Shown here: positions 1 through 64,000 of the stretch, in pieces | Position numbering within the stretch: position 1 is the stretch's first letter | Layout: the number at the start of each line of letters is the position of its first letter | Assembly (NCBI GenBank): GCA_003433295.1 | Contig: CP016202.1 | Coordinates: forward strand, 514,993 to 578,992 | Length of the DNA: 64,000 nt | Origin: Eubacterium minutum ATCC 700079 | Lineage (GTDB): Bacteria > Bacillota > Clostridia > Peptostreptococcales > Anaerovoracaceae | Direction of reading: 5' to 3' | The notes under the pieces: generated by a model | The model's input: only the letters and a program-made list of their open reading frames with translations | Database searches by the model: none | What the model was told of the DNA's origin: nothing | Made by a program: the position numbers and the translations under genes

Positions 1-254
1 TCTTTCGAGTTAATACCTAATTTAACTTGTGATCCGGTCAGACGCTTAGCATCTTCTTCTACCGTATTACTGTTTTAGGAAATTTCGGGGTCTTTCTCTT
101 GACCCTTAGGTTTTTTACCTTGCTTTTTCTTATGTCTTGTTTGACTTTTCTTTCCTGTCTATGAAGTTTTCAATGTTCTCGGCCTCTTTCTCAAGACGCC
201 CGTCCGCTTCTTGCGAACAGTTAGTATCTTACCATCCGCTTTTTTCATTGTCAA
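1..254 (-). promoter_or_regulatory. Probable rRNA operon promoter and boxA leader, running off the left edge
   Basis: No convincing protein is encoded here. On the minus strand there is TTGACA (249-254), a 17-bp spacer and TAAGAT (226-231). The transcript would carry at 159-178 the sequence GAACATTGAAAACTTCATAG, which resembles the boxA antitermination motif (CTTTGAAAAC-type) of Firmicute rRNA leaders, followed by a GGTC...GACC hairpin. The leader would lead out of the window to the left. That this is an rRNA leader is inference; a stretch preceding some other structured RNA is possible, and the -10 box is weak for an rRNA promoter. Confidence 0.45.
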
Positions 255-343
255 CACTTTTTTTCGGCTTTTTTTGATTTGTAAAATGTTGTAAAACACG
301 GTATGCACACAGGCCTTTCCCGGGTTCTCATTGCAGAAGGTTC

Positions 344-586
344 TCAATCGATGATCTCATAGATGCCGGCCGAATCCTCTTTTCTGACATTCTCCGGAAC
401 GGCGACAACCTTTACCGTAATGCTCTTGTTCCCGAAGCGTATACCTATTATATCTCCGGGGCAAACATCAGTACCGGCTTTCGCGATTTTGCCGTTCACG
501 GTGACTCTATCCTGTTCGCACGCTTCCTTTGCCACCGTGCGCCTCTTTATCAGCCTTGAGTTTTTTAAATACTTGTCTATTCTCAT
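344..586 (-). CDS. rqcP: S4-domain RNA-binding protein, RqcP/YabO family
   Basis: An 80-residue protein that is almost entirely one S4 RNA-binding domain (MRIDKYLKNSRLIKRR... at the N-terminus, then the VTVNGKIAKAGTDVCPGD turn). In Bacillus the orthologue works with RqcH on obstructed 50S subunits to add C-terminal alanine tails to stalled nascent chains. The length matches the family. It is the last gene of the minus-strand cluster, 88 bp after hup, the position yabO holds near yabM, mfd and pth in other Firmicutes. The ribosome binding site (AAAAAGG next to ATG) is poor, and the terminator after hup makes expression partly dependent on read-through. Confidence 0.88.
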   Translation of the reverse strand: MRIDKYLKNSRLIKRRTVAKEACEQDRVTVNGKIAKAGTDVCPGDIIGIRFGNKSITVKVVAVPENVRKEDSAGIYEIID

Positions 587-630
587 GCCTTTTTAATATT
601 CTTATCTTCCGTGTTTGATTTGCCGCTCAT

Positions 631-656
631 AAAAAAAGGAACAGCAGAGCTGTCCC
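631..656 (-). terminator. Rho-independent terminator after hup
   Basis: On the minus strand GGGACAGC, a 3-nt loop, GCTGTTCC (one G-T wobble), then seven T residues at 631-637. It lies between the hup stop and the rqcP start, so most hup transcripts should end here with some read-through into rqcP. Confidence 0.85.
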
Positions 657-674
657 AAATCATACCGATAAACG

Positions 675-953
675 TTATTTGTTAACCGCATCCTTAAGAG
701 CTTTGCCTGCTTTGAACACAGGTGCCTTTGAAGCTGCGATCTTTATAATTTCATCAGGCTTACGAGGGTTTCTGCCCTGACGAGCTTTTCTCTCTCTCGT
801 TTCAAAAGTACCGAATCCGATCAACTGTACCTTGTCGCCTTTTACCAAAGCTTCTTCGACAGTTGCGAGCAACGCATTGATTGCTACCTCCGCATCTTTC
901 TTTGTGAAATCAGTCTTCTCTGCAACAGCAGAAACCAGTTCAGCTTTATTCAT
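675..953 (-). CDS. hup: HU family nucleoid DNA-binding protein
   Basis: A 92-residue histone-like protein: [20 protein letters not shown] at the start, the [18 protein letters not shown] beta-arm region near residues 46-63, and a short helical C-terminus. HU dimers bend and compact DNA. Length and motif are textbook. AAGGAGGATTTTACA gives a strong ribosome binding site. It has two promoters of its own at 995-1102 and a terminator just downstream, so although it sits in the conserved yabM-yabO neighbourhood it is probably an independent, highly expressed unit. hup next to the S4 gene is a common clostridial arrangement. Confidence 0.97.
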
Positions 954-994
954 TGTAAAATCCTCCTTAGAATTTAATTTTATATGATGACACT

Positions 995-1102
995 ATTTTA
1001 ATACATATAATATCATCTTTCAAGTTTACCTATATGCATGGGATCATTACGCTTTCACCTTGCATTCCCTCACATTCTCCCATTTTTAAAATGTTTTGTC
1101 AA
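995..1102 (-). promoter_or_regulatory. Two candidate promoters of hup
   Basis: Distal promoter: TTGACA (1097-1102), 17-bp spacer, GAGAAT (1074-1079). Proximal promoter: TTGAAA (1018-1023), 17-bp spacer, TAAAAT (995-1000). Both read toward hup on the minus strand. The proximal one fits consensus well at both hexamers. The rest of 954-1171 is AT-rich and holds no gene. Confidence 0.65.
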
Positions 1103-1171
1103 TAGGTTTTAGTGGATTATTTATATACTTTAGCATTGTTTTTTGCATAAATCAACGTGAATCTGAAGTTT

Positions 1172-2815
1172 TTACCTTAAAAGTACCTTCGGAAGGAACT
1201 TTTGGAGTATCTTCGCGAGCCGTTTCCCACCCGGGAAGTTGTCCAGTTCTTCCATTTTTATCGCCTTGAAAGCGAACAGAAGAATTACGTATACCGCCGC
1301 CGCGCATAATATCGCCGCCAGAACGCCTGCCGCATTTACCACGTTGGCGCCGTGTCCCGCAAGAATATACGTAACCAACCGGTACACTCCGTATGTAACG
1401 GCCGCCATACCGAGAGCCGCTGCGCCGGGTCTTACGTACGTAAGCGAAATCTGATGCTTCAGTCCGGTATACTTTTTCACGCTGTACTCGTTCAGCAAAA
1501 GAGTTACTATGTACGCGAACATCGTCCCTATGGCGGCTCCTTTAACGTTTATTGCATGGATGCTCACCGTCAGGTAGGTCACGACAACCTTTCCGATACA
1601 GGCAAATGCTAGATTTCTTACGGGCAGGAGCTGCTTTCCGACCGCCTGAAGAACGCTTACCGACGTCTGCATGTGTGCGAGAAATATTACGCTTATTGCC
1701 ATTATCATCATTATAGGAGCAGCTTCTTCGCATGACTTCGGTTGCCGAAAGTACATCAGTTTCAATATCGGTTCAGCTATGACAAAAAGTCCGAGCGCAC
1801 AGGGAAAGCCCATTATCATGGTGGTCCGGTAGCCGAGATTGGTGGTATCGTTGACCCGTCCGGAATCCTTCTTTGCAAAGTGGGCCGAAATCGCGGGCAC
1901 CAGACTCACGGCAACAGCCTGTGTGAATATCTGCGGAAAAGCTATTATGGAATTGCAATATCCGCCGTAAAGGCCGTATAGATGTTCGGTCACGGCACGA
2001 CTCCACCCGTTCGCCTGCAGGACGTTCATCACTATGCCCGTATCTATTACCGTCATTATCGGCATTATTTCAGAACCGATTATAATTGGAACGGCTATCC
2101 ATGCGATCCTCTTGGCAAGAGTCTTTCCATCATCGACATCCGGGATTCCGTGTTCTATCTTGTGGGTAAACGGCTTTTTGTTTAAAACGAAAATCAGAAA
2201 TATGATCAAAAGACCCGCAATCGCTCCGACGGACGCACCGAGTGATGCTCCCGCCGCCGCATTGACCTCATTGAGGACGGGGTGACTCATCATATATGCA
2301 AGACTCAACCCGACGCCGCATCTTACAAGTTGCTCGGTGATTTCCGAGACCGCGGTGGGGTTCATGTTTTGTCTTCCGTTAAAGAATCCTCTGAAAGATG
2401 AGAAGAGCGGCACGAAAAACAGCGCCGGCGACATCGCCCTGATTGCCGGTGCGGACTTGGGACTTTTAATCAGGCCGGCTATAAGGTCGGCGCCGAAAAA
2501 GCATATCAGAAATCCTGTGGTTCCGATAGCGAGCATAAGCAGCGTCGCCACATGAAAAACTTTGTGTGCATTTCTGTACTTGCCCTGAACTATATTCTCG
2601 GACACGAGTTTGGATATCGCAATAGGTACCCCCGCCGTTCCTATCACTACCAGTGTTCCGTATATCGCATATGCGACGCTGTAATATGCCATTCCGTCAC
2701 CGATCCAGTTTGTAAGCGGGATGCGGAACACGGCGCCGAGAAGCTTCATAAGGATTCCGGCGCCCGCCAGAACCGCGGCTCCCTTCAAAAATTTTCTATC
2801 GTTATTATCCGGCAT
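1172..2815 (-). CDS. MOP-superfamily polysaccharide/lipid II flippase, SpoVB/YabM/MurJ-like
   Basis: A 547-residue membrane protein with about 14 predicted hydrophobic segments, starting LKGAAVLAGAGILMKLLGAV and including ISKLVSENI and FRGFFNGRQNMNPTAVSEI, which are typical of the polysaccharide biosynthesis protein family that includes SpoVB, YabM and Amj/MurJ-like lipid flippases. The likely role is export of a lipid-linked cell wall precursor. It follows mtaD by 31 bp with GGAGAGCTT before ATG. In Bacillus the yabM homologue holds the same place after mfd. With no spore genes nearby I favour a vegetative peptidoglycan or surface polysaccharide flippase; the substrate cannot be read from sequence. 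Confidence 0.85.
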   Translation of the reverse strand: MPDNNDRKFLKGAAVLAGAGILMKLLGAVFRIPLTNWIGDGMAYYSVAYAIYGTLVVIGTAGVPIAISKLVSENIVQGKYRNAHKVFHVATLLMLAIGTTGFLICFFGADLIAGLIKSPKSAPAIRAMSPALFFVPLFSSFRGFFNGRQNMNPTAVSEITEQLVRCGVGLSLAYMMSHPVLNEVNAAAGASLGASVGAIAGLLIIFLIFVLNKKPFTHKIEHGIPDVDDGKTLAKRIAWIAVPIIIGSEIMPIMTVIDTGIVMNVLQANGWSRAVTEHLYGLYGGYCNSIIAFPQIFTQAVAVSLVPAISAHFAKKDSGRVNDTTNLGYRTTMIMGFPCALGLFVIAEPILKLMYFRQPKSCEEAAPIMMIMAISVIFLAHMQTSVSVLQAVGKQLLPVRNLAFACIGKVVVTYLTVSIHAINVKGAAIGTMFAYIVTLLLNEYSVKKYTGLKHQISLTYVRPGAAALGMAAVTYGVYRLVTYILAGHGANVVNAAGVLAAILCAAAVYVILLFAFKAIKMEELDNFPGGKRLAKILQKFLPKVLLR

Positions 2816-2846
2816 AAGCTCTCCAAATCTATTAAGTCGGTAATTT

Positions 2847-4142
2847 TCACAGTTGTTTCAGTATCCTACCGGCGGCCTGTCCGGCCTCAAAGAGGATTTT
2901 TTCCTTGTCGATTTTAACATATTCTCCATCCTTGTAAAGGACTTTACCGTCAACCATCGTCAGAACAACATCGTCTCCGGAGGCGGAGTAGACGAGATTT
3001 GTAAGGAGATTGTGTACGGGATGCCATTGCGCGCCCGAGATGTCCAATACGATAAGATCGGCTTTCATCCCTTCCTTTACAAGACCGCAGTTTTCCCTGC
3101 CCTGCGCCAGAGCCCCGCCTCTTGTGGCGGCATACACCGCTTCTTCTGGGGTTATCGCGGTCGGGTCCTCAGCTCTGATTTTCCCCGCCAAAGCGAGCAC
3201 CTTGATTTCCTCGATGAAATTAAGGCTGTTGTTTGAGGCGACGCTGTCCGTTCCTATGGCAAGATTTATGTTTCTCTCAAGCATCTTTGCCGTGTCCGCA
3301 ATTCCGCTAGCAAGTTTCATGTTGCTCACGGGATTTGCAGCCACCGTAACGCCTTTTTCCGAAAGTATCTCAAAGTCATCTTCCTCTATGTGAACGCAAT
3401 GAGCCGCCACGGTTCGCACATCGAACAATCCGCAGTCCGCCAGGTATCGTACCGGCGTTCTTCCCCCGTGTCTCATCTTGCATTCCTCATGCTCCGTTTC
3501 CGTTTCCGAAACGTGAACCTGCATCCCCATATTTTTTTCTTTCGCAAGTTCGGCGAGAGACTTCACGGTGTTTTCGTCGGAAGTATATTCGGCATGCAGA
3601 CTCGCCTCTATCTTTATGCGTCCTGACTCCATGCCGTCGTACCTGTCATACGCGTCCACCAGTTCCTTTACGGCTTCGAGTTTTGCAAATTCACTGCCGT
3701 CAAAGTTTACAATCGATCGGCTGATATTGTTTTTTGTTCCGCTCTCGGCCACCGCGCGAACCATGTCCGATGTAAAGTAATACATGTCCGACGTCGATAC
3801 TATTCCGAATTTCAACGATTCCGCCATGCAAAGCATCGTTCCGCGGTATACATCGTCACCCGTCAGTTTCGCCTCAAAGGGGAATATCTTTTTTTCAAGC
3901 CAATCCCGAAGCACCATATTTTCTCCGTAACCTCTCATGAGCGCCATCGGCGAATGCGCATGAGCATTGTAGAACCCCGACATCAGAAGCCTGTTGCTGC
4001 CGTCGTACGTACGCCCGTAGCCACTTGCATTTTCAGGAAAAGAATCTCCGACGTAGTCAATCTTTTCTCCCTTTATGCCGACGTACCGGTTGTGTTTCAC
4101 ATTCATATCCTCGTCTATGACAGTTATGTTTTTAAACAGCAT
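2847..4142 (-). CDS. mtaD: Amidohydrolase: 5-methylthioadenosine / S-adenosylhomocysteine deaminase family
   Basis: A 431-residue metal-dependent amidohydrolase of the MtaD/SsnA/TrzN group. Visible metal and substrate residues: the HxH pair in FYNAHAHSPMALMRGYG (near residue 60), His in MQVHVSETETEHEE, His in TVAAHCVHIEED, and Asp in AIGTDSVASNNSLNF. It would convert methylthioadenosine and/or SAH to the inosine derivative plus ammonia. It is inserted between mfd and the flippase gene. A short SAH-hydrolase-type gene lies at 28.0 kb, so a deamination-first SAH salvage route is possible. Substrate specificity in this family is not readable by eye; guanine or chlorohydrolase-type activities are alternatives. 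Confidence 0.8.
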   Translation of the reverse strand: MLFKNITVIDEDMNVKHNRYVGIKGEKIDYVGDSFPENASGYGRTYDGSNRLLMSGFYNAHAHSPMALMRGYGENMVLRDWLEKKIFPFEAKLTGDDVYRGTMLCMAESLKFGIVSTSDMYYFTSDMVRAVAESGTKNNISRSIVNFDGSEFAKLEAVKELVDAYDRYDGMESGRIKIEASLHAEYTSDENTVKSLAELAKEKNMGMQVHVSETETEHEECKMRHGGRTPVRYLADCGLFDVRTVAAHCVHIEEDDFEILSEKGVTVAANPVSNMKLASGIADTAKMLERNINLAIGTDSVASNNSLNFIEEIKVLALAGKIRAEDPTAITPEEAVYAATRGGALAQGRENCGLVKEGMKADLIVLDISGAQWHPVHNLLTNLVYSASGDDVVLTMVDGKVLYKDGEYVKIDKEKILFEAGQAAGRILKQL

Positions 4143-4287
4143 CCCTACTCTCCATATATTTCTTCTTCCAATATTTCTTCTTCCATATACGTTTCCGTTC
4201 TTTATCCTGTGCTTCCATTTTTAAGCGATCACTTCCGTTTACCGCGTCTATCCGGGGATCTTCTCCTCAAAACAAGGACATGCATTT

Positions 4288-7200
4288 TCAGTTCACCTTT
4301 TTTCTGTTTTCCAAGATAATCGTGAGCAGTTCTATGCAATCTTTCAGAAGCAGTCCCTTCACCGAAGGTATGCTTATATACGGTTCTTTTCCAAGATGAA
4401 CAAAGGCTTTTTTCTCAAACTTATCGTTTATTTCCAGAATCGCATAGGGGGTCAGGCAGTTCTTTTCACCGAACACGAAATAGACTTTTTTATCTTTTTC
4501 ATAAATCCGCAACACGGAAACTTCCTCGCACAGGCTTCTGATCCTCGACACATATATCAGATTCATGGTTTCCCGCGGCATGTCGCCGAATCTGTCGATC
4601 ATCTCGTCTATCATTTCCGACTGCGACTCCTCCGAATCGACCCCCGCTATCTTTTTATAAATCGAAAGTTTCAGTTCGTCGTTTTCTATGTATCGATCCG
4701 GGATATTGGCGGGAACGGAAAGTTCCACCGATATTTCCTCCGTTTCTTCCTTCACATACTCACCCTTGAGCTTCCTGACCTGTTCATCTATCATCTTGCA
4801 GTAGAGTTCGTATCCTACGTTTATCATCTGGCCCGACTGCCTGCTTCCTAAAAAGTTTCCCGCACCTCTGATTTCAAGATCTCGCATCGCCACCCTGAAC
4901 CCGGAACCGAATTCGGTAAATTCTCTGATCGCCCGCAATCTCTTTCTCGCCACCTCATTGATCACTTTATTTTTCCTGTACATGAGGTATGCGTATGCGA
5001 TTCTGTTGGCTCTCCCCACTCTCCCTCTGAGCTGATAGAGCTGGGCAAGCCCGTATCTGTCCGCATCCATGATTATCATCGTATTGGCATTGGGTATATC
5101 TATACCGGATTCCACGATGGTCGTGGAAATCAGGATATTCGTGTCGTGGTTCACAAAACCGAGCATGACGTTCTCCAGCGTGACTTCATTCATGCGTCCG
5201 TGACCTATGGCGATCTGCGCATCCGGAACCATCGTCTCTATCTTATGAGCGAGTTGCCTTATTCCGTTCACTCTGTTGTATATTATGAAAACCTGTCCGT
5301 CTCTGTCCAGTTCTCTTCTGATTACGTCGCGTATCGTCATCTCGTCCTGCTCCATTACATATGTCTGGACAGGGTATCTCTCTTCGGGCGGAGTTTCGAT
5401 GAGACTCATATCCTTTATACCCGAAAGGGACATATTTAAAGTTCTCGGAATCGGCGTTGCGGACAAAGTCAGGACATCTACGTTTTTCTTTATCTTTTTT
5501 ATTACCTCTTTGTGCCTCACACCGAATCTGTGTTCTTCATCAACCACGAGCAGACCCAGATCGTTGTACTCGACATCCTTCGACAGGAGTCTGTGAGTAC
5601 CTATTATCAAATCTATGCTGCCTTTCCTCAGGTCTTCAATTATCTTACGCTGCTGTGCCTGTGTTCGGAAACGGGAAAGCATTTCAACTTTTACGGGAAA
5701 TTTCTCAAATCTTTCCTTAAGAGTATAGAAATGCTGATTAGCAAGAACCGTGGTCGGAACGAGCACAACGGCCTGCTTGCCGTCCGATACGCACTTGAAA
5801 ATAGCTCTTGCCGCAACCTCCGTCTTTCCGAAACCCACATCTCCGCAGAGAAGCCTGTCCATCGGCTTCGTTTTCTCCATGTCCGATTTGATTTCTTCCG
5901 CGCAGCGCAGCTGATCTTCGGTCTCCGCATACGGGAAGCTGTCTTCAAATTCCTTTTGCCAGCCCGTGTCACCGCTGAACGCGTATCCTTCCTGAAGTTC
6001 CCTCTCGGCATATAACCTGACGAGTTCTTCCGTCATCTCGGCTATTACTTTCCTTGCCTTCGCTTTCGTAACTTTCCACTCAGTACCGGAGAGTTTGTTC
6101 AGTTTTGGCGGCACCGAGTCCGAACCGATGTACTTTTGAACGATATTGAATTGTTCGACCGGCACGTAAAGCAGATCGTTTCCCGCATATTTGATCTTGA
6201 GGTAGTCTTTCTTTTCCCTCTGTATTTCCAGCTGTTCAATCCCCAGAAACCTTCCGACTCCGTGGGCTTCGTGAACCACGAGATCTCCGGTGTTGAGATC
6301 GGAGAAATTCTCGATTCGTCCTCCGCCCGGCGTTTTACGCGTTCGCTTCCTCATCTGTCGGCGCTCTCCGAAAATGTCATTGTCGCTTATGTAACACAAC
6401 TTCATCTGCGAAAAGTCAAATCCCGAAGACAGGTGCCCCCTCCTAAAATTGACAAAGCTCAGTACGCCTATCCTGTCGCAATACTCGATGAGATTTTTTC
6501 TTCTTTCCTCCGTAGAGGCGGTAATATATATGTCGTACTTCTTCTTTATGAATGATTTCAACTCGGACTCCAGCAGTTCCATGTGCCCGCTGAAGTTCAT
6601 CATCGGTGAACATTGCATATTTTCCAGGCTGTCGTATTCCTCGATTTCTTTTATCTGCTTCGGGAAAGGCAACAAAAACGTTACGGGCCGACACGTGTAG
6701 TTCCCGACAAAGTCACCGGTACCCGTAACGAGTTCAAAATCTTCGGGGACTATTTCCCCGCGCTCCAGCATCAGTTCAAAATCCGCCCGCATCTCTTTTT
6801 CCCTGAAATCCAGAAGTTCACATATCCTGTCGGGATCGTCTATGAAGAGGCTGCCATCCTCCATGTAATCCCAAAGATATTCTGTTTTATCATAAAAATA
6901 ATGCAGATAGTTCTCCAGTAGCTGGACATTGTTCTGCGCATGTATGTATTCGCAAAGCTCATCTCTACGCCTTTTCAGGTTCTCGGCGATTTCCGCGTAC
7001 TCATCACCTCGCTTCATCAGCTTGTTCACGTGGGCGTCGTACACCTTACGCAACTTCTCCGCCGCTTTCGCAAATATGTCTTTATCCAGTATGATTTCCT
7101 GCGCCGGATTTATTTCTATGTACTTCAGGTTTTCCACAGAACGCTGCGTCGCCACATCAAAACTGCGTATTGAGTCCACTTCCGTGTCGAAGAACTCTAT

Positions 7201-7713
7201 TCTGTATGGTCTTGATGAGTCGGGAGTGAACACATCCAAAATCCCTCCCCTTATGCTGAACTCGCCCGGACTTTCCACCATTCCGAGTTTCTCATAACCA
7301 AGCCTGACGAGTTCTTCCCTTATGTCGATAAGAAAGCGTTGCTGCCCTCTTTTAATGACGAGATTCTTGGCGGCAAAAAGTTTGTGAGGCGCCGTTCTTT
7401 TGATCGCCGCGGTCACCGGAGCGACTACCGTGCAGTCTTCATCCCCGGCAAGTGCTTTCATTGCATTGATTCGTTGGAGAGACATGTCGTGATTCTTCGC
7501 CTCAAAGTGAAGAAAAAGTTGTTCTTCTTCCGGCATGACAATCACGTTTTCTCCCGTCAAAAAAGAAAGATCATCCGCCAAACGCCTGGCTTTAGGCTCA
7601 GTAGGCACAATGATCAGGTTTTTTCCCTTACTTTTCTTGATTGAATCCGCAATTACAAAAGCGGATCCGGACTCGGAAACTCCGGAAACCGCACGGACAC
7701 CTCTTCTATTCAT
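4288..7713 (-). CDS. mfd: Transcription-repair coupling factor Mfd
   Basis: A 1,141-residue protein of normal family length. Domains in order: UvrB-like N-terminal module (1-350), a degenerate middle, the CarD-type RNA polymerase interaction domain (about 470-535, GDLVVHEAHGVGRFLGIEQ), then a superfamily 2 translocase with Walker A GDVGFGKTE near residue 625, motif II VVDEEHRFGV, motif III LSATPIPRTL, the TRG motif and LRGRVGRANR, and a C-terminal TRCF domain. It removes stalled RNA polymerase at lesions and recruits UvrA. The start overlaps the pth stop by 8 bp, so the two are translationally linked. A 15-bp ATATTTCTTCTTCCA motif is repeated in tandem just downstream (about 4157-4186). Confidence 0.97.
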   Translation of the reverse strand: MNRRGVRAVSGVSESGSAFVIADSIKKSKGKNLIIVPTEPKARRLADDLSFLTGENVIVMPEEEQLFLHFEAKNHDMSLQRINAMKALAGDEDCTVVAPVTAAIKRTAPHKLFAAKNLVIKRGQQRFLIDIREELVRLGYEKLGMVESPGEFSIRGGILDVFTPDSSRPYRIEFFDTEVDSIRSFDVATQRSVENLKYIEINPAQEIILDKDIFAKAAEKLRKVYDAHVNKLMKRGDEYAEIAENLKRRRDELCEYIHAQNNVQLLENYLHYFYDKTEYLWDYMEDGSLFIDDPDRICELLDFREKEMRADFELMLERGEIVPEDFELVTGTGDFVGNYTCRPVTFLLPFPKQIKEIEEYDSLENMQCSPMMNFSGHMELLESELKSFIKKKYDIYITASTEERRKNLIEYCDRIGVLSFVNFRRGHLSSGFDFSQMKLCYISDNDIFGERRQMRKRTRKTPGGGRIENFSDLNTGDLVVHEAHGVGRFLGIEQLEIQREKKDYLKIKYAGNDLLYVPVEQFNIVQKYIGSDSVPPKLNKLSGTEWKVTKAKARKVIAEMTEELVRLYAERELQEGYAFSGDTGWQKEFEDSFPYAETEDQLRCAEEIKSDMEKTKPMDRLLCGDVGFGKTEVAARAIFKCVSDGKQAVVLVPTTVLANQHFYTLKERFEKFPVKVEMLSRFRTQAQQRKIIEDLRKGSIDLIIGTHRLLSKDVEYNDLGLLVVDEEHRFGVRHKEVIKKIKKNVDVLTLSATPIPRTLNMSLSGIKDMSLIETPPEERYPVQTYVMEQDEMTIRDVIRRELDRDGQVFIIYNRVNGIRQLAHKIETMVPDAQIAIGHGRMNEVTLENVMLGFVNHDTNILISTTIVESGIDIPNANTMIIMDADRYGLAQLYQLRGRVGRANRIAYAYLMYRKNKVINEVARKRLRAIREFTEFGSGFRVAMRDLEIRGAGNFLGSRQSGQMINVGYELYCKMIDEQVRKLKGEYVKEETEEISVELSVPANIPDRYIENDELKLSIYKKIAGVDSEESQSEMIDEMIDRFGDMPRETMNLIYVSRIRSLCEEVSVLRIYEKDKKVYFVFGEKNCLTPYAILEINDKFEKKAFVHLGKEPYISIPSVKGLLLKDCIELLTIILENRKKVN

Positions 7714-8299
7714 CTTTTTCCCTCGTTTTTTTGGTGTTATACCGGTTCATCGCAAGATCGATCCCCTTTGTCACTATGGTTTCGGCGGCTGCGGCGCCGT
7801 TTGTGACAGCCTCCTCCAGAAGAGGTACTTCTTCTTTTCTGAAGCCGCCGGTAACAAAGTTGATAAGTTCGTTCTTTATGGCGGAATCTATGCCTATTCT
7901 GATCCTCGGAAAGTTATCGAATCCAAGCAGTCTTATTACGGAACGCATTCCGTTGTGTGTACCGGCACTGCCGAATTTCCGCACGCGGATTGAACCGATC
8001 GGAATATCAAAATCGTCGTATATCACTATAAGATTTTCCGGCGGTACTTTATAGAAATTCACTATTTCCCTCAGGGCCTCGCCACTGTTGTTCATAAAGG
8101 TCTGAGGTTTCATCAGAATCACTTTGTCGCTTCCGATAACACCTTCTCCGACAAGCGATTTGAACTTTATTTTCTTTACGGAAATGTCGTTGTCCTCCGC
8201 GATCTTGTCTACCGTGATGAACCCGAGATTATGTCTGGTGTTTTCATACTTTCTTCCCGGATTCCCCAGACCCGCTATTATAAATGTTTCGTTACTCAT
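7706..8299 (-). CDS. pth: Peptidyl-tRNA hydrolase
   Basis: A 197-residue enzyme that recycles peptidyl-tRNA released from ribosomes. Seen: IAGLGNPGRKYENTRHNLGF with the catalytic His, MKPQTFMNNSG, YDDFDIPIG with the catalytic Asp, and GSAGTHNGMRSV. An upstream in-frame TTG at 8335 would add 12 residues, but the family motif begins at once after the ATG at 8299, so I use the ATG. It lies between prs and mfd exactly as in Bacillus. Confidence 0.95.
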   Translation of the reverse strand: MSNETFIIAGLGNPGRKYENTRHNLGFITVDKIAEDNDISVKKIKFKSLVGEGVIGSDKVILMKPQTFMNNSGEALREIVNFYKVPPENLIVIYDDFDIPIGSIRVRKFGSAGTHNGMRSVIRLLGFDNFPRIRIGIDSAIKNELINFVTGGFRKEEVPLLEEAVTNGAAAAETIVTKGIDLAMNRYNTKKTREKDE

Positions 8300-8327
8300 A
8301 AATTTTATCCCGTACCGATCCGGACGC

Positions 8328-9278
8328 TCAATCAAACAGTTTGCTTATCGATCCGTTTGTAAACACTCTCGTCATCGCTTCCGCAAACAGAGGCGCCACT
8401 GAAAGCATCGTCATCTTGTCTATCAGCTTTTCATCTTTTACCGGTACCGTGTTCAAAAGCGCAAGTTCACATATCTGCGACGACTGTATCCTCTCTATCG
8501 CGGGACCCGACAGAATGCCGTGTGTCGCCCCCGCATAGACATTTTTTGCGCCCATTTCCTTGATCACGTTGGCAGCATTGGTTATGGTCCCCGCCGTGTC
8601 TATCATATCGTCGAGAATAATGCAGTTTTTACCTTCTATGTCGCCTATGATGTTCATTATCTCACTCTTGTTCGGCTCCGGACGTCTTTTATCCACAATC
8701 GCTATCGGGCAGTTGAAAAACTCCGCCATATTTCTGGCTCTGGTCACACTTCCGTGATCCGGGGAAACTATGCAGACATCGTCCAGATTCTTCTCTTTGA
8801 AATACTTTGCAATTATCGGCATTCCGACCAAATGATCCACCGGAATGTCAAAGTAACCCTGAATCTGGTTTGCATGAAGATCCATCGTCAGAACCCTGTC
8901 GGCACCGGCAGCTACAAGCAGGTTCGCGACAAGCTTTGCCGTAATCGGGTCTCTCGCCTTGGCTTTTCTGTCCTGCCGGGCGTATCCGTAATAAGGGATC
9001 ACCGCGTTGATTCTCCCCGCCGACGCACGCTTTACTGAATCTATCATTATCAGTAATTCCATGAGATTGTCATTTACGGGATCGCAGGTAGGCTGAATGA
9101 TATAGACATCAACACCTCTGACCGTTTCCCAGAGGTTTACTGAAATCTCCCCGTCACTGAATTTGGTAACGGTGGCTTTCCCGAGCGTTTTGCCCATGAT
9201 CGATGTGATTTCTTCCGCAAGTTCGGTATGCGCATTGCCCGTAAATACCTTGTAGTCCGAAAATATGCTGCTGTTCAT
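8328..9278 (-). CDS. prs: Ribose-phosphate pyrophosphokinase (PRPP synthetase)
   Basis: A 316-residue class I PRPP synthetase making PRPP from ribose-5-phosphate and ATP, used here by nadC among others. Motifs: [10 protein letters not shown], the flexible ATP loop [34 protein letters not shown], and the PRPP loop [11 protein letters not shown] near residue 220. The start is set at the ATG with GTGGAGGAAAAACGAA upstream; a further upstream codon adds six residues not seen in the family. It sits 39 bp after the glmU-like gene, reproducing the common glmU-prs pair. Confidence 0.97.
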
Positions 9279-9317
9279 TTCGTTTTTCCTCCACATTCTT
9301 ACATAAAAAGCTGCATG

Positions 9318-10013
9318 CTATTTCTTGTTGTAAAGCCCGCGCCGTGCCGCCCAGCCGTCGATGTTCCTCTGCTTCGCGCGCGCAACGCACAGCGCATCTT
9401 CGGGAACGTCCATGGTCACGGTGGTTCCCGCTCCCACATACGCACCGTCCTCTATTTTTACCGGCGAGACGATATTGGCGTTACACCCTATAAATACTCC
9501 GTTCCCCACGTTTGAGCGGTACTTGTTCGAACCGTCGTAGTTCACAAACACAACACCGCAGCCGAGGTTTGCGTTCTTTCCTATATCCGCGTCCCCCACA
9601 TACGTAAGATGCGCGGCCTTTGAGCCGTCTCCGAAAGTGGAGTTCTTGACTTCCACAAAGTCTCCTATCTTGCAGTTTCTGCCGACCTCCGTACCCGGTC
9701 TTATGTAGGCGAACGGACCGACAGAAGTTCCGTCGCCTATTTTCGCATCGAGTACGGTGCTTGACTGAACCTGTACATCGTTTCCCAAAACCGAGCCCTG
9801 AACTCTTGTGTTCTGATATATCCTGCAGTTTTCACCTATTTCCGTCCCCGCTTCCAGCGTCACGCAAGGACCTATGTAAGTGCCTTTTCCTATTTTCACA
9901 TCATCCGCGATATAGACAGTTCTTATATCTTCAAACTCAACTCCGGCTTCCATGAATTTTTTAGCCGTTTCGATTTTCTTCTCTTCTCTCTTTTTATACT
10001 CTTCAAAAGTCAT
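9318..10013 (-). CDS. Stand-alone GlmU-type acetyltransferase domain (left-handed beta-helix)
   Basis: A 231-residue protein corresponding only to the C-terminal half of bifunctional GlmU. After a charged helical stretch (1-40) come hexapeptide repeats (VYIADDVKIGKGTYIGPCVT onward), the KNSTFGDGSKAAHLTYVGDA segment holding the catalytic His, and VNYDGSNKYRSNVGNGVFIG. It should acetylate glucosamine-1-phosphate using acetyl-CoA. The N-terminal uridylyltransferase domain is absent, not frameshifted: the gene begins right at the murC stop codon (TAA then ATG). glmS and glmM are at 29-33 kb. The nucleotidyltransferase step must be encoded elsewhere. Confidence 0.88.
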   Translation of the reverse strand: MTFEEYKKREEKKIETAKKFMEAGVEFEDIRTVYIADDVKIGKGTYIGPCVTLEAGTEIGENCRIYQNTRVQGSVLGNDVQVQSSTVLDAKIGDGTSVGPFAYIRPGTEVGRNCKIGDFVEVKNSTFGDGSKAAHLTYVGDADIGKNANLGCGVVFVNYDGSNKYRSNVGNGVFIGCNANIVSPVKIEDGAYVGAGTTVTMDVPEDALCVARAKQRNIDGWAARRGLYNKK

Positions 10014-11393
10014 TTATACATTCCCGTTCACAATCATATTTCCAACTTTATATATATCGCCTGCGCCCATGGTAATAACCAAGTCGCCCTTACCGGCATT
10101 TTCCATGACAAAGTCTTTTATCTTATCGAAACTTTCCATGTAGTGCACTTCCTTTTCGTTGTGATGTCCCTTTATCTCCCGCGCCAGTTTCTCTGAGGAT
10201 ACGTTATATATATCCCTTTCCCTTGCCGCATATATATCTGCCAGAATCAAAACGTCCGCCTGACCGAAAGCATCCGCAAACTGATCAAACAGCGCAAGCG
10301 TTCTCGTATATGTATGAGGCTGAAAGAGTATCCACAACTTCTCATGCGGTATGTTGTGTGCCGCCGAAATCGTAGCTTTGATTTCAGTCGGATGGTGCGC
10401 ATAATCATCTACAACCTTTACGCCGTTGTCAGTGACACCCACTATGTCAAATCTTCTCTGTGTACCTCTGTATTTTCCCAATGTTTCTGCGGTCAGTTTT
10501 GCGTCAACTCCCAGCGTGACACAGCATGCGAACGCGGCGACGGCATTCAAAATATTGTGTTCTCCGGGAACACTCAAATGAATTTCCGCCTCTTCGCCGT
10601 TAAATCTTATGTTAAACGACGGCATGCCTTCCTCATCAAATCTGACGCCCTCTATGACAAAATCGGATTTTTCATTATAACCGTATGTAATGACGTTCTC
10701 TCTGTCCCTGATCACCTCACTTACAAAAGGATTGGAATCGTAAGCTATGATTTTCCCGCTTTTGGGAACGTTTTTTGCAAATTGCTCAAACGAGTTTACT
10801 ATGTGGTCTATATCCTTGAAATAATCCAGATGATCGGAATCTATGTTGAGAATAACCTCAATGTCGGGGCGCAGTTCAAGAAAGCTGTCCCTGTACTCGC
10901 AGGCTTCGGTAATGAAAAAATCCCCTTTGCCCACTCTTACGTTTCCGCCTATTTCCTCAAGTCTGCCGCCCACCAGTATCGTAGGATCCAATTTCGCCTC
11001 GTTCAATACCAGCGCAGCCATAGACGTGGTCGTCGTTTTTCCATGCGTTCCGCTTATCGCGATACCTGCGGAGTATTCATCCATCAATATGCCGAGGACT
11101 TCGGCGCGCGAAGCTATGGGAATATTCCTCTCCCTCGCTCTGACTATCTCGGGATTTTCTTCCGCGACTGCCGCCGAATACACGACAAGATCCGCATTCT
11201 CCACGTTTTCTTTTCTGTGGCTTTTATATATTGTCGCACCCGCTTCTTTCAGATGCTCCGTTATCTCCGATTCGCTCATGTCGGAACCCGATACATTGTA
11301 CCCACGCGAAAGAAGGATTTCAGCTATGGCCGAAAGCCCTATCCCTCCTATACCTATACAATGAATGTTTCTGAACTCTTTAAGATTAAGCAT
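10014..11393 (-). CDS. murC: UDP-N-acetylmuramate--L-alanine ligase
   Basis: A 459-residue Mur ligase adding L-Ala to UDP-MurNAc. Seen: the N-terminal Rossmann motif HCIGIGGIGLSAIAE, ATP loop GIAISGTHGKTTTT, SDHLDYFKD, and the C-terminal DDYAHHPTEI and FQPHTYTRT. An upstream in-frame ATG at 11429 would overlap the -10 box of the predicted promoter (11428-11433), and the internal ATG at 11393 has GGGGGAAGA in front, so I take the latter. It heads the minus-strand cluster murC, glmU-like, prs, pth, mfd, with glmU-like directly abutting. Confidence 0.95.
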   Translation of the reverse strand: MLNLKEFRNIHCIGIGGIGLSAIAEILLSRGYNVSGSDMSESEITEHLKEAGATIYKSHRKENVENADLVVYSAAVAEENPEIVRARERNIPIASRAEVLGILMDEYSAGIAISGTHGKTTTTSMAALVLNEAKLDPTILVGGRLEEIGGNVRVGKGDFFITEACEYRDSFLELRPDIEVILNIDSDHLDYFKDIDHIVNSFEQFAKNVPKSGKIIAYDSNPFVSEVIRDRENVITYGYNEKSDFVIEGVRFDEEGMPSFNIRFNGEEAEIHLSVPGEHNILNAVAAFACCVTLGVDAKLTAETLGKYRGTQRRFDIVGVTDNGVKVVDDYAHHPTEIKATISAAHNIPHEKLWILFQPHTYTRTLALFDQFADAFGQADVLILADIYAARERDIYNVSSEKLAREIKGHHNEKEVHYMESFDKIKDFVMENAGKGDLVITMGAGDIYKVGNMIVNGNV

Positions 11394-11427
11394 CTTCTTC
11401 CCCCATTCATTTTTCATGTCAAACAAC

Positions 11428-11433
11428 ATTATA
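11428..11433 (-). promoter_or_regulatory. Extended -10 promoter of the murC operon
   Basis: On the minus strand TGCTATAATG contains a perfect TATAAT preceded by TGn, the extended -10 form. No good -35 hexamer is seen at normal spacing. The start site would be near 11421, about 28 nt before the chosen murC start codon. Confidence 0.55.
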
Positions 11434-11479
11434 GCATATACCTTTAAAAAATGCTTGACCTTTTATCTAAATGGACGGC

Positions 11480-11830
11480 GTCAAGTTTTTGTGGAGTTTT
11501 CCCGGACATTACACGTGAACGGATTTCAGACTTCCCGTAAACTGAGGACATGGGCATCCGGCAAGTCCTCGTCGCAGGCAATCGCGCGCCTCACTTGCAA
11601 AAATTGAGTGGCGGCGTGAACTCGGGCATCACCACTTCAACATGCCCTCAGACAACACGCCCGTCACACTTCAATTTCCTTGCGCGTTTCCGGCGGTGAT
11701 TGCATACTGCTTCTGCGGAAAAGCCTAATGCCCATGTCCTCAGTTTACAGGAACATAGCAATGAACACATAAAAATTATCCCGATGGTAAAACTCCACAA
11801 TTATTTTGCACTATCATCTAAATGAGGGTT
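11480..11830. repeat. Palindromic MITE-like intergenic element, copy 1
   Basis: A gene-free stretch made of nested inverted repeats. The outer arm TTGTGGAGTTTT near 11489-11500 is matched by AAAACTCCACAA at 11789-11800. A 21-bp perfect inverted repeat lies at 11537-11557 and 11728-11748. An inner pair AAATTGA...GGCGTG / CACGCC...TCAATTT surrounds a GGGCAT/ATGCCC hairpin (11624-11647). A diverged second copy is at 34501-34855. It has no transposase, so it is either a non-autonomous mobile element or a strongly folded RNA. Short open frames inside it look spurious. Confidence 0.75.
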
Positions 11831-11852
11831 CTGCCGGTATCCTTTTCACAGC

Positions 11853-12770
11853 TTAACCTCCCAGTTCAATCATTCTGTCTATCGGCTTTCTTGCCTGCGT
11901 AATGATATGATCTTCAAGTTTAATTTCTTCGCCGCCTTTTTCCGCCACCGCTTCATACACGTCCACAAGACTTGTCATATACATGTCTGCACATATGGTT
12001 TTCTTTGAAAGCGGATAGAATTTCTTTTCGGGACACTCGAAGCGGAGATAGCTGACGATACTGTTTTCCGTGCCTATAATAAATTCTTTTGCCTTACTGT
12101 TTTTCGCAAAATCCATTATTCCCGTCGTACTGCCTATGTAGTCGGCGTAATCCGAAACCTTCCCGACACATTCAGGATGAATCAGTATAAGCGCATCGGG
12201 ATGGGTCTCTCTTGCGTTTTTCACGTCATCTTCCGTTATTTCCATGTGAATCGGGCACCCGCCGTCAAACAGTTCTATGTTCTTCTGCGGGAGCTGTCCC
12301 GCCAGCCAGCCCCCCAGATTGGGATCCGGCAGAAATATTATGTCGTTTTCCGGCATGTTGTCCAGTATCTTGACGGCGGATGAAGATGTTACGACAACGT
12401 CGGTAACGGTTTTCAGCTCCGCGGTCGTATTTATATATGACACGACCGTGTATCCCGAATATTTCTTCTTGAGTTCCAGCGCCTGCCGTTTGCCGTACTG
12501 TTCGGCCATCGGACATGTGCTTTCCGGATTTGCCAGGATGACGCGTTTTTCCGGTGAAAGAATTTTTACGGTTTCCGCCATGAATCTCACCCCGCACATG
12601 AGGATGTTCCGTTGCCCGGCTTTTCTTGCCTGCAGGCTGAGGCCGAATGAATCTCCAACGTAATCGGCAATTTCTCTGATGTCGTGACTCTGATAGGCGT
12701 GCGCCATGATGCAGATGTCGTTTTTTTTCTTCAGTTCGACTATTTTCTGTTGCAGTTCGGTAATTTTCAT
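11853..12770 (-). CDS. nadA: Quinolinate synthase A
   Basis: A 305-residue [4Fe-4S] enzyme condensing iminoaspartate with dihydroxyacetone phosphate to quinolinate. The likely cluster ligands are Cys86 (ESTCPMAE), Cys172 (DGGCPIHMEI) and Cys260 (KTICADMYMTSL), whose spacing of 86 and 88 residues matches the short archaeal and Thermotoga-type NadA. HAYQSHDIREIADYVGDS at the N-terminus and STTGIMDF are family motifs. It is divergent from nadB; AGAGGAGATCC precedes the ATG. With nadB and nadC this completes aspartate-to-NaMN synthesis. Confidence 0.96.
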   Translation of the reverse strand: MKITELQQKIVELKKKNDICIMAHAYQSHDIREIADYVGDSFGLSLQARKAGQRNILMCGVRFMAETVKILSPEKRVILANPESTCPMAEQYGKRQALELKKKYSGYTVVSYINTTAELKTVTDVVVTSSSAVKILDNMPENDIIFLPDPNLGGWLAGQLPQKNIELFDGGCPIHMEITEDDVKNARETHPDALILIHPECVGKVSDYADYIGSTTGIMDFAKNSKAKEFIIGTENSIVSYLRFECPEKKFYPLSKKTICADMYMTSLVDVYEAVAEKGGEEIKLEDHIITQARKPIDRMIELGG

Positions 12771-12980
12771 ATTATGGATCTCCTCTTTCCGATGCTTGAA
12801 TTGATAAAAGAATCAAACGGCGTGCCCGCCTTGACATTTGCAAGTGTAAGTAAAAGAAAACGCTTTGTCAATATATATGTCATAAAATGCTTTACATATG
12901 TCTTGTCAGCCGGCGGTTGACATGTTATACTTCCGCTATAAGTTTCTCCGAAAATCCAAACTCGAGAAAGCAGGTGTCCA
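12771..12980. promoter_or_regulatory. Divergent nadA / nadB promoter region with candidate NiaR sites
   Basis: nadB promoter, plus strand: TTGTCA (12903-12908), 17 bp, TATACT (12926-12931). nadA promoter, minus strand: TTGACA (12866-12871), 17 bp, TACACT (12843-12848). TGTCA or TGACA half-sites recur at about 12832, 12866, 12878, 12904 and 12919, including the inverted pair TGTCA-N9/10-TGACA spanning the nadB -35 to -10 region. Since niaR is encoded in the nadB operon, these half-sites are the natural operator candidates; that assignment is inference. Confidence 0.6.
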
Positions 12981-14396
12981 ATGTTTGACCTTAAATCGCA
13001 AGAAACGGATGTACTGATAGTAGGCAGCGGCTGCTCCGCGCTTTATTTTGCTCTTAAGCTGCCACGGCATGTAAATGCGACTTTGATAACCAAATCCGAC
13101 TTTGAAAGCAGTGATTCTTATCTTGCGCAGGGCGGAATCTGTATGCTTAAGGACGATGAGGATTTTGAGGCTTTTTTTGACGATACCCTCAGGGCCGGGC
13201 ATTACGAGAACGACAGAAAATCCGTTGAAATCATGATTCGTTCTTCTTCGGACGTTATAGCGGATCTGATCGGATACGGGGTCAGATTCCAGTGCGACGA
13301 GCGCGGAAAACTCGCTTTTACCAGAGAAGGTTGTCATTCAAACAGCAGAATTCTTTACCACAAGGACATGACCGGCAGGGAGATAACGGAAACTCTCCTG
13401 AATGCCGTAAAGGAACTGAAGAATGTAAAGATGTACGAACATACCGCACTGCTTGACATAATTTCCGAAGACAATACTTGTTTCGGCGGTATAGTTAAAG
13501 ACGACGACGGTAGACTCGCCCTGATAAAAGCGGCGAACACCGTTCTTGCCACGGGCGGAATCGGCGGACTTTACAGGCATTCAACCAACTTCCCCCATCT
13601 CACGGGGGACGGCATTGCCATTGCCATCAATCACGGCATCGCTTTGCGGGACATGAATTACGTCCAGGTTCACCCTACAACTTTTTTTTCGGGAGACGAT
13701 TGCGGTAGGAGTTTTCTGATTTCAGAGTCCGCAAGAGGTGAGGGAGCAAAACTCTACGGCAAAGACATGAAACGTTTTACCGACGAACTTCTCCCGCGAG
13801 ATCTCCTGACCGCCGACATCAGAAATAAGATGGCGGTCGAGCAGACCGACTTTGTTTGGGAAGATCTCCGCAATATAGGAAAAAATGAACTTAAAAGTCG
13901 ATTCCCCAACATCGTGGAGCACTGCAAAAGCCGGGGGTACGACCCCGCCGAAGAATGCATACCCGTAGTTCCCGCACAGCATTACATGATGGGCGGCATC
14001 AAAACCGACTACGACGGACTGACTTCAATGGATCACCTGTATGCCATCGGAGAAACGGCCTGCAACGGCGTCCACGGTAAGAACCGCCTTGCCAGTAATT
14101 CTCTGCTCGAGGCTCTTGTTTTCTCCGGCAGGGCGGCCCGCAGCGTCACAGATAACAGAACGACCACATCACATAGCGACAGTTTGTTTGACGATATTGA
14201 TTTTGAAAATTATACGGATTATACTCTTCTTGCGGCAAAATATGCCAACGATATACAGGATGAAATCGCGCGGGCAAGCGGAGGCGGCAATATTTCCGGA
14301 GTGCCTTACAAAAACTTTGAAACAAGCAGATCTCAACCGGTGAATCCGAAACACGAAACTCCGACCTGTGAACACGGAGTGCGGAAATGTGATTGA
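12981..14396 (+). CDS. nadB: L-aspartate oxidase
   Basis: A 471-residue flavoprotein oxidising aspartate to iminoaspartate for NadA; in an anaerobe fumarate is the likely electron acceptor. FAD-binding motif DVLIVGSGCSALYFAL (10-25), SDSYLAQGGI, the active-site region QVHPTTFF, SARGEGAKL, LLPRDLL and near the end GETACNGVHGKNRLASNSLLE. It is shorter than the E. coli enzyme (about 540) because the C-terminal helical cap is reduced; the tail ends CEHGVRKCD, which is not a family motif. First gene of nadB-nadC-niaR. Confidence 0.95.
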   Translation: MFDLKSQETDVLIVGSGCSALYFALKLPRHVNATLITKSDFESSDSYLAQGGICMLKDDEDFEAFFDDTLRAGHYENDRKSVEIMIRSSSDVIADLIGYGVRFQCDERGKLAFTREGCHSNSRILYHKDMTGREITETLLNAVKELKNVKMYEHTALLDIISEDNTCFGGIVKDDDGRLALIKAANTVLATGGIGGLYRHSTNFPHLTGDGIAIAINHGIALRDMNYVQVHPTTFFSGDDCGRSFLISESARGEGAKLYGKDMKRFTDELLPRDLLTADIRNKMAVEQTDFVWEDLRNIGKNELKSRFPNIVEHCKSRGYDPAEECIPVVPAQHYMMGGIKTDYDGLTSMDHLYAIGETACNGVHGKNRLASNSLLEALVFSGRAARSVTDNRTTTSHSDSLFDDIDFENYTDYTLLAAKYANDIQDEIARASGGGNISGVPYKNFETSRSQPVNPKHETPTCEHGVRKCD

Positions 14397-14445
14397 TGAA
14401 ATCTGAAGTCGAAATCTTAATTAACGAACCCGAAAGGTAAAAAAC

Positions 14446-15306
14446 ATGATTGACAGAGCTACCATGAAACTTAATATAGAGCCGTTGCTGATCGACGCAC
14501 TGCGTGAAGATATAAACTGCGGAGACATCTCCGCAAAGTCCGTGCTGCCCGCACCTAAAAACGGCATAGCTTCGCTCATCTGCAAGAGTAACGGTATTCT
14601 CTGCGGGATAGAAGTTTTCGCTCGGGTCTTTACCCTGCTCGACGACTCGATTGAATTTACTTTCAATTTCAGAGACGGTGATGAAATAAAGAGCGGCGAC
14701 CTTATCGCATACGTAAAAGGTGATATGGGGACGATTCTTTCCGCCGAAAGGACGGCTCTCAATTACCTGCAGAGAATGAGCGGAATCGCTTCACGCACGC
14801 ACGAAATCACGCAGATTCTCAAAGGCTCGAAAACCGAGCTTTTGGACACGAGAAAAACCACCCCGAACAATCGGATATTTGAAAAATATGCGGTAAAAAC
14901 CGGTGGCGGGAACAATCACAGATACAACCTGTCCGGCGGCATAATGCTGAAAGACAACCACATAGGCGCTGCGGGCGGAATAACTCAAGCCATCGCAATG
15001 GCACGGGATTACGCTCCGTTTGTGCATAAAATCGAAGTGGAAACGGAAACACTTGAAATGGTCGAGGAGGCCGTGAATGCCGGAGCCAACATAATAATGC
15101 TCGACAACATGGACTTTGAAACTATGGAAAAAGCCATGAAAATAATAGGAACCGGGGCGAAAACCGAGATTTCAGGCAATGTGGACAAGACAACGCTGCC
15201 CGATCTGCTCAAACTTGAGCCGGATTACGTTTCTATGGGCGCCATTACATATTCGGCACCCGTTCTGGACTTCTCTCTCAAAAATTTGCACCCCACAGGA
15301 GAATGA
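14446..15306 (+). CDS. nadC: Nicotinate-nucleotide diphosphorylase (carboxylating)
   Basis: A 286-residue quinolinate phosphoribosyltransferase turning quinolinate and PRPP into nicotinate mononucleotide and CO2. Seen: LREDINCGDISAKSV, ERTALNYLQRMSGIAS, LDTRKTTPNNRIFEKYAVKTGGG, MLKDNHI, KIEVETETLE and IIMLDNMD, covering PRPP and quinolinate binding. GAAAGG lies upstream of the ATG at 14446; a second ATG six codons in is possible. 49 bp after nadB and 3 bp before niaR. Confidence 0.96.
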   Translation: MIDRATMKLNIEPLLIDALREDINCGDISAKSVLPAPKNGIASLICKSNGILCGIEVFARVFTLLDDSIEFTFNFRDGDEIKSGDLIAYVKGDMGTILSAERTALNYLQRMSGIASRTHEITQILKGSKTELLDTRKTTPNNRIFEKYAVKTGGGNNHRYNLSGGIMLKDNHIGAAGGITQAIAMARDYAPFVHKIEVETETLEMVEEAVNAGANIIMLDNMDFETMEKAMKIIGTGAKTEISGNVDKTTLPDLLKLEPDYVSMGAITYSAPVLDFSLKNLHPTGE

Positions 15307-15309
15307 CCT

Positions 15310-15849
15310 ATGAATGGAGACGATAGAAGAAATGAGATTTTAAAAAAATTGAATGAAACGACAGCGCCGTTGTCCGGCTCAAGCCTTGCCGGAGATTTGA
15401 ACGTGAGCAGACAGATCATAGTTCAAGATATAGCCCTTCTACGCGCCGCGGGTAATAAAATTTTATCCGCAAATCGCGGCTACATCCTCATGAAGTCCGA
15501 GGAACGCCCGAGGCGTGTCTTTAAGGTACGGCACAGCCACGAAGAAACTGAAGAAGAACTTAATCTGTTCGTCGACTGCGGCGCCAAGGTAATCGATATT
15601 TTTATTTACCATAAAATATACGGCAGGATTGAAGTCCCTCTCAATCTCTCTTCCCGCCTCGATGTACAGAAATATATGGAAAACCTGAATTCCGGAAAAT
15701 CCAAACTGCTTTCAAGAGCAACTTCCGGCTACCACTACCACACGATAGAAGCCGATAGCGACGGAATTCTGGATCTTATACTCGAAAGTCTTGACGAAAA
15801 AGGGTTTCTTGCGAATCTGACCGATCATGAGCCGATTGACTTCAAATAA
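15310..15849 (+). CDS. niaR: NiaR (YrxA) family NAD biosynthesis repressor
   Basis: A 179-residue regulator: N-terminal winged helix (DDRRNEILKKLNETTAPLSG to SANRGYIL, residues 4-59) and a C-terminal 3H domain named for three conserved histidines, seen here in VRHSHEETEEEL, YHKIYGRIEV and TSGYHYHTIE. In Firmicutes NiaR binds nicotinate and represses nad genes. It starts 3 bp after nadC, so it is autoregulated if the nadB promoter is its target. Divergent nadA is the other expected target. Confidence 0.92.
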   Translation: MNGDDRRNEILKKLNETTAPLSGSSLAGDLNVSRQIIVQDIALLRAAGNKILSANRGYILMKSEERPRRVFKVRHSHEETEEELNLFVDCGAKVIDIFIYHKIYGRIEVPLNLSSRLDVQKYMENLNSGKSKLLSRATSGYHYHTIEADSDGILDLILESLDEKGFLANLTDHEPIDFK

Positions 15850-16054
15850 AATTTGAAATGCAAAAATCAATAAATTGAGGAATCAACTGAACCGGCACTA
15901 CAGGAAATTTATACTCTATGTTTAATATCATGCCGTTTGTTGTAAATATATCTCGTAAGTGGTGATGTGTCGTACTCGGCATACACCGGAACAATCCTGA
16001 ATACGGTAGAAAGGAAAAAACGACTTTTCAAAGTTGAACAGTCGGAATGATGTT

Positions 16055-16258
16055 ATGGATAAAAAATCAAGGGATTACGAGGTCTGTCTGTGCTACCGGA
16101 CGAGCAGAGGCGAGGTCGAAGATTTCATAAAAGCGCATCGCATAACCGACCTGACGGTTCTGTGCAAGCAAATGAACATAGGAAATAAATGCGGCGGCTG
16201 CAGAGAAGATCTCCAGATGATAATAGACGATGTCATGGGGCTTGGCGACCGCCCGTAG
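16055..16258 (+). CDS. BFD-like [2Fe-2S]-binding protein
   Basis: A 67-residue protein with Cys-x-Cys in YEVCLCYRTSRGEVEDFI and Cys-x-x-Cys in NKCGGCREDL, about 30 residues apart. This is the pattern of the bacterioferritin-associated-ferredoxin / NifU central domain fold that binds one [2Fe-2S] cluster. Short stand-alone versions are common in Clostridia; partner unknown. The ATG at 16055 is chosen; an upstream in-frame TTG at 16034 is less likely. The preceding 200 bp hold no gene I can support. A cloverleaf repeat follows 18 bp after the stop. Confidence 0.7.
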   Translation: MDKKSRDYEVCLCYRTSRGEVEDFIKAHRITDLTVLCKQMNIGNKCGGCREDLQMIIDDVMGLGDRP

Positions 16259-16275
16259 TGTGCAGGCGCAGACAC

Positions 16276-16391
16276 GGCGGCTGCCGGAGGTTCGTGACCG
16301 TGCATCGACGAACCTCCGCGCCGGGGGCGGGCCGCGCCCCCGGCGCAATAAGTCCGGCGCGGACTCGATGCGGACTTATTGGGTAGCCGCC
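16276..16391. repeat. Cloverleaf repeat element, copy A
   Basis: Closing stem GGCGGCTGCC (16276-16285) with GGGTAGCCGCC (16381-16391, one wobble); arm 1 CGGAGGTTCGT / ACGAACCTCCG with a 12-nt loop; arm 2 CGCCGGGGGCG / CGCCCCCGGCG with a 4-nt loop; arm 3 AATAAGTCCG / CGGACTTATT. All three inner arms are perfectly paired. It lies between convergent genes and its right end supplies the last codons and the TAA stop of icd. Copies B and C are at 37330 and 51922. It may work as a bidirectional transcript end. Confidence 0.85.
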
Positions 16392-17680
16392 AGTTTTTCT
16401 ATAACGTGTTCGGCAAAATCTTTGCATGTAGCGCCTTCCGCCGTTCCCGTAACAATGTATTTTTTATCGGTCGCGGTGCACTCCGTAAGCACGTCTTCCA
16501 GCGCGGCCGCTCTCGCGGTAAATCCGATATGCCTCAAGAGCATCACCAGAGCCTTGAAGATGCTGGCGGGATTTGCGTATTCCCCCAACCCCTCTTCTAT
16601 CATTCTCGGAGCACTTCCGTGCACCGCCTCAAACATCGCGTAATTGTCACCTATATTGGCGCTTCCCGCCGTGCCTACACCACCCTGTATCTCCGCAGCT
16701 TCATCCGTTATTATGTCACCGTACAGATTCGGCAGGACAAACACCTGAAAACGGTTTCTTATTTCCCTGTTCACAAGATTCGCCGCCATTATGTCTACAT
16801 ACCAGTCTTCTATCTCGATATCGGGATAGTGTCTGCCTATTTCATGGCATATCCGCGAAAAATTACCGTCAGTCTTTTTCATTATGTTGGCCTTGGTGAC
16901 CACCGCAACCTTCTTCATCCCGTTATGGTATGCGTATTCGAAAGCTTTCCTCGCTATTCTCCTCGTCCCGAATTCCGTGGTTACCTTAAAGTCGATGGCC
17001 AGTCTGCCCGGAAGTTCGATCCCCTCGCTTCCGAGAGCGTACTCCCCTTCTGTGTTTTCCCTGAAAAAAATCCAATCTATATTTTCCTCGGGAACGCTTA
17101 CAGGTCTTACGTTGGCATATAAATCGAGTTCGCGTCTGAGTTTTACATTGGCACTTTCGAGATTTCCGCCTTTGGGCGTTGTCGTAGGTCCCTTCAGAAG
17201 CACGTCGCACCGCTTAATCTCCTCAAGCACATCCGTCGGGACGGCTTCAAGCTTGTCCATGCGGTTCTCTATTGTGAGTCCGTCGATTTTTTTTACGACA
17301 ACTTTTCCGGAATCGATCTCGTCACGCAAAAGAATTCTCATAAGTCTTTCGGCCTCTCTCATTATTATCGGACCTATTCCGTCACCCGGACAAATTCCTA
17401 TCGTGATTTTTTCAAGTTTCAAAAAATCTTTCGGTTCTCTCGATTTTTCCTTAACGTCATGCATTCTCCCAAGTTGCTGCAACAGCAGGTTTCTGAACTG
17501 TCCGGTAGCGTCGGCGACTTCCGACATCTCGTTCATCTCCCTGATGCTCAAATCTATCAACTCCGAAACAAAAGATTCCTTTTTTCTGTTTCTCAACTTC
17601 TCTTTTCGATTGGTTCTCCTGATATTCTTCCTGCGATTCCTGACCGCATTTTTCAAATTCAGCCGTTTTCTCTCAAACAC
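16376..17680 (-). CDS. icd: Isocitrate dehydrogenase with N-terminal basic extension
   Basis: A 434-residue protein. The isocitrate/isopropylmalate dehydrogenase fold begins near residue 92 (ITIGICPGDGIGPIIM) and has the isocitrate-type SANVKLRRELDLYANVRPV loop, the FRENTEGEY region, VLPNLYGDIITDEAAE and FEAVHGSAPRM. It oxidises isocitrate to 2-oxoglutarate. The cofactor is unclear because the segment after HGSAP does not match either the NAD or the NADP pattern. The first 90 residues are extra; residues 1-36 are extremely Arg/Lys-rich. GTG at 17680 with GGAGGGAAAAATT is chosen; ATG at 17527 is an alternative. Last gene of the citrate operon. Confidence 0.88.
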   Translation of the reverse strand: MFERKRLNLKNAVRNRRKNIRRTNRKEKLRNRKKESFVSELIDLSIREMNEMSEVADATGQFRNLLLQQLGRMHDVKEKSREPKDFLKLEKITIGICPGDGIGPIIMREAERLMRILLRDEIDSGKVVVKKIDGLTIENRMDKLEAVPTDVLEEIKRCDVLLKGPTTTPKGGNLESANVKLRRELDLYANVRPVSVPEENIDWIFFRENTEGEYALGSEGIELPGRLAIDFKVTTEFGTRRIARKAFEYAYHNGMKKVAVVTKANIMKKTDGNFSRICHEIGRHYPDIEIEDWYVDIMAANLVNREIRNRFQVFVLPNLYGDIITDEAAEIQGGVGTAGSANIGDNYAMFEAVHGSAPRMIEEGLGEYANPASIFKALVMLLRHIGFTARAAALEDVLTECTATDKKYIVTGTAEGATCKDFAEHVIEKLAATQ

Positions 17681-17732
17681 AATTTTTCCCTCCGTCTTCA
17701 AAACTCCGCAAATGCGCAAGGTCTTCGCAACT

Positions 17733-19664
17733 TTATTTCACGCTGCCCGCAACATAATTGAGAAGTCCCCCCGCAAGCAGAATGTCTTTCTGTCTTTCCG
17801 TAAAATCGCATACAAGAACACAGTCCTTACCCGTCGTTTCGTTTTTGAGCTTCATTCTTCCGCCTGTAAGTCCGTCATGAATATTTTCTATCCTCAGGTT
17901 GTCATCTCTTCCGAGCAAGTCGTAATCACCCGGGGTTTCAAATATCAGCGGCAGTATCCCCGCATTGATCAGGTTTGCGGCATGTATCCTTGCAAAACTC
18001 TTCGCTATCACAACTCTGACTCCAAGGTAAAGCGGAACAAGCGCGGCATGTTCTCTCGATGAACCCTGCCCGTAGTTCTCACCTCCGACGACTATGCCGA
18101 CGCCTGCTTTTTTTGCCCTGTCGGCGAAAGTTTCGTCGCACACTTCAAAACAGAATTTGGAAAGATACGGTATGTTCGAACGATACGGCAAGATCTTGGC
18201 TCCCGCGGGCATTATGTGATCGGTCGTTATATTATCTCCCACTTTCAATATCAGAGGCGCGGACAATTCATCCGCAAGAGGCTCTCCTTTAGGGAATTCT
18301 TTAATATTCGGTCCTCGCAATATCTCTATATCGACAGCTTCAGACTCGTCGGCCGGGTCGATTATGGCACTGTCGTCTATCTTGAATTTTTCCGGCAAAA
18401 CCACCTCGGGCATCTCCCCAAGCAAAGTCGGATCCGTGATCTCACCGTATATGGCCGCCGCCACGGCAGACTCCGGTGAAACCAGATATACCCTGCCGTC
18501 TTTTGTCCCCGAGCGACCTTCAAAATTTCTGTTAAAAGTGCGCAGTGAAATCCCACCCGAGTTCGGAGAAAATCCCATGCCTATACACGGCCCGCATGCG
18601 CATTCCAGAAGTCTTGCGCCACTTGCGAGTATATCGGTCAGCGCCCCGGAATCGGCGAGCATGGAAAGCACTTGTTTTGAACCCGGTGAGATCGACATGC
18701 TCACCGCGGGATTTACGGTTTTACCCTTTAGCAGCGCCGCAACTTTCAGCATGTCAAACAGAGAGGAATTGGTGCATGAGCCTATACAGACCTGATCGAC
18801 CTTCGTTCCCTTCAGCTCCGCCACATCAACAACCGCATCGGGGCTGTGAGGACATGCAATTTTCGCGTTCAAACGTGATAAATCTATATCTATAATCCTA
18901 TCGTAAACCGCGTCATCATCGCTTTCAAGAGGGACAAAATCTTCTTCACGTCCCTCAGCGGCAAGAAATTTCTTCGTAATTTCGTCCGACGGAAAAATAG
19001 ATGTGGTGGCGCCGAGTTCAGTCCCCATATTGGTTATGGTTGCCCTTTCCGGCACGGAAAGCTCACTTATTCCGGGACCGCCCCACTCTATCACGGCTCC
19101 GACGCCTCCTTTTACCGTTAAAATTCTAAGTATTTCAAGGCTTATGTCCTTTGCGGTGACAAAAGGCCTGAGTTTTCCGGTCAGATTGACTTTATACATC
19201 TTCGGCATGGTTATGTGGTAGGCGCCTCCGCCCATTGCGACCGCAACGTCAAGTCCCCCTGCACCCATTGCCAGCATTCCGATGCCCCCGCCCGTCGGAG
19301 TATGGCTGTCCGATCCGATCAATGTTCTGCCCGGTTTTCCGAATCGCTCAAGATGCACCTGATGGCAAATACCGTTTCCCGGCCTTGAAAACTTCAGGCC
19401 GTATTTCTTCGCCATGGACTGTATGAACCTGTGGTCGTCCGCGTTTTCAAAACCTGACTGTATCGTATTGTGATCTATGTACGCTACGGACAATTCCGTC
19501 CTGACCCTCGGTATACCCATAGTCTCAAATTCTAAATACGCCATCGTTCCCGTCGCGTCCTGCGTAAGCGTCTGGTCTATCTTAAGCGCCACTTCACTGC
19601 CCGCATCCATACTGCCGCCCACCATATGCTCCTTGATTATTTTCTGTGCAATAGTATATCCCAT
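17733..19664 (-). CDS. acnA: Aconitate hydratase
   Basis: A 643-residue monomeric aconitase interconverting citrate and isocitrate. Seen: IDQTLTQDATGT, GSDSHTPTGGGIGMLAMGAG, the [4Fe-4S] ligand Cys residues in CIGSCTNSS and ECACGPCIGMGF, and swivel-domain residues in GDNITTDHIMPAG and NYGQGSSREHAAL. The length fits the short clostridial type rather than the 890-residue bacterial AcnA. GGGAGAAAATAG lies before ATG. It stands between the GntR gene and icd, and with Re-citrate synthase completes the oxidative arm to 2-oxoglutarate. Confidence 0.95.
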   Translation of the reverse strand: MGYTIAQKIIKEHMVGGSMDAGSEVALKIDQTLTQDATGTMAYLEFETMGIPRVRTELSVAYIDHNTIQSGFENADDHRFIQSMAKKYGLKFSRPGNGICHQVHLERFGKPGRTLIGSDSHTPTGGGIGMLAMGAGGLDVAVAMGGGAYHITMPKMYKVNLTGKLRPFVTAKDISLEILRILTVKGGVGAVIEWGGPGISELSVPERATITNMGTELGATTSIFPSDEITKKFLAAEGREEDFVPLESDDDAVYDRIIDIDLSRLNAKIACPHSPDAVVDVAELKGTKVDQVCIGSCTNSSLFDMLKVAALLKGKTVNPAVSMSISPGSKQVLSMLADSGALTDILASGARLLECACGPCIGMGFSPNSGGISLRTFNRNFEGRSGTKDGRVYLVSPESAVAAAIYGEITDPTLLGEMPEVVLPEKFKIDDSAIIDPADESEAVDIEILRGPNIKEFPKGEPLADELSAPLILKVGDNITTDHIMPAGAKILPYRSNIPYLSKFCFEVCDETFADRAKKAGVGIVVGGENYGQGSSREHAALVPLYLGVRVVIAKSFARIHAANLINAGILPLIFETPGDYDLLGRDDNLRIENIHDGLTGGRMKLKNETTGKDCVLVCDFTERQKDILLAGGLLNYVAGSVK

Positions 19665-19721
19665 CTATTTTCTCCCGTCATACATTCTGTCTCGCTGTTT
19701 CGCTATCTCGCACTCTGTATT

Positions 19722-20390
19722 TCACTTATCCGTTTTTTGTTCGCCGCCTCTGTTGACGCATATGCTCTTATATGCATTTTCTATGTGAACCTTCATAAGT
19801 CTTTTCACTTCATCGGCATTTCTCGCTTTAAGAGCCTCGTAAATATCCCTGTGCTCTCTTATGGACTCCAACTGCCTCTTTTCATTGTTTTCAAGCGAAG
19901 CGCTCCTGTATTTAATTATCTTCCTGTGCAACGGTGAAAGGACCTTTTTAAGAACTCTGCTTCTGCAATGCGTATACAGCAGGTCATGAAATTTCGTGTC
20001 GTAATCTCTTATCTTTTCTATATCTTTCCTTGCGGCATAGAACTCCTGATGTTCAATCGCATCGTCTATCTCTTCGAGACCGGCATCATCTATCAGTCTG
20101 CACGCCCTCACCGCCGCAAGCACTTCAATTCGCCTTTTTATCTCGAAAAAATCATCGACATCTTCATCGGTTATCCCAAGGACCACGGTTCCTGTGTTGG
20201 ATTCACCGACAAGCCCCTCATCGTTCAAACGACTGAGCGCCTCCCTTACGGGTGTCCTGCTGACTCCCAGTTCCGATGCGAGTCTTTTCTCGCTTATTCT
20301 TTCACCTATCTTATAGTTTCCGCTCAATATATTATATTCGATTTTCTCAAAAACCTGATTCGCGAGCGACACACTCTTGTATTCAATCAT
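19722..20390 (-). CDS. GntR-family (FadR/FCD) transcriptional regulator
   Basis: A 222-residue regulator: winged-helix GntR domain (residues 8-72, GERISEKRLASELGVSRTPVREALSRL) and an FCD ligand domain with likely metal residues in YDTKFHDLLY, SIREHRDIYEAL and MKVHIENAY. FCD proteins sense small carboxylates. It overlaps the Re-citrate synthase stop by 4 bp (ATGA) and precedes aconitase, so it probably controls this operon; a GntR-type palindrome overlaps the operon promoter at 21969-21980. Ligand (citrate or 2-oxoglutarate?) is inference. Confidence 0.9.
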   Translation of the reverse strand: MIEYKSVSLANQVFEKIEYNILSGNYKIGERISEKRLASELGVSRTPVREALSRLNDEGLVGESNTGTVVLGITDEDVDDFFEIKRRIEVLAAVRACRLIDDAGLEEIDDAIEHQEFYAARKDIEKIRDYDTKFHDLLYTHCRSRVLKKVLSPLHRKIIKYRSASLENNEKRQLESIREHRDIYEALKARNADEVKRLMKVHIENAYKSICVNRGGEQKTDK

Positions 20391-21829
20391 TTTCCGAACT
20401 CCTTTTCGATACTCCTTTTCGATCGCTCATGGGGCGGTTCAGTGACTTTTATGGCCTGTGCGTCCTTCATATTTTTCTTAAATTCAATGATTTGCTGACG
20501 CATCTCACGGTTTGAAATATTGGTGGTTCTGCCGCTTTCATACAAGTCGTCTATCCATTTTTTCAGCTCAATCACAATTTTGTCCTGCTTGGTGACCTGC
20601 CTTTCCTCCGGCAGATCGAAGTGCTCGTTTATCCAGTACGCTATCCCCGCAAGTCCGCTCGTCTTTCCGATCGTTACGCCCGGTTTCTTATTCAGCAGTT
20701 TCTGCGTGTTGAATATGGTATAGATCTCCTGATCCTTCAAAAGACCGTCCGCGTGTATTCCCGCCTTGGTCATATTAAAATCTTCTCCGACAAACGGTGT
20801 TCTCGGCGGAATCACATATCCTATCTCATCTTCAAAGTAGTTCGCAATCTCGGTTATTGCCGTCGTGTCCATACCGTCGAGCGAGCCTCTGAGTCCCGCA
20901 TATTCAAACACCATTGCTTCCAGCGGTATATTTCCCGTTCGTTCGCCGATTCCGAGAAGAGAACAGTTTACGGAGCTGCATCCGTAAAGCCATGCCGTGG
21001 TCGCATTTGAAACGGCGTGATAAAAATCGTTGTGTCCGTGCCACTCGAGCATTTCACTCGGAACTCCCGCATAGTGCTGAAGGCCGTATATAATCCCCGA
21101 CACACTCCTCGGCAGAGCGACGCCGCTGTAAGGAACACCGTAACCCATAGTGTCGCATGCCCTTATCTTCACCGGAATCGAAACCTCTTCCGACAGCTTC
21201 ATTATCTCGTTTACGAAAGGCACCACAAAACCGTAAAAGTCCGCCCTTGTCAGGTCTTCAAGGTGGCATCTCGGAACCACTCCCGCTTCAAACGCGGACT
21301 TGATGGTATCAAGGTAATGTTCAACCGCCTGCTTCCTGCTCATGTTCATTTTCTTGAAGATATGGTAATCACTGCATGAAACGAGTATCCCTGTTTCCTT
21401 TATGCCCATATCCGTCACGAGTTTGAAGTCTTCTCTGTTCGCGCGTATCCACGTCGTTATTTCCGGAAATTTATATCCCAGATCCATGCACCTGTGAACC
21501 GCTTCCCTGTCCTTTTCCGTGTAAATAAAAAATTCCGACTGCCTTATTATCCCGTACGGGCCGCCCAGTTTTGCCAACAATTTATACAGTTCCACAATCT
21601 GTTCGACCGAGTACGGCGGCATCGCCTGCTGTCCGTCGCGAAACGATGTGTCCGTAATCCATATATCCTCCGGCATAGCTATCGGTACTCTCCTGTGGTT
21701 AAATGCAATCTTCGGCGCTTCTTCATAACCATAGATTTCACGCAGTAAATTGGCTTCTTTTACGTCCTGCAATGAATATTTGTAACTTGCCTGTTCAAGC
21801 AAATTGGTTTTCTTTGAAATCTCAAACAT
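20387..21829 (-). CDS. Re-citrate synthase (DRE-TIM metallolyase family)
   Basis: A 480-residue protein of the isopropylmalate/homocitrate synthase superfamily: ITDTSFRDGQQAMPPYSVEQ holds the metal-binding Asp and catalytic Arg, HLEDLTRADFYGF, RACDTMGYGVP, and the HGHNDFYHAVSNA metal His pair. Length and immediate association with aconitase and isocitrate dehydrogenase match the Re-face citrate synthase first found in Clostridium kluyveri, which replaces the ordinary Si-type enzyme for glutamate synthesis. Homocitrate or isopropylmalate synthase are alternatives but would not explain the operon. No good ribosome binding site precedes the ATG, and an in-frame stop lies two codons upstream, so the start is fixed. 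Confidence 0.85.
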   Translation of the reverse strand: MFEISKKTNLLEQASYKYSLQDVKEANLLREIYGYEEAPKIAFNHRRVPIAMPEDIWITDTSFRDGQQAMPPYSVEQIVELYKLLAKLGGPYGIIRQSEFFIYTEKDREAVHRCMDLGYKFPEITTWIRANREDFKLVTDMGIKETGILVSCSDYHIFKKMNMSRKQAVEHYLDTIKSAFEAGVVPRCHLEDLTRADFYGFVVPFVNEIMKLSEEVSIPVKIRACDTMGYGVPYSGVALPRSVSGIIYGLQHYAGVPSEMLEWHGHNDFYHAVSNATTAWLYGCSSVNCSLLGIGERTGNIPLEAMVFEYAGLRGSLDGMDTTAITEIANYFEDEIGYVIPPRTPFVGEDFNMTKAGIHADGLLKDQEIYTIFNTQKLLNKKPGVTIGKTSGLAGIAYWINEHFDLPEERQVTKQDKIVIELKKWIDDLYESGRTTNISNREMRQQIIEFKKNMKDAQAIKVTEPPHERSKRSIEKEFGK

Positions 21830-21968
21830 AATTCAATACAATCCATAGACCTTCTTCTTAAGGCTTATGTTTCTCCTTTCTCCCGGTAAATCCGGGTAAG
21901 TACGGCGGTCAGGTAAGAAAATCCGACCTGTTTTTCACGGTAAAACCGCCCGCCGGAATCGTGTCATA

Positions 21969-22007
21969 CATGTATACAAGTGTATCTTTTTGCGGGGTTA
22001 CTGTCAA
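21969..22007 (-). promoter_or_regulatory. Promoter and GntR operator of the Re-citrate synthase operon
   Basis: On the minus strand TTGACA (22002-22007), 17-bp spacer, TACACT (21979-21984), then CTTGTATACATG (21969-21980), a near-palindrome of the TTGTATACAA type bound by FCD regulators, overlapping the -10 and start site. The leader of about 140 nt down to 21830 holds small hairpins (CAGGT...ACCTG, CCCGGATTTACCGGG). From 22008 to 22389, up to panD, I see only AT-rich and mixed sequence and no gene I can support. Confidence 0.7.
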
Positions 22008-22389
22008 GTACTGTCAGACAGTGGATGGTCAAGTTCAATTATACCCTTGCATTATGAGGAATCTGTGTTACACTACTCATTGGAGATGGCATTTGAACGC
22101 AAAGCCATACTCTGCATGATGTACTTTAAAAACAGAATGAGCTTATATTGTAACCAAATGAGACTCAGAAAATGAAATTGACAATGACCGGAGTCATATC
22201 CCTTGTCGTGGGTAAAAACTTCTGCCGCAGCCGCGGCCGCCAACTTATTTCGGCTATATATAAGTTCAATCCATGCACGGTGATAGTTGGCTCTTTTTTG
22301 TTGTTGCGCATACCATGTCCACGCCTTGCAGAGCCGAACTCACCTGAATTCCATTTATCCACTGTTCTTTTAAGGAGGCTCAGGTAACT

Positions 22390-22785
22390 ATGAATATAGA
22401 AATGCTTTACGGAAAAATTCACAGAGCAACCGTAACTCAGGCCGATTTGAACTACGTCGGCAGTATAACGATAGACGAAGAAATAATGGACGCCTGCGGG
22501 CTTAGAGAATATCAAAAGGTCCAAATCGTCGATATAGACAATGGCAGCAGATTTGAAACCTACGTCATCTGCGGGGAATCGAAAAGCGGTATCATCTGCC
22601 TCAACGGTGCCGCCGCAAGATGCGTATGCGTGGGCGACAAGATAATAATAATGGCATACTGCAGTTGTGATTCGACGGAAGTTTCTTCGCACAAGCCTAA
22701 AGTCGTGTTTGTCGATGACAATAACAGGATTTTGCGGATAAGCGGTTACGAAAAACACGGGTTGCTCAAGGAGGTAATAAAATGA
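22390..22785 (+). CDS. panD: Aspartate 1-decarboxylase precursor
   Basis: A 131-residue pyruvoyl enzyme making beta-alanine from aspartate. The self-cleavage site is Gly-Ser in [18 protein letters not shown] (near residue 25), which yields the N-terminal pyruvoyl of the large subunit. [18 protein letters not shown] and [18 protein letters not shown] are family motifs. AAGGAGG is 12 nt upstream of ATG. It overlaps panC by 4 bp (ATGA). A longer open frame on the opposite strand here is a shadow. Confidence 0.96.
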
Positions 22786-23627
22786 ATGTCGCTTACAAAG
22801 TAGAAGAAACAAGAAATTATATCAAAGATATGAAAACTGCGGGCAAGACCGTGGGGCTTGTTCCGACCATGGGTTTTCTGCATCAGGGACATGCCAGTCT
22901 CATCAAAAAATCCGTTGAAGAAAATGACTGTACGGTAGTTTCCGACTTTGTCAATCCGACTCAGTTCGGTCCGAACGAGGATCTGGAAAGTTATCCGAGA
23001 GATTTCGATGCCGATCGCAGATTGTGCGAAAGTCTGGGCGCCGATATAATCTTTCACCCTGAACCGGGCGAAATGTATGAAAACCCGCATACAACCGTCG
23101 ATATAACCGTTCTGTCCGACGGCCTGTGCGGTAGCAAACGTCCCGGACATTTTCGCGGTGTATGTACGGTAGTTTCCAAACTGTTCAATATAGTTAAGCC
23201 CGACCGGGCGTACTTCGGCGAGAAAGATGCTCAGCAACTGGCGATAATCAGAAGGATGGTTCGCGACCTGAATTTCGATATTGAAATAGTAGGATGTCCG
23301 ATAGTTCGCGAAGCCGACGGACTTGCGATGTCATCACGCAACACGTACTTGTCCGACGAAGAACGCAGGGCAGCTCTCTGCCTTTCCAAGGCAGTGGAAA
23401 CCGGGCGTGATCTGATTAAACCGGGTATGCCGGTTTCCGCATTGCTGAAAGCAATGCGAGCTGCCATAGACGCGGAGCCCTTGGCTGAGATCGATTATCT
23501 TTCCGTTGTGGATTCGGACGAGCTCCAACCTTTAGATGTTGTAGACAGACCCGCTCTGATTGCAATGGCCGTTTACATCGGCAGGACACGGCTGATCGAC
23601 AACTTTTTCTTCGCTCCGGTTGAATAA
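22782..23627 (+). CDS. panC: Pantothenate synthetase
   Basis: A 281-residue pantoate-beta-alanine ligase. ATP-binding [16 protein letters not shown] (HxGH, residues 25-40), [38 protein letters not shown] and [12 protein letters not shown] are all present. It joins beta-alanine from PanD with pantoate; panB and panE are not in the window. The stop codon lies inside the first unit of a 25-26-bp tandem repeat (23620-23721). Confidence 0.97.
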
Positions 23628-23721
23628 CGGAAGACCGAAAACCTATTGAATAACGGAAAACCGAAACCTATTGAATAACGAAAGACCAAAACCTATTGAA
23701 TAACGGAAGACCGAAAACCTA
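23620..23721. repeat. Four tandem 25-26-bp units over the panC 3' end
   Basis: Units start at 23620, 23646, 23671 and 23696, each a version of TTGAATAACGGAAGACCGAA followed by AACCTA. The first contains the final codons and stop of panC, so the coding end has been copied three times downstream. Units differ by one to three bases. Confidence 0.95.
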
Positions 23722-23800
23722 AAAAGGTAAAAACGTATTTTAAAAACGTTAAAATAAAAAATGCACGAAAAAACATTTGACTACGTCGGGAGGTAATGCA

Positions 23801-24766
23801 ATGAAAATTTTCAAGAAGTTCAATTCAATATTAGTCAAGTACATAGGTGTCGTAATAATATGTTTCTCGATTGCGGCTTTTTTCAAACCGGCTTCATTCG
23901 CGTGGATGACCGGGTACACCGCCATTTTCCTCGGAGTTGCCATGTTCGGTATGGGCACCACCATAAATTCTTCCGATTTCAGGAACATCTTCCTCCATCC
24001 CCGGGAAATCATCGCCGGATGTGTTACCCAGTACACGGTCATGCCTATCGCCGCATGGCTGATCTCCATGGTGTTTAACCTGAACGCAGATCTTGCTCTC
24101 GGCATGATCCTAGTGGGATGTTGTCCGGGCGGTACGGCGAGCAATGTGATCACGCATATCGCAGGTGGCGACGTGCCGCTGTCCGTGGGAATGACGATAA
24201 GCTCGACTCTCATTTCCCCGCTCATGACGCCGCTTTTAGTATTTTTACTTGCGGGAAGATGGGTGGATGTATCGTTCCTCGCCATGTTTAAATCGGTGGT
24301 TACGGTCATCCTGATACCTGTTCTTATGGGTATAACTCTGCGAAAACTTCTTTCCGACCGGATAGAAAAAATTTCCGTATTTTTGCCTACTGTTTCGTCA
24401 GCTTCCATCGTTCTCATAATCTCGGGAATCGTTGCGGCGAACGCCGGAAAAATTTTGACATCGGGGCTGCTCGTGCTCATCGTAGTTGCACTCCATAATA
24501 TCATCGGGCTGTTATCCGGTCTCGGCGTGGCAAGACTCCTTAAATTGAGGAAGGATCAATCCACCGCCATTGCGATTGAGATAGGCATGCAAAACAGCGG
24601 ACTGGCCGTTTCACTCGCAACGGTAAACTTTGCTCTTAATCCGCTTGCGACACTGCCCGGAGCCATATTCAGCGTTTGGCACAACATCTCCGGTTCAATC
24701 TTCGCAAGTATCAGGAGAAATCAGGACGGGGAAAGCATATTGAAAATGCCGAAAGAGGAGTTTTAA
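23801..24766 (+). CDS. Bile acid:sodium symporter (BASS) family transporter, PanS-like
   Basis: A 321-residue membrane protein with about nine or ten hydrophobic segments. BASS motifs: ATP-independent symporter signature GCCPGGTASNVITHIAGGDVPLS (near residues 105-127) and EIGMQNSGLAVSLA near 255. BASS members carry bile acids, pyruvate, pantothenate or ketopantoate; Salmonella PanS is a ketopantoate transporter. Its place directly after panD-panC makes pantothenate or a precursor the best guess. GGGAGG stands 7 nt before the ATG at 23801; an upstream TTG is less likely. Four bp before deoC. Confidence 0.82.
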   Translation: MKIFKKFNSILVKYIGVVIICFSIAAFFKPASFAWMTGYTAIFLGVAMFGMGTTINSSDFRNIFLHPREIIAGCVTQYTVMPIAAWLISMVFNLNADLALGMILVGCCPGGTASNVITHIAGGDVPLSVGMTISSTLISPLMTPLLVFLLAGRWVDVSFLAMFKSVVTVILIPVLMGITLRKLLSDRIEKISVFLPTVSSASIVLIISGIVAANAGKILTSGLLVLIVVALHNIIGLLSGLGVARLLKLRKDQSTAIAIEIGMQNSGLAVSLATVNFALNPLATLPGAIFSVWHNISGSIFASIRRNQDGESILKMPKEEF

Positions 24767-24770
24767 GACT

Positions 24771-25484
24771 ATGAAAGAGCATGGTTCCACACCCGGTAAA
24801 GCGATACCGGATAACCTGAACAGGTATTTTGACAGCACCCTGCTTAAGCCCGAGGCGACTGAACGACAAATAGAAAATCTATGCCGTGAAGCAATAACCG
24901 ATGATTTCTTTGCGGTCTGCGTCAACCCCTTCTATGTCCAAACCGCGAAAGCCGCTCTTTCTAAATATAAAGGCGCTTCAAACGTGAAAATTGCAACGGT
25001 CACAGGGTTTCCACTCGGTGCCGCGACCACTAAAGTCAAGGTTTCTGAAAGCGATGAGGCTCTGAAAAACGGAGCCAATGAGATCGATATGGTGATCAAC
25101 TTAGGGCTTTTGAAGGACAAAAAATATGCGGAGGTATCTCGCGATATCTCCGCTGTCGTTGAAGTAGCCTCAAACTACGATGCAATAGTAAAAGTAATTC
25201 TGGAAACCTGTCTGCTCTCGGACGAGGAGACGGTAAAAGCATGCATACTCTCTCGAGATTCAGGTGCCGCTTTCGTCAAAACTTCCACCGGTTTTTCCAC
25301 AGCCGGAGCTACCGTGCATGCAGTCGGACTCATGAAACAAACCGTGGGCGATACCATGAAAATCAAAGCTTCGGGCGGCATACGCAACCTTGAAACGGCT
25401 CTTAAAATGATAGACGCAGGCGCCGACAGGCTGGGCTGCAGTTCATGCACAGCCATCATGCGTGAACTGTCATCTTGCCGCTGA
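24771..25484 (+). CDS. deoC: Deoxyribose-phosphate aldolase
   Basis: A 237-residue class I aldolase splitting 2-deoxyribose-5-phosphate into glyceraldehyde-3-phosphate and acetaldehyde. The Schiff-base Lys is in AAFVKTSTGFSTAGAT, the second Lys in MKIKASGGIRN, and LKPEATERQIENLC and VCVNPFYVQTA are N-terminal motifs. It starts 4 bp after the transporter gene, so is co-transcribed with the pan genes although the pathways are not obviously related. The convergent stretch up to gltX (25485-25570) has a weak GCCGCT/AGCGGC stem and no clear terminator. Confidence 0.95.
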   Translation: MKEHGSTPGKAIPDNLNRYFDSTLLKPEATERQIENLCREAITDDFFAVCVNPFYVQTAKAALSKYKGASNVKIATVTGFPLGAATTKVKVSESDEALKNGANEIDMVINLGLLKDKKYAEVSRDISAVVEVASNYDAIVKVILETCLLSDEETVKACILSRDSGAAFVKTSTGFSTAGATVHAVGLMKQTVGDTMKIKASGGIRNLETALKMIDAGADRLGCSSCTAIMRELSSCR

Positions 25485-25570
25485 AAAAATGCCAAAACCC
25501 CTTTATGCTTTTCTTATTTGAGCGGCGCCTCGGCACTCTTCGTATGCTTGTCTTTGAATGGTATTACACC

Positions 25571-25622
25571 GCCTTCAGACACCTTGCACGCACCTCGCCT
25601 TCAGACACCTTGCACGCACCTC
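25571..25622. repeat. Two tandem 26-bp units over the gltX 3' end
   Basis: GCCTTCAGACACCTTGCACG plus CACCTC occurs at 25571-25596 and again at 25597-25622. The gltX stop codon (25575-25577) is in the outer unit, so the last residues of GltX (RARCLKARCVQGV) show the duplication. Confidence 0.93.
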
Positions 25623-27347
25623 GTCTTCACCCATAATCTGCTGTATTTCCCATATATCCGGTGATTGACTTCTTCCGGTCAGGGCGATCCTTATAACTGT
25701 ACTGACATGACCAACGTGTCCTTTATAATCTTCCGGATTCTTTTTATAATCTTTCGGTTTTGCCGCATATCCCATGGTAACCGCGATCTCACGGATTTTA
25801 TCGAACCATGCGCTCTGATCGTCACTGTGATTATAGGTATTTATATACTCGCTAAGAATCCGTTCCCCGTCTTCTTCGGAAACCTCCGCCGGTAACTCAT
25901 CCTCGATTTTGAAATGCTTTTTAAAGAAATAGGAAACAAACTCCGCAATCTGCTTCCCGCATACAAAATCCTTGCGCGGCTTTTTTCCGCTTCGCCCCAA
26001 ACTCAGTATCTTGACCATATATTCCTTGTTCTCAAATATATCTTCGAATTCAGGCGCAAACTCCTCAGACCACGATTCCAGAAATTCATAAAGTTCCTCC
26101 GGCGGGATCCGCAAGAGAACATCCTTGCTTATATCGTTCAACTTGTTCAGATCGAACAGCGCACCCGATCCGCTCATCTTATCCGTACTGAATTGAAAAT
26201 CTTCCAAAGGTGAGTTCGGATTTTCACCTCTCCACTCTTCAAAGTCAGAGTTAAGAATGGTGAGCAGATATTCTCTAACCGCCTCGGGATGATAACCCAT
26301 GCTCCTGTAATACGTAAGGGAAAGTTCCGGATCCTTGCGTTTTGAAAGCTTTCTCCTGTTGCCCGATTCATCGAGTTTCATCAACTGTGCGGTATGACAA
26401 TATACGGGCGCTGTCCAGCCGAGTTTTTCAAAGAGTTCAATATGCGCGGGCAGCGACGAAAGCCATTCCTCGCCTCTGACAACGTGAGTTGTCCTCATCA
26501 GATGGTCATCCACCACATGCGCGAAATGGTACGTCGGTATTCCCGTCGCTTTCAAAATAACTATATCCATGAAATTGGCGGGCATGTCCAGGGTACCCCT
26601 GACGGCATCCTCCACCTCGATTCTGCCGCTTCCGTTCTCCGCGGCGCCGGCGGCGTTCGCTCCGTCGTGCCGCGGGCACTCACACGATGCGCTATCGGCA
26701 TTACCGCCGCCTGACATGCTCCCGCATGATGTTCCGCCGAAACTGCTGCCACCCGATTTGAGTCTTATAACGTAGGACTTGCCTTCTTCAAGCGCCTTCT
26801 TTACCTCGTTCAGCGACCAATCCCTGCACTTCGCGTACTTTCCGTATATTCCCGGAGTAAGTTTTTCCCTCTCCTGCTCCTGCCTTATCTCATTTATTTC
26901 ATCTACGGTCAGAAAGCAAGGGTATGCTTTGCCCTCGCGCACGAGTTTTTTCGCAAAGCATCCGTATATAGCTCCTCTGTGGCTCTGTGTGTAGTCGCCG
27001 TAGGCACCGATGTCACCGTCCTGAAAAGCGCCCTCATCGAATCTTATATCAAAAAAACGCAGAGAATCCGTGACGGTCTTCACGGCACCGTCCACCAGTC
27101 TTTTGTCATCGGTGTCCTCTATGCGAAGATAGAATACTCCGTCGGACTGGTGTGCCAGTCTTTCATCAACGAAAGCACCGTATAGATTACCCAGATGTAT
27201 GAATCCCGTGGGACTTGGCCCGAGCCTCGTGACTTTCGCGCCTGTGGGCAGTTCCCTCATCGGGTAAATTTTTTCATAGTCATCGGGGGTTTTCTCAATA
27301 TGCGGAAACAACAATTCCGCAAGCGCATTATGATCCATATGATCCAT
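25575..27347 (-). CDS. gltX: Glutamate--tRNA ligase with a low-complexity insert
   Basis: A 590-residue class I synthetase, about 100 longer than typical. HIGH-type motif PSPTGFIHLGNLYGA (45-59), LRIEDTD (74-80) and KMSKS-type KLSKRKD near residue 345. An insert at about 198-241 within the catalytic domain is rich in Gly, Ser, Ala and Cys (GGSSFGGTSCGSMSGGG, then SCECPRHDG). The end carries a 26-bp duplication. Start at 27347 is chosen because AAGGAGAAAATTG precedes it; an ATG at 27380 has no such signal. Whether it also charges tRNA-Gln depends on gatCAB, not seen here. Confidence 0.93.
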   Translation of the reverse strand: MDHMDHNALAELLFPHIEKTPDDYEKIYPMRELPTGAKVTRLGPSPTGFIHLGNLYGAFVDERLAHQSDGVFYLRIEDTDDKRLVDGAVKTVTDSLRFFDIRFDEGAFQDGDIGAYGDYTQSHRGAIYGCFAKKLVREGKAYPCFLTVDEINEIRQEQEREKLTPGIYGKYAKCRDWSLNEVKKALEEGKSYVIRLKSGGSSFGGTSCGSMSGGGNADSASCECPRHDGANAAGAAENGSGRIEVEDAVRGTLDMPANFMDIVILKATGIPTYHFAHVVDDHLMRTTHVVRGEEWLSSLPAHIELFEKLGWTAPVYCHTAQLMKLDESGNRRKLSKRKDPELSLTYYRSMGYHPEAVREYLLTILNSDFEEWRGENPNSPLEDFQFSTDKMSGSGALFDLNKLNDISKDVLLRIPPEELYEFLESWSEEFAPEFEDIFENKEYMVKILSLGRSGKKPRKDFVCGKQIAEFVSYFFKKHFKIEDELPAEVSEEDGERILSEYINTYNHSDDQSAWFDKIREIAVTMGYAAKPKDYKKNPEDYKGHVGHVSTVIRIALTGRSQSPDIWEIQQIMGEDEVRARCLKARCVQGV

Positions 27348-27376
27348 CAATTTTCTCCTTATACAGTTGTCTGTGC

Positions 27377-27946
27377 TCATCTGCGGACTTCGCCGCCTGA
27401 AAGAGCATCGTCATATACCGCACGGGCGCCGCCTATAAATTTCGGTCTGGTTCTTGCGCAAACCACGTTCGCCTCACCTATTTTTTTGACCTCTGTTCTT
27501 ACCGGAACCGCCACGTCTCTAAGGTGCATTCCTATAAGAGTATCGCCTATATCCATTCCGGCGGCAGCCTTTATGTGTTCCACCGCCACAGGGTCTTCGG
27601 CGTTCTCAAACATGGTTACCGCAAATGAACCTCCCGCATGAAGCTGCGGAACGACATTGCAGATCTCCGTCCCCGGAAGCAAAGCTTTTCTTTCCACTAT
27701 GATTGCGCGGTTCAAGTGCTCACAGCATTGAGCGGTAAGATAAACTCCCTTCGCTTTAAGAAGGGGATAAATCCCGTCATACACGGCTTTTGCCACGTTA
27801 ATGTCTGAACCTTTTCCTATATGTGTTCCCTTGATTTCACTGGAGGAGCACCCCACGACAAAAATCTCTCCTTCTTTCAATTTGGCGGTTTCCAACAATT
27901 CGCCGCACGCTTTCTCAGCCTGAAGTCTTATTTCATCATAAGTCAT
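27377..27946 (-). CDS. TIGR01440 / UPF0340 family protein (YwlG-like)
   Basis: A 189-residue conserved protein of unknown function. Family sequence is clear: VVGCSSSEIKGTHIGKGSD, LTAQCCEHLNRAIIVE, GGSFAVTMFE and IGDTLIGMHLRDVAVPVR. The conserved Cys-Cys-Glu-His and GCSSSE segments look like an active site but no reaction is established. GGAGGATTTTGAAA before ATG at 27946 sets the start; an upstream TTG adds seven unrelated residues. It lies 29 bp upstream of gltX on the same strand. Confidence 0.88.
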   Translation of the reverse strand: MTYDEIRLQAEKACGELLETAKLKEGEIFVVGCSSSEIKGTHIGKGSDINVAKAVYDGIYPLLKAKGVYLTAQCCEHLNRAIIVERKALLPGTEICNVVPQLHAGGSFAVTMFENAEDPVAVEHIKAAAGMDIGDTLIGMHLRDVAVPVRTEVKKIGEANVVCARTRPKFIGGARAVYDDALSGGEVRR

Positions 27947-27980
27947 TTTCAAAATCCTCCTATTCAAATATTCTACTATT

Positions 27981-28063
27981 CAGGTATTCCTCCTGCTAAG
28001 ATGTTGCAACTGCTCAGGTATTCCTGCTACTCAGATATTCCAACTGCTCAGGTATTCCTCCTG
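27981..28063. repeat. 34-bp tandem repeat over the ahcY 3' end
   Basis: CAGGTATTCCT recurs at 27981, 28015 and 28049, an exact 34-bp period, with CCAACTGCT-type sequence between. The ahcY stop (28031-28033) and its last codons lie in this block, so the coding end has been copied downstream. Confidence 0.88.
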
Positions 28064-29281
28064 TTCACGCGTGAGATGATCTATCTTAATCCCCCATGAA
28101 GCGAGCTTCAATTCCGCAACTATGGAATCTATTTCTTTGCTGACATCGACAACTTTTTTTCCAAGTTCTTTATGATTGCTCATCACAAAGAGTGCGGAGA
28201 TCGCCTGTACCGCAAAACTCATATCCATGATTTCCGCGGGGTGCCCGTCCGCCGCCGCTATATTTACCAGCCTGCCTTCGGCGATGACGTTGACCCGTTT
28301 TCCGTTAGTAAGCCTGTATTCCATAACGTTGTTTCTCGCCTCGTTCTTTTCAAGAGCGCGCCTTTCAAGAGAGTCCATGTCGATCTCACAGTTAAAATGT
28401 CCCGCATTTGTCAGAATGGCTCCGTCTTTCATGCTGAGCATATGCTCCATCGTTATCGTCTTACAGCAACCCGTGGCACTCACAAATATATCACCGGAAG
28501 GAGCTGCTTTTTCCATAGTCATGACATCATAACCGTCCATCTTTGCTTCTATGGCCTTTACCGGATCGATCTCCGTAACTATAACCTTGGCGCCGAGAGC
28601 GGCCGCTCGCATCGCAATGCCGCGCGAGCACCAGCCATAGCCTGCCACCACCACCGTCTTTGAGGCAACTATGAGATTGGTGTTTCTCATTATGCTGTCC
28701 CATACCGACTGTCCCGTTCCGTATCTGTTGTCAAACAGGTGCTTGCAGTCGGCGTCGTTCACCGCAACCATGGGGAACTTCAAAATCCCCTCTTTTTCCA
28801 TAGCTTTCAGCCTTATTACGCCGGTGGTGGTTTCTTCACAGCCGCCCCGCACTTCTTCCGCAAGATCTGGGCGTTTGGTATGCAGAAAACTTACAAGGTC
28901 ACCGCCGTCATCGATTATTATGTTCGGTCTGCATGACAGACACATCTCTATATGCCTGTCGTATTCCTCCTGTGTCGCCCCGTGATATGCAAACACTGAA
29001 AGCCCTGAATCCGCAAGCGCCGCCGCAACATCATCCTGAGTCGAGAGAACGTTGCTGCCCGTAACGTACATCTGTGCACCGCCGGCTGCGAGCACCATGC
29101 ACAGATACGCGGTCTTCGCCTCCAGATGAACGGAAAGAGAAATCTTTACTCCCTCAAACGGCTTTTCCTTGAGAAACTTTTCTTCTAAACCCGCAAGAAG
29201 CGGCATGTTGTTTTTTACCCACCGGATCTTTGTATGTCCCGATGGCGCAAGTGCTATATCTCTTATCTCATATTCCGGCAT
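28031..29281 (-). CDS. ahcY: Adenosylhomocysteinase-family protein (short archaeal/Thermotoga type)
   Basis: A 416-residue NAD-dependent hydrolase. Conserved: LSVHLEAKTA, IDDGGDLVSFL, GCEETTTGVIRL, VNDADCKHLFDN (the Lys, Asp and Asn of the active site), the Rossmann motif VVVAGYGWCSRG and NAGHFNCEIDM. It ends GIKIDHLTREQEEYLSSWNI and lacks the C-terminal KPDHYRY-type tail of long bacterial and eukaryotic enzymes, as in archaeal and Thermotoga homologues, some of which act on S-inosylhomocysteine. With the MtaD-like deaminase at 2.8 kb a deaminate-then-hydrolyse route is possible. GAGGTGAATT precedes the ATG. Confidence 0.88.
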   Translation of the reverse strand: MPEYEIRDIALAPSGHTKIRWVKNNMPLLAGLEEKFLKEKPFEGVKISLSVHLEAKTAYLCMVLAAGGAQMYVTGSNVLSTQDDVAAALADSGLSVFAYHGATQEEYDRHIEMCLSCRPNIIIDDGGDLVSFLHTKRPDLAEEVRGGCEETTTGVIRLKAMEKEGILKFPMVAVNDADCKHLFDNRYGTGQSVWDSIMRNTNLIVASKTVVVAGYGWCSRGIAMRAAALGAKVIVTEIDPVKAIEAKMDGYDVMTMEKAAPSGDIFVSATGCCKTITMEHMLSMKDGAILTNAGHFNCEIDMDSLERRALEKNEARNNVMEYRLTNGKRVNVIAEGRLVNIAAADGHPAEIMDMSFAVQAISALFVMSNHKELGKKVVDVSKEIDSIVAELKLASWGIKIDHLTREQEEYLSSWNI

Positions 29282-29317
29282 AATTCACCTCACTTCCACT
29301 TTTAGAAATGTTCCGGA

Positions 29318-31156
29318 TCACTCAACGGTTACAGATTTCGCGAGATTCCTCGGTTTATCTATATCCTCGCCTTTTATTTTTGCGACATAGTACGCAAAAA
29401 GCTGCAACGGTATTATCGACAATATAGGGGTCACCTCATCCGCGCACTCAGGTATGTATATCACCTCGGTGCTTTCAGCCTCTATCTTGTCCGAACCTTC
29501 TTTTGCAATCGATACCACATGCGCCATTCTCGCCTTGATCTCAACGATATTGGAATACATCTTGTCAAATAGCGCATTCTGTGTTGCGAGCGCAATGACT
29601 ATCGTTTCCGGTTCCATCAAAGCGATAGTGCCGTGCTTAAGTTCTCCCGCGGCTATGGCGAAAGAATTTATGTAGGAGATTTCTTTCAGTTTCAGCGAAC
29701 CTTCAAGCGCAACGGCAGAGTCCATACCTCTCCCTATGAAAAATACCTGTGTTCTGTTGTAAAGTCTCTCGGCAAGTTTTCTTATGAAATCGCTCTTCTC
29801 AAGGACTTCCGAAACTTTCTTCGGCATGGCAAGCAGTTCTTTAAGTATGGAATCGTAGTACTCTTCCGATATGTTACGGGTCAAATCCCCCAGATAGAGC
29901 GCTATCAGATACATGCACACGAGCTGCGTGGTGTACGCCTTGGTCGATGCGACCGCAATTTCAGGTCCCGCCCACGTGTAAAACACATCGTCGGACTCCC
30001 TTGCAACCGAACTGCCTACCACATTGCAGACAGACATGATCCTCGCTCCGTGGCTCTTTGCCTCTCTCAGCGCTGCAAGGGTATCAAGTGTCTCTCCCGA
30101 CTGACTTATGGCAATGAACAGGGTGTTTTCGTCGATAACGGGATTTCTGTACCTGAACTCTGACGCCACATCTATCTCAACAGGTATCCTTGCCATGTTC
30201 TCAATCGCGTATTTCCCGACAAGTCCGGCGTGGTAAGCCGTTCCGCATGCGACTATATAGATTTTGGAAATATTTTTTACATCCTCCTCTGTAAGCGATA
30301 TCCCGTCAAGTTTTATCCTGCCGTTCTCATCTATACGTCTCAGTATCGTATCTTCCAGCGCCTTCGGCTGCTCGTATATTTCCTTGAGCATGAAGTGCTC
30401 GTAACCGCCCTTTTCTGCATCTTCTATGTTCCAGTTTACCTTCATTATTTCTCTTCTGACAAGTTTCCTGCCGGAATCATAAATCTTGACATCATCCGGG
30501 GTGCAGACGACCATTTCATCGTTTTCTATCAGATAAATATCGTTCACATACTTCAAAATGGCGGGAATATCCGAGGCTATGAATTTGCATCCCTTGCCGA
30601 CGCCCGCAATCAGCGGGGCATCTTTTCTGTATGCGACTATCTTGTCGGGACTCTCCGCGGCGATGACGCCTATAGCATAAGCCCCTGACATTTCTTTCAC
30701 CGCATCATATACCGCATCCTCAAGATTATTTCCGTTTCTTTCGTATATTGCGCCTATGAGCGCTGCAATTACTTCGGTATCGGTTTCCGTCTCAAATTTC
30801 GTCCCGTATTCAGATGTAAGTTTCCCGCGGAGTTCAACATAATTTTCAACGATCCCGTTGTGAACGACCGCAATTTTTCCGTCGGCGCTCGTATGAGGAT
30901 GAGCATTGAGATCGGACGGCGCCCCGTGTGTCGCCCATCGCGTATGCCCTATTCCCAAAGTCCCGGAGAAACTTTCATTTTTTATGAAATCCTCCAGTAC
31001 GGCGATTTTGCCCTTCTTTTTGCGAATGACTATGCCGTCTTCGTTCCTTATCGCTATTCCCGCCGAGTCATACCCCCTGTACTCCAGCTTTTTCAATCCG
31101 TTTATTATTATATCTTTTGCCTGCTCGTTTCCTGTATACCCAACTATACCGCACAT
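29318..31156 (-). CDS. glmS: Glutamine--fructose-6-phosphate aminotransferase
   Basis: A 612-residue two-domain enzyme. Ntn glutaminase domain begins MCGIVGYTGNEQAKDII with the nucleophile Cys exposed after Met removal, then GHTRWATHGAPSDLNAHPH; two SIS domains follow with ISQSGETLDTLAAL and EISYINSFAIAAGELKHG; the tail ends KPRNLAKSVTVE. First step of UDP-GlcNAc synthesis. The start at 31156 has AAAGGGGTTAAAT. I looked for a glmS ribozyme in 31157-31300 and see none; the space holds a 37-bp tandem repeat. Probably co-transcribed from cdaA. Confidence 0.97.
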   Translation of the reverse strand: MCGIVGYTGNEQAKDIIINGLKKLEYRGYDSAGIAIRNEDGIVIRKKKGKIAVLEDFIKNESFSGTLGIGHTRWATHGAPSDLNAHPHTSADGKIAVVHNGIVENYVELRGKLTSEYGTKFETETDTEVIAALIGAIYERNGNNLEDAVYDAVKEMSGAYAIGVIAAESPDKIVAYRKDAPLIAGVGKGCKFIASDIPAILKYVNDIYLIENDEMVVCTPDDVKIYDSGRKLVRREIMKVNWNIEDAEKGGYEHFMLKEIYEQPKALEDTILRRIDENGRIKLDGISLTEEDVKNISKIYIVACGTAYHAGLVGKYAIENMARIPVEIDVASEFRYRNPVIDENTLFIAISQSGETLDTLAALREAKSHGARIMSVCNVVGSSVARESDDVFYTWAGPEIAVASTKAYTTQLVCMYLIALYLGDLTRNISEEYYDSILKELLAMPKKVSEVLEKSDFIRKLAERLYNRTQVFFIGRGMDSAVALEGSLKLKEISYINSFAIAAGELKHGTIALMEPETIVIALATQNALFDKMYSNIVEIKARMAHVVSIAKEGSDKIEAESTEVIYIPECADEVTPILSIIPLQLFAYYVAKIKGEDIDKPRNLAKSVTVE

Positions 31157-31242
31157 ATTTAACCCCTTTCCGATTTTGCTCGTCACTCTGCCCCGGATAT
31201 TCCAATATCTCCCTGCACGCCGTCAAACACATCTTCGCATCC

Positions 31243-31316
31243 GCTCACGGGAATGCCCGTCGTCTATCCCACGTATTTCGCTCACATGAATGCCTGTCGT
31301 CTATCCTCCGTATTTT
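31243..31316. repeat. Two tandem 37-bp units over the glmM 3' end
   Basis: GCTCACGGGAATGCCCGTCG... at 31243-31279 and GCTCACATGAATGCCTGTCG... at 31280-31316, a 37-bp period with few differences. The glmM stop (31301-31303) and last four codons are in the second unit; the first unit is the extra copy in the glmM-glmS gap. Confidence 0.92.
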
Positions 31317-32656
31317 GAGCCGATCAGTTCGGCAAGTTCTTTCGCCATGTCCGCTATCTCCGATTCATCTTTGCCTTCGATCATGACTCTCACCAGAGAT
31401 TCCGTACCGGACGGTCTTATCAGAACTCTTCCTTCCCCTTCAAGACTTTTCTCTATTTTCTCTATGGCGGAAAGAATTTCCCCGTTGTTTCTGTACTCGG
31501 TCTTTCCTTCCCGGCTGACCCTGGCATTTACCAGAACCTGAGGGTACAGCACCACCGTCTCCGCAAGTTCGGACGCTTTCTTCTTCGATTCGACCAATGC
31601 CCTTATAAACTGCATCGACGACAATATTCCATCGCCCGTGGTCGAATAATCCGAAAAGATAATATGTCCCGACTGCTCCCCGCCGATCACAGAACCGGTC
31701 TTTCTCATGGATTCAAGCACATACCTGTCACCGACATCCGTGACGTCCACGCTTCCGCCCATGGCTTCTATATATCTATGGAAGCCTATATTGCTCATCA
31801 CGGTTGCGGTCACTCTGTTATCCTTGAGTTTTCCGGCTTCCTTAAGCATTCTTGCACAGATGCATATGGTTCTGTCTCCGTCTATCACCTGTCCTTTTTC
31901 GTCCACCACGATAAGTCTGTCCGCATCACCGTCAAACGCAAGTCCGATGTCGGCTTTCTCGCGCACAACCGTTTCCTGAAGGAGTTCAGGGTGTGTAGAA
32001 CCGATGTTTTCATTTATGTTGAGTCCGTTGGGACCTGTCCCTATGGTTATGACCTCGGCTCCCAACCTCTCATAAACCTTTGGCGCCACCTGATACGAAG
32101 CACCGTTTGCACAATCCAAAACAATCTTATAGTCCTCCAATATATAGTCCACGGTAGACAAAAGATATTCTATGTACAAAGCCCTCGCTTCGTTTTCCAG
32201 ATCGGTTTCTTTGCCGACCATGGCGCCTGTGAGCAGTTTCCTCTCAAAGCTTTCCCTTCCCAAAACAAAGTCTTCTATCTTTGTTTCCATCTCATCGCTC
32301 AGTTTATACCCTTCACCGTTAAAAAACTTTATCCCGTTGTCCTGAAAAGGGTTATGTGAAGCGGAGATAACAACACCCGCCTGAGCTCTGTACACCTGTA
32401 CCAGACGAGCTACCGCGGGAGTCGGAATCACGCCCGCCTTTATAACGTTTCCTCCCATGGACAATATGCCGGCGGCGATTGAGTTCTCAAGCATGTACCC
32501 CGACCGCCTTGTGTCCTTGCCGATAACAAACGTAGGGTTGCTGTGTATGCTTCCGAGAACTTCGGTTCCCGCTTTTCCCAACTTGTACGCAATATCCGGG
32601 GTAAGTTCCTTATTGGCGATGCCTCTGACACCATCCGTTCCAAATAAGATTCCCAT
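31301..32656 (-). CDS. glmM: Phosphoglucosamine mutase
   Basis: A 451-residue alpha-D-phosphohexomutase converting GlcN-6-P to GlcN-1-P. FGTDGVRGIAN (5-15), the phosphoserine loop VISASHNPFQDNGIKFF near residue 100, metal loop FDGDADRLIVVD near 240, GEQSGHIIF and the phosphate-binding IRPSGTESLVRVM. The product is the substrate of the acetyltransferase at 9.3 kb. Part of cdaA-cdaR-glmM-glmS, an arrangement conserved in Firmicutes in which GlmM and CdaR modulate CdaA. Confidence 0.97.
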   Translation of the reverse strand: MGILFGTDGVRGIANKELTPDIAYKLGKAGTEVLGSIHSNPTFVIGKDTRRSGYMLENSIAAGILSMGGNVIKAGVIPTPAVARLVQVYRAQAGVVISASHNPFQDNGIKFFNGEGYKLSDEMETKIEDFVLGRESFERKLLTGAMVGKETDLENEARALYIEYLLSTVDYILEDYKIVLDCANGASYQVAPKVYERLGAEVITIGTGPNGLNINENIGSTHPELLQETVVREKADIGLAFDGDADRLIVVDEKGQVIDGDRTICICARMLKEAGKLKDNRVTATVMSNIGFHRYIEAMGGSVDVTDVGDRYVLESMRKTGSVIGGEQSGHIIFSDYSTTGDGILSSMQFIRALVESKKKASELAETVVLYPQVLVNARVSREGKTEYRNNGEILSAIEKIEKSLEGEGRVLIRPSGTESLVRVMIEGKDESEIADMAKELAELIGSKYGG

Positions 32657-32674
32657 TATTTTAAACCTCTTTTC

Positions 32675-33610
32675 TCAATTCTTCCTGTCGGCTTTTTTCG
32701 TGACCTTTACCTTCAAAAGCAAATTTTCGACGGCGCCCGAGAGCTTTATTCCATCTTGCAGGATGGGGACGATCTTGACCTGCGAGTCCTTTTTTATCTC
32801 CGACACATCGATGTCGCCGCCCCTGACGGAAACGATCGATTTCAATGCCGTCGCGGTCCCCTTTATCGTTACCGACTCGGGAGCGGCACATTCACGCTCG
32901 TATTTTCCTGCGTTTTTTCCTTTTATTTTAAGCTCTAAAGGCACGGTTTTTGTCTTCAGCAATATCGCCCGAACCTCCACCTTATCCACGGCGGGCTCAA
33001 TTCCGGCAACTTCCTCTCCTTTGCTGTCCACGGGGACAATCTTCGCGTCTATGCTCGTTTCACGCTCTTTTATATCCTTCGGTGAAATCTTTGCCTGCAG
33101 TTTTTTTACTTTAGAAATCTGCGACTTGCCACCGGCTATTCCGACGACTTTAGGTCTTATATTGTTTATTTCAGGCTCGTATCCCTCTTTCACTTTTTCC
33201 GTGTATGCGATTTCAACATTACCTTTCTCGTTCACACGCTTCTCTACCGCCACGTTCACCTTGCCCGCGCTCTGCTCCTGCAGTTCTATTTTTCTCGGAA
33301 CCCGTACATCGATTCCGATACTGTTTCCGCCCTCGCGTGCATTGGCGACGTTGACGCTGACTCTGAGTCTGTCCTTCCTGAGTTTGTAAACACTGCTTCT
33401 GTTGCCTGATACCGTCACGGCAATCGCTTGTCTGTCGAGTCCCGCCACAGACAGTCCATGCTCCTTAAGAGCATGCTCGTTTTTTATCGTGATAGGTACT
33501 CCTCTGTACACCTTGCTCGTTTCAGGATCTATCTCACCTATCACATAAAGCCAGAATGCAATCGCAAGTACAAGAGCCAATATCAAATTTGCTTTTTTAC
33601 TTTGTAACAT
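32675..33610 (-). CDS. cdaR: YbbR-domain protein CdaR
   Basis: A 311-residue membrane-anchored protein: one N-terminal transmembrane helix (KANLILALVLAIAFWLYVIG, residues 6-25) followed by about four extracellular YbbR repeats. CdaR binds and regulates the diadenylate cyclase CdaA. The start overlaps the cdaA stop by 14 bp. The gene ends 18 bp before the glmM start. Confidence 0.92.
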   Translation of the reverse strand: MLQSKKANLILALVLAIAFWLYVIGEIDPETSKVYRGVPITIKNEHALKEHGLSVAGLDRQAIAVTVSGNRSSVYKLRKDRLRVSVNVANAREGGNSIGIDVRVPRKIELQEQSAGKVNVAVEKRVNEKGNVEIAYTEKVKEGYEPEINNIRPKVVGIAGGKSQISKVKKLQAKISPKDIKERETSIDAKIVPVDSKGEEVAGIEPAVDKVEVRAILLKTKTVPLELKIKGKNAGKYERECAAPESVTIKGTATALKSIVSVRGGDIDVSEIKKDSQVKIVPILQDGIKLSGAVENLLLKVKVTKKADRKN

Positions 33611-34442
33611 GCATTCCCCTTCCTATCTTCCTGCCCAAACTGCTCAATCTGGAGAGTTTTTCATCGTCCTCCGTAAATAAACCGAGCAGCATATTTTCCA
33701 CGCTCCGTTTATCTAGAAATCTTGTTATCTTACCATCTTTTGCCATCGAGACTATCCCGGTTTCTTCACTTACAATCAAAGTCACGGCATCGGAATTTTC
33801 CGTAATCCCTATGCCCGCTCTGTGTCTGGTGCCGAGGCTCTTGTTGATGCTGATCTTGTCCGTGAGCGGTAGAACACACCCCGCCGCATATATCTTATCC
33901 TGCCTTATTATGATTGCACCGTCGTGCAACGGTGAACCTTCATAAAACAAATTTCCGAGAAGTTCTTCGGATATGTCGGCATTGATCAGTGTACCCGATT
34001 CCGCGATATCTTCCAATGTGACATCTCTTTCAAAAACGATGAGCGCACCGATCTTGTTGTCCGAAAAGCCGGCAATCGCATCCGCAATCTCGTTTGTTAT
34101 ATACTTTGCCTTATCCTTGTCCAACTTGACGAATCTATTCATCCCCATCCTGCTGCGGCCCATGTACTCAAGGCCTCTCCTGAGTTCGGGCTGGAACAGC
34201 ACAATAAGCGCAAAAATACCTACCGTAAATCCGGTACGCAGCAGCCAATGCACTACATGCAGGTTCATGTAATCCGAAATAAAATATGCAGCAATCAGAA
34301 ATATTAAACCTTTCAGGAGTTGCTGCGCCCGTGTATCCTTTATAAATTCCAGTATTTTATATAAAACGAAGGTAGTGATCAGGATGTCGAGAATGTCACT
34401 GATTCCCAACGTTGAAATTGTGTTAACAATAAAAGATTTCAT
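33597..34442 (-). CDS. cdaA: Diadenylate cyclase CdaA
   Basis: A 281-residue membrane enzyme making cyclic di-AMP from two ATP. Three N-terminal transmembrane segments (about residues 12-85) precede the DAC domain with the GSPLHDGAIII motif (Asp-Gly-Ala) and GTRHRAGIGI (Arg-His-Arg). The start at 34442 has GGGAGACGGGCGA upstream; an ATG five codons earlier has no ribosome binding site. First gene of cdaA-cdaR-glmM-glmS. Confidence 0.95.
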   Translation of the reverse strand: MKSFIVNTISTLGISDILDILITTFVLYKILEFIKDTRAQQLLKGLIFLIAAYFISDYMNLHVVHWLLRTGFTVGIFALIVLFQPELRRGLEYMGRSRMGMNRFVKLDKDKAKYITNEIADAIAGFSDNKIGALIVFERDVTLEDIAESGTLINADISEELLGNLFYEGSPLHDGAIIIRQDKIYAAGCVLPLTDKISINKSLGTRHRAGIGITENSDAVTLIVSEETGIVSMAKDGKITRFLDKRSVENMLLGLFTEDDEKLSRLSSLGRKIGRGMHVTK

Positions 34443-34471
34443 TCGCCCGTCTCCCATTTAATACGTAAATA

Positions 34472-34500
34472 ATTTTACTAAAAAAGTGCTAAAATATCAA
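34472..34500 (-). promoter_or_regulatory. Promoter of the cdaA-cdaR-glmM-glmS operon
   Basis: Minus strand TTGATA (34495-34500), exactly 17 bp, TAAAAT (34472-34477). The start site would be near 34465, about 22 nt before the cdaA ATG. The upstream edge of the promoter abuts the MITE-like repeat copy 2. Confidence 0.7.
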
Positions 34501-34855
34501 GAGTGGCGGACGAAAACTTGAACTTCTCCAAGCTGATTGAACTCTCAAATTAAAAACCCGCCCGTGCTGCGGCATCTGTCAAGTCCTCATCGCAGAGAAT
34601 CAATCGGCTCATTCGCGGAAATTGAATGGCGGCGTGAACTCGGGCAACAGCAACTTAATCCATTGCAACTGCCCTCAGACAGCACGCCTGCCATATTTCA
34701 ATTTCCAAGCGCGCTTCCGGCGGTGATTGTATACTGCTCCTGTGGAAAAGCATAATGCCCATGCCCGCATTTTACATGAACATCAGTAATGAATACATAA
34801 AAATTATCCCGATGATAAAACTCCACAATTATCTTGCACTATCTTGCGACGGGGA
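34501..34855. repeat. Palindromic MITE-like intergenic element, copy 2
   Basis: Same orientation and layout as 11480-11830. Shared blocks include AATTGAATGGCGGCGTGAAC, CCGGCGGTGATT, TAATGCCCATG and AAAACTCCACAATTAT near the right end. The inner arms AAATTGAA...TGGC..GGCGTG and CACGCC.GCCA...TTCAATTT (34619-34702) still pair, with compensating differences from copy 1, while the outer 21-bp arm is degraded. No gene is seen inside. Confidence 0.72.
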
Positions 34856-34895
34856 CGTTAATTCTAAACCTTATCTTTGACAGTTGTTTTAACTT

Positions 34896-34937
34896 AAAAA
34901 CCGGCTAGATGTTCCAATGAATGGATCTGCCGGTTTT
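34896..34937. terminator. Bidirectional terminator-like hairpin
   Basis: AAAAACCGGC ... GCCGGTTTT with AGAT/ATCT inner pairing, flanked by A- and T-runs so it could work in both directions. On the minus strand it follows the small membrane protein gene ending at 35059; the 120 bp between hold nothing I can identify. Confidence 0.7.
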
Positions 34938-35058
34938 CTTAGTGATTGTGATTTATAGTATTCCCCCCTACTATTTCGAGTCCAAGTTTATTAAAAATCT
35001 TGGAAGAAGTCTTGCGAAAAAACAAGGGGAAGCACGCCCGTTTCCTGATAGGCACAGC

Positions 35059-35325
35059 TTAAGCCATATACATAATAATAGCCGCATACGACAAATTTAT
35101 TGTACATATTGAAAAAATGAGTAATGGTCGGCTACTCTTATCGCAAGCGCCACTGTTCCTATAAAGTCGATTACTCGATATAGCAATTGATATAAGCATA
35201 AGAATGACTACCGATATCAAGGCACAATAACTTACCGGTTTCTCAATGTAAAAAAGTTTTACGAAAAAAAGTACCGCTAGCAACAACGCCTGAATATACG
35301 ATATAAGTTTACTTTTAAAACTCAC
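35059..35325 (-). CDS. Small membrane protein of unknown function
   Basis: An 88-residue protein with three likely transmembrane helices: residues 9-26 (YIQALLLAVLFFVKLFYI), 32-50 (YCALISVVILMLISIAISS) and 68-86 (LLIFSICTINLSYAAIIMY). I do not recognise the family. It is supported by a GTG start with AGGAGAACTATCA upstream and by a strong promoter at 35347-35375, plus a terminator downstream. Its GC content is visibly lower than that of neighbouring housekeeping genes. Confidence 0.65.
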   Translation of the reverse strand: MSFKSKLISYIQALLLAVLFFVKLFYIEKPVSYCALISVVILMLISIAISSNRLYRNSGACDKSSRPLLIFSICTINLSYAAIIMYMA

Positions 35326-35346
35326 TGATAGTTCTCCTATAACTCA

Positions 35347-35375
35347 ATTATAAGTTTAATGCGCTAAAACATCAA
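35347..35375 (-). promoter_or_regulatory. Promoter of the small membrane protein gene
   Basis: Minus strand TTGATG (35370-35375), 17 bp, perfect TATAAT (35347-35352). It lies in the 95-bp gap after the DUF4430 gene, so the small gene does not depend on the riboswitch operon. Confidence 0.7.
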
Positions 35376-35420
35376 TAATAATCCTCTAAATTGACATTTT
35401 TTAGTTAACCCTCGCCGTAG

Positions 35421-37268
35421 TCAATACGCGCGGCAGCGGATCATGCCCGACCATGCTCCGTACTTTTTCTTTCCGGAAACGCGTTTATACGCTCGCACTC
35501 TTATGCGGTATCCGGTCCTTCTCTTGAGTTTTAATTTTTTTATGGAAACGTATGTCTTGCGACATGTTTTGTACTTCCATTTCTTTTTTCTTTTTTCTTT
35601 GAATGCAAGTACGTATCCGTCGGCATTGTCTGTTTTTCTCCATTTGATGTAAAGCCTGCCGTTTTTTCTATTCGTTCGGATCCCCTTGACCTTGTCTATC
35701 TTAAATTTTTTGAGAGTATCCGGTGTTTCTCTTTCGCTTTTTTTATAATCGCCAGAAGGTCGGTTTCCCGGGAAGCCTTGATTCGAATTCCCCGACGGTG
35801 GATTCGTGTCGCTCTTAGGCGGGATCAAAGGATTGTCCGGTTCGCCGATAGGGGGTGGTGCCGGTGGATCTTCCGGTTCAACCACCGGGGGTTCTTCGTT
35901 TTTCTTGATTATCTCCTCCAGTTCTTTTATCGCCGCGCCCTTTACCTTTCGCACATTTTCAAGCGTTTCACATCCATTTATAGCTGTTTTCCACTTTTCT
36001 ATCGCTGTTTTCAGTTTTTCTTTCTTTTGTCCTGAATATTTGTCGGGATCATATGCAGCCAACGCCTCCAGCGCTTTTTTCTTGGCTTCATCGAGAAGTT
36101 TCTGATCTTCCGGCGGTTTCTCCACCTTCTCCACCTCATCTATCTCCCGCTTCGCTTCCTCCACAAGATTACGCACAGTTCCGACATTACCCGCCGAGTC
36201 TATCTTTGCATATGCACCGGCCAGGATATCATTTATTTTGTCCTTATTTTCGTCCGTATACATACTAAAATCAACATACCCGGACAGTTCGCGTTTTGCA
36301 TCTTTTTTTGCCGCTTTAAGTCTGCCCTCCTCAGGTTTAAAAGTATCTTTGACAGTAATTACGGAAATAGGAGGCGCAGCAACAAACGGATTATTGTTTG
36401 CCTGATTCAGAAATGTCGGAAATCCCGGACCCGCCGACACGTAATAAGTCCCGGGTTCACTGAAATACAATGTCACATATCCGTTTTCATCCGTTTTTAT
36501 ATTTTGAGGTTTCCAACTCCTGCCTTGATCGTTGCTTATTCTTACTTTTTCTCCCACGACCGGCAGAGCCTCATTCTGTCCGCCGTTAATATTTTCCTGA
36601 GTTCCTATCTTGCTTAATTTGAGGCGGAAGTCCTCCCCTACATATGTCGTATGTGTCGTCTTGTCAAAGTTGAGAAACGCTCCGTGATGATAGAATTCCC
36701 AGTCGCTGAACATTGCCAGATCTATCTCATCACCGTCCTCAAGGAGTATATAATCGGCGGTCGATCCTATCCCCTTAGCCATCAGCGGATATTTATGATT
36801 GACGAAGTACATAAGGTTTTCATCGTGACCCCAGAAGTGTTTCATGTACATGTGGCATGCTGTCTGGGTGACATCTATGATTTCGGAATGAACATCCTCC
36901 TTTGTCAGTTTGGAACCTTTGTAATACTGCTCAAGCATCCTTATGTATAAATGCAGCAATGTAGGTCGCTTGATCAGCTCCGAATCTTTTATATATTCCC
37001 CGCCCTCTTCAAACGGCTTGTTGTGAAGTCTGTAAAACTTTTCAAGTCCGTAATCTTTGAGATCAAAATAATCTATTTTGACAGGCAGGTACGCTATAGG
37101 CGTTCCGTTCACCGGACTTTTCACAAAATCTCCGTCATCACTTATGCTTATATATACGGTGACCGATTCGCCATCTTCCGCCGAAACCGACACAGTGGCC
37201 GAAACTCCAACGATGAACAACATTACGATCGCCAAAAGCAGTATTTTTATTTTTTTTAATCTAAACAT
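35421..37268 (-). CDS. Secreted DUF4430 (transcobalamin-like) surface protein with FnIII-like tail
   Basis: A 615-residue exported protein. Signal peptide 1-30 (KIKILLLAIVMLFIVGVSAT). Residues about 35-190 resemble DUF4430, the fold of the C-terminal domain of transcobalamin and intrinsic factor: YFVNHKYPLMAKG then LLEDGDEIDLAMFSDW. Then a beta-rich carboxypeptidase-regulatory-like module (NIKTDENGYVTLYFSEPGTY), two helical repeats (320-455), a Pro-rich linker (455-510) and a Lys/Arg-rich fibronectin-III-like C-terminus ending YGAWSGMIRCRAY. No LPxTG or SLH motif. It is last in the same-strand series below a B12 riboswitch, which fits corrinoid binding; that function is inference. ATG at 37268 with AGGAG 9 nt upstream. 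Confidence 0.75.
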   Translation of the reverse strand: MFRLKKIKILLLAIVMLFIVGVSATVSVSAEDGESVTVYISISDDGDFVKSPVNGTPIAYLPVKIDYFDLKDYGLEKFYRLHNKPFEEGGEYIKDSELIKRPTLLHLYIRMLEQYYKGSKLTKEDVHSEIIDVTQTACHMYMKHFWGHDENLMYFVNHKYPLMAKGIGSTADYILLEDGDEIDLAMFSDWEFYHHGAFLNFDKTTHTTYVGEDFRLKLSKIGTQENINGGQNEALPVVGEKVRISNDQGRSWKPQNIKTDENGYVTLYFSEPGTYYVSAGPGFPTFLNQANNNPFVAAPPISVITVKDTFKPEEGRLKAAKKDAKRELSGYVDFSMYTDENKDKINDILAGAYAKIDSAGNVGTVRNLVEEAKREIDEVEKVEKPPEDQKLLDEAKKKALEALAAYDPDKYSGQKKEKLKTAIEKWKTAINGCETLENVRKVKGAAIKELEEIIKKNEEPPVVEPEDPPAPPPIGEPDNPLIPPKSDTNPPSGNSNQGFPGNRPSGDYKKSERETPDTLKKFKIDKVKGIRTNRKNGRLYIKWRKTDNADGYVLAFKEKRKKKWKYKTCRKTYVSIKKLKLKRRTGYRIRVRAYKRVSGKKKYGAWSGMIRCRAY

Positions 37269-37329
37269 CGCCACTGTCTCCTCTCATTAATTTCCGAAAT
37301 GTTCGCACTGTCCGATGCATGTCCGGCAG

Positions 37330-37415
37330 GCTCCGGAGGTTCATGGTTACGTGTAAATGAACCTCCGGATTCATGAGCGGGCATGTCGGTACACATGATG
37401 TAATAAGTCCGACGT
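37330..37415. repeat. Cloverleaf repeat element, copy B (degenerate)
   Basis: Arm 1 is perfect: CCGGAGGTTCAT (37332-37343) and ATGAACCTCCGG with a 12-nt loop. Arm 2 is eroded (TCATG/CATGA). Arm 3 keeps AATAAGTCCGACG but its partner is lost, and the closing stem is not recognisable. It lies between the third large paralogue and the DUF4430 gene, inside the presumed operon. Confidence 0.75.
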
Positions 37416-37440
37416 TGAATTTATTTTTTTCAGGCGCCGT

Positions 37441-40400
37441 TTATCTGCACTTAACTTTTTTAGCTGTCGTCCAGCCGCCGTATTCAGTCGAACCGTTCAC
37501 TTTTCCGACGGCACGAACCTTGAAGTAATAGTATTTGTTCTTTTTCAGTTTTCCGGTCTTCACTCTCGTCGCTTTAACAGTCTTAAGTCGTTTGTAGCTC
37601 TTGCTGCCTTTCTTCTTGTACGCTATCTCGTACATCACGGCATTTCCGTTCTTTTTCCAAGTAAGAACAAAGGCTCTTTTTACTCGCTTTATCTTAAGTC
37701 CCGCTATTTTCAAAGATTTTTTTCTGTTCGCTTTCTCGTTCTCGGTTGTATTCCCCGTCTTATCGCCGGCAGGTGTCTTTACAATCGGATTTGCTTTGTC
37801 CGTCGGTTTTGCCAACGGATTTGTGATTGCCGTGTTTTTGTCGGCTTTGATTTTATCCACTTCACCCTGCAGTTTTATGAGTTTTTCCATGATCAGCAGA
37901 TTGTTATAGGTGTATACATCTTTCTTCTGCTTATCGTTCAGCGCGTCATAGGCTTTTCTAAGGGCTTCGACATCCTTGACCTTAACTTCATCTTCAGAAC
38001 TCAGTTTGTCGATTTTCTCCGCCAAGTTGAAGCCTTTCCCGTTTTCTTCAGCCTGTACAAGTTTTTCCACATTTGTAACATACGTTTTTGCGTTCTTGGA
38101 AAGTTCTTCATAACTCGCTCTCGCCTTTACGACGTCGCTGTAATTTTCTCTTGTGACTTCTTCAGGCAATGCATTGAACAGATTTTCAACTTCCTCTGCC
38201 TGTGCCCGCTCTTCCACCGCATCACCCGAGCCCTTTACAGTCAGGTGTATATACTTTATGGACGGCGCAGCCTTGCCTTCCTGTGTTATGATCCTGAGCA
38301 TCTTCTTGTCAGGCAGACCTTCATAGTTACGGGTTTTGGCTCTCTGATTGTTAATGTATACGTTAGCATCAGCTCCCGCTTCGACGTTCACGTCATAAGA
38401 TTTGTCTGAATCCAAGACTACGTTGTAAACATCCCTGTCCTCGCTGACATTGAGTTCTTTGCCGGCAATCGTAATCTTAGGATCCGCAGTCTTTCCAAAG
38501 TCTTCTTTCTCTTCGGAAGTTCTGCTTATGCATGAGATCTCGGTCGATTTTTCGCCGATTGCTCCCGCTCCGATAAACGATGCAGTTTGAACTTTTACGT
38601 AGTGAATCTTAAGTTTGCTCGAGTCTACCGGATTCCCGTCCTTGTCTACGGCCCACTTAAGGTCGAATCCGTCTCCGTATCCGTCATATCCGCTTACATA
38701 CGGATTCCCCACGGGAACTTCATAGAGGTTAACATCTTCTCCGGTGCCCGCTACGGTGCTTGAATTTCTGTGAGTATCCACGTACCCGAACGCAGGCAGA
38801 CGTGCGGAACCGTTTTCAAGACCTTTGTTTTCAGGTACCGATGAGCCGAAAACTCTCGTTCCGGTAAACGTTATGGCTTTATCCTCGCCCTCCTTCCAGT
38901 CGTAGAGCGGATACCATTTTTTATCCGGCATGCTGTAGGAAGTTCCGGCAAATCCCACGCCCAGCGTATCCTTGTTCCCGAGATTGTCCTCATAATCGGC
39001 AACTTTGCTGTTAGGGTTCTTCTTATACGTAACAGAGTAATCCCACATGGTGGTGCTGTCATAATGATCGGATCCTGCAAGAGAATACCATTTCTTTCCG
39101 TCCTCGGATACCAGCACATTTCCGGGTTCTGAAAAACCTTCGCCGCCGTTGCTGTTTCCGAATACTGTAAAATCGATCCCATACGGGTGTTTCGGATCAT
39201 CGGTAATCGCTTTATCGTATTTCAGGGTCATGAACCCTCCGAAATTTCCGAGCGAAATGCAGGTGTACCAGTTTCCGGTTCCCATATTTATCTTTTCAGG
39301 GAAGATCCCGAACGTTCCCCAGCCCTGATTTCCGCCCGATGTGTACTGGCTTCCCGGGCACATGTATCCGACAACGGAATCATGTACACCTTTCAATGTA
39401 CCTTTTGTCGTACCGACCTTATAAAATTTGAACTTGAATTTACCGGTAGCCACTTTTTCTCCTTCTCCCGTGCTTACCGCTATTGTGTGTGCTTCGGTAC
39501 TTCCCTGATCTTTCAGCGGAGTTTTTGTTTCAACCGTGTACAGATCATTTCCGTCTTCATCTTCGCCCGACGGCTTAAGCAGGTTCGCATCGTCCACACT
39601 TCCTTTATACAGTTTCGCTCCTTTTTTAACGTGATACGTGATTACAGCGTTCTCCGTATTATGCGCCACAACTGCAGCGGACTCCGTATATCCGGGCGCC
39701 CATTTAGGCGAGCACCATGTAAGACCTTCTCCCAGATCGACTTTCTTGATATTTGCCAATCCCAAAGACTCCGGATTAGCGTCAACTCTGTTGATCGTAA
39801 CCTTATACGTCTTGGACGCATTTGCAAACGGATCCGCATCCGGATTTTCTTTTTTGCTCTTCTTGTACGATGCATCCGATACGCAGCGTATCAGCACTTC
39901 CGAGGAATTGCTTTCAGGAATGCTCACTTCATCCGTGGTCGTGTTGCCCACATTCTCTTTCCATGTGTTTCCGCCATCCGTTGAATATCCTATATGTCCG
40001 GTTGTATAATCCTGCGGTGTTGCCGTCACCTTTACCTTTGTTATATCGCTGAATACAAACACTTTATAATCTGTAACCGGCGACCAGCTCGAAAATCTCG
40101 GCGACAGTGCTCCTTCTGTCTGTCCGTTATATTCTGTCTGAGACGGCTCTCTGTCAACTGTGGTAACACCGATGCTCCTTATACCTTCCTGGGTCTGGTA
40201 ACCTTTAACGATTTTAAACGTGTAAGTGCTGTCCTCGCCCTTTCCGTCCGTTGAAGACGCCTTCACGACTATTTTATTTTCACCCGGCTCCAGGGTCGTT
40301 CCGATTTCCTTTCCGGACTCCATATTCACGGTATTGTCGCCATTCTTCAGTTCCATCTTGACTTTCTTGTCATCAAAAACCGCCCCCAGTCTCATCTGAT

Positions 40401-41766
40401 ATGTATTACTGTTGACATAATAGGTCTTCTCGCTCTCATCGGCAATCGAAAAGAAATGCGCCTTTACGGCTTTCATCTCTTTGTCGAGATATTTTTCAGT
40501 GAGTTTCAGCGGTTTTTTGTATCCTTCATCCTCATAGACCTGCATGCCTATCGAGGTGTAGAATTTTGTGGGATAAGCTTTATCCGGCTTGACCACGTGA
40601 ACTTCATAAACCGCCGTATAATCGGCATTTCCGTCCTTGTCGGTATCCCATTCAGCCTTTATGACAGCTTTTCCGGTTTTAACACCTTCCACAAGTCCGG
40701 TGTTTTCACCGACCTTTACGACCTCTGTATCGTCGGTCTTCCATGTTATCTCATCAGCCTTGACGCCTTTGCCGGTAAGCTGCAACGTTTTACCCTGCTC
40801 TACAATACTTTCATTGACCGTACCCTGCGGATCCGTCACATAGAACCCTTTTACCGTTAATTCCGTCGTTACTTTATTTTCATCGTTGAATCTGTCCTTT
40901 GCCGTTATCGTGACCTTTCCCGGCGCTTTCGGATACAGACCGCAATAACTTTTATCTTCAAAATCAAGATCTATTATATCTTTTTGCTCCGTCGAGTAGT
41001 CCACTATCTTATAGTCATTGTACTGACCCGGGGACACCTGAAGATAAGGTGGGATAGTCCCGATTATTCCGTTTTCCGGGATCTGCACGGTTGTAGGATT
41101 TTTCCCCCATCCCATTTTCGGAAGCACATAGACTTCAATCTTCCCCGTGTTCTTGTTGTGAACCGAGCTTGCGGTAAAGGTGACATATTCCGCATTTTTC
41201 AGATCTTCGGGCGGAGTAACCACTCCGTCTTCGTCTATGGCAAAGCCTGCCTTGTTGGATGTCCATTTCACCTTGGCACTGCTGCCTGCAGGCTCCGGCA
41301 CGGCTTTCAGCCTGAAAGTCTTTTCTTTGCATCCCGCGGTAAAGAAATTTACCCCGCTTTTGCTCTTGTTCACATTGCCGTCCGCAACCTCAACTGTGAG
41401 CTTTTCGGGCGGTGCCGCTTTTTCCACATAGACATAGCAGCTGGCTTCCGCCCCCTTATAATTTGCGGTAATCTCCGCGATTCCGGCCTTGAGTGCTTTT
41501 ACCTCTCCCTTTTCTACGGTCGCCACTTTTTTAGGCGATGATGACCACTTGACATCGTCGAGGTTGCCGCCCTCGGGCGTAATCGTCGCTTCCAGCTTTA
41601 CGGTCTCTCCCGTTTCCAGATTGAGAATTTTCTTGTCCAACTTTATGCCGGCCTCTCCCTCGGCATAGGTCGAATTGACCATCATAATCATCGCCGCCGC
41701 GAGCATGATCGCCAAAACTACCGCGACACGGGACATTGTTCCCTTGCCAAAATAACTTTTTCTCAT
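37441..41766 (-). CDS. Giant Ig-like surface protein, paralogue C
   Basis: A 1,441-residue secreted protein, third of three tandem paralogues. Signal peptide 1-35 ending TYAEG. Big2-type Ig domain 37-115 (AGIKLDKKILNLETGETVKL), more Ig-like domains to about 395, cadherin-like sandwiches about 400-690, a central block about 700-1085 with CPGSQYTSGGNQGWGTFG, YGIDFTVFGNSNGG and WYSLAGSDHYDSTTMWDYSV, another sandwich to 1180, a helical segment 1194-1299, and a basic FnIII-like tail 1349-1441. Function is not known from sequence. No LPxTG or SLH. AAGGAGAAAAAG precedes the ATG. A hairpin separates it from paralogue B. Confidence 0.88.
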   Translation of the reverse strand: MRKSYFGKGTMSRVAVVLAIMLAAAMIMMVNSTYAEGEAGIKLDKKILNLETGETVKLEATITPEGGNLDDVKWSSSPKKVATVEKGEVKALKAGIAEITANYKGAEASCYVYVEKAAPPEKLTVEVADGNVNKSKSGVNFFTAGCKEKTFRLKAVPEPAGSSAKVKWTSNKAGFAIDEDGVVTPPEDLKNAEYVTFTASSVHNKNTGKIEVYVLPKMGWGKNPTTVQIPENGIIGTIPPYLQVSPGQYNDYKIVDYSTEQKDIIDLDFEDKSYCGLYPKAPGKVTITAKDRFNDENKVTTELTVKGFYVTDPQGTVNESIVEQGKTLQLTGKGVKADEITWKTDDTEVVKVGENTGLVEGVKTGKAVIKAEWDTDKDGNADYTAVYEVHVVKPDKAYPTKFYTSIGMQVYEDEGYKKPLKLTEKYLDKEMKAVKAHFFSIADESEKTYYVNSNTYQMRLGAVFDDKKVKMELKNGDNTVNMESGKEIGTTLEPGENKIVVKASSTDGKGEDSTYTFKIVKGYQTQEGIRSIGVTTVDREPSQTEYNGQTEGALSPRFSSWSPVTDYKVFVFSDITKVKVTATPQDYTTGHIGYSTDGGNTWKENVGNTTTDEVSIPESNSSEVLIRCVSDASYKKSKKENPDADPFANASKTYKVTINRVDANPESLGLANIKKVDLGEGLTWCSPKWAPGYTESAAVVAHNTENAVITYHVKKGAKLYKGSVDDANLLKPSGEDEDGNDLYTVETKTPLKDQGSTEAHTIAVSTGEGEKVATGKFKFKFYKVGTTKGTLKGVHDSVVGYMCPGSQYTSGGNQGWGTFGIFPEKINMGTGNWYTCISLGNFGGFMTLKYDKAITDDPKHPYGIDFTVFGNSNGGEGFSEPGNVLVSEDGKKWYSLAGSDHYDSTTMWDYSVTYKKNPNSKVADYEDNLGNKDTLGVGFAGTSYSMPDKKWYPLYDWKEGEDKAITFTGTRVFGSSVPENKGLENGSARLPAFGYVDTHRNSSTVAGTGEDVNLYEVPVGNPYVSGYDGYGDGFDLKWAVDKDGNPVDSSKLKIHYVKVQTASFIGAGAIGEKSTEISCISRTSEEKEDFGKTADPKITIAGKELNVSEDRDVYNVVLDSDKSYDVNVEAGADANVYINNQRAKTRNYEGLPDKKMLRIITQEGKAAPSIKYIHLTVKGSGDAVEERAQAEEVENLFNALPEEVTRENYSDVVKARASYEELSKNAKTYVTNVEKLVQAEENGKGFNLAEKIDKLSSEDEVKVKDVEALRKAYDALNDKQKKDVYTYNNLLIMEKLIKLQGEVDKIKADKNTAITNPLAKPTDKANPIVKTPAGDKTGNTTENEKANRKKSLKIAGLKIKRVKRAFVLTWKKNGNAVMYEIAYKKKGSKSYKRLKTVKATRVKTGKLKKNKYYYFKVRAVGKVNGSTEYGGWTTAKKVKCR

Positions 41767-41803
41767 CTTTTTCTCCTTACTTAATAATAAAATTTATTCC
41801 ACC

Positions 41804-41834
41804 GCCGTCATGTCCGGTGCTCAGACATGACGGC
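41804..41834. other. Intercistronic hairpin between paralogues B and C
   Basis: GCCGTCATGTC (41804-41814) and GACATGACGGC (41824-41834), an 11-bp perfect stem with a 9-nt loop. No strong T-run follows on the minus strand, so it is more likely an RNA stability or processing element than a full terminator. Confidence 0.6.
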
Positions 41835-41891
41835 AGGTTTGAATACTCACTCTGCAGCACTTGCAAAATTCCGACGCGGATATCTTGTCAT

Positions 41892-44800
41892 TTACATGCA
41901 CTTACCTTTTTTGGCTTTTGTCCAGTTGCCATAATACGTCGTTCCGTTCACTTTTCCGACGGCACGAACCTTGAAGTAATAGTATTTGTTCTTTTTCAGT
42001 TTTCCGGTCTTCAGTCTTGCCGTTTTAACGGTCTTAAGTCGTTTGTAGCTCTTGCCGCCCTTCTTCTTGTACGCTATCTCGTACTTCCCGGCATTTCCGT
42101 TCTTTTTCCAGGTAAGAACAAAGGCTCTCTTTACTCGCTTTATCTTAAGTCCCGTTACTTTCAAGGATTTTTTTGCGCTCGCTTTCTCGTTGTCGTTTGT
42201 ATTCCCCGACTTATCGCCCGCAGATGACTTTACGATCGGATTGGTCTTGTCCGTCGGCTTCGCCAACGGATTTGTGATTGCCCTGTTCCTGTCGGCTTTG
42301 AGTTTGTCCATTTCATCCCGCAGCTTTATGAAGTTCTCCATTATCAACAGGTTGTTATAGGTGTATACATCTTTCTTCTGCTTATCGTTCAACGCATCAT
42401 AGGCTTTTCTGAGAGCTTTCACATCCTCAACCTTGATATTATCTTCAGAACTCAGTTTGTCGATTTTCTCCGCTAACGCAAAGCCTTTTCCTCTTTCTTC
42501 CGCCTGAACGAGTTTTTCCACACTTTTTACATAGGCTTTTACGCTATTGGACAGTTCTTCATATGCCGCCCTTGCCTTTACGATGTCACTATAGTTTTCT
42601 CTCGTGACTTCTTCCGGCAACGTATCGAACATACCTTCAACTTCTTCCGCCCGTGCACGGTCTTCCACCGCATCGCCCGATCCCTTTACAGTCAGGTGTA
42701 TATACTTGATGGACGGGGATGATTTCCCTTTCTGTGTTATTACTCTTAAAATCTTTTTGTCGGGCAGACCTTCATAGTGACGAGTCCTGCTTCTCTGATT
42801 GTTTATATATACGTTCGCATCCGCAGCTGCATCCACGTTCACATCGTAAGATTTATCGGAGTCCAAGGCGACATTGTAAACGTCTTTATCTTCGCTTATA
42901 TTGACCTTTTTCCCTCCGACGGTAATTTTCGGATCTTCGGTTTTTCCAAAGTCCTCTTTCTCCTCGCTTGTTCTGCTTATGCACGATATCTCCGTGGATT
43001 TTTCACCGATCGCACCCGCTCCTATAAACGATGCGGTCTGGACTTTCACATAATGGATCTTGAGTTTGCTTGAATCCACCGGATTTCCGTCCTTGTCCAC
43101 AGCCCACTTGAGATCGAAGCCGTCTCCATATCCGTCGTAACCTTCCATATACGGATTCCCCACGGGAACATCATACAGATTCACGGATTCTCCGGTTCCC
43201 GCAACAGTTTTACCGTTCACATGCGTGTCCACATATCCGAATGCGGGCATCAATGCCGAACTGTTTTCAAGACCCTTGTTTTCAGGTACGCCCATACCGA
43301 AGACTCTCGTTCCGGTAAAGGTAATGGCCTTATCTTCTCCTTCTTTCCAATTATAGAGCGGATACCATTTTTTATCAGGCATGCTGTAGAAAGTTCCGGC
43401 AAATCCCACACCCAATGAACCCGCGTTTCCAAGGTTATCCTCATAGTCGGCGATCTTACTTTTCGGGTTCCTCTTATATGTTACGGAATAATCCCACATG
43501 GTGGTGCTGTCATAGTGATCGGATCCCGCAAGTGAATACCATTCCTTTCCGTCCTCGGATACCAACACGTTTCCGGGTTCTGAAAATCCCTCGCCGCCGT
43601 TGCTGTTTCCGAATACGGTAAAATCAATACCATACGGATGTTTCGGATCGTCGGTGATCGCCTTATCGTATTTCAAAGTCATATATCCGCCGAATTGACC
43701 GAGGGAAATGCAACTGTACCAATTTCCCGTTCCCATATTTACCTTTTCAGGGAATATTCCGTATGTGCCCCAGCCCTGATTTCCTCCCGAGGTGTACTGA
43801 CTGCCCGGACACATGTATTCAACGATGGAATCGTGAACGCCTTTCAACGTGCCTTTGGTTGTACCGACCTTATAGAGGTTAATGCTAAATCTGCTCGTAG
43901 CGGTCTTTTCACCTTCTCCGGTTACAAGTATGATATTTTGAGCTCTTACGCTGCCTTGATCCTGCAACGGAGTCTCCGTTTCCGCCGTGCACAGGTCATT
44001 TCCTTCTTCATCCTTACCGGAAGAATGTACAAGGTGCTGATCATCGACCCGTTCATTATACAATTTAGTTCCCGGCTTCACGTGATATGTGATCTTCGCC
44101 ACATCAGTGGTATGACCCACGACCGCCGCGGACTGAGTATATCCCGGCGACCACTTAGGCGAGCACCACGTAAGTCCTTCTCCCAAATCAATTTTTTTGA
44201 CATTTCCCAGCCCCAAATCTTCGGAACTTACATCAAGTCTGTTGATCGTAAGGCTATATGTCTTTTTTGCCTTTTCAAACGGATCCGCATTCGGATCCTC
44301 TTTTTTGATCTTCCTGTAGTAAGCATCCGATACACAGCGGAATAATACCTCCGCGGAATTGGTTGCAGGTATTTCAATATCTTCCGTTTCAGCGATTCCC
44401 TGGACTTCCTTCCACGTGTTACCACCGTCCGACGAGTATCCGACATGTCCGGTGTAATTATCCTGAGGTATCAGCTTAACCTTCACCCTCGTTACATCTT
44501 TAAACACAAACGAAGTATAGTCGGTTTGAGGTGAATACGCCGAAAATCCCGGTGAAATACTGCCCTCCTTTTTATTATTATACAAAGTCAGTGAAGTGTC
44601 TCTGTCCTGTGGCAAAACCTCAATATTCCCCATTCCGTCATTCTTCGAATATCCTCTGATAATCGTATAATGATACGTAGTTTTCTCGCCTTTTCCATCT
44701 ATAGGCGCAACTTTTACGATCACCTCGTTATTCCCTGTCCTCAGTTCCGCATATGTTCTTTCCCCGGAGTACATGCTTTCAGTTTTATCTCCGCACTTCA

Positions 44801-46271
44801 GCTCCGCCTTTACTTTCTTGTCATTGAACAGAGCTACAAACGGAAGCTTATCGTTATTGGTGTATTCCAGATAGTAAACCTTATTGCTGCCATCTGCAAT
44901 TGAAGTAAATGCACCTTTCTTGGTTTTAAATCCTTTCTCCGTATACTTCTCAACGTCATCGGCTATCTCTTTATATTCAGGATCTTTATATATATGATTA
45001 TTAGAATAGTACTCTGCCGGATCCGGGATATACAGTTTCGCGGGATACGCCTTATTTTTTTTGAGTACATTTATCTCATATTCCGCGGTATATTCACTCT
45101 TCCCGTCTTTATCGGAATCCCATTCAGCCTCCACTTTCGCTACGCCGGATTTCAAGCCTTTCACGATCCCCGTTTTCTCGTCGAGCTCTATGATTTCCTT
45201 GTCATCGGATTTCCACGTAATTTCATCCTTTTCCATCCCTTTTGCAGTCAATTGCAACGTTTCTCCCTCTTCAACGCTGCTCTCGTTCAACGTGCCGGCA
45301 GGATCCGTTATATAAAAACCTTTGACTTCTATCTCCGTGGTTATCTTATTCTCAGGATTAAACTTATCTTTGGCCGTTACAGTAACTTTGCCCGGTTTTT
45401 GGGGATGGAGCTCGCAAAATTCCCTGTTTTCGGCGTCTGTGGCAGTCTTGACATCCAGTACAGCTCTGGGCTTCGCTGAATATTTCATAATTCTCCAATT
45501 ATTGTAATCCAAAGGCAACACCCTGAGTTGCAATGAATCTTTTCCAAAAACCCCGTTCCTCGGTACTTCCAGCAGGTTCTTCGGTTTCTCCCAACCACTT
45601 ATTTTCGGAAGAAAATAGATTTCGGTGGATCCGCTTACCGCATCGCCATCCTCCTCATCCTTATGAACGGACGTTGCGGTAAAAGTCACATCTTCCGCTG
45701 TTTCTATCCGATCGGGAAGAGTAATAACACCGTCCTTGTCTATTTTGAAATTCTCGTTGTCCGATTCCCATTTCACCTTGGTGCTGGCACCTTCAGGGTC
45801 TGCAACCGCTCTCAATTTTATGGTTTTATCCTCGAAGCCCACTGTAAATATTTCTGCACCAAAGACGGATTGATTTACATTGCCCTTCGCAACTTGAACA
45901 CTAAGTTTCTTGAGCGGTTTTACCTTTTCCACGTAGACATAGCAATGTGCCTCCGCGCCTTTATAACTTGCGGTAATCTCCGTGATTCCGGCGTTGAGAG
46001 CCTTGACTTTTCCCTTTTCCACAGTAGCCACGTTTTCCGACGACGATGACCACTTGACATCGTCGAGATTACCGCCCTCCGGCGTAATAGTCGCTTCCAA
46101 TTTTGCGGTCTCTCCCGTTTCCAAATTGAGAGTTTTCTTGTCCAACTTTATGCCGGCCTCTCCCTCGGCATAGACTGTGATAGCCGCCATAGTTATCATA
46201 GCCGCAATCATGATTGCCAAAACTATCGCGGTACGGAATGCTGTTTCCTTGCCAAAACAATTCTTTCTCAT
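41892..46271 (-). CDS. Giant Ig-like surface protein, paralogue B
   Basis: A 1,459-residue paralogue of the flanking genes with the same order: signal peptide (FRTAIVLAIMIAAMITMAAI, then VYAEGEAG), a first Big2 domain nearly identical to the others, variable Ig-like and cadherin-like domains (about 120-690), the conserved central block (CPGSQYTSGGNQGWGTYG, FTVFGNSNGGEGFSEPG), helical segment and basic FnIII-like tail. Variation concentrates in the N-terminal half after the first Big2 domain. The ATG at 46271 with AAGGAGAAAACG is used rather than one nine codons upstream. Confidence 0.87.
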   Translation of the reverse strand: MRKNCFGKETAFRTAIVLAIMIAAMITMAAITVYAEGEAGIKLDKKTLNLETGETAKLEATITPEGGNLDDVKWSSSSENVATVEKGKVKALNAGITEITASYKGAEAHCYVYVEKVKPLKKLSVQVAKGNVNQSVFGAEIFTVGFEDKTIKLRAVADPEGASTKVKWESDNENFKIDKDGVITLPDRIETAEDVTFTATSVHKDEEDGDAVSGSTEIYFLPKISGWEKPKNLLEVPRNGVFGKDSLQLRVLPLDYNNWRIMKYSAKPRAVLDVKTATDAENREFCELHPQKPGKVTVTAKDKFNPENKITTEIEVKGFYITDPAGTLNESSVEEGETLQLTAKGMEKDEITWKSDDKEIIELDEKTGIVKGLKSGVAKVEAEWDSDKDGKSEYTAEYEINVLKKNKAYPAKLYIPDPAEYYSNNHIYKDPEYKEIADDVEKYTEKGFKTKKGAFTSIADGSNKVYYLEYTNNDKLPFVALFNDKKVKAELKCGDKTESMYSGERTYAELRTGNNEVIVKVAPIDGKGEKTTYHYTIIRGYSKNDGMGNIEVLPQDRDTSLTLYNNKKEGSISPGFSAYSPQTDYTSFVFKDVTRVKVKLIPQDNYTGHVGYSSDGGNTWKEVQGIAETEDIEIPATNSAEVLFRCVSDAYYRKIKKEDPNADPFEKAKKTYSLTINRLDVSSEDLGLGNVKKIDLGEGLTWCSPKWSPGYTQSAAVVGHTTDVAKITYHVKPGTKLYNERVDDQHLVHSSGKDEEGNDLCTAETETPLQDQGSVRAQNIILVTGEGEKTATSRFSINLYKVGTTKGTLKGVHDSIVEYMCPGSQYTSGGNQGWGTYGIFPEKVNMGTGNWYSCISLGQFGGYMTLKYDKAITDDPKHPYGIDFTVFGNSNGGEGFSEPGNVLVSEDGKEWYSLAGSDHYDSTTMWDYSVTYKRNPKSKIADYEDNLGNAGSLGVGFAGTFYSMPDKKWYPLYNWKEGEDKAITFTGTRVFGMGVPENKGLENSSALMPAFGYVDTHVNGKTVAGTGESVNLYDVPVGNPYMEGYDGYGDGFDLKWAVDKDGNPVDSSKLKIHYVKVQTASFIGAGAIGEKSTEISCISRTSEEKEDFGKTEDPKITVGGKKVNISEDKDVYNVALDSDKSYDVNVDAAADANVYINNQRSRTRHYEGLPDKKILRVITQKGKSSPSIKYIHLTVKGSGDAVEDRARAEEVEGMFDTLPEEVTRENYSDIVKARAAYEELSNSVKAYVKSVEKLVQAEERGKGFALAEKIDKLSSEDNIKVEDVKALRKAYDALNDKQKKDVYTYNNLLIMENFIKLRDEMDKLKADRNRAITNPLAKPTDKTNPIVKSSAGDKSGNTNDNEKASAKKSLKVTGLKIKRVKRAFVLTWKKNGNAGKYEIAYKKKGGKSYKRLKTVKTARLKTGKLKKNKYYYFKVRAVGKVNGTTYYGNWTKAKKGKCM

Positions 46272-46305
46272 CGTTTTCTCCTTACTGATAATAAACATCT
46301 ATCCT

Positions 46306-46343
46306 ACCGCTTCCATGTCCACCATATGGTCATGGCAGGCGGT
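46306..46343. other. Intercistronic hairpin between paralogues A and B
   Basis: ACCGC and CCATG pair with CATGG and GCGGT around a 13-nt loop. It occupies the same relative position as the hairpin at 41804-41834 and shares the CATG core, suggesting it was copied with the genes. Confidence 0.5.
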
Positions 46344-46388
46344 TTTGAATCTCCTGCTACAACTCTCTCGTGCAGAAATTCCATCATC

Positions 46389-49300
46389 TTATGTGCACTT
46401 ACCTTTTTTAGTGCCTGACCAGTTGCCGTAATACGTTATTCCATTCGCTTCTCCAACGGCACGAACCTTGAAATAATAGTATTTATTCTTTCTAAGTTTC
46501 TTCGTTTTTACACGACAGGTTTTTACTTTCTTCAGTTTCTTGAAGTTCTTATTGCCCCTCTGTCTGTAGACGATCTCATAGGTTTTGCCATCCTTAACCT
46601 TTTTCCAGCTGAGAACAAATGCCCTTTTCGCTCTCTTGACCTTGAATCCGGTTATCTTCAAAACCGCTTTCTTTTCAACTTTGGCGCCGCCTGTTGCATT
46701 ACCCGTGGCAGGCGCTTTTATGCCTTCTTTCAATTTGTCGACAGGTCTGCCAAGAGGATTCACAATGGTTTTATCCTTGCCCGCTCCGATCTTATCCACT
46801 TCCGCCTGTAGCTTTATGAGTTTTTCCATTATCAGCAGATTATTGTAAGTGTATACGTCTTTCTTCTGCTTATCGTTCAGGGCATTATATGCTTTTCTGA
46901 GCGCTTCTACGTCTCCTGCCTTGACTTCATCCTTGGAACTCAGTTTATCAATTTCTTCCGCCAGAGCAAATCCCTTTCCTCGGTCTTCCGCCTGCGTGAG
47001 TTTCTCGATGTTTCTCACATAAGCTTTTGCGGTTTTGGACAGTTCTTCATATGTCGCCCTCGCCTTTACGATGTCACTGTAGTTTTCTCTCGTGACTTCT
47101 TCCGGCAATGCGTTGAACATACCCTCAACTTCTTCCGCCTGTGCCTGTTGTTCCACCATGTCGCCGGAGCCCTTCGTCGTCAGATGTATGTACTTGATGG
47201 ATGGTGCGGCTTTACCTTCTTGCGTTATGATTCTCAGCATCTTTTTGTCCGGAAGCCCTTCATAGTGACGTTCTTTTCCTCTCCGGTTGTTTATGTATAC
47301 ATTAGCATCCGAATCCGCATCCACGTTGACATCGTAAGATTCGTCGGAGTCAATGACAACGTTGTAGACATCTTTGTCTTCGCTTATGTTTACCTTTTTA
47401 CCCGCAACGGTGATCTGCGGATCTTCGGTTTTTCCGAAATTCTCCTCCTCGGATGTTCTGCTTATGCACGATATCTCCGTGGATTTTTCACCGATCGCTC
47501 CGCCGTTTATGAAAGAAGCTGTCTGAACCTTTACATAGTGAATCTTAAGTTTGCTCGAGTCCACAGGGTTTCCGTCCTTGTCCACAGCCCATTTGAGGTC
47601 GAAACCGTCGCCGTATCCGTCATATTTTTCCACATACGGATTCCCAACAGGAACATCGTATAGATTCACATCTTCTCCCGTTCCCGCGACAGTTTTACCG
47701 TTACTGTGTGTATCGACATACCCGAATGCGGGTAACAATCCCATGCCTCCATTCTCAAGACCTTTATCCTCAGTTACCGATGAACCGAAAACTCTCGTTC
47801 CGGTAAACGTTATGGCTTTATCTTCTCCTTCCTTCCAGTCATAGAGAGGATACCATTTCTTATCCGGCATGCTGTAGAAAGTTCCGCCGAATCCCACTCC
47901 CAAGGTATCTTTATTTCCGAGATTATCCTCATAGTCGGCGACCTTACTGTCCGGATTCTTTTTATATGTTACGGAGTAATCCCACATGGTGGTGCTGTCA
48001 TAGTGATCGGAACCGGCAAGTGAGTACCACTTTTCTCCGTCTTCGGACACCAGAACATTTCCGGGTTCTGAAAACCCTGCACCGCCGTTGCTGTTTCCAA
48101 ATATGGTAAAGTCTATACCGTAAGGGTGTTTCGGATCGTCGGTGATGGCTTTATCGTATTTCAAAGTCATATATCCGCCGAAGTTTCCGAGTGAGATACA
48201 GCTGTACCAGTTTCCTGTACCCATATTTACCTTTTCGGGGAATATTCCGTACGTTCCCCAACCTTGGTTCCCTCCTGAAGTGTACTGGCTTCCCGGGCAC
48301 ATATATTCAACAATGGAATCGTGCACACCTTTCAACGTTCCTTTGGTTGTCCCAACCTTATAGAAGTTCAACCTGAACTCTCCGGTAACAGTATCATCAC
48401 CTTGTCGGGTGACGAGTATAATATTCCGCGTCGTTATGCTACCCTGTTCCTGTAGCGGTGTATCATAATCCAGCGTATATATGTCATTACCTTCTTCATC
48501 CTTTCCCGACGGTGTAAGAAGATTTTCTTCTTTGACTTGAGTTTTATAAAACTTGACATCTCCTTTTACATGGTACGTGACCTTAGATTTTTCTGTATCA
48601 TGCCCTACAATCACCGCAGACTGAGGATAGCCCGGCGCCCACTCCGGGGAACACCATGTGAGACCTTCTCCCAAATCAATTTTCTTGATATTGGCAAGTC
48701 CTACAGTTTTAGGTTCTACATCTATTCTATTGATAGTCACCTTATAAGTCTTACTTGCATTCTCAAACGGATCCGCATCCGGGTTTTCTTTTTTAATTTT
48801 TCTGTAAGCAGCATCTGAAACACAGCGCATCAACACTTCCACGGAATTCACCTGAGGAATATTGATTTCTCCCGTTGTTATATTTCCTACCCTCTCATTC
48901 CATGTGTTACCTCCATCCACAGAGTAACTAATGTGCACTGAATCTTTATCCTTTGCCTTCGCTTTTACCTTCACCTTTGTTATATCATTGAATACAAACA
49001 CCTTATAATCTGTTTGAGATGAGTAAAACTGCGGCGACAAACCGCATTCCGCAATATTATTGTATTTCGCGGAAGATATTTCCCTATCCAAAGGAGTCAC
49101 ATCTATCATAGACAGCATATCAGAATTGGGATATCCTCTTACAATCGTAAAATTATACGTACTTTCTTCACCTTTTCCATCGCCGGAAAATGCTTTGACG
49201 ACTATTTTATTCTCTCCCACTTCCAGCTTGGTTTCCAAGGCTTTTCCGGATTCCATGTTGACCGTATCAGTCCCGTGCTTCAATTCCATTTTGACTTTCT

Positions 49301-50705
49301 GATCATCAAATATCGAACACAGCTTTACGTTAGTATTCCAATTTTCCACATAGTAAATTTTTTCGCTTTCATCACTTATAGGAAAGAAATGTGCCGTTAT
49401 GTTTCTTATTTTGCCATCTTTATTTATACACTTCACAGTATTGCTCAAAGGTTTCTTATATTCTTCATCTTCGTAAATATATTGAACTGCCGGTGCATAT
49501 AATTTTATGGGGTGAATCCCGTTCGGCTTAATTACATTAACTTCATAAACCGCCGTATAATCAACTGTTCCATCCTTGTCTGAATCCCATTCGGCTTTTA
49601 TAACGGCTTTCCCGGTTTTAAGACCTTCCACAAGGCCGGTTTTTTCTCCGACCTTTGCGACTTCTGTATCGTCTGTCTTCCATGTAATCTCATCCGCATT
49701 TACGCCTTTGCCCGTAAGCTGCAACGTTTTACCCTGCTCTACAATACTTTCATTGACCGTACCCTGTGGATCGGTTATGTAGAATCCTTTTACCGTCACT
49801 TCAGTTGATATTCTGTTTTCATCATTAAACTTATCTTGTGCCACCACGGTTGCTTTCCCCTGTACTTTGGGGTGTATAGCACAACCGGATACATTTTCAA
49901 AATCAAGCCCGACTATATCGTTTTGCTCCGTTGAATACTCCAACATCTTCCAATTATCGTATTCCTGCGGTGAAGCTTTCAATTGCGGAAAACCATTTGC
50001 CATAATGCCGTTCTCCGGAATTTTCACCGTCTCTTGAGTTACTTTCCATTGCATTTTAGGCAAAAAGTAAACCATGAAAGTCGATTTGGCATTATTATGG
50101 ATAGATGTCGCCGTGAAGACTGCAAATCCCGTCCTTTTCAATTCTTTTGGAGGTGTAACCACTCCGTTTTCATCAATTTTGACCTTCTCGGTATCGGACT
50201 TCCACTTAACCTTGTCACTGGTTCCATCAGGTTCTGCAACCGCTTTCAGTCTGAAGGTTTTATCCTTGCACCCTACTGTAAACGTATATCCTCCCTGTGT
50301 TTCATTCACATTGCCTTCCGCTACTTCAATGCTGATTTTTTCAGGCGCTTCCACCTTTTCCACGTAAACATAACAATGTGCTTCCACGCCTTTGTAACTT
50401 GCGGTAATCAGCGTGATTCCCGCCTTGAGCGCCGTGATTTCTCCCTTTTCCACAGTGGCCACTTTTTCCGACGACGATGACCATTTGACATCGTCGAGAT
50501 TGCCACCCTCCGGCGTGATCGTCGCCTCCAATTTTACGGTCTCTCCCGTTTCCAAATTCAGGGTTTTCTTGTCCAGCCTTATACCGGTCTCTCCCTCGGC
50601 ATAAACTGTTACACCCGCAATGACCATGACCACCGCGATCATGATCATTAAGATCGCCGCGGTATGTGATAATTTTCTCGCTTTATCAAAGTAAATTTTT
50701 CTCAT
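46389..50705 (-). CDS. Giant Ig-like surface protein, paralogue A (riboswitch-proximal)
   Basis: A 1,438-residue secreted protein, the first gene below the cobalamin riboswitch. Signal peptide about 1-37 (AAILMIMIAVVMVIAGVTVY, then AEGETG). Big2 domain (GIRLDKKTLNLETGETVKLE), further Ig-like and cadherin-like domains, central block with CPGSQYTSGGNQGWGTYG and WYSLAGSDHYDSTTMWDYSV, a helical segment, then FnIII-like tail ending YGNWSGTKKGKC. The tail carries more Arg/Lys substitutions than in B and C. Most likely cell-surface or wall-associated; a corrinoid-scavenging role is inferred from the riboswitch and the DUF4430 neighbour. ATG at 50705 has GGAGGAGAGAGTT. Confidence 0.88.
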   Translation of the reverse strand: MRKIYFDKARKLSHTAAILMIMIAVVMVIAGVTVYAEGETGIRLDKKTLNLETGETVKLEATITPEGGNLDDVKWSSSSEKVATVEKGEITALKAGITLITASYKGVEAHCYVYVEKVEAPEKISIEVAEGNVNETQGGYTFTVGCKDKTFRLKAVAEPDGTSDKVKWKSDTEKVKIDENGVVTPPKELKRTGFAVFTATSIHNNAKSTFMVYFLPKMQWKVTQETVKIPENGIMANGFPQLKASPQEYDNWKMLEYSTEQNDIVGLDFENVSGCAIHPKVQGKATVVAQDKFNDENRISTEVTVKGFYITDPQGTVNESIVEQGKTLQLTGKGVNADEITWKTDDTEVAKVGEKTGLVEGLKTGKAVIKAEWDSDKDGTVDYTAVYEVNVIKPNGIHPIKLYAPAVQYIYEDEEYKKPLSNTVKCINKDGKIRNITAHFFPISDESEKIYYVENWNTNVKLCSIFDDQKVKMELKHGTDTVNMESGKALETKLEVGENKIVVKAFSGDGKGEESTYNFTIVRGYPNSDMLSMIDVTPLDREISSAKYNNIAECGLSPQFYSSQTDYKVFVFNDITKVKVKAKAKDKDSVHISYSVDGGNTWNERVGNITTGEINIPQVNSVEVLMRCVSDAAYRKIKKENPDADPFENASKTYKVTINRIDVEPKTVGLANIKKIDLGEGLTWCSPEWAPGYPQSAVIVGHDTEKSKVTYHVKGDVKFYKTQVKEENLLTPSGKDEEGNDIYTLDYDTPLQEQGSITTRNIILVTRQGDDTVTGEFRLNFYKVGTTKGTLKGVHDSIVEYMCPGSQYTSGGNQGWGTYGIFPEKVNMGTGNWYSCISLGNFGGYMTLKYDKAITDDPKHPYGIDFTIFGNSNGGAGFSEPGNVLVSEDGEKWYSLAGSDHYDSTTMWDYSVTYKKNPDSKVADYEDNLGNKDTLGVGFGGTFYSMPDKKWYPLYDWKEGEDKAITFTGTRVFGSSVTEDKGLENGGMGLLPAFGYVDTHSNGKTVAGTGEDVNLYDVPVGNPYVEKYDGYGDGFDLKWAVDKDGNPVDSSKLKIHYVKVQTASFINGGAIGEKSTEISCISRTSEEENFGKTEDPQITVAGKKVNISEDKDVYNVVIDSDESYDVNVDADSDANVYINNRRGKERHYEGLPDKKMLRIITQEGKAAPSIKYIHLTTKGSGDMVEQQAQAEEVEGMFNALPEEVTRENYSDIVKARATYEELSKTAKAYVRNIEKLTQAEDRGKGFALAEEIDKLSSKDEVKAGDVEALRKAYNALNDKQKKDVYTYNNLLIMEKLIKLQAEVDKIGAGKDKTIVNPLGRPVDKLKEGIKAPATGNATGGAKVEKKAVLKITGFKVKRAKRAFVLSWKKVKDGKTYEIVYRQRGNKNFKKLKKVKTCRVKTKKLRKNKYYYFKVRAVGEANGITYYGNWSGTKKGKCT

Positions 50706-50795
50706 AACTCTCTCCTCCATAAGCAACATCAACCTTGCGCAATAACTTACTACTCTTGTGCGGACTCATAAACCCGAACATGAAGCATGGAGAGC

Positions 50796-50826
50796 AAATT
50801 AAAACTCCCTTCACAAACGAAGAGAG
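50796..50826 (-). terminator. Riboswitch expression-platform terminator
   Basis: Minus strand CTCTCTTC, short loop, GAAGGGAG (one wobble), then TTTTAATTT. It lies between the cobalamin aptamer and the first surface gene, as expected for B12-induced premature termination. Confidence 0.75.
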
Positions 50827-50884
50827 CTCTATGGGAAAAACGCCCGACAGTACGTGGCATACATTCTCACCTGACACTCTTCCG

Positions 50885-51052
50885 TTCGTCTTCTGACTCG
50901 GATTCAACCTCCACAGACCTTCTCAATTTCCGGTTTTGCAACATTTTCGTTTTGCGGCATAACCTTTCACCAATGGTTCTTCTGCTTCGTCATCCTTACA
51001 GCGGTTTCCCGTAGAGGATTTGCACCTCTTTCCGTTAACCGAAGAGAATATT
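50885..51052 (-). promoter_or_regulatory. Cobalamin (B12) riboswitch aptamer
   Basis: On the minus strand, in order: GGTTAACGGAAAGAGGTGCAA, then GTGCAAATCC (51017-51026) with its CCTCT partner, CCGCTGTAAGGATGACG (50988-51003), CCATTGGTGAAAGG (matching the CCACTGG..GGAAGG part) and at the 3' side GAATCCGAGTCAGAAGACG (50887-50905), the B12-box region. Order, spacing and length of about 165 nt match cobalamin riboswitches. The first GGGAA motif is changed to GGAAA. It precedes the three giant surface genes, with a terminator between, so ligand binding should switch expression off. Confidence 0.9.
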
Positions 51053-51077
51053 TAATTGCAAAAATCTTTGTAACTGT

Positions 51078-51106
51078 ATAGTACAGCAGTATGTAAAGAC
51101 TGTCAA
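51078..51106 (-). promoter_or_regulatory. Promoter of the riboswitch-controlled surface operon
   Basis: Minus strand TTGACA (51101-51106), 17 bp, TACTAT (51078-51083). The start site near 51071 would put the aptamer at the very 5' end of the transcript. 51107-51310 holds nothing I recognise. Confidence 0.65.
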
Positions 51107-51310
51107 TAACATTTCTTGGACAAGACGGTGTTAAGTTGTTGAATATGCCGTAAAACATGACAATAATGCAAAAGCGGCAAGAAGATATGATACAAGTAGG
51201 CGACAAGTTCAAAGATGACGAAAGAAATATGACGTAACAGTACAGTCATCGGCAAACAAGTTCAGACGTCCGCATGCCCGAAGGTATTTTACACTATTCT
51301 CGGCCGGCAA

Positions 51311-51396
51311 TTGCAAGATGAAATAAACTATGTTATATTAATAAGGCAAAACATTTAAAAACCAAGGTAATATAGGAAAATACAGATTCTTGGTTT
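51311..51396 (+). promoter_or_regulatory. Promoter and leader hairpin of the 4-TM membrane gene
   Basis: TTGCAA (51311-51316), 17 bp, TATATT (51334-51339). The leader then has AAACCAAG (51358-51365) pairing with CTTGGTTT (51389-51396), followed by ATTTT, before the AGGAGG site. The hairpin resembles a weak terminator and could attenuate the gene. Confidence 0.6.
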
Positions 51397-51423
51397 ATTT
51401 TAAAAAACATCAGGAGGAAGAAA

Positions 51424-51837
51424 ATGGATAAGAATAAGAAGGTACAGATAATTGTTTTGGCAGGATTGGTATTAACGGTCATTGCTTTGTTTCTCACATT
51501 GTACAAAGCCACTTTTTTAGGTCAGAATGTCAGTGATTCTATTTTTAATGCATACAACAAGCAGGGAAAAACAGGATTGAACATGCTTTTTCTGGCAGCA
51601 CCGATTTTAGCGACCATCTTCGTTTTACTTAAAAAAAGGATTCCCGTTATAATATTCGGACTGCTCCAGTGCGGTCTTTGGGCTTTACTTACATCTACAT
51701 TCAAAGATAAGTTCAAGGGCGTCAATGTGACATTCAGCTATGGAGCGGGTTATTACGTGGGATTGATAGGCGCCGTTATAATAGTTTTAGGCGGTATAAT
51801 AGCAATTGCGACAAAGGCTTTCAAAGACCCTAAATAA
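51424..51837 (+). CDS. Four-helix membrane protein of unknown function
   Basis: A 137-residue protein with four hydrophobic segments: 8-28 (QIIVLAGLVLTVIALFLTLY), 53-70 (LNMLFLAAPILATIFVLL), 73-90 (IPVIIFGLLQCGLWALL) and 108-129 (YYVGLIGAVIIVLGGIIAIA). I do not recognise a family. AGGAGG lies 7 nt upstream of the ATG and it has its own promoter. It is transcribed away from the riboswitch operon and ends before a cloverleaf repeat. Confidence 0.75.
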   Translation: MDKNKKVQIIVLAGLVLTVIALFLTLYKATFLGQNVSDSIFNAYNKQGKTGLNMLFLAAPILATIFVLLKKRIPVIIFGLLQCGLWALLTSTFKDKFKGVNVTFSYGAGYYVGLIGAVIIVLGGIIAIATKAFKDPK

Positions 51838-51921
51838 TACGATGCTGCCGGGTTTTCCGGTAATATCCCCTGCGCTCTGCGAATACGCAAACGTGCGGGT
51901 TATTCAGTAAAAACACCTTAG

Positions 51922-52027
51922 AGTGGCTGCCGGAGGTTCATTTGCCCACAACCATGAACCTCCGAAATCACGGGCATGCCCTGCCCGTGATTCAATAAGT
52001 CCGACGGGGACCTATTGGGCAGCCACT
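51922..52027. repeat. Cloverleaf repeat element, copy C
   Basis: Closing stem AGTGGCTGCC (51922-51931) with GGCAGCCACT (52018-52027), perfect. Arm 1 CGGAGGTTCAT / ATGAACCTCCG with a 12-nt loop; arm 2 AATCACGGGCA / TGCCCGTGATT with a 5-nt loop; arm 3 AATAAGTCC / GGACCTATT with one mismatch. It lies between the convergent genes ending at 51837 and 52200. Compared with copy A the arm 2 and closing-stem sequences differ but remain fully paired. Confidence 0.88.
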
Positions 52028-52084
52028 TGTCAATTCGTGTTCGCAAGTCCTGAACGGCTGTGCTTCCAATCGGGCGATCACCGG

Positions 52085-52189
52085 TTACAGGTAATTTAAA
52101 ATCACTTCTCCGATATCGGCGTCAATGCAGATGCTTCCGTCCTTAATTTCATCGGGGCAAAATGCCTCTCCGTAATCTATGCATGCTTC
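52085..52189 (-). pseudogene. Possible coding remnant
   Basis: A 34-residue open stretch with protein-like composition (IDYGEAFCPDEIKDGS, ending IGEVILNYL and a stop) directly downstream of the gene ending at 52200, but with stop codons just upstream and no start codon. I do not recognise it. It may be the end of a decayed gene. The rest of 51838-52199 holds only the cloverleaf repeat. Confidence 0.3.
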
Positions 52190-52199
52190 TCATTACTTT

Positions 52200-52928
52200 T
52201 CACCCCCAGTTCGGTTCATACCCATCATCGTATCCATCCCCTTCACATGATATCAATTTAAAACCGTTTTTTCGACACCACTCATTTGTACGGTCATAGA
52301 TATCAAAATCCTCCGCCGTGGGCTGATAGTAAGGCTCACATGTGCAATATTCACTAAACTCATAGTCAAGATATTTACAGAGACTTTCTTCAAAATACTT
52401 CTTTATAGTTTCTTTTTTCATGAACGGGTTTTTGTCGAGTAAATTTAAGAGTTCTTCATCTTTATCGGCCATCTCTGTAGGATACAAAACTATTTCCGCT
52501 TCATAGTGGCAATTGACTCCACCGTTGCTTTCGCGCCATACGGCAAAGCCTTTCCATGAGCAAGTAAAACTTTCATTTAAGAACTGAGTCAACCCATCCA
52601 TAAATTTACTGCCCCATTCAGATTCATTCTCACGTGAATACAAAGATAGGAATATCGTGGTAAGCCGTTCCGCCATATCCTTTTTCAAGTGGCATTTCAT
52701 TTGTATCATCCTTGAAAGCTCTTCAAAATCGTAGCCACGACTGATATAGCTCAACATGTCATTCACAATAAAATACAATATTGCACCGGCGGTTTCTTTA
52801 TCTGTAACGTTAGATTTCAGCAATTTCCGATAAACTTGATATGGCTTATCCGCAAGATAATTCGGTCCATTGCTGTCTATTGTTTTTTTGAGTTCCAACA
52901 CTGTCTTTTCAACCATTTGAGCGATCAT
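52200..52928 (-). CDS. Hypothetical protein, last gene of the accessory operon
   Basis: A 242-residue soluble, acidic protein I do not recognise. The N-terminal half is helical; the middle has TCSWKGFAVWRESNGGVNCHYEAEIVLYP-like beta structure, and the C-terminal part holds several Cys and aromatic residues (YCTCEPYYQPTAEDFDIYDR, WCRKNG). ATG at 52928 with GAGGAGAAA directly before it; an upstream TTG overlapping the previous gene is less likely. 40 bp after the toprim chimera gene, so probably co-transcribed with it. Confidence 0.7.
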   Translation of the reverse strand: MIAQMVEKTVLELKKTIDSNGPNYLADKPYQVYRKLLKSNVTDKETAGAILYFIVNDMLSYISRGYDFEELSRMIQMKCHLKKDMAERLTTIFLSLYSRENESEWGSKFMDGLTQFLNESFTCSWKGFAVWRESNGGVNCHYEAEIVLYPTEMADKDEELLNLLDKNPFMKKETIKKYFEESLCKYLDYEFSEYCTCEPYYQPTAEDFDIYDRTNEWCRKNGFKLISCEGDGYDDGYEPNWG

Positions 52929-52968
52929 TTTCTCCTCTTTTCGTGCAAGGCATTGTGATTTTAAACAC

Positions 52969-54327
52969 TCACATCTCAATAAGCTTCTCTTGATACCCCG
53001 CCATTTCGCATTTTGCTATCCGCTCCGCCACAGGCCGCAGCCTTTCGTCCGTTATTTTTCCCAACATTTTCAGGCGTTTGGGAGAAATACGTTTTTCAGA
53101 TTTGCATTTTTCGTAATCCTCTTCCCCCATGTGCTTGAAATCGAATTTCCCCTCATAGTATTGCGATAATTTTTGTGCAATCAGAATACCTTCAGGATCC
53201 AGATCCCCCGAATAGTACACTTCAGTTCCGGATTTTGCAAGAAGATCAAGTACCATCAACCCCGCAAGTCTTGGCTGTCCGTTCATGCACATGTACGCTT
53301 TGCCGACATCATTTGTTCTCGCGCCTTCGTAATGCACGGTATCATCCGCTCCCACACGGTCACCATGTGGGACATAAGAAACGCCCGTACCGTCCTCGTG
53401 CGACATGTCATTATTTTCGCACAGCACGGCAAAGACGGACGGATTTTCCACTATGTGAATCTTTCCGTTCGGGCATAGTATCTCTTTCCACTCCGCCACA
53501 ACGTTCAGCGGCACCTGCACTATGTCACTTTCCGCAGAAAACCCTTCCATGCCTTTATGCGGCATTCCATCATTTTTGATCGCACGCACATTGTAAAGCA
53601 TCGCGTAATTCGAGATATCGTCGAGCATTATTCCCGCAGCCAGATAACTCCTCTGGCGTTTATATGCCGGAAACATACCGGACGTCCCCACTTCTATTTC
53701 TCTGAGTTCAAGATCTTTCAAGATCACCCTATAAAGAAGTTCTCCCTCTTTTGTTCCACGGTCAAAGGCATGGGGGTTTCCGATCAGCATAGCCGCAAAA
53801 ACCGCGAGATACATTCTCTTTCCGTTGCGGCAGGGCAAGTTGTTATATATTTCCGCAGCAAGCCACAACGTCCTTTTCCAATTTGACAGTTCCTCATTGG
53901 CGCCGCATTTCACGAGCCGAAAGATTTCGTCAGGCTGTTTGCCCGCGGGCGTTGAGGAATAAATATAGAGGTTTTCAAGGCGTATGATCAGGCGCTCTAT
54001 CTCCACGCTGTACTCCGACATCTGATAACGGTATTTCCGGTTTTTGAATTCCGCTATGGACGCCACTTTCCTGGTATCCTGTATCGGGTTCAGATTTCCC
54101 CATTCTGTAAGCATCGTAAGATCCTGCAGGCACTGCTCCGGTCTATAATCCGCAAAGAAAGAATCTTTGAGCATCTCTTCGTACACGTCTTCCTGATACA
54201 ACCTGTATTTCAGTTTCTCGTAATTCTCAAAGAATATGCGCATGATGCACCGATATCTGTCCGCATTGTCCGCATTCAGATACTTAACCTCCATCACCGG
54301 CTTTATCAGTTTATCCGATACCTGCAT
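52969..54327 (-). CDS. DUF2397 / DUF2399 (TIGR02677-TIGR02679) chimera with Toprim-like end
   Basis: A 452-residue protein. The first 110 or so residues resemble the N-terminus of TIGR02677/DUF2397 (YLNADNADRYRCIMRIFFEN, TEWGNLNPIQDTRKVASI). The remainder resembles TIGR02679/DUF2399: GNPHAFDRGTKEGELL, IHIVENPSVFAVLCEN, and a Toprim-like YYSGDLDPEGILIAQKL near residue 385. These families normally are separate genes in a four-gene cassette with TIGR02678 and the SMC-like ATPase TIGR02680, related in outline to Wadjet/Mks systems. Here the two are joined and the ATPase is missing. The ATG at 54327 has AAAGGGATAAACGGT; an upstream TTG is less likely. Confidence 0.72.
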   Translation of the reverse strand: MQVSDKLIKPVMEVKYLNADNADRYRCIMRIFFENYEKLKYRLYQEDVYEEMLKDSFFADYRPEQCLQDLTMLTEWGNLNPIQDTRKVASIAEFKNRKYRYQMSEYSVEIERLIIRLENLYIYSSTPAGKQPDEIFRLVKCGANEELSNWKRTLWLAAEIYNNLPCRNGKRMYLAVFAAMLIGNPHAFDRGTKEGELLYRVILKDLELREIEVGTSGMFPAYKRQRSYLAAGIMLDDISNYAMLYNVRAIKNDGMPHKGMEGFSAESDIVQVPLNVVAEWKEILCPNGKIHIVENPSVFAVLCENNDMSHEDGTGVSYVPHGDRVGADDTVHYEGARTNDVGKAYMCMNGQPRLAGLMVLDLLAKSGTEVYYSGDLDPEGILIAQKLSQYYEGKFDFKHMGEEDYEKCKSEKRISPKRLKMLGKITDERLRPVAERIAKCEMAGYQEKLIEM

Positions 54328-54346
54328 ACCGTTTATCCCTTTCTGT

Positions 54347-55165
54347 TCACTCCATGGTGAGCAGCCTCTCATAGATTTCTCTGTCAATGTCCTTCCAGAC
54401 GTTGAATATTACCCTTTCCATCGCGCCCTTGTGATTGGAAAGCCAATCACGCACGGTGGAAACTGCTATCTCCGCCGCCCTCTTGTTCGGAAAATGGAAA
54501 ACCCCGGTGGATATACAGCAGAACGCCACGCTCTTCAATCCGTTCTCCTTACACATGTCGAGCGTATTACGGTAGCAGTCGGACAAAGCCTTTTCAAGTT
54601 TTTTATTAAGGGTCGATTCAACGATCGGTCCGACTACATGGATCACCTTTTTCGCCGGAAGATTGTAGGCGTCCGTCAACATCGGAACCGAGACCGGCTG
54701 TTCGTAAGCGCGTCCATGCTTGGCGCGCAGCATGTTCATCTGCCTGTCGCACTCCTCTCTGAGTTGAACTCCGGCAAAGGTATGAATACAGTTGTCGATA
54801 CATGCATGCATCGGAATAAAGCAGCCCAACATCCGGGAGTTTGCGGCATTCACTATGGCATCAACGGCAAGTCGTGTTATGTCTCCCTGCCAGACGGAAA
54901 GGCAATCAACGGTCACCGGAATGTCGGAAAGTCCCACAACTCCCCTCTCTTCCGCCCGTTCAGTCAGGTACTCATCTTGAGCTTTCAATACATCCTGCGG
55001 CAGTTTTCCCGGCATACGCACATTCATAAGCGATCTCAGAATGCGTCTTTTACCTTCGACATCCGTCGGAATTTCAATGTTTCGGTATTCGCTTGAGTCT
55101 TCCCTGAATTTCTCCACAAGATAATCGAGAAGCTGTATATTTGCGCGTTTCTTTTCCATGTCCAT
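54347..55165 (-). CDS. Zinc-type macrodomain protein (ADP-ribosyl hydrolase-like)
   Basis: A 272-residue protein. After a helical N-terminal region (1-85) comes a macrodomain: GDITRLAVDAIVNAANSRMLG, then the Cys/His cluster CFIPMHACIDNCIHTFAG that defines the zinc-containing class, and CISTGVFHFPNKRAAEIA. Enzymes of this class remove ADP-ribose from proteins, often paired with a SirTM sirtuin, which is not seen here. The start overlaps the ureohydrolase-like stop (TGATG). Second gene of a four-gene operon. Confidence 0.88.
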   Translation of the reverse strand: MDMEKKRANIQLLDYLVEKFREDSSEYRNIEIPTDVEGKRRILRSLMNVRMPGKLPQDVLKAQDEYLTERAEERGVVGLSDIPVTVDCLSVWQGDITRLAVDAIVNAANSRMLGCFIPMHACIDNCIHTFAGVQLREECDRQMNMLRAKHGRAYEQPVSVPMLTDAYNLPAKKVIHVVGPIVESTLNKKLEKALSDCYRNTLDMCKENGLKSVAFCCISTGVFHFPNKRAAEIAVSTVRDWLSNHKGAMERVIFNVWKDIDREIYERLLTME

Positions 55166-56019
55166 CACACCTGTTCCTTACCGTACCTGACCAATTTTTT
55201 AAGCAATTCATTATCTCTATCGTTTTCATCACCGATATATTCCAATATTCCCAAGCCCACGACATTTGAGCTTTCCCCTATTTTTTCGAGTATGGAAATC
55301 AACGCGTCACATGTCAATCCATCCGGTTCCGGAACTTGCGATTCCGAGAATTCCAAAGGGTCAAGACAGTCAAGATCGATATGGATAAAAACGTTATCCA
55401 TACCTTTTTTAATGATTTCTTTTGCAACCACGGTCGGATCGGAATTGAGTTCGCCCGCAGTAAAATCAGATACATTATGTTCTTCCTTAAACCTGCTTTC
55501 TTCCTCATCCAAGTTTCGATTACCGCACATTATAATCTGTTTCGGGTCCACTGTGGAAAACAATTTATCCAATATTTTAGGGTCGCTTTCACCGGTCAGA
55601 GCACGAAGTCCCATGCCGTAAAAAAGTTTGCTGCCGGAAGCCTGCGGTGTATTCAAATCTCCGTGCGCATCTATGTATACGATAGCCATATTCCCTGCAT
55701 ACCTTTTATTAAGCCATGCGATACAAGATATGCTGGATTCACAGCTGCCACCTATCAAAAAAATGTTTTCGGGAGATTTCTCTCTTAAAACATGGTTCAC
55801 ATCATCCAGGCCGTTCAAAATATCACTGTATCCAAGCACATCATTCTCTGTCGGCGCTATATCCGCCGTGCTGACATCGACTATTTCCATATCTACATCA
55901 TTCGCATAGTTGTTCTTCAGATTATATGCGCCGCGGTATGTCCGTAAATCCCTGCCGCCCCCCTGCCAAAACGGTATAAGTACATTAAGTTTTCCACAAA
56001 TATTGGTCATTTCACTCAT
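55165..56019 (-). CDS. Arginase/agmatinase-family protein with altered metal site
   Basis: A 284-residue ureohydrolase-fold protein. Second and third metal motifs are intact: YIDAHGDLN (117-121) and IHIDLDCLDP. The first, normally GGDHS, is GGSCES (90-95), so the His ligand is replaced by Cys93 or lost. It may still bind metal or may have a different activity; arginase, agmatinase and formiminoglutamase cannot be told apart here. GGAGGAGGTAAAAAGT precedes the ATG. First gene of the operon with the macrodomain and toprim genes. Confidence 0.82.
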   Translation of the reverse strand: MSEMTNICGKLNVLIPFWQGGGRDLRTYRGAYNLKNNYANDVDMEIVDVSTADIAPTENDVLGYSDILNGLDDVNHVLREKSPENIFLIGGSCESSISCIAWLNKRYAGNMAIVYIDAHGDLNTPQASGSKLFYGMGLRALTGESDPKILDKLFSTVDPKQIIMCGNRNLDEEESRFKEEHNVSDFTAGELNSDPTVVAKEIIKKGMDNVFIHIDLDCLDPLEFSESQVPEPDGLTCDALISILEKIGESSNVVGLGILEYIGDENDRDNELLKKLVRYGKEQV

Positions 56020-56053
56020 ACTTTTTACCTCCTCCGGTTTCTACATTTAAGTT

Positions 56054-56099
56054 GTTCATCGCCGCTCTTTCATTGCTTTGCCCCGGTACATACATTATA
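56054..56099. repeat. 46-bp direct repeat, left copy
   Basis: GTTCATCGCCGCTCTTTCAT through CATTATA. The same 46 bp with two differences occurs at 57667-57712, in the same orientation. Between them are a truncated GNAT gene and the AlbA_2 gene. The repeat core CATTATA could supply a -10 box toward the ureohydrolase-like gene on the minus strand. Confidence 0.92.
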
Positions 56100-56234
56100 T
56101 ATTTTGAGCTCCGGCTGCTCTATGATCGATCTGTCGGGCGGATCCATACCCTCCGGTATAAATATCGCCTCGTACAGAAAATCTCTCACTATATCGTTTT
56201 CATTTACTTCCATACCACGTAGAGCATTAAACAT
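56070..56234 (-). pseudogene. N-terminal fragment of a GNAT acetyltransferase
   Basis: A 54-codon frame (VRDFLYEAIFIPEG, PPDRSIIEQPELKIY) that matches the opening of GNAT family N-acetyltransferases. It loses homology at the 46-bp repeat and stops inside it; full-length members have roughly 150 or more residues. It starts 6 bp after the AlbA_2 stop on the same strand with GAGG very close to the ATG. Truncation at the repeat points to a recombination junction. Confidence 0.68.
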
Positions 56235-56240
56235 ACCTCA

Positions 56241-57593
56241 TTATTCTTTTATTTCCCAGTGCCCATATCGCTTTCCGCCAACCCGCTCTATTCGCCCGGA
56301 TTCCTTAAGATCACTTATATGTCTAACCAGTGTTCTTCTGGCAATTCCAGTCGCTGCTGATAATTGATCCAGTGTGATATCCGGCTTATTGCGAATTAAT
56401 TCAATTATCCTAAGTGCCAAAGTGTCATCCAAAGCGCCATCTGCTTTGGCACTTTGGCTCTTTGGCTCTTCGAGCTGATCTATAAGCGCACTTTCAAGCG
56501 CCTTGAAAAAGACACGAAGTCCATGGCCAAGAAGCTCATAACGTGGCGGTTCTGCACCTAATGCTTTACATTCATCAATTATTTTTTCAATTCCGCGACC
56601 CCAATGTTCAATATACCCCGCTCGGTAAAAAACATTTGCAATGTCCGGATTATAGGGAACTGAATCATGTGGCTCCATTAGTGTTTCCACAGTCCAGCTT
56701 TCAGGGAAAATACATTGATTACTGATTATGAGCTGTCCATCCTCAATACGTATCTGTATCGGAACACCATACATATAGCACGTATGCGCTATGGCGTTAT
56801 AAACAGCTTCCCGGATAGCCTCTCTCGCAAATGGATATGTTTCAACCCGTCTGTCATGTATATAATCAACCTTTGCCTTAAGATACTTCAGATAGATAAG
56901 ATCGATGACCCGGTCAGCATTTTTGATCAGAGATCCTTCAAGATCATCATGATATAGTAAGTCGGCTCCCTCACCAAATCTCCCGATCTTAATATAGCTT
57001 CCAACCTGTACGATTCCGGGATCATGGTAAAACAACAGAACCGCAGATCGTTTCAGCTTTCCATCTTTCATCAGCCCAAGTTTACTCAAAAGCTCATCAT
57101 TCGGTATATCAAGTTCCCTCTCCGTCATTCGTCTGTTTCTGAGCGCTTCTCTACGAAAGATTTTGAAGCTTTCCTCATCCAGATCATCAACCGTAATATT
57201 TTCTACAGTGACATCCTCCCAACGGACTCCGGTCTTCTGCATTATGAACTCGGTCAGTGCAATCCCGGTCAGCTGTTGCTTTATAGCCCCACTCCGATAA
57301 TGAAACTCTCCGCGATAACTGATGGGGAAAGTGCTCGGTTTAACTTTAATCTCCAAATAGACTTTCCCATCCTTGGTCAGCTTATTCACATCCGCAACGA
57401 TGCCAAGTCCTTGCCGGATCTTGTTCGGGATATCTTCCAGCAACTTTTTGATATTTTTCATGCCGACAACATTACCGGTATCATCAATACCTATATAAAT
57501 GGTGCCACCCTGGGCATTGGCAAAGCCGCACACCCACTTCAGGTATTCATCCCGCCAGGATTCCTTATATTCGATGTTTTGACTTTCTGCCAT
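56241..57593 (-). CDS. AlbA_2 (Schlafen-type) DNA-binding / RecG-like ATP-binding protein
   Basis: A 450-residue protein. N-terminal AlbA_2 domain (residues 5-130: IEYKESWRDEYLKWVCGFAN, GGTIYIGIDDTGNVVG, FHYRSGAIKQQLTG), a GHKL-like ATP-binding domain about 250-370 (REAIREAVYNAIAHTCY, NPDIANVFYRAGYIEHWGRG), and a C-terminal winged helix (LDQLSAATGIARRTLVRHISD). Such genes are widespread in accessory regions and are assumed to be regulators; their role is poorly defined. GGAGG 8 nt before the ATG at 57593. It sits between 46-bp direct repeats. Confidence 0.85.
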   Translation of the reverse strand: MAESQNIEYKESWRDEYLKWVCGFANAQGGTIYIGIDDTGNVVGMKNIKKLLEDIPNKIRQGLGIVADVNKLTKDGKVYLEIKVKPSTFPISYRGEFHYRSGAIKQQLTGIALTEFIMQKTGVRWEDVTVENITVDDLDEESFKIFRREALRNRRMTERELDIPNDELLSKLGLMKDGKLKRSAVLLFYHDPGIVQVGSYIKIGRFGEGADLLYHDDLEGSLIKNADRVIDLIYLKYLKAKVDYIHDRRVETYPFAREAIREAVYNAIAHTCYMYGVPIQIRIEDGQLIISNQCIFPESWTVETLMEPHDSVPYNPDIANVFYRAGYIEHWGRGIEKIIDECKALGAEPPRYELLGHGLRVFFKALESALIDQLEEPKSQSAKADGALDDTLALRIIELIRNKPDITLDQLSAATGIARRTLVRHISDLKESGRIERVGGKRYGHWEIKE

Positions 57594-57666
57594 AAATATA
57601 ACCTCCAACAAAACAAATGCTATTCCATGAAGAACCCATCGGTATCAAAGATATAGTCCGGTTTCT

Positions 57667-57712
57667 GTTCACCGCCGGTCTTTCATTGCTTTGCCCCGGT
57701 ACATACATTATA
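57667..57712. repeat. 46-bp direct repeat, right copy, with bidirectional -10
   Basis: Differs from 56054-56099 at two positions. It runs into a perfect palindrome ACATTATAATGT (57703-57718 region) offering TATAAT on both strands; on the plus strand TTGCTT (57686-57691), 17 bp, TATAAT (57709-57714) is a plausible promoter for the AlkD-like gene. Confidence 0.85.
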
Positions 57713-57779
57713 ATGTCTAACGTAGCAGAAAGTAAAGAAATTCCTATAACTACAAAAGGAAGAAAGGACTGATTGCGAG

Positions 57780-58460
57780 ATGGATATAAGAAAAGGATTA
57801 TTTGAATTGCGGGATACGGGCTATGCGGAATTTCAAAGTAAACTGGTTCCGAACCTGCCGCCCGACAGTATCATCGGAGTCCGCATTCCTTTGCTTCGTA
57901 AATTCGCCAAAGAATGCATAAAAACCGGCTGCCACACTGCATTCATGGCGGATATTCCACATAAGTACTATGACGAAAACATGCTTCACGGGCTATTGAT
58001 TTCCGAGATGAAGGATTTTGACGAGTGCATCAACGCTTTGGGCATTTTTTTACCGTACATAGATAACTGGGCAGTATGCGATACGCTTTCCCCAAAGGTA
58101 TTCAAACGTCACAAAGACAGTTTACTCCCTATGATACGGAAATGGTCATCGTCGCCATCCACTTATACCTGTCGTTTCGGCTTGGAAATGCTCATGACAC
58201 ATTTCCTCGACGATGATTTCAAAGAAGAGTATCTGGAGATCCCCGCCCGGATCCGTTCCGAAGAATACTATGTGAACATGATGATCGCATGGTTCTTCGC
58301 CACGGCGCTTGCAAAGCAATGGGAGTCATCAATCGCCTACATTCAGGACAACCTTTTGGATGTGTGGACGCATAACAAAACAATACAAAAGGCTCGTGAA
58401 AGCTACAGAATAAGCACCGACCAAAAATCGTACCTGAAAACATTGAAGCGGACAGATTAG
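57780..58460 (+). CDS. AlkD-like DNA alkylation repair protein
   Basis: A 226-residue all-helical protein of the HEAT-like DNA glycosylase family that removes alkylated bases. Seen: VRIPLLRKFAKE near residue 35, YIDNWAVCDTLSPKVF with the conserved Trp and Asp, RFGLEMLMTHFLDD and MMIAWFFATALAKQW. Length is normal. AAAGGA is somewhat far from the ATG. The gene lies just outside the right 46-bp repeat and may be an older neighbour of the island. Confidence 0.85.
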   Translation: MDIRKGLFELRDTGYAEFQSKLVPNLPPDSIIGVRIPLLRKFAKECIKTGCHTAFMADIPHKYYDENMLHGLLISEMKDFDECINALGIFLPYIDNWAVCDTLSPKVFKRHKDSLLPMIRKWSSSPSTYTCRFGLEMLMTHFLDDDFKEEYLEIPARIRSEEYYVNMMIAWFFATALAKQWESSIAYIQDNLLDVWTHNKTIQKARESYRISTDQKSYLKTLKRTD

Positions 58461-58489
58461 TAAAATTTTGTCAAACTACGCACCAAGTA

Positions 58490-58518
58490 GTTACAAAATC
58501 CCGTTTTGATGTTATACT
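58490..58518 (+). promoter_or_regulatory. Promoter of the structured RNA
   Basis: GTTACA (58490-58495), 17 bp, TATACT (58513-58518). The start would be near 58525, just where the structured sequence begins. Confidence 0.5.
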
Positions 58519-58524
58519 GTACGG

Positions 58525-58848
58525 TATCTCAGGGTCTGTGGTTGAAAATCCATGTCAGGTGCGGACGAAAGGATCCACGTAAACCGCAGGCATAAGCTTG
58601 CGACTATCATGGCGCACTCTAGGAGGTAAGTCCTCGGGTAAATCCCGACAAAGGCAAATGTGGGGGCAAAGACCAGGTCAGCCTGAGATAAAACAATGTG
58701 CGCGATCAACACGATTTCACGATCCGGTCATTACCGATTTTATATCGCGTAATGTGCATACAGTCGTAAATCGCGATTGTGCAACGAGGCGACATTCCAC
58801 AAACACAAACAACCACAAACATAATTAATATATTCATTGTCGCCTCAA
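58525..58848 (+). ncRNA. Structured non-coding RNA, possible raiA-motif RNA
   Basis: No protein is encoded. The plus strand has GTCAGGTGCGGACGAAAGGA followed by TCCACG, then several short perfect hairpins: CGCAGGCATAAGCTTGCG (58585-58605 area), GAGGTAAGTCCTC, CGGGTAAATCCCG, and later GAGGCGAC / GTCGCCTC around a 45-nt AC-rich loop. It has a promoter at 58490 and a strong terminator at 58849. The sequence style and the neighbouring hpf (raiA) gene suggest the raiA motif, but hpf is convergent rather than downstream, so the assignment is tentative. An SRP RNA was considered and does not fit. Confidence 0.55.
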
Positions 58849-58909
58849 AAAACCGGGAGAGTTTGCCGACCGGTGAATCACTCACTCGCCGGCAAACTCT
58901 CCCGGTTTT
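58849..58909. terminator. Strong bidirectional terminator
   Basis: AAAACCGGGAGAGTTTGCCG and CGGCAAACTCTCCCGGTTTT form a 20-bp perfect stem with a 21-nt loop. It ends the structured RNA on the plus strand and hpf on the minus strand. 58910-58983 holds nothing else. Confidence 0.9.
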
Positions 58910-58983
58910 ATGTTATTTTGATATTAAGTATCCGTGATATTTTACTTATCCGCCATGTTCCGGCCTTTTACAATCGACATATC

Positions 58984-59511
58984 TTAATATTCCGTATCCA
59001 GCATACCGTAATTACCGTCTTTACGTTTGTAAATCAGAGAAATGCTGTCGCTTTCCATATTCAGGAACAGGAAAAAATCGTGCTGGAGCATCTCCATCTC
59101 CAAGATGGCCTCTTCCGTGTTCATCGGACGAAGCTCAAGCTTCTTCTTCCTCACAACGGAAGCCTCTTCTTCCGGTTCGTCGGGTTCAGGCAAAAATTCA
59201 AATTTCAACGCCTTGTTGTCCATATATCTCTTCTGTAATTTGCCCTTGAACTTCGACATCTGTTTGGACAGTTTTGAAATCGCAAGATCTAAACTCTCAT
59301 AGATGTCATCGGCAACCTCCTCGGCTCTGAAAACTGCACCTTTTGCATTTATCGTCGCCTCCAGTTTGTCTTTTCCGCGCTCATGCGAGAGAACCACGTT
59401 TGCAACGATTTCGTCCGCGAAGTACTTGCTCAGTTTCTCGAATTTCATCTCAACTTTATCCTGCAGTTTAGGGTAAGTCTTGAAATTCTTGGCAATAATA
59501 TTCACTTTCAT
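58984..59511 (-). CDS. hpf: Ribosome hibernation promoting factor, long form
   Basis: A 175-residue protein: N-terminal S30AE domain (MKVNIIAKNFKTYPKLQDKV, HERGKDKLEATINAKGAVFR) that blocks the decoding site, an acidic linker (PEPDEPEEEASVV) and the C-terminal dimerisation domain (TEEAILEMEMLQHDFFLFLN, YKRKDGNYGML). Long HPF forms 100S dimers in stationary phase. Start at 59511 matches the family; an ATG two codons earlier is closer to the AAAGGAAGG site. The leader has a GGTTCGC/GCGAACC hairpin at 59530-59547. Confidence 0.95.
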   Translation of the reverse strand: MKVNIIAKNFKTYPKLQDKVEMKFEKLSKYFADEIVANVVLSHERGKDKLEATINAKGAVFRAEEVADDIYESLDLAISKLSKQMSKFKGKLQKRYMDNKALKFEFLPEPDEPEEEASVVRKKKLELRPMNTEEAILEMEMLQHDFFLFLNMESDSISLIYKRKDGNYGMLDTEY

Positions 59512-59561
59512 ATGCATGCCTTCCTTTCCGGTTCGCAACGGCGAACCTCTTGTTTATTGAT

Positions 59562-59589
59562 ATTATACCACAGCATTTTCAGAATACAA
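59562..59589 (-). promoter_or_regulatory. Promoter of hpf
   Basis: Minus strand TGGTATAAT gives a perfect TATAAT (59562-59567) with the TGn extension, and TTGTAT 16 bp upstream (59584-59589). It abuts the stop of the beta-propeller surface gene. Confidence 0.65.
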
Positions 59590-59590
59590 T

Positions 59591-62500
59591 TTATTTTAGC
59601 CGGATCGATACCGGTTTCGACCATGCTCCGTAGATACGTTTTCTGCCGTTTTTACCGTACGCTCTGACGCGGATAGAATACTTGACTTTGGCGTTTAACT
59701 TTTTAATTACAAACTTCGTCCTGCCGGTTGCATATGTCTTCCATTTCCCCTTCTTGCGGACTTTTTTCACGGAGATTTGATAGCCTTTTGCCCTACTGAC
59801 CTTTTTGAATACGACCGTAACTTTTGCCTTGCCTCTTTTCAGCTTTATCTTCTTGACTTTGCCTATACTCTTTTGAGCAGACTTTTGGACCTTTTTGACT
59901 ATCTTACGCACAGCATTTTCGACCGCGTCTTGAACGGTTGACGGATAAGCTTTTTTTTCGGTAGGGCGCACCTCCTCATCCGGGGTTTCTTCATCTTCAT
60001 CGCCGATCTCATCTTTGGTCTTGACTTCATCAAGTTTGTCATAAGCCATGATTTCGTATTCTATTATCTGCCCCATTGTCGTCGCAGCGTTTATATTTCT
60101 AATGGCTTCTTCTATGATCTCATCGATTTTCTTCTGCTCCTGCGGGCGATAATCCGATTTCTTTTTATAGACCTTAAGAGCGCCGATCACCGACTCTTTA
60201 GTTTCTTTTAATACGGTTTCTTTAGTCTTGACTTCGGCAAGTTCGCCTTTCGCCGAGTCCACCACCTCATCAAGTTCGTCTTTGGTATCGGCATCCAAAA
60301 TCCTGCTTTCGGTTTTCGATACTATCACATCTATTTTCGCCTGTTCAGCCGGATAGTATGAATTCTTCGCTTTAAGTTCTTCGACGTATTTAACGATCTC
60401 GCCCTTTTTTTCTTCCTTACAGAAATCCAGATCGGTCTTTAACTCGTCAAGCAAAGCTTTGGTTTCTTTTTTTATTTTCTTTACCGTTTCCTCATCTTCC
60501 GCCTTCTCTATACGCTCTTTCGCTTCCGCCACTATATCCTTGAATTCCTGCTTCTGCGCCGGCCTGTACTGCGCCTCGTCCTTATACTTCTCGATCTCCC
60601 TGATTGCGGCGTCTTTTGCCGCTTTAACATAATCCGCATCGGATTTCAACTCATCGAGTTTTTTCTTCGCGTCAGTTTCCTTTCCGGCTATTTCATCGTT
60701 CGTCGTAGCATTGTCCACGGCCTTTTCCGCAGCCTTTAATATCTCCAGACGCTTTTTTCTCTCAGCATCCCTGTAACTCTTACTCCAGAATGCTTCATCG
60801 CCTTTATGCCTGCGCAGGCGCTCTTTCGCTTCCGCTTTCGACTTGTCGAGCGCAGCCTGTGCTTCGGAATTGTATGCCGCATTTGTCTTAAGTTCATCCA
60901 TCTTCTTTTTGGCATCGTTTACCGCTTCTCTGATCTCAGTTTCGTTATCCGCTTTTTCTATTGCGGCCACCGCATCTTCAACAATTTTTTTCAGTAGAGC
61001 CTTTTCCGCTTCGCGATAATCGGATGTGTTCTTGTATTCCTTGACCTCGTTCTTGGCTTCTTCCACCTTTTCATAGAAAAGTTTGTCTTTAACGACATCC
61101 ATCTTCCCTTTTGCGGTCTTTACTATTTCGTCCACCTGCTCCGGTGAATCCGCGGCATCGACTTCTGTCTTGGCATCGGTAATTATCTTTTTGATCTTTT
61201 CCCATTCGGCTTCGCGATAATCACTCTCCTTCTTGTAATTGTCGAGTTTCCTTTTGCCTTCTTTCCGGGCGCGCTCCAGCTCGGACTTATACATCTGATC
61301 CGTCTTAAGCCTGTCGATTTCAAGCTTGGCCTTTTCTGCGATTTCCTCGATCTTTACACCGGTATCCGCCTTGTCAATCTCTTCAACCGCTTTGTCTATT
61401 ATCGCCTGCAACTTATCCTGTTCAGTTTTCCGATAGTCGTTCTTATTCTTATAGGTTTTAATTTTTTCTTTGAAATATTCCCTTATCTTCCCGATGGAAA
61501 CGACTTTTACCCTGCAGGTTGCGCTCAGACCCGTTTCCTTATTTTGTGCGGTTATCGAAGTTTCGCCTTCTTTCTTCGCTTCGATTTTTCCCGTATCGTC
61601 TACGCTCACGATATCTTCATTGCCGCTTTTCCAACCGAGTATTCTGTCTGCGGCATTCTCCGGTGTAAACATCACCTTCAGTTGTGTACTTTCACCCACA
61701 GTAAGCATTTTTTCGGCATCAAGCCCGATGCTCACCAGACGAATTCTGCGGACTATCGTCAGATTATATTCTCTGCTCTGCTTGCCGTTCTCCGACGTGA
61801 CTTTTACTCTTATCTTCGCATCCTTTCCGTCATCTTCAAGATATATGCCGTAATAAGAGCGATCCGCAGGTTTTGAAATTTCTTTCGTTGTTTTATTGAA
61901 CTTACCGCGTCTTATATTGCTTACGGCATACACACTGATGTTTGCGGACTTGTTCTCCGCTTCCGGCCACAGCCTGAAAAACCCATTCGGTATGTCTTCT
62001 CCGGTATACTCGGTTTCATAATCATAAACTCCGGAATCAAAGGTTCTGGTGAATTTGAAGAGGTTCTTTCCCGCAGTGTTTGAACCGCTGAGGTTCATAT
62101 TGACAAGGTTCGCATTTGCACTCTCCTTGACGATTTTGAAAGTATAGGTACGCTTATACTCTTCCTTGACGACCTCAACTTTCACCTCCGTCTCTTCATT
62201 GTTCAGAGCAATATCGCTTCCCGCCTGAGTGTTATATTCCTCACCGTTTATCCTTGCGGTGATCCCCGCCGCAAGCTCCAACTTGAAGTTGATGCTCCGG
62301 GTTTCTGAATCCGCTTTTATTTCATACTCCGTCTTATGATATTTGAAATCGGAATCCCATTTGAGGTTGCCCGCATCTGCCTGTATTTTGGCATCCTTAA
62401 TGTATGCCTCATTTTTTTCGATCGCCATCAGATAGCCGCTGTCGTTCTTGTAATAAAGGTTTCCTGCTCTGTCCATGCACATTGTGCTTATACAATACTG

Positions 62501-63913
62501 CTGCTTATCTTTGGAAGGTATGTATATCTCTCCCTGCTCTGAAGGCGGTTCCTTTCTCCCCGGTTCGTCATAGAAATAGTAAACCCCTCCCGGAGGCGCA
62601 TTATAGGTAAAGTAGACGTATACCCTTCCGTCAGGTTTTCCGTCGTTGTCGTAGTCTTTCTTTTCTTCTGATGTCGACATCAGAGCCGCCGCCTGCGGAT
62701 ATCCTTTTACAGGTATGTTATAGATCAATGAGGAATCGGACAGTTTCCCCTTGACATCTATCACGGAAAAACGGTGTCCGCCGTCAGGGTCAAACTGTCC
62801 CCCTTTCCCCGCTACACCTATATAAAGTCTATCCTTGTGTATTAACGCAGACGCCGTCGCCATGCCGCCCAGATCCATCTGCTCGTGTTCGCTCAACTTC
62901 CCGGTCTCAGTCACGGAAACTCTGTGCAGTTGCCCGCCTTTCGTGGAAAAAAACAACTTTCCCTCATGGTATACGACGGTGGATCTGATATCACCCTTTA
63001 CGCCGTCAATACGGTCTATGACAGCACCGGTTTTCGGATCCAAGGTATAAAAAATCGCGTTTCCCTTCTCACTGCCTTCGCCTGCCCCGTCATCGGTTCC
63101 TACCGCGACATAATTCTGCGCTACGTAAGATCCCGCCCAGTAAAAGCCCCTTTTCTTATATTCACTGTATTGTTGGGATGAGGCTAATTTCGCATCGTTT
63201 TTGGATGGAGTAAACTTCCATTCCAGTTTTTTTCTCCTGACATTTATCGGTTTATCGTCATCGTCATATTCCTGCGTCGTAACTACATTTTGATCGCCCG
63301 TGGTCGCACATATATAGCATCCGTCCTGATTTTCGGCGTACCACGTTCCCGTATAAATGTATCCTTTGCCGTCAATCTTCTTATATGAAATCGGACTGAC
63401 CGTCTGACCGCCTATTTTTTCCGTAATCCATGCAATTTTAAGATTCTCTATGTTGACGGCGCATACCTGCCCCTGCTCTATCTGCGCAAAGATCTTGCCC
63501 TCGGCATAAAGAAAAGGATTCATGGCATATCCGACCTTTCCCGGCATCGCCTCGGACTCGGCTTCCACTTTTCCGGTGTCCTTGTTCAGTCTGCAAATTT
63601 TGTTCCCTACTCCTATATAAATCTTACCGTCTATGATAATCGGAGGGGTGGGGCTTGCCGCCCAGCCCGTTCCATGTCTGGTCGCCCACTTGAGGGCGGC
63701 ATATTCCTTATCCTTCAGCGCCGGTCTTCCCGTCACACCGTTGTTGTCTTCACGGTTTCTGAAATTCCACCATTCCCTGTCATAACCGTATTCATCTTTA
63801 TTGACAATGGTGTCATCATTGTCGTCTCCGTATACTGCCGAGGCACCAAATGCCATCAGCACAATCAGCGCCGCCAAAAGCGGCAGTATTCTTTTCAGTT
63901 TGACATTCTTCAT
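59591..63913 (-). CDS. Giant secreted PQQ-like beta-propeller protein with Ig-like, helical and FnIII-like domains
   Basis: A 1,440-residue exported protein. Signal peptide 1-28 (ILPLLAALIVLMAFGASAVY). Residues 65-515 form a PQQ/WD-like propeller (IIIDGKIYIGVGNKICRLNK, GYAMNPFLYAEGKIFA, STVVYHEGKLFFSTKGGQLH). Then two cadherin-like sandwiches (to about 720), a Big2 domain (726-805), seven helical repeats of about 70 residues (808-1300) with DYREAE and LDELKT signatures, and a Lys-rich FnIII-like C-terminus (1354-1440) like those of the riboswitch operon. No LPxTG or SLH. Ligand unknown. AAGGAG 6 nt before ATG. The 84 bp upstream to the window edge show no clear promoter. Confidence 0.85.
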   Translation of the reverse strand: MKNVKLKRILPLLAALIVLMAFGASAVYGDDNDDTIVNKDEYGYDREWWNFRNREDNNGVTGRPALKDKEYAALKWATRHGTGWAASPTPPIIIDGKIYIGVGNKICRLNKDTGKVEAESEAMPGKVGYAMNPFLYAEGKIFAQIEQGQVCAVNIENLKIAWITEKIGGQTVSPISYKKIDGKGYIYTGTWYAENQDGCYICATTGDQNVVTTQEYDDDDKPINVRRKKLEWKFTPSKNDAKLASSQQYSEYKKRGFYWAGSYVAQNYVAVGTDDGAGEGSEKGNAIFYTLDPKTGAVIDRIDGVKGDIRSTVVYHEGKLFFSTKGGQLHRVSVTETGKLSEHEQMDLGGMATASALIHKDRLYIGVAGKGGQFDPDGGHRFSVIDVKGKLSDSSLIYNIPVKGYPQAAALMSTSEEKKDYDNDGKPDGRVYVYFTYNAPPGGVYYFYDEPGRKEPPSEQGEIYIPSKDKQQYCISTMCMDRAGNLYYKNDSGYLMAIEKNEAYIKDAKIQADAGNLKWDSDFKYHKTEYEIKADSETRSINFKLELAAGITARINGEEYNTQAGSDIALNNEETEVKVEVVKEEYKRTYTFKIVKESANANLVNMNLSGSNTAGKNLFKFTRTFDSGVYDYETEYTGEDIPNGFFRLWPEAENKSANISVYAVSNIRRGKFNKTTKEISKPADRSYYGIYLEDDGKDAKIRVKVTSENGKQSREYNLTIVRRIRLVSIGLDAEKMLTVGESTQLKVMFTPENAADRILGWKSGNEDIVSVDDTGKIEAKKEGETSITAQNKETGLSATCRVKVVSIGKIREYFKEKIKTYKNKNDYRKTEQDKLQAIIDKAVEEIDKADTGVKIEEIAEKAKLEIDRLKTDQMYKSELERARKEGKRKLDNYKKESDYREAEWEKIKKIITDAKTEVDAADSPEQVDEIVKTAKGKMDVVKDKLFYEKVEEAKNEVKEYKNTSDYREAEKALLKKIVEDAVAAIEKADNETEIREAVNDAKKKMDELKTNAAYNSEAQAALDKSKAEAKERLRRHKGDEAFWSKSYRDAERKKRLEILKAAEKAVDNATTNDEIAGKETDAKKKLDELKSDADYVKAAKDAAIREIEKYKDEAQYRPAQKQEFKDIVAEAKERIEKAEDEETVKKIKKETKALLDELKTDLDFCKEEKKGEIVKYVEELKAKNSYYPAEQAKIDVIVSKTESRILDADTKDELDEVVDSAKGELAEVKTKETVLKETKESVIGALKVYKKKSDYRPQEQKKIDEIIEEAIRNINAATTMGQIIEYEIMAYDKLDEVKTKDEIGDEDEETPDEEVRPTEKKAYPSTVQDAVENAVRKIVKKVQKSAQKSIGKVKKIKLKRGKAKVTVVFKKVSRAKGYQISVKKVRKKGKWKTYATGRTKFVIKKLNAKVKYSIRVRAYGKNGRKRIYGAWSKPVSIRLK

Positions 63914-64000
63914 CACAGACTCCTTTTTATTTCATAAAATCCTAAAATCAATTAATATCATCCCGGTACGATAAATTTCTTACGTATTTTCTAAGCTAAA

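What the first reader, a model, noticed from the sequence alone, without database searches (positions are those of the whole stretch)
35421..51106. B12-riboswitch-controlled tandem array of giant surface proteins plus a transcobalamin-like DUF4430 protein
A promoter, cobalamin aptamer and intrinsic terminator precede three paralogous secreted proteins of about 1,440 residues and a secreted DUF4430 protein, all on one strand with short gaps. Riboswitch logic means expression rises when cobalamin is low. DUF4430 is the fold of the transcobalamin/intrinsic-factor C-terminal domain. No transporter or biosynthesis gene is in the unit. The whole looks like a cell-surface corrinoid capture machine of a kind not described for Gram-positives as far as I know; the central block of the large proteins has no function I can name.
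Basis: partly seen in the sequence, partly recalled or inferred. Interest (0 to 1): 0.92.

Follow-up and report, generated by a model that had tools for sequence, protein, structure and literature searches.

The report
Gram-positive B12-catching surface proteins
A gut bacterium related to Hornefia carries, behind a vitamin B12-sensing RNA switch, three giant surface proteins that each contain a relative of the B12-binding domain known from Bacteroides, which suggests that Gram-positive bacteria also fish for B12 with surface proteins.

Summary
The riboswitch and the three tandem giants are real. Two nucleotide-loop contacts (Gln333, Asn399) are kept in 49 of 49 rows; the four ring contacts are not kept in the window, so binding is inferred. 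Gene 35421-37274 is not recognised as DUF4430. DUF4430 occurs at seven other places of the genome. In relatives the block is fused to DUF4430 in 54 of 80 loci and has a cobalamin riboswitch within 5 kb upstream in 29 of 66. The genome has B12-binding enzymes but no CbiG or FecCD match. Best reading: riboswitch-controlled surface cobamide capture. PMC8941943 already mentions BtuH homologues in three Firmicutes; the tandem giants, DUF4430 fusion and breadth are the new part.

The parts
51078..51106 (-). sigma-70-like promoter (TTGACA, 17 bp, TACTAT)
   Evidence: consensus match only
50866..51058 (-). cobalamin riboswitch aptamer (RF00174)
   Evidence: 45.1 bits, gathering 31.5; also found in the whole-genome search
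50800..50831 (-). terminator-like hairpin of the expression platform
   Evidence: 14-pair stem; same hairpin in MFE and centroid of the 91-nt fold
46389..50732 (-). giant surface protein 1: signal peptide (by eye), Big_2 domains, cadherin-like match, BtuH domain, weak FN3-like C-terminus
   Evidence: an ATG at about 50705 looks the likelier start
47454..48356 (-). BtuH-type domain of giant 1 (about aa 793-1093)
   Evidence: family profile to 8blw 4e-34 and 7biz 2e-29; fold Z 26.2 to 7biz_B
41892..46298 (-). giant surface protein 2 with BtuH domain (G000:C1:557952-558863)
37441..41766 (-). giant surface protein 3 with BtuH domain (G000:C1:553501-554412)
35421..37274 (-). secreted protein of 617 codons with an N-terminal domain of unknown kind; homologues follow the BtuH giant in Hornefia butyriciproducens, SUG1256 and UBA4966 (L053)
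   Evidence: no DUF4430 by Pfam, hhalign E 0.064
59591..63916 (-). giant protein with PQQ-like propeller, cadherin-like and Big_2 domains; probable further component: in two relatives a homologue lies in one same-strand run with the BtuH giant, the 35421-type protein and a DUF4430 protein
   Evidence: its own upstream neighbour, almost wholly beyond the window end, carries DUF4430

Best explanation
This is a cell-surface cobamide (B12 family) capture system of a Gram-positive anaerobe close to Hornefia (Anaerovoracaceae; genus inferred from nearest relatives). When cobalamin is scarce the leader RNA lets transcription run on (inferred from the aptamer class and the hairpin). Three long secreted proteins are then made; each carries a BtuH-type domain on an Ig-like stalk (homology and fold shown) that holds cobamides, using the conserved nucleotide-loop side (binding inferred). 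The cofactor is passed on to DUF4430 proteins and an ECF transporter encoded elsewhere in the genome (inferred from gene content and from neighbours in relatives), to serve B12-dependent enzymes such as the ornithine/lysine-type aminomutase. The 35421 gene and the propeller giant are probably partners with unknown roles.
For: BtuH homology: the profile of the three window blocks alone finds 8blw at E 1e-13 and no other PDB sequence at E up to 10; the 20-row profile finds 8blw at 4e-34 and 7biz at 2e-29 and no other at E up to 1. Fold: pLDDT 89.5; Foldseek's first three rows are 7biz_B, 7biz_A and 8blw_B; VIA Z 26.2 and 24.6, next entry 7.8. Gln333 and Asn399 of BtuH2 kept in 49 of 49 rows. Riboswitch at the head of the unit and, in relatives, within 5 kb upstream on the same strand in 29 of 66 usable loci. 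Neighbours in relatives: DUF4430 in 20 of 102 proteins scanned, ABC_tran 11, CbiQ 9, ECF S-component 7; one BtuR adenosyltransferase. Genome: CobS match, no CbiG match, no FecCD match; three B12-binding-domain proteins, one with aminomutase domains. The fourth BtuH copy lies in a locus with a DUF4430-type protein and an ECF S-component, behind an AdoCbl-like aptamer that is under its gathering score. The BtuH block is under stronger constraint than the stalk (dN 0.05-0.06 against 0.20-0.39, dS above 1 in both).
Against: The four ring-amide contacts of BtuH2 (His476, Tyr510, Trp511, Trp577) are not kept in the window block and are rare in the 49 rows, so the pocket differs and binding is not proven; a homologue of a binder need not bind (BtuK2 did not, BtuK1 did; PMC12751083, Results part 1 read). 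37 of 66 usable loci show no riboswitch match within 5 kb and 20 of 80 show no DUF4430 in or near the gene. The two closest relatives' operons have no riboswitch at gathering score or with model R1, only a 19.9-bit trace in Hornefia butyriciproducens. No transporter in the unit. For the ECF S-component in L011 the PDB search listed only 4hzu_S ('Predicted membrane protein') and 3p5n_A (riboflavin uptake protein), so its substrate is not shown to be B12; Pfam calls it riboflavin-type.
Confidence: 0.8

Rival explanations
1. The proteins are B12-regulated adhesins or matrix proteins: the BtuH fold has been turned to another ligand, such as a glycan, and the riboswitch only reports a gut niche.
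For: Ring contacts of BtuH2 are lost; below the BtuH structures the next fold matches are parts of sialidases (Z 7.8 and lower); Big_2, cadherin-like and FN3-like domains are common in adhesins (the last point is general knowledge).
Against: The fold match to BtuH stands far above these (26.2 against 7.8); the two nucleotide-loop contacts are invariant; neighbours in relatives include DUF4430, ECF and BtuR genes.
Confidence: 0.1
2. The system stores or withholds B12 (a surface sink in competition with other gut bacteria) rather than feeding an uptake route.
For: No transporter in the unit; three copies of the binder; very slow release reported for BtuH2 (PMC10404256, passages read).
Against: No CbiG match and three B12-binding-domain proteins, so the cell probably needs import; relatives have the gene beside ECF transporter genes.
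Confidence: 0.07
3. The gene 35421-37274 is a divergent DUF4430 (transcobalamin C-terminal type) that accepts cobalamin from the giants, as the first reader proposed (this concerns one part and can hold together with the best explanation).
For: hhalign pairs GHDENLMYFVNHKYPLMAKG...LLEDGDEID with the SGWMY-VNG...DGD motif of DUF4430; its homologues follow the BtuH giant in three relatives.
Against: No Pfam DUF4430 at E up to 1; hhalign E 0.064, probability 0.9%; not among the seven DUF4430 places of the genome; not hit by the local DUF4430 profiles at E up to 10; model unusable.
Confidence: 0.3

Closest known systems
BtuH (BtuH2, BT_1956, PDB 7biz) and the H-domain of BtuG1/BtuGH (PDB 8blw), Bacteroides thetaiotaomicron
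   Same: Homologous domain by sequence (E 2e-29 and 4e-34) and fold (Z 26.2 and 24.6); Ig-like domains N-terminal to it, as in BtuH2; cobalamin riboswitch; contacts Gln333 and Asn399 kept.
   Different: Secreted giants of a Gram-positive rather than outer-membrane lipoproteins; ring contacts not kept in the window; three tandem copies; DUF4430 and ECF genes as partners in relatives. btuB and btuG were not searched for.
EUBSIR_01285 of Eubacterium siraeum (BtuH homologue near a predicted ECF-like transporter), mentioned in PMC8941943
   Same: A predicted BtuH homologue in a Firmicute.
   Different: Known to me only from that sentence; its sequence was not compared here.
ECF-CbrT B12 transporter with its nrdJ-cbrS-cbrT-pduO cluster (PMC5997447, passages read)
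   Same: Gram-positive cobalamin uptake through an ECF transporter; ECF genes occur beside BtuH genes in relatives.
   Different: The passages read describe no surface capture protein; no ECF gene lies in the window unit.
Transcobalamin / intrinsic factor (DUF4430 in the C-terminal region; PMC4350170, passage read)
   Same: DUF4430 is a recurrent partner of the BtuH block (fused in 54 of 80 ORFs); one relative also has a squalene-hopene-cyclase-type protein with SLH domains beside a DUF4430-like gene.
   Different: The window's own giants and its fourth gene have no recognised DUF4430.
BtuG propeller (B. thetaiotaomicron)
   Same: A propeller protein is also in the Hornefia gene run.
   Different: The window propeller profile listed 24 PDB sequences of PQQ, BamB and dehydrogenase kinds, none named BtuG.

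Membership tests
BtuH B12-binding domain | Sequence homology to BtuH2 / BtuG1 H-domain | tested here: met
   hmmsearch E 2.1e-29 (7biz) and 4.4e-34 (8blw); E 1e-13 to 8blw from the three window blocks alone
BtuH B12-binding domain | BtuH C-terminal fold | tested here: met
   VIA Z 26.2, 2.6 A over 242 residues to 7biz_B; next unrelated entry Z 7.8
BtuH B12-binding domain | Ligand-contacting residues | tested here: inconclusive
   Gln333 and Asn399 in 49 of 49 rows; His476, Tyr510, Trp511, Trp577 not kept in the window
BtuH B12-binding domain | Binds cobamide | not testable with these tools
   Needs purified protein
Cobalamin riboswitch RF00174 | Aptamer above the curated score | tested here: met
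   45.1 against 31.5 bits
Cobalamin riboswitch RF00174 | Expression platform | tested here: inconclusive
   Hairpin at 50831-50800, z -2.77 for 91 nt; the tail is only modestly U-rich; whole leader z -1.18; no alternative antiterminator was shown
Cobalamin riboswitch RF00174 | Expression falls with cobalamin | not testable with these tools
   Needs RNA-seq or a reporter
DUF4430 (PF14478), gene 35421-37274 | Match to the family profile | tested here: not met
   No DUF4430 at E up to 1; not among seven DUF4430 places in the genome
DUF4430 (PF14478), gene 35421-37274 | Distant profile or fold similarity | tested here: inconclusive
   hhalign E 0.064; AlphaFold2 pLDDT 45.5 with 4 sequences
BtuG-type propeller, gene 59591-63916 | Sequence similarity to BtuG | tested here: inconclusive
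   24 PDB sequences listed, none named BtuG
BtuFCD importer in this genome | FecCD permease (PF01032) | tested here: not met
   0 matches in G000 (96% complete), present in 13 of 14 control genomes

The most novel reading that the evidence does not exclude
Gram-positive bacteria have their own multi-protein surface relay for cobamides: long stalked BtuH proteins catch the vitamin under riboswitch control, DUF4430 domains (the domain type of human intrinsic factor and transcobalamin) hold or hand it over, often within the same polypeptide, and an ECF transporter takes it in. The domain of gene 35421 and the propeller giant would be two further, undescribed cobamide-handling parts.
Probability: 0.45. 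Interest if true: 0.82.

Novelty: new variant of a known kind. Interest (0 to 1): 0.68.

Why it matters
Competition for B12 shapes gut communities, and surface capture proteins have been characterised in Bacteroides (PMC8941943, PMC10404256, PMC12751083). A homologous domain at 296 places of one genome collection, 67 of the best 80 from Bacillota by record title (my reading of the titles), fused to or near DUF4430 in 60 of 80, makes it directly testable how Gram-positives catch B12 and what DUF4430 does in bacteria. It also gives a likely function to part of many giant proteins of unknown role.

Tried and rejected
Filing 35421-37274 as DUF4430: not accepted. Its best Pfam hit, DUF4198 (E 2.3e-4), is under the curated cut-off. 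NCBIfam XopG hits to the giants (17.5 bits or less against a cut-off of 150) were taken as chance. CbrT for the ECF S-component of L011: not shown. BtuG for the propeller giant: not shown. Recent duplication or gene conversion as the reason for the 91-92% identical BtuH blocks: not favoured, dS in the block is 1.1-1.6; only the C-terminal FN3-like end of giants 2 and 3 looks recently homogenised (dS 0.21). A two-motif regex for the riboswitch was too insensitive and noisy (22 of 80 loci; 5 hits in shuffled sequence), so a covariance model was built; its RNAalifold structure has only 17 pairs, so it is mainly a sequence model with rough E-values. PDB search with the DUF4430 protein of L012 gave nothing better than E 0.15. 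The first genome-contig scan, with the three near-identical blocks, found nothing. I had read the 1,470-aa protein of L011 as DUF4430 by eye; Pfam does not list it, so it is not counted.

Rows dropped before counts: of 296 relatives the best 80 were kept by the tool. Of these 80, 11 had under 400 bp upstream and 3 came from contigs used to train the model, leaving 66. Several loci are short contigs, so a missing neighbour is not evidence of absence.

Full report
What is there. On the - strand between 51106 and 35421 lie a promoter-like site, an RF00174 cobalamin aptamer (50866-51058, 45.1 bits, gathering 31.5), a terminator-like hairpin (50831-50800), three paralogous ORFs of 1,447, 1,468 and 1,441 codons and one of 617 codons, with gaps of 90-166 bp. 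The giants have a signal peptide (by eye), two or three Big_2 domains, and weak cadherin-like and FN3-like matches; giants 2 and 3 are 66% and 71% identical to giant 1 over their length. The block at about aa 793-1093 is 91-92% identical. None of the eight flanking genes scanned is a transporter or a B12-biosynthesis gene.

The unnamed block is a BtuH domain. A profile of the three blocks alone found one PDB sequence at E up to 10, 8blw chain B, E 1e-13. That chain is BtuG1 of B. thetaiotaomicron, whose C-terminal extension is homologous to BtuH2 (PMC10404256, passages read); both domains of this fusion bind cobalamin when separated (PMC12751083, Results part 1 read). With 20 rows the profile found 8blw (4e-34) and 7biz, the BtuH2-B12 complex (2e-29), and nothing else at E up to 1. 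The AlphaFold2 model of 47148-48719 (49 rows, pLDDT 89.5) has as first Foldseek hits 7biz_B, 7biz_A and 8blw_B, and VIA-align gives Z 26.2, 2.6 A over 242 residues to 7biz_B, 24.6 to 8blw_B, and 7.8 for the next entry.

Binding residues. In BtuH2, Gln333 and Asn399 touch the nucleotide loop, and Tyr510, Trp511, His476 and Trp577 touch ring substituents (PMC8941943, section read). After aligning BtuH2 to the family profile, Gln333 and Asn399 are present in 49 of 49 rows; the other four are replaced in the window (G, G, P, A in the same order) and rare in the rest, for example Trp577 in 2 and His476 in none of 49. So the nucleotide-loop side is conserved and the ring side is not; binding is a strong inference, not a result.

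Selection. Between the three giants dN is 0.05-0.06 in the BtuH block and 0.20-0.39 in the two stalk regions, while dS is above 1 in both, or saturated. The copies are therefore not recent and the block has been held by selection in all three. Of 79 relatives' loci 3 show more than one BtuH match, and in one of these (L071) a single domain is split, so tandem copies are uncommon.

The fourth gene. 35421-37274 is not recognised as DUF4430: no Pfam match at E up to 1, hhalign E 0.064, model pLDDT 45.5. The hhalign pairing falls on a plausible motif, so a distant link stays open. Homologues follow the BtuH giant in Hornefia butyriciproducens (45% identity), SUG1256 (49%) and the UBA4966 contig L053 (34%). 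DUF4430 matches occur at seven places of the genome. One begins 8 bases beyond the window end, in a 427-aa gene next to the propeller giant 59591-63916. In H. butyriciproducens and SUG1256 the run is BtuH giant, 35421-type protein, DUF4430 protein of about 395 aa, propeller giant; in L048 a shorter BtuH protein, a DUF4430-type protein and a propeller homologue are adjacent. So the window probably holds a rearranged version of one system.

The rest of the genome. Three RF00174 matches are over the cut-off: the window one, one before a 179-aa DUF4430 protein (E 3e-18) and one before two giant proteins of unknown role (L013). An AdoCbl-like aptamer under its gathering score (34.2 against 50 bits, E 9e-4) precedes a fourth BtuH copy, which is followed by a protein without a DUF4430 match, a 649-aa DUF4430-type protein (weak, over the cut-off with its neighbours, family link) and an ECF S-component. 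A fifth, weak match (21.2 bits; R1 E 0.009) lies about 3.5 kb upstream of a DUF4430 giant in L143. Three further RF00174 places were under the cut-off and were not found again at gathering score or with R1. CobS has a match, CbiG and FecCD have none. B12-binding domains occur in three proteins: an 850-aa protein with lysine/ornithine-aminomutase domains, and two that I read by eye as lysine aminomutase and B12-binding radical-SAM type. This fits a corrinoid scavenger that imports without BtuFCD. The genome is 96.2% complete, so single absences carry some doubt.

Spread. In 148 genomes of the family, the window's included, 17 have the block; of the listed same-genus genomes G004 has it, G093 and G142 do not. 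The named scan found 296 relatives, of which the best 80 were kept: 67 Bacillota by title, also Propionibacteriaceae, Synergistaceae, Bacteroidales, Kiritimatiellae, Fibrimonadales, one archaeal MAG and one unplaced. Of 66 usable loci outside model training, 29 have a riboswitch match (E <= 0.01) within 5 kb upstream on the same strand, 21 within 1 kb; 37 do not. DUF4430 is fused into the BtuH ORF in 54 of 80 and is in the same ORF or within 6 kb in 60 of 80; by Pfam 16 of 27 scanned BtuH proteins carry it and 9 carry SLH domains. Among 102 neighbours DUF4430 occurs in 20, ABC_tran in 11, CbiQ in 9, ECF S-component in 7; one further neighbour is a BtuR adenosyltransferase. Against a simple picture: the two closest relatives have no riboswitch at gathering score or with R1, only a 19.9-bit trace in one.

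Novelty. PMC8941943 (Discussion read) notes three Firmicutes with predicted BtuH homologues, one near an ECF-like transporter, so a Gram-positive BtuH is not wholly new. Searches for cobalamin, riboswitch, surface protein, Bacteroides and BtuH, DUF4430 with cobalamin, BtuH with Firmicutes and cobamide, cobalamin riboswitch with surface protein, Clostridiales and DUF4430 (12 of 273 listed), cobamide uptake terms, DUF4430 alone and BtuH with BtuG, Gram-positive and riboswitch listed no title or abstract start that shows riboswitch-controlled BtuH giants or DUF4430 partners in Gram-positives; most of the listed papers were not opened, and the library covers open-licence papers only. I rate it a new variant of a known kind, interest 0.68.

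Noticed in passing
window 58525-58690 (+): raiA RNA (RF03072, 125.4 bits) beside a gene that reads like a hibernation factor (58984-59538, -; by eye).
   Followed up: no
L013 6962-15589: A strong cobalamin riboswitch (109 bits) heads two giant secreted proteins (1,126 and 1,576 aa) with InlB-type and aBig_2 repeats but no BtuH or DUF4430 match; their N-termini may hold another cobamide-binding domain.
   Followed up: partly
L129 2989-7376: Upstream of the propeller giant lie a DUF4430 protein, a transglutaminase/TgpA-like protein and a DUF58 protein; in L044 a MoxR-like ATPase (by eye) is near BtuH.
   Followed up: no
L075: BtuH homologue with fused DUF4430 on a contig labelled Candidatus Bathycorpusculum (archaeal MAG); could be a binning error.
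   Followed up: no
L101 12398-12967: BtuR/CobO adenosyltransferase inside a BtuH-DUF4430 gene run; genes of the same length (189 aa) sit at the same place in L102 and L118.
   Followed up: partly
window 52969-54387 (-): One gene with an N-terminal DUF2397 stretch and C-terminal DUF3323/DUF2399, near macro-domain and Schlafen AlbA_2 genes.
   Followed up: no
window 37441-46298, C-terminal ends of giants 2 and 3: FN3-like C-termini have dS 0.21 while the stalks and block are above 1, suggesting recent homogenisation.
   Followed up: partly
L060 6382-7674: A 430-aa protein beside the BtuH giant shows two partial BtuH matches, perhaps a BtuH domain with an insert.
   Followed up: no
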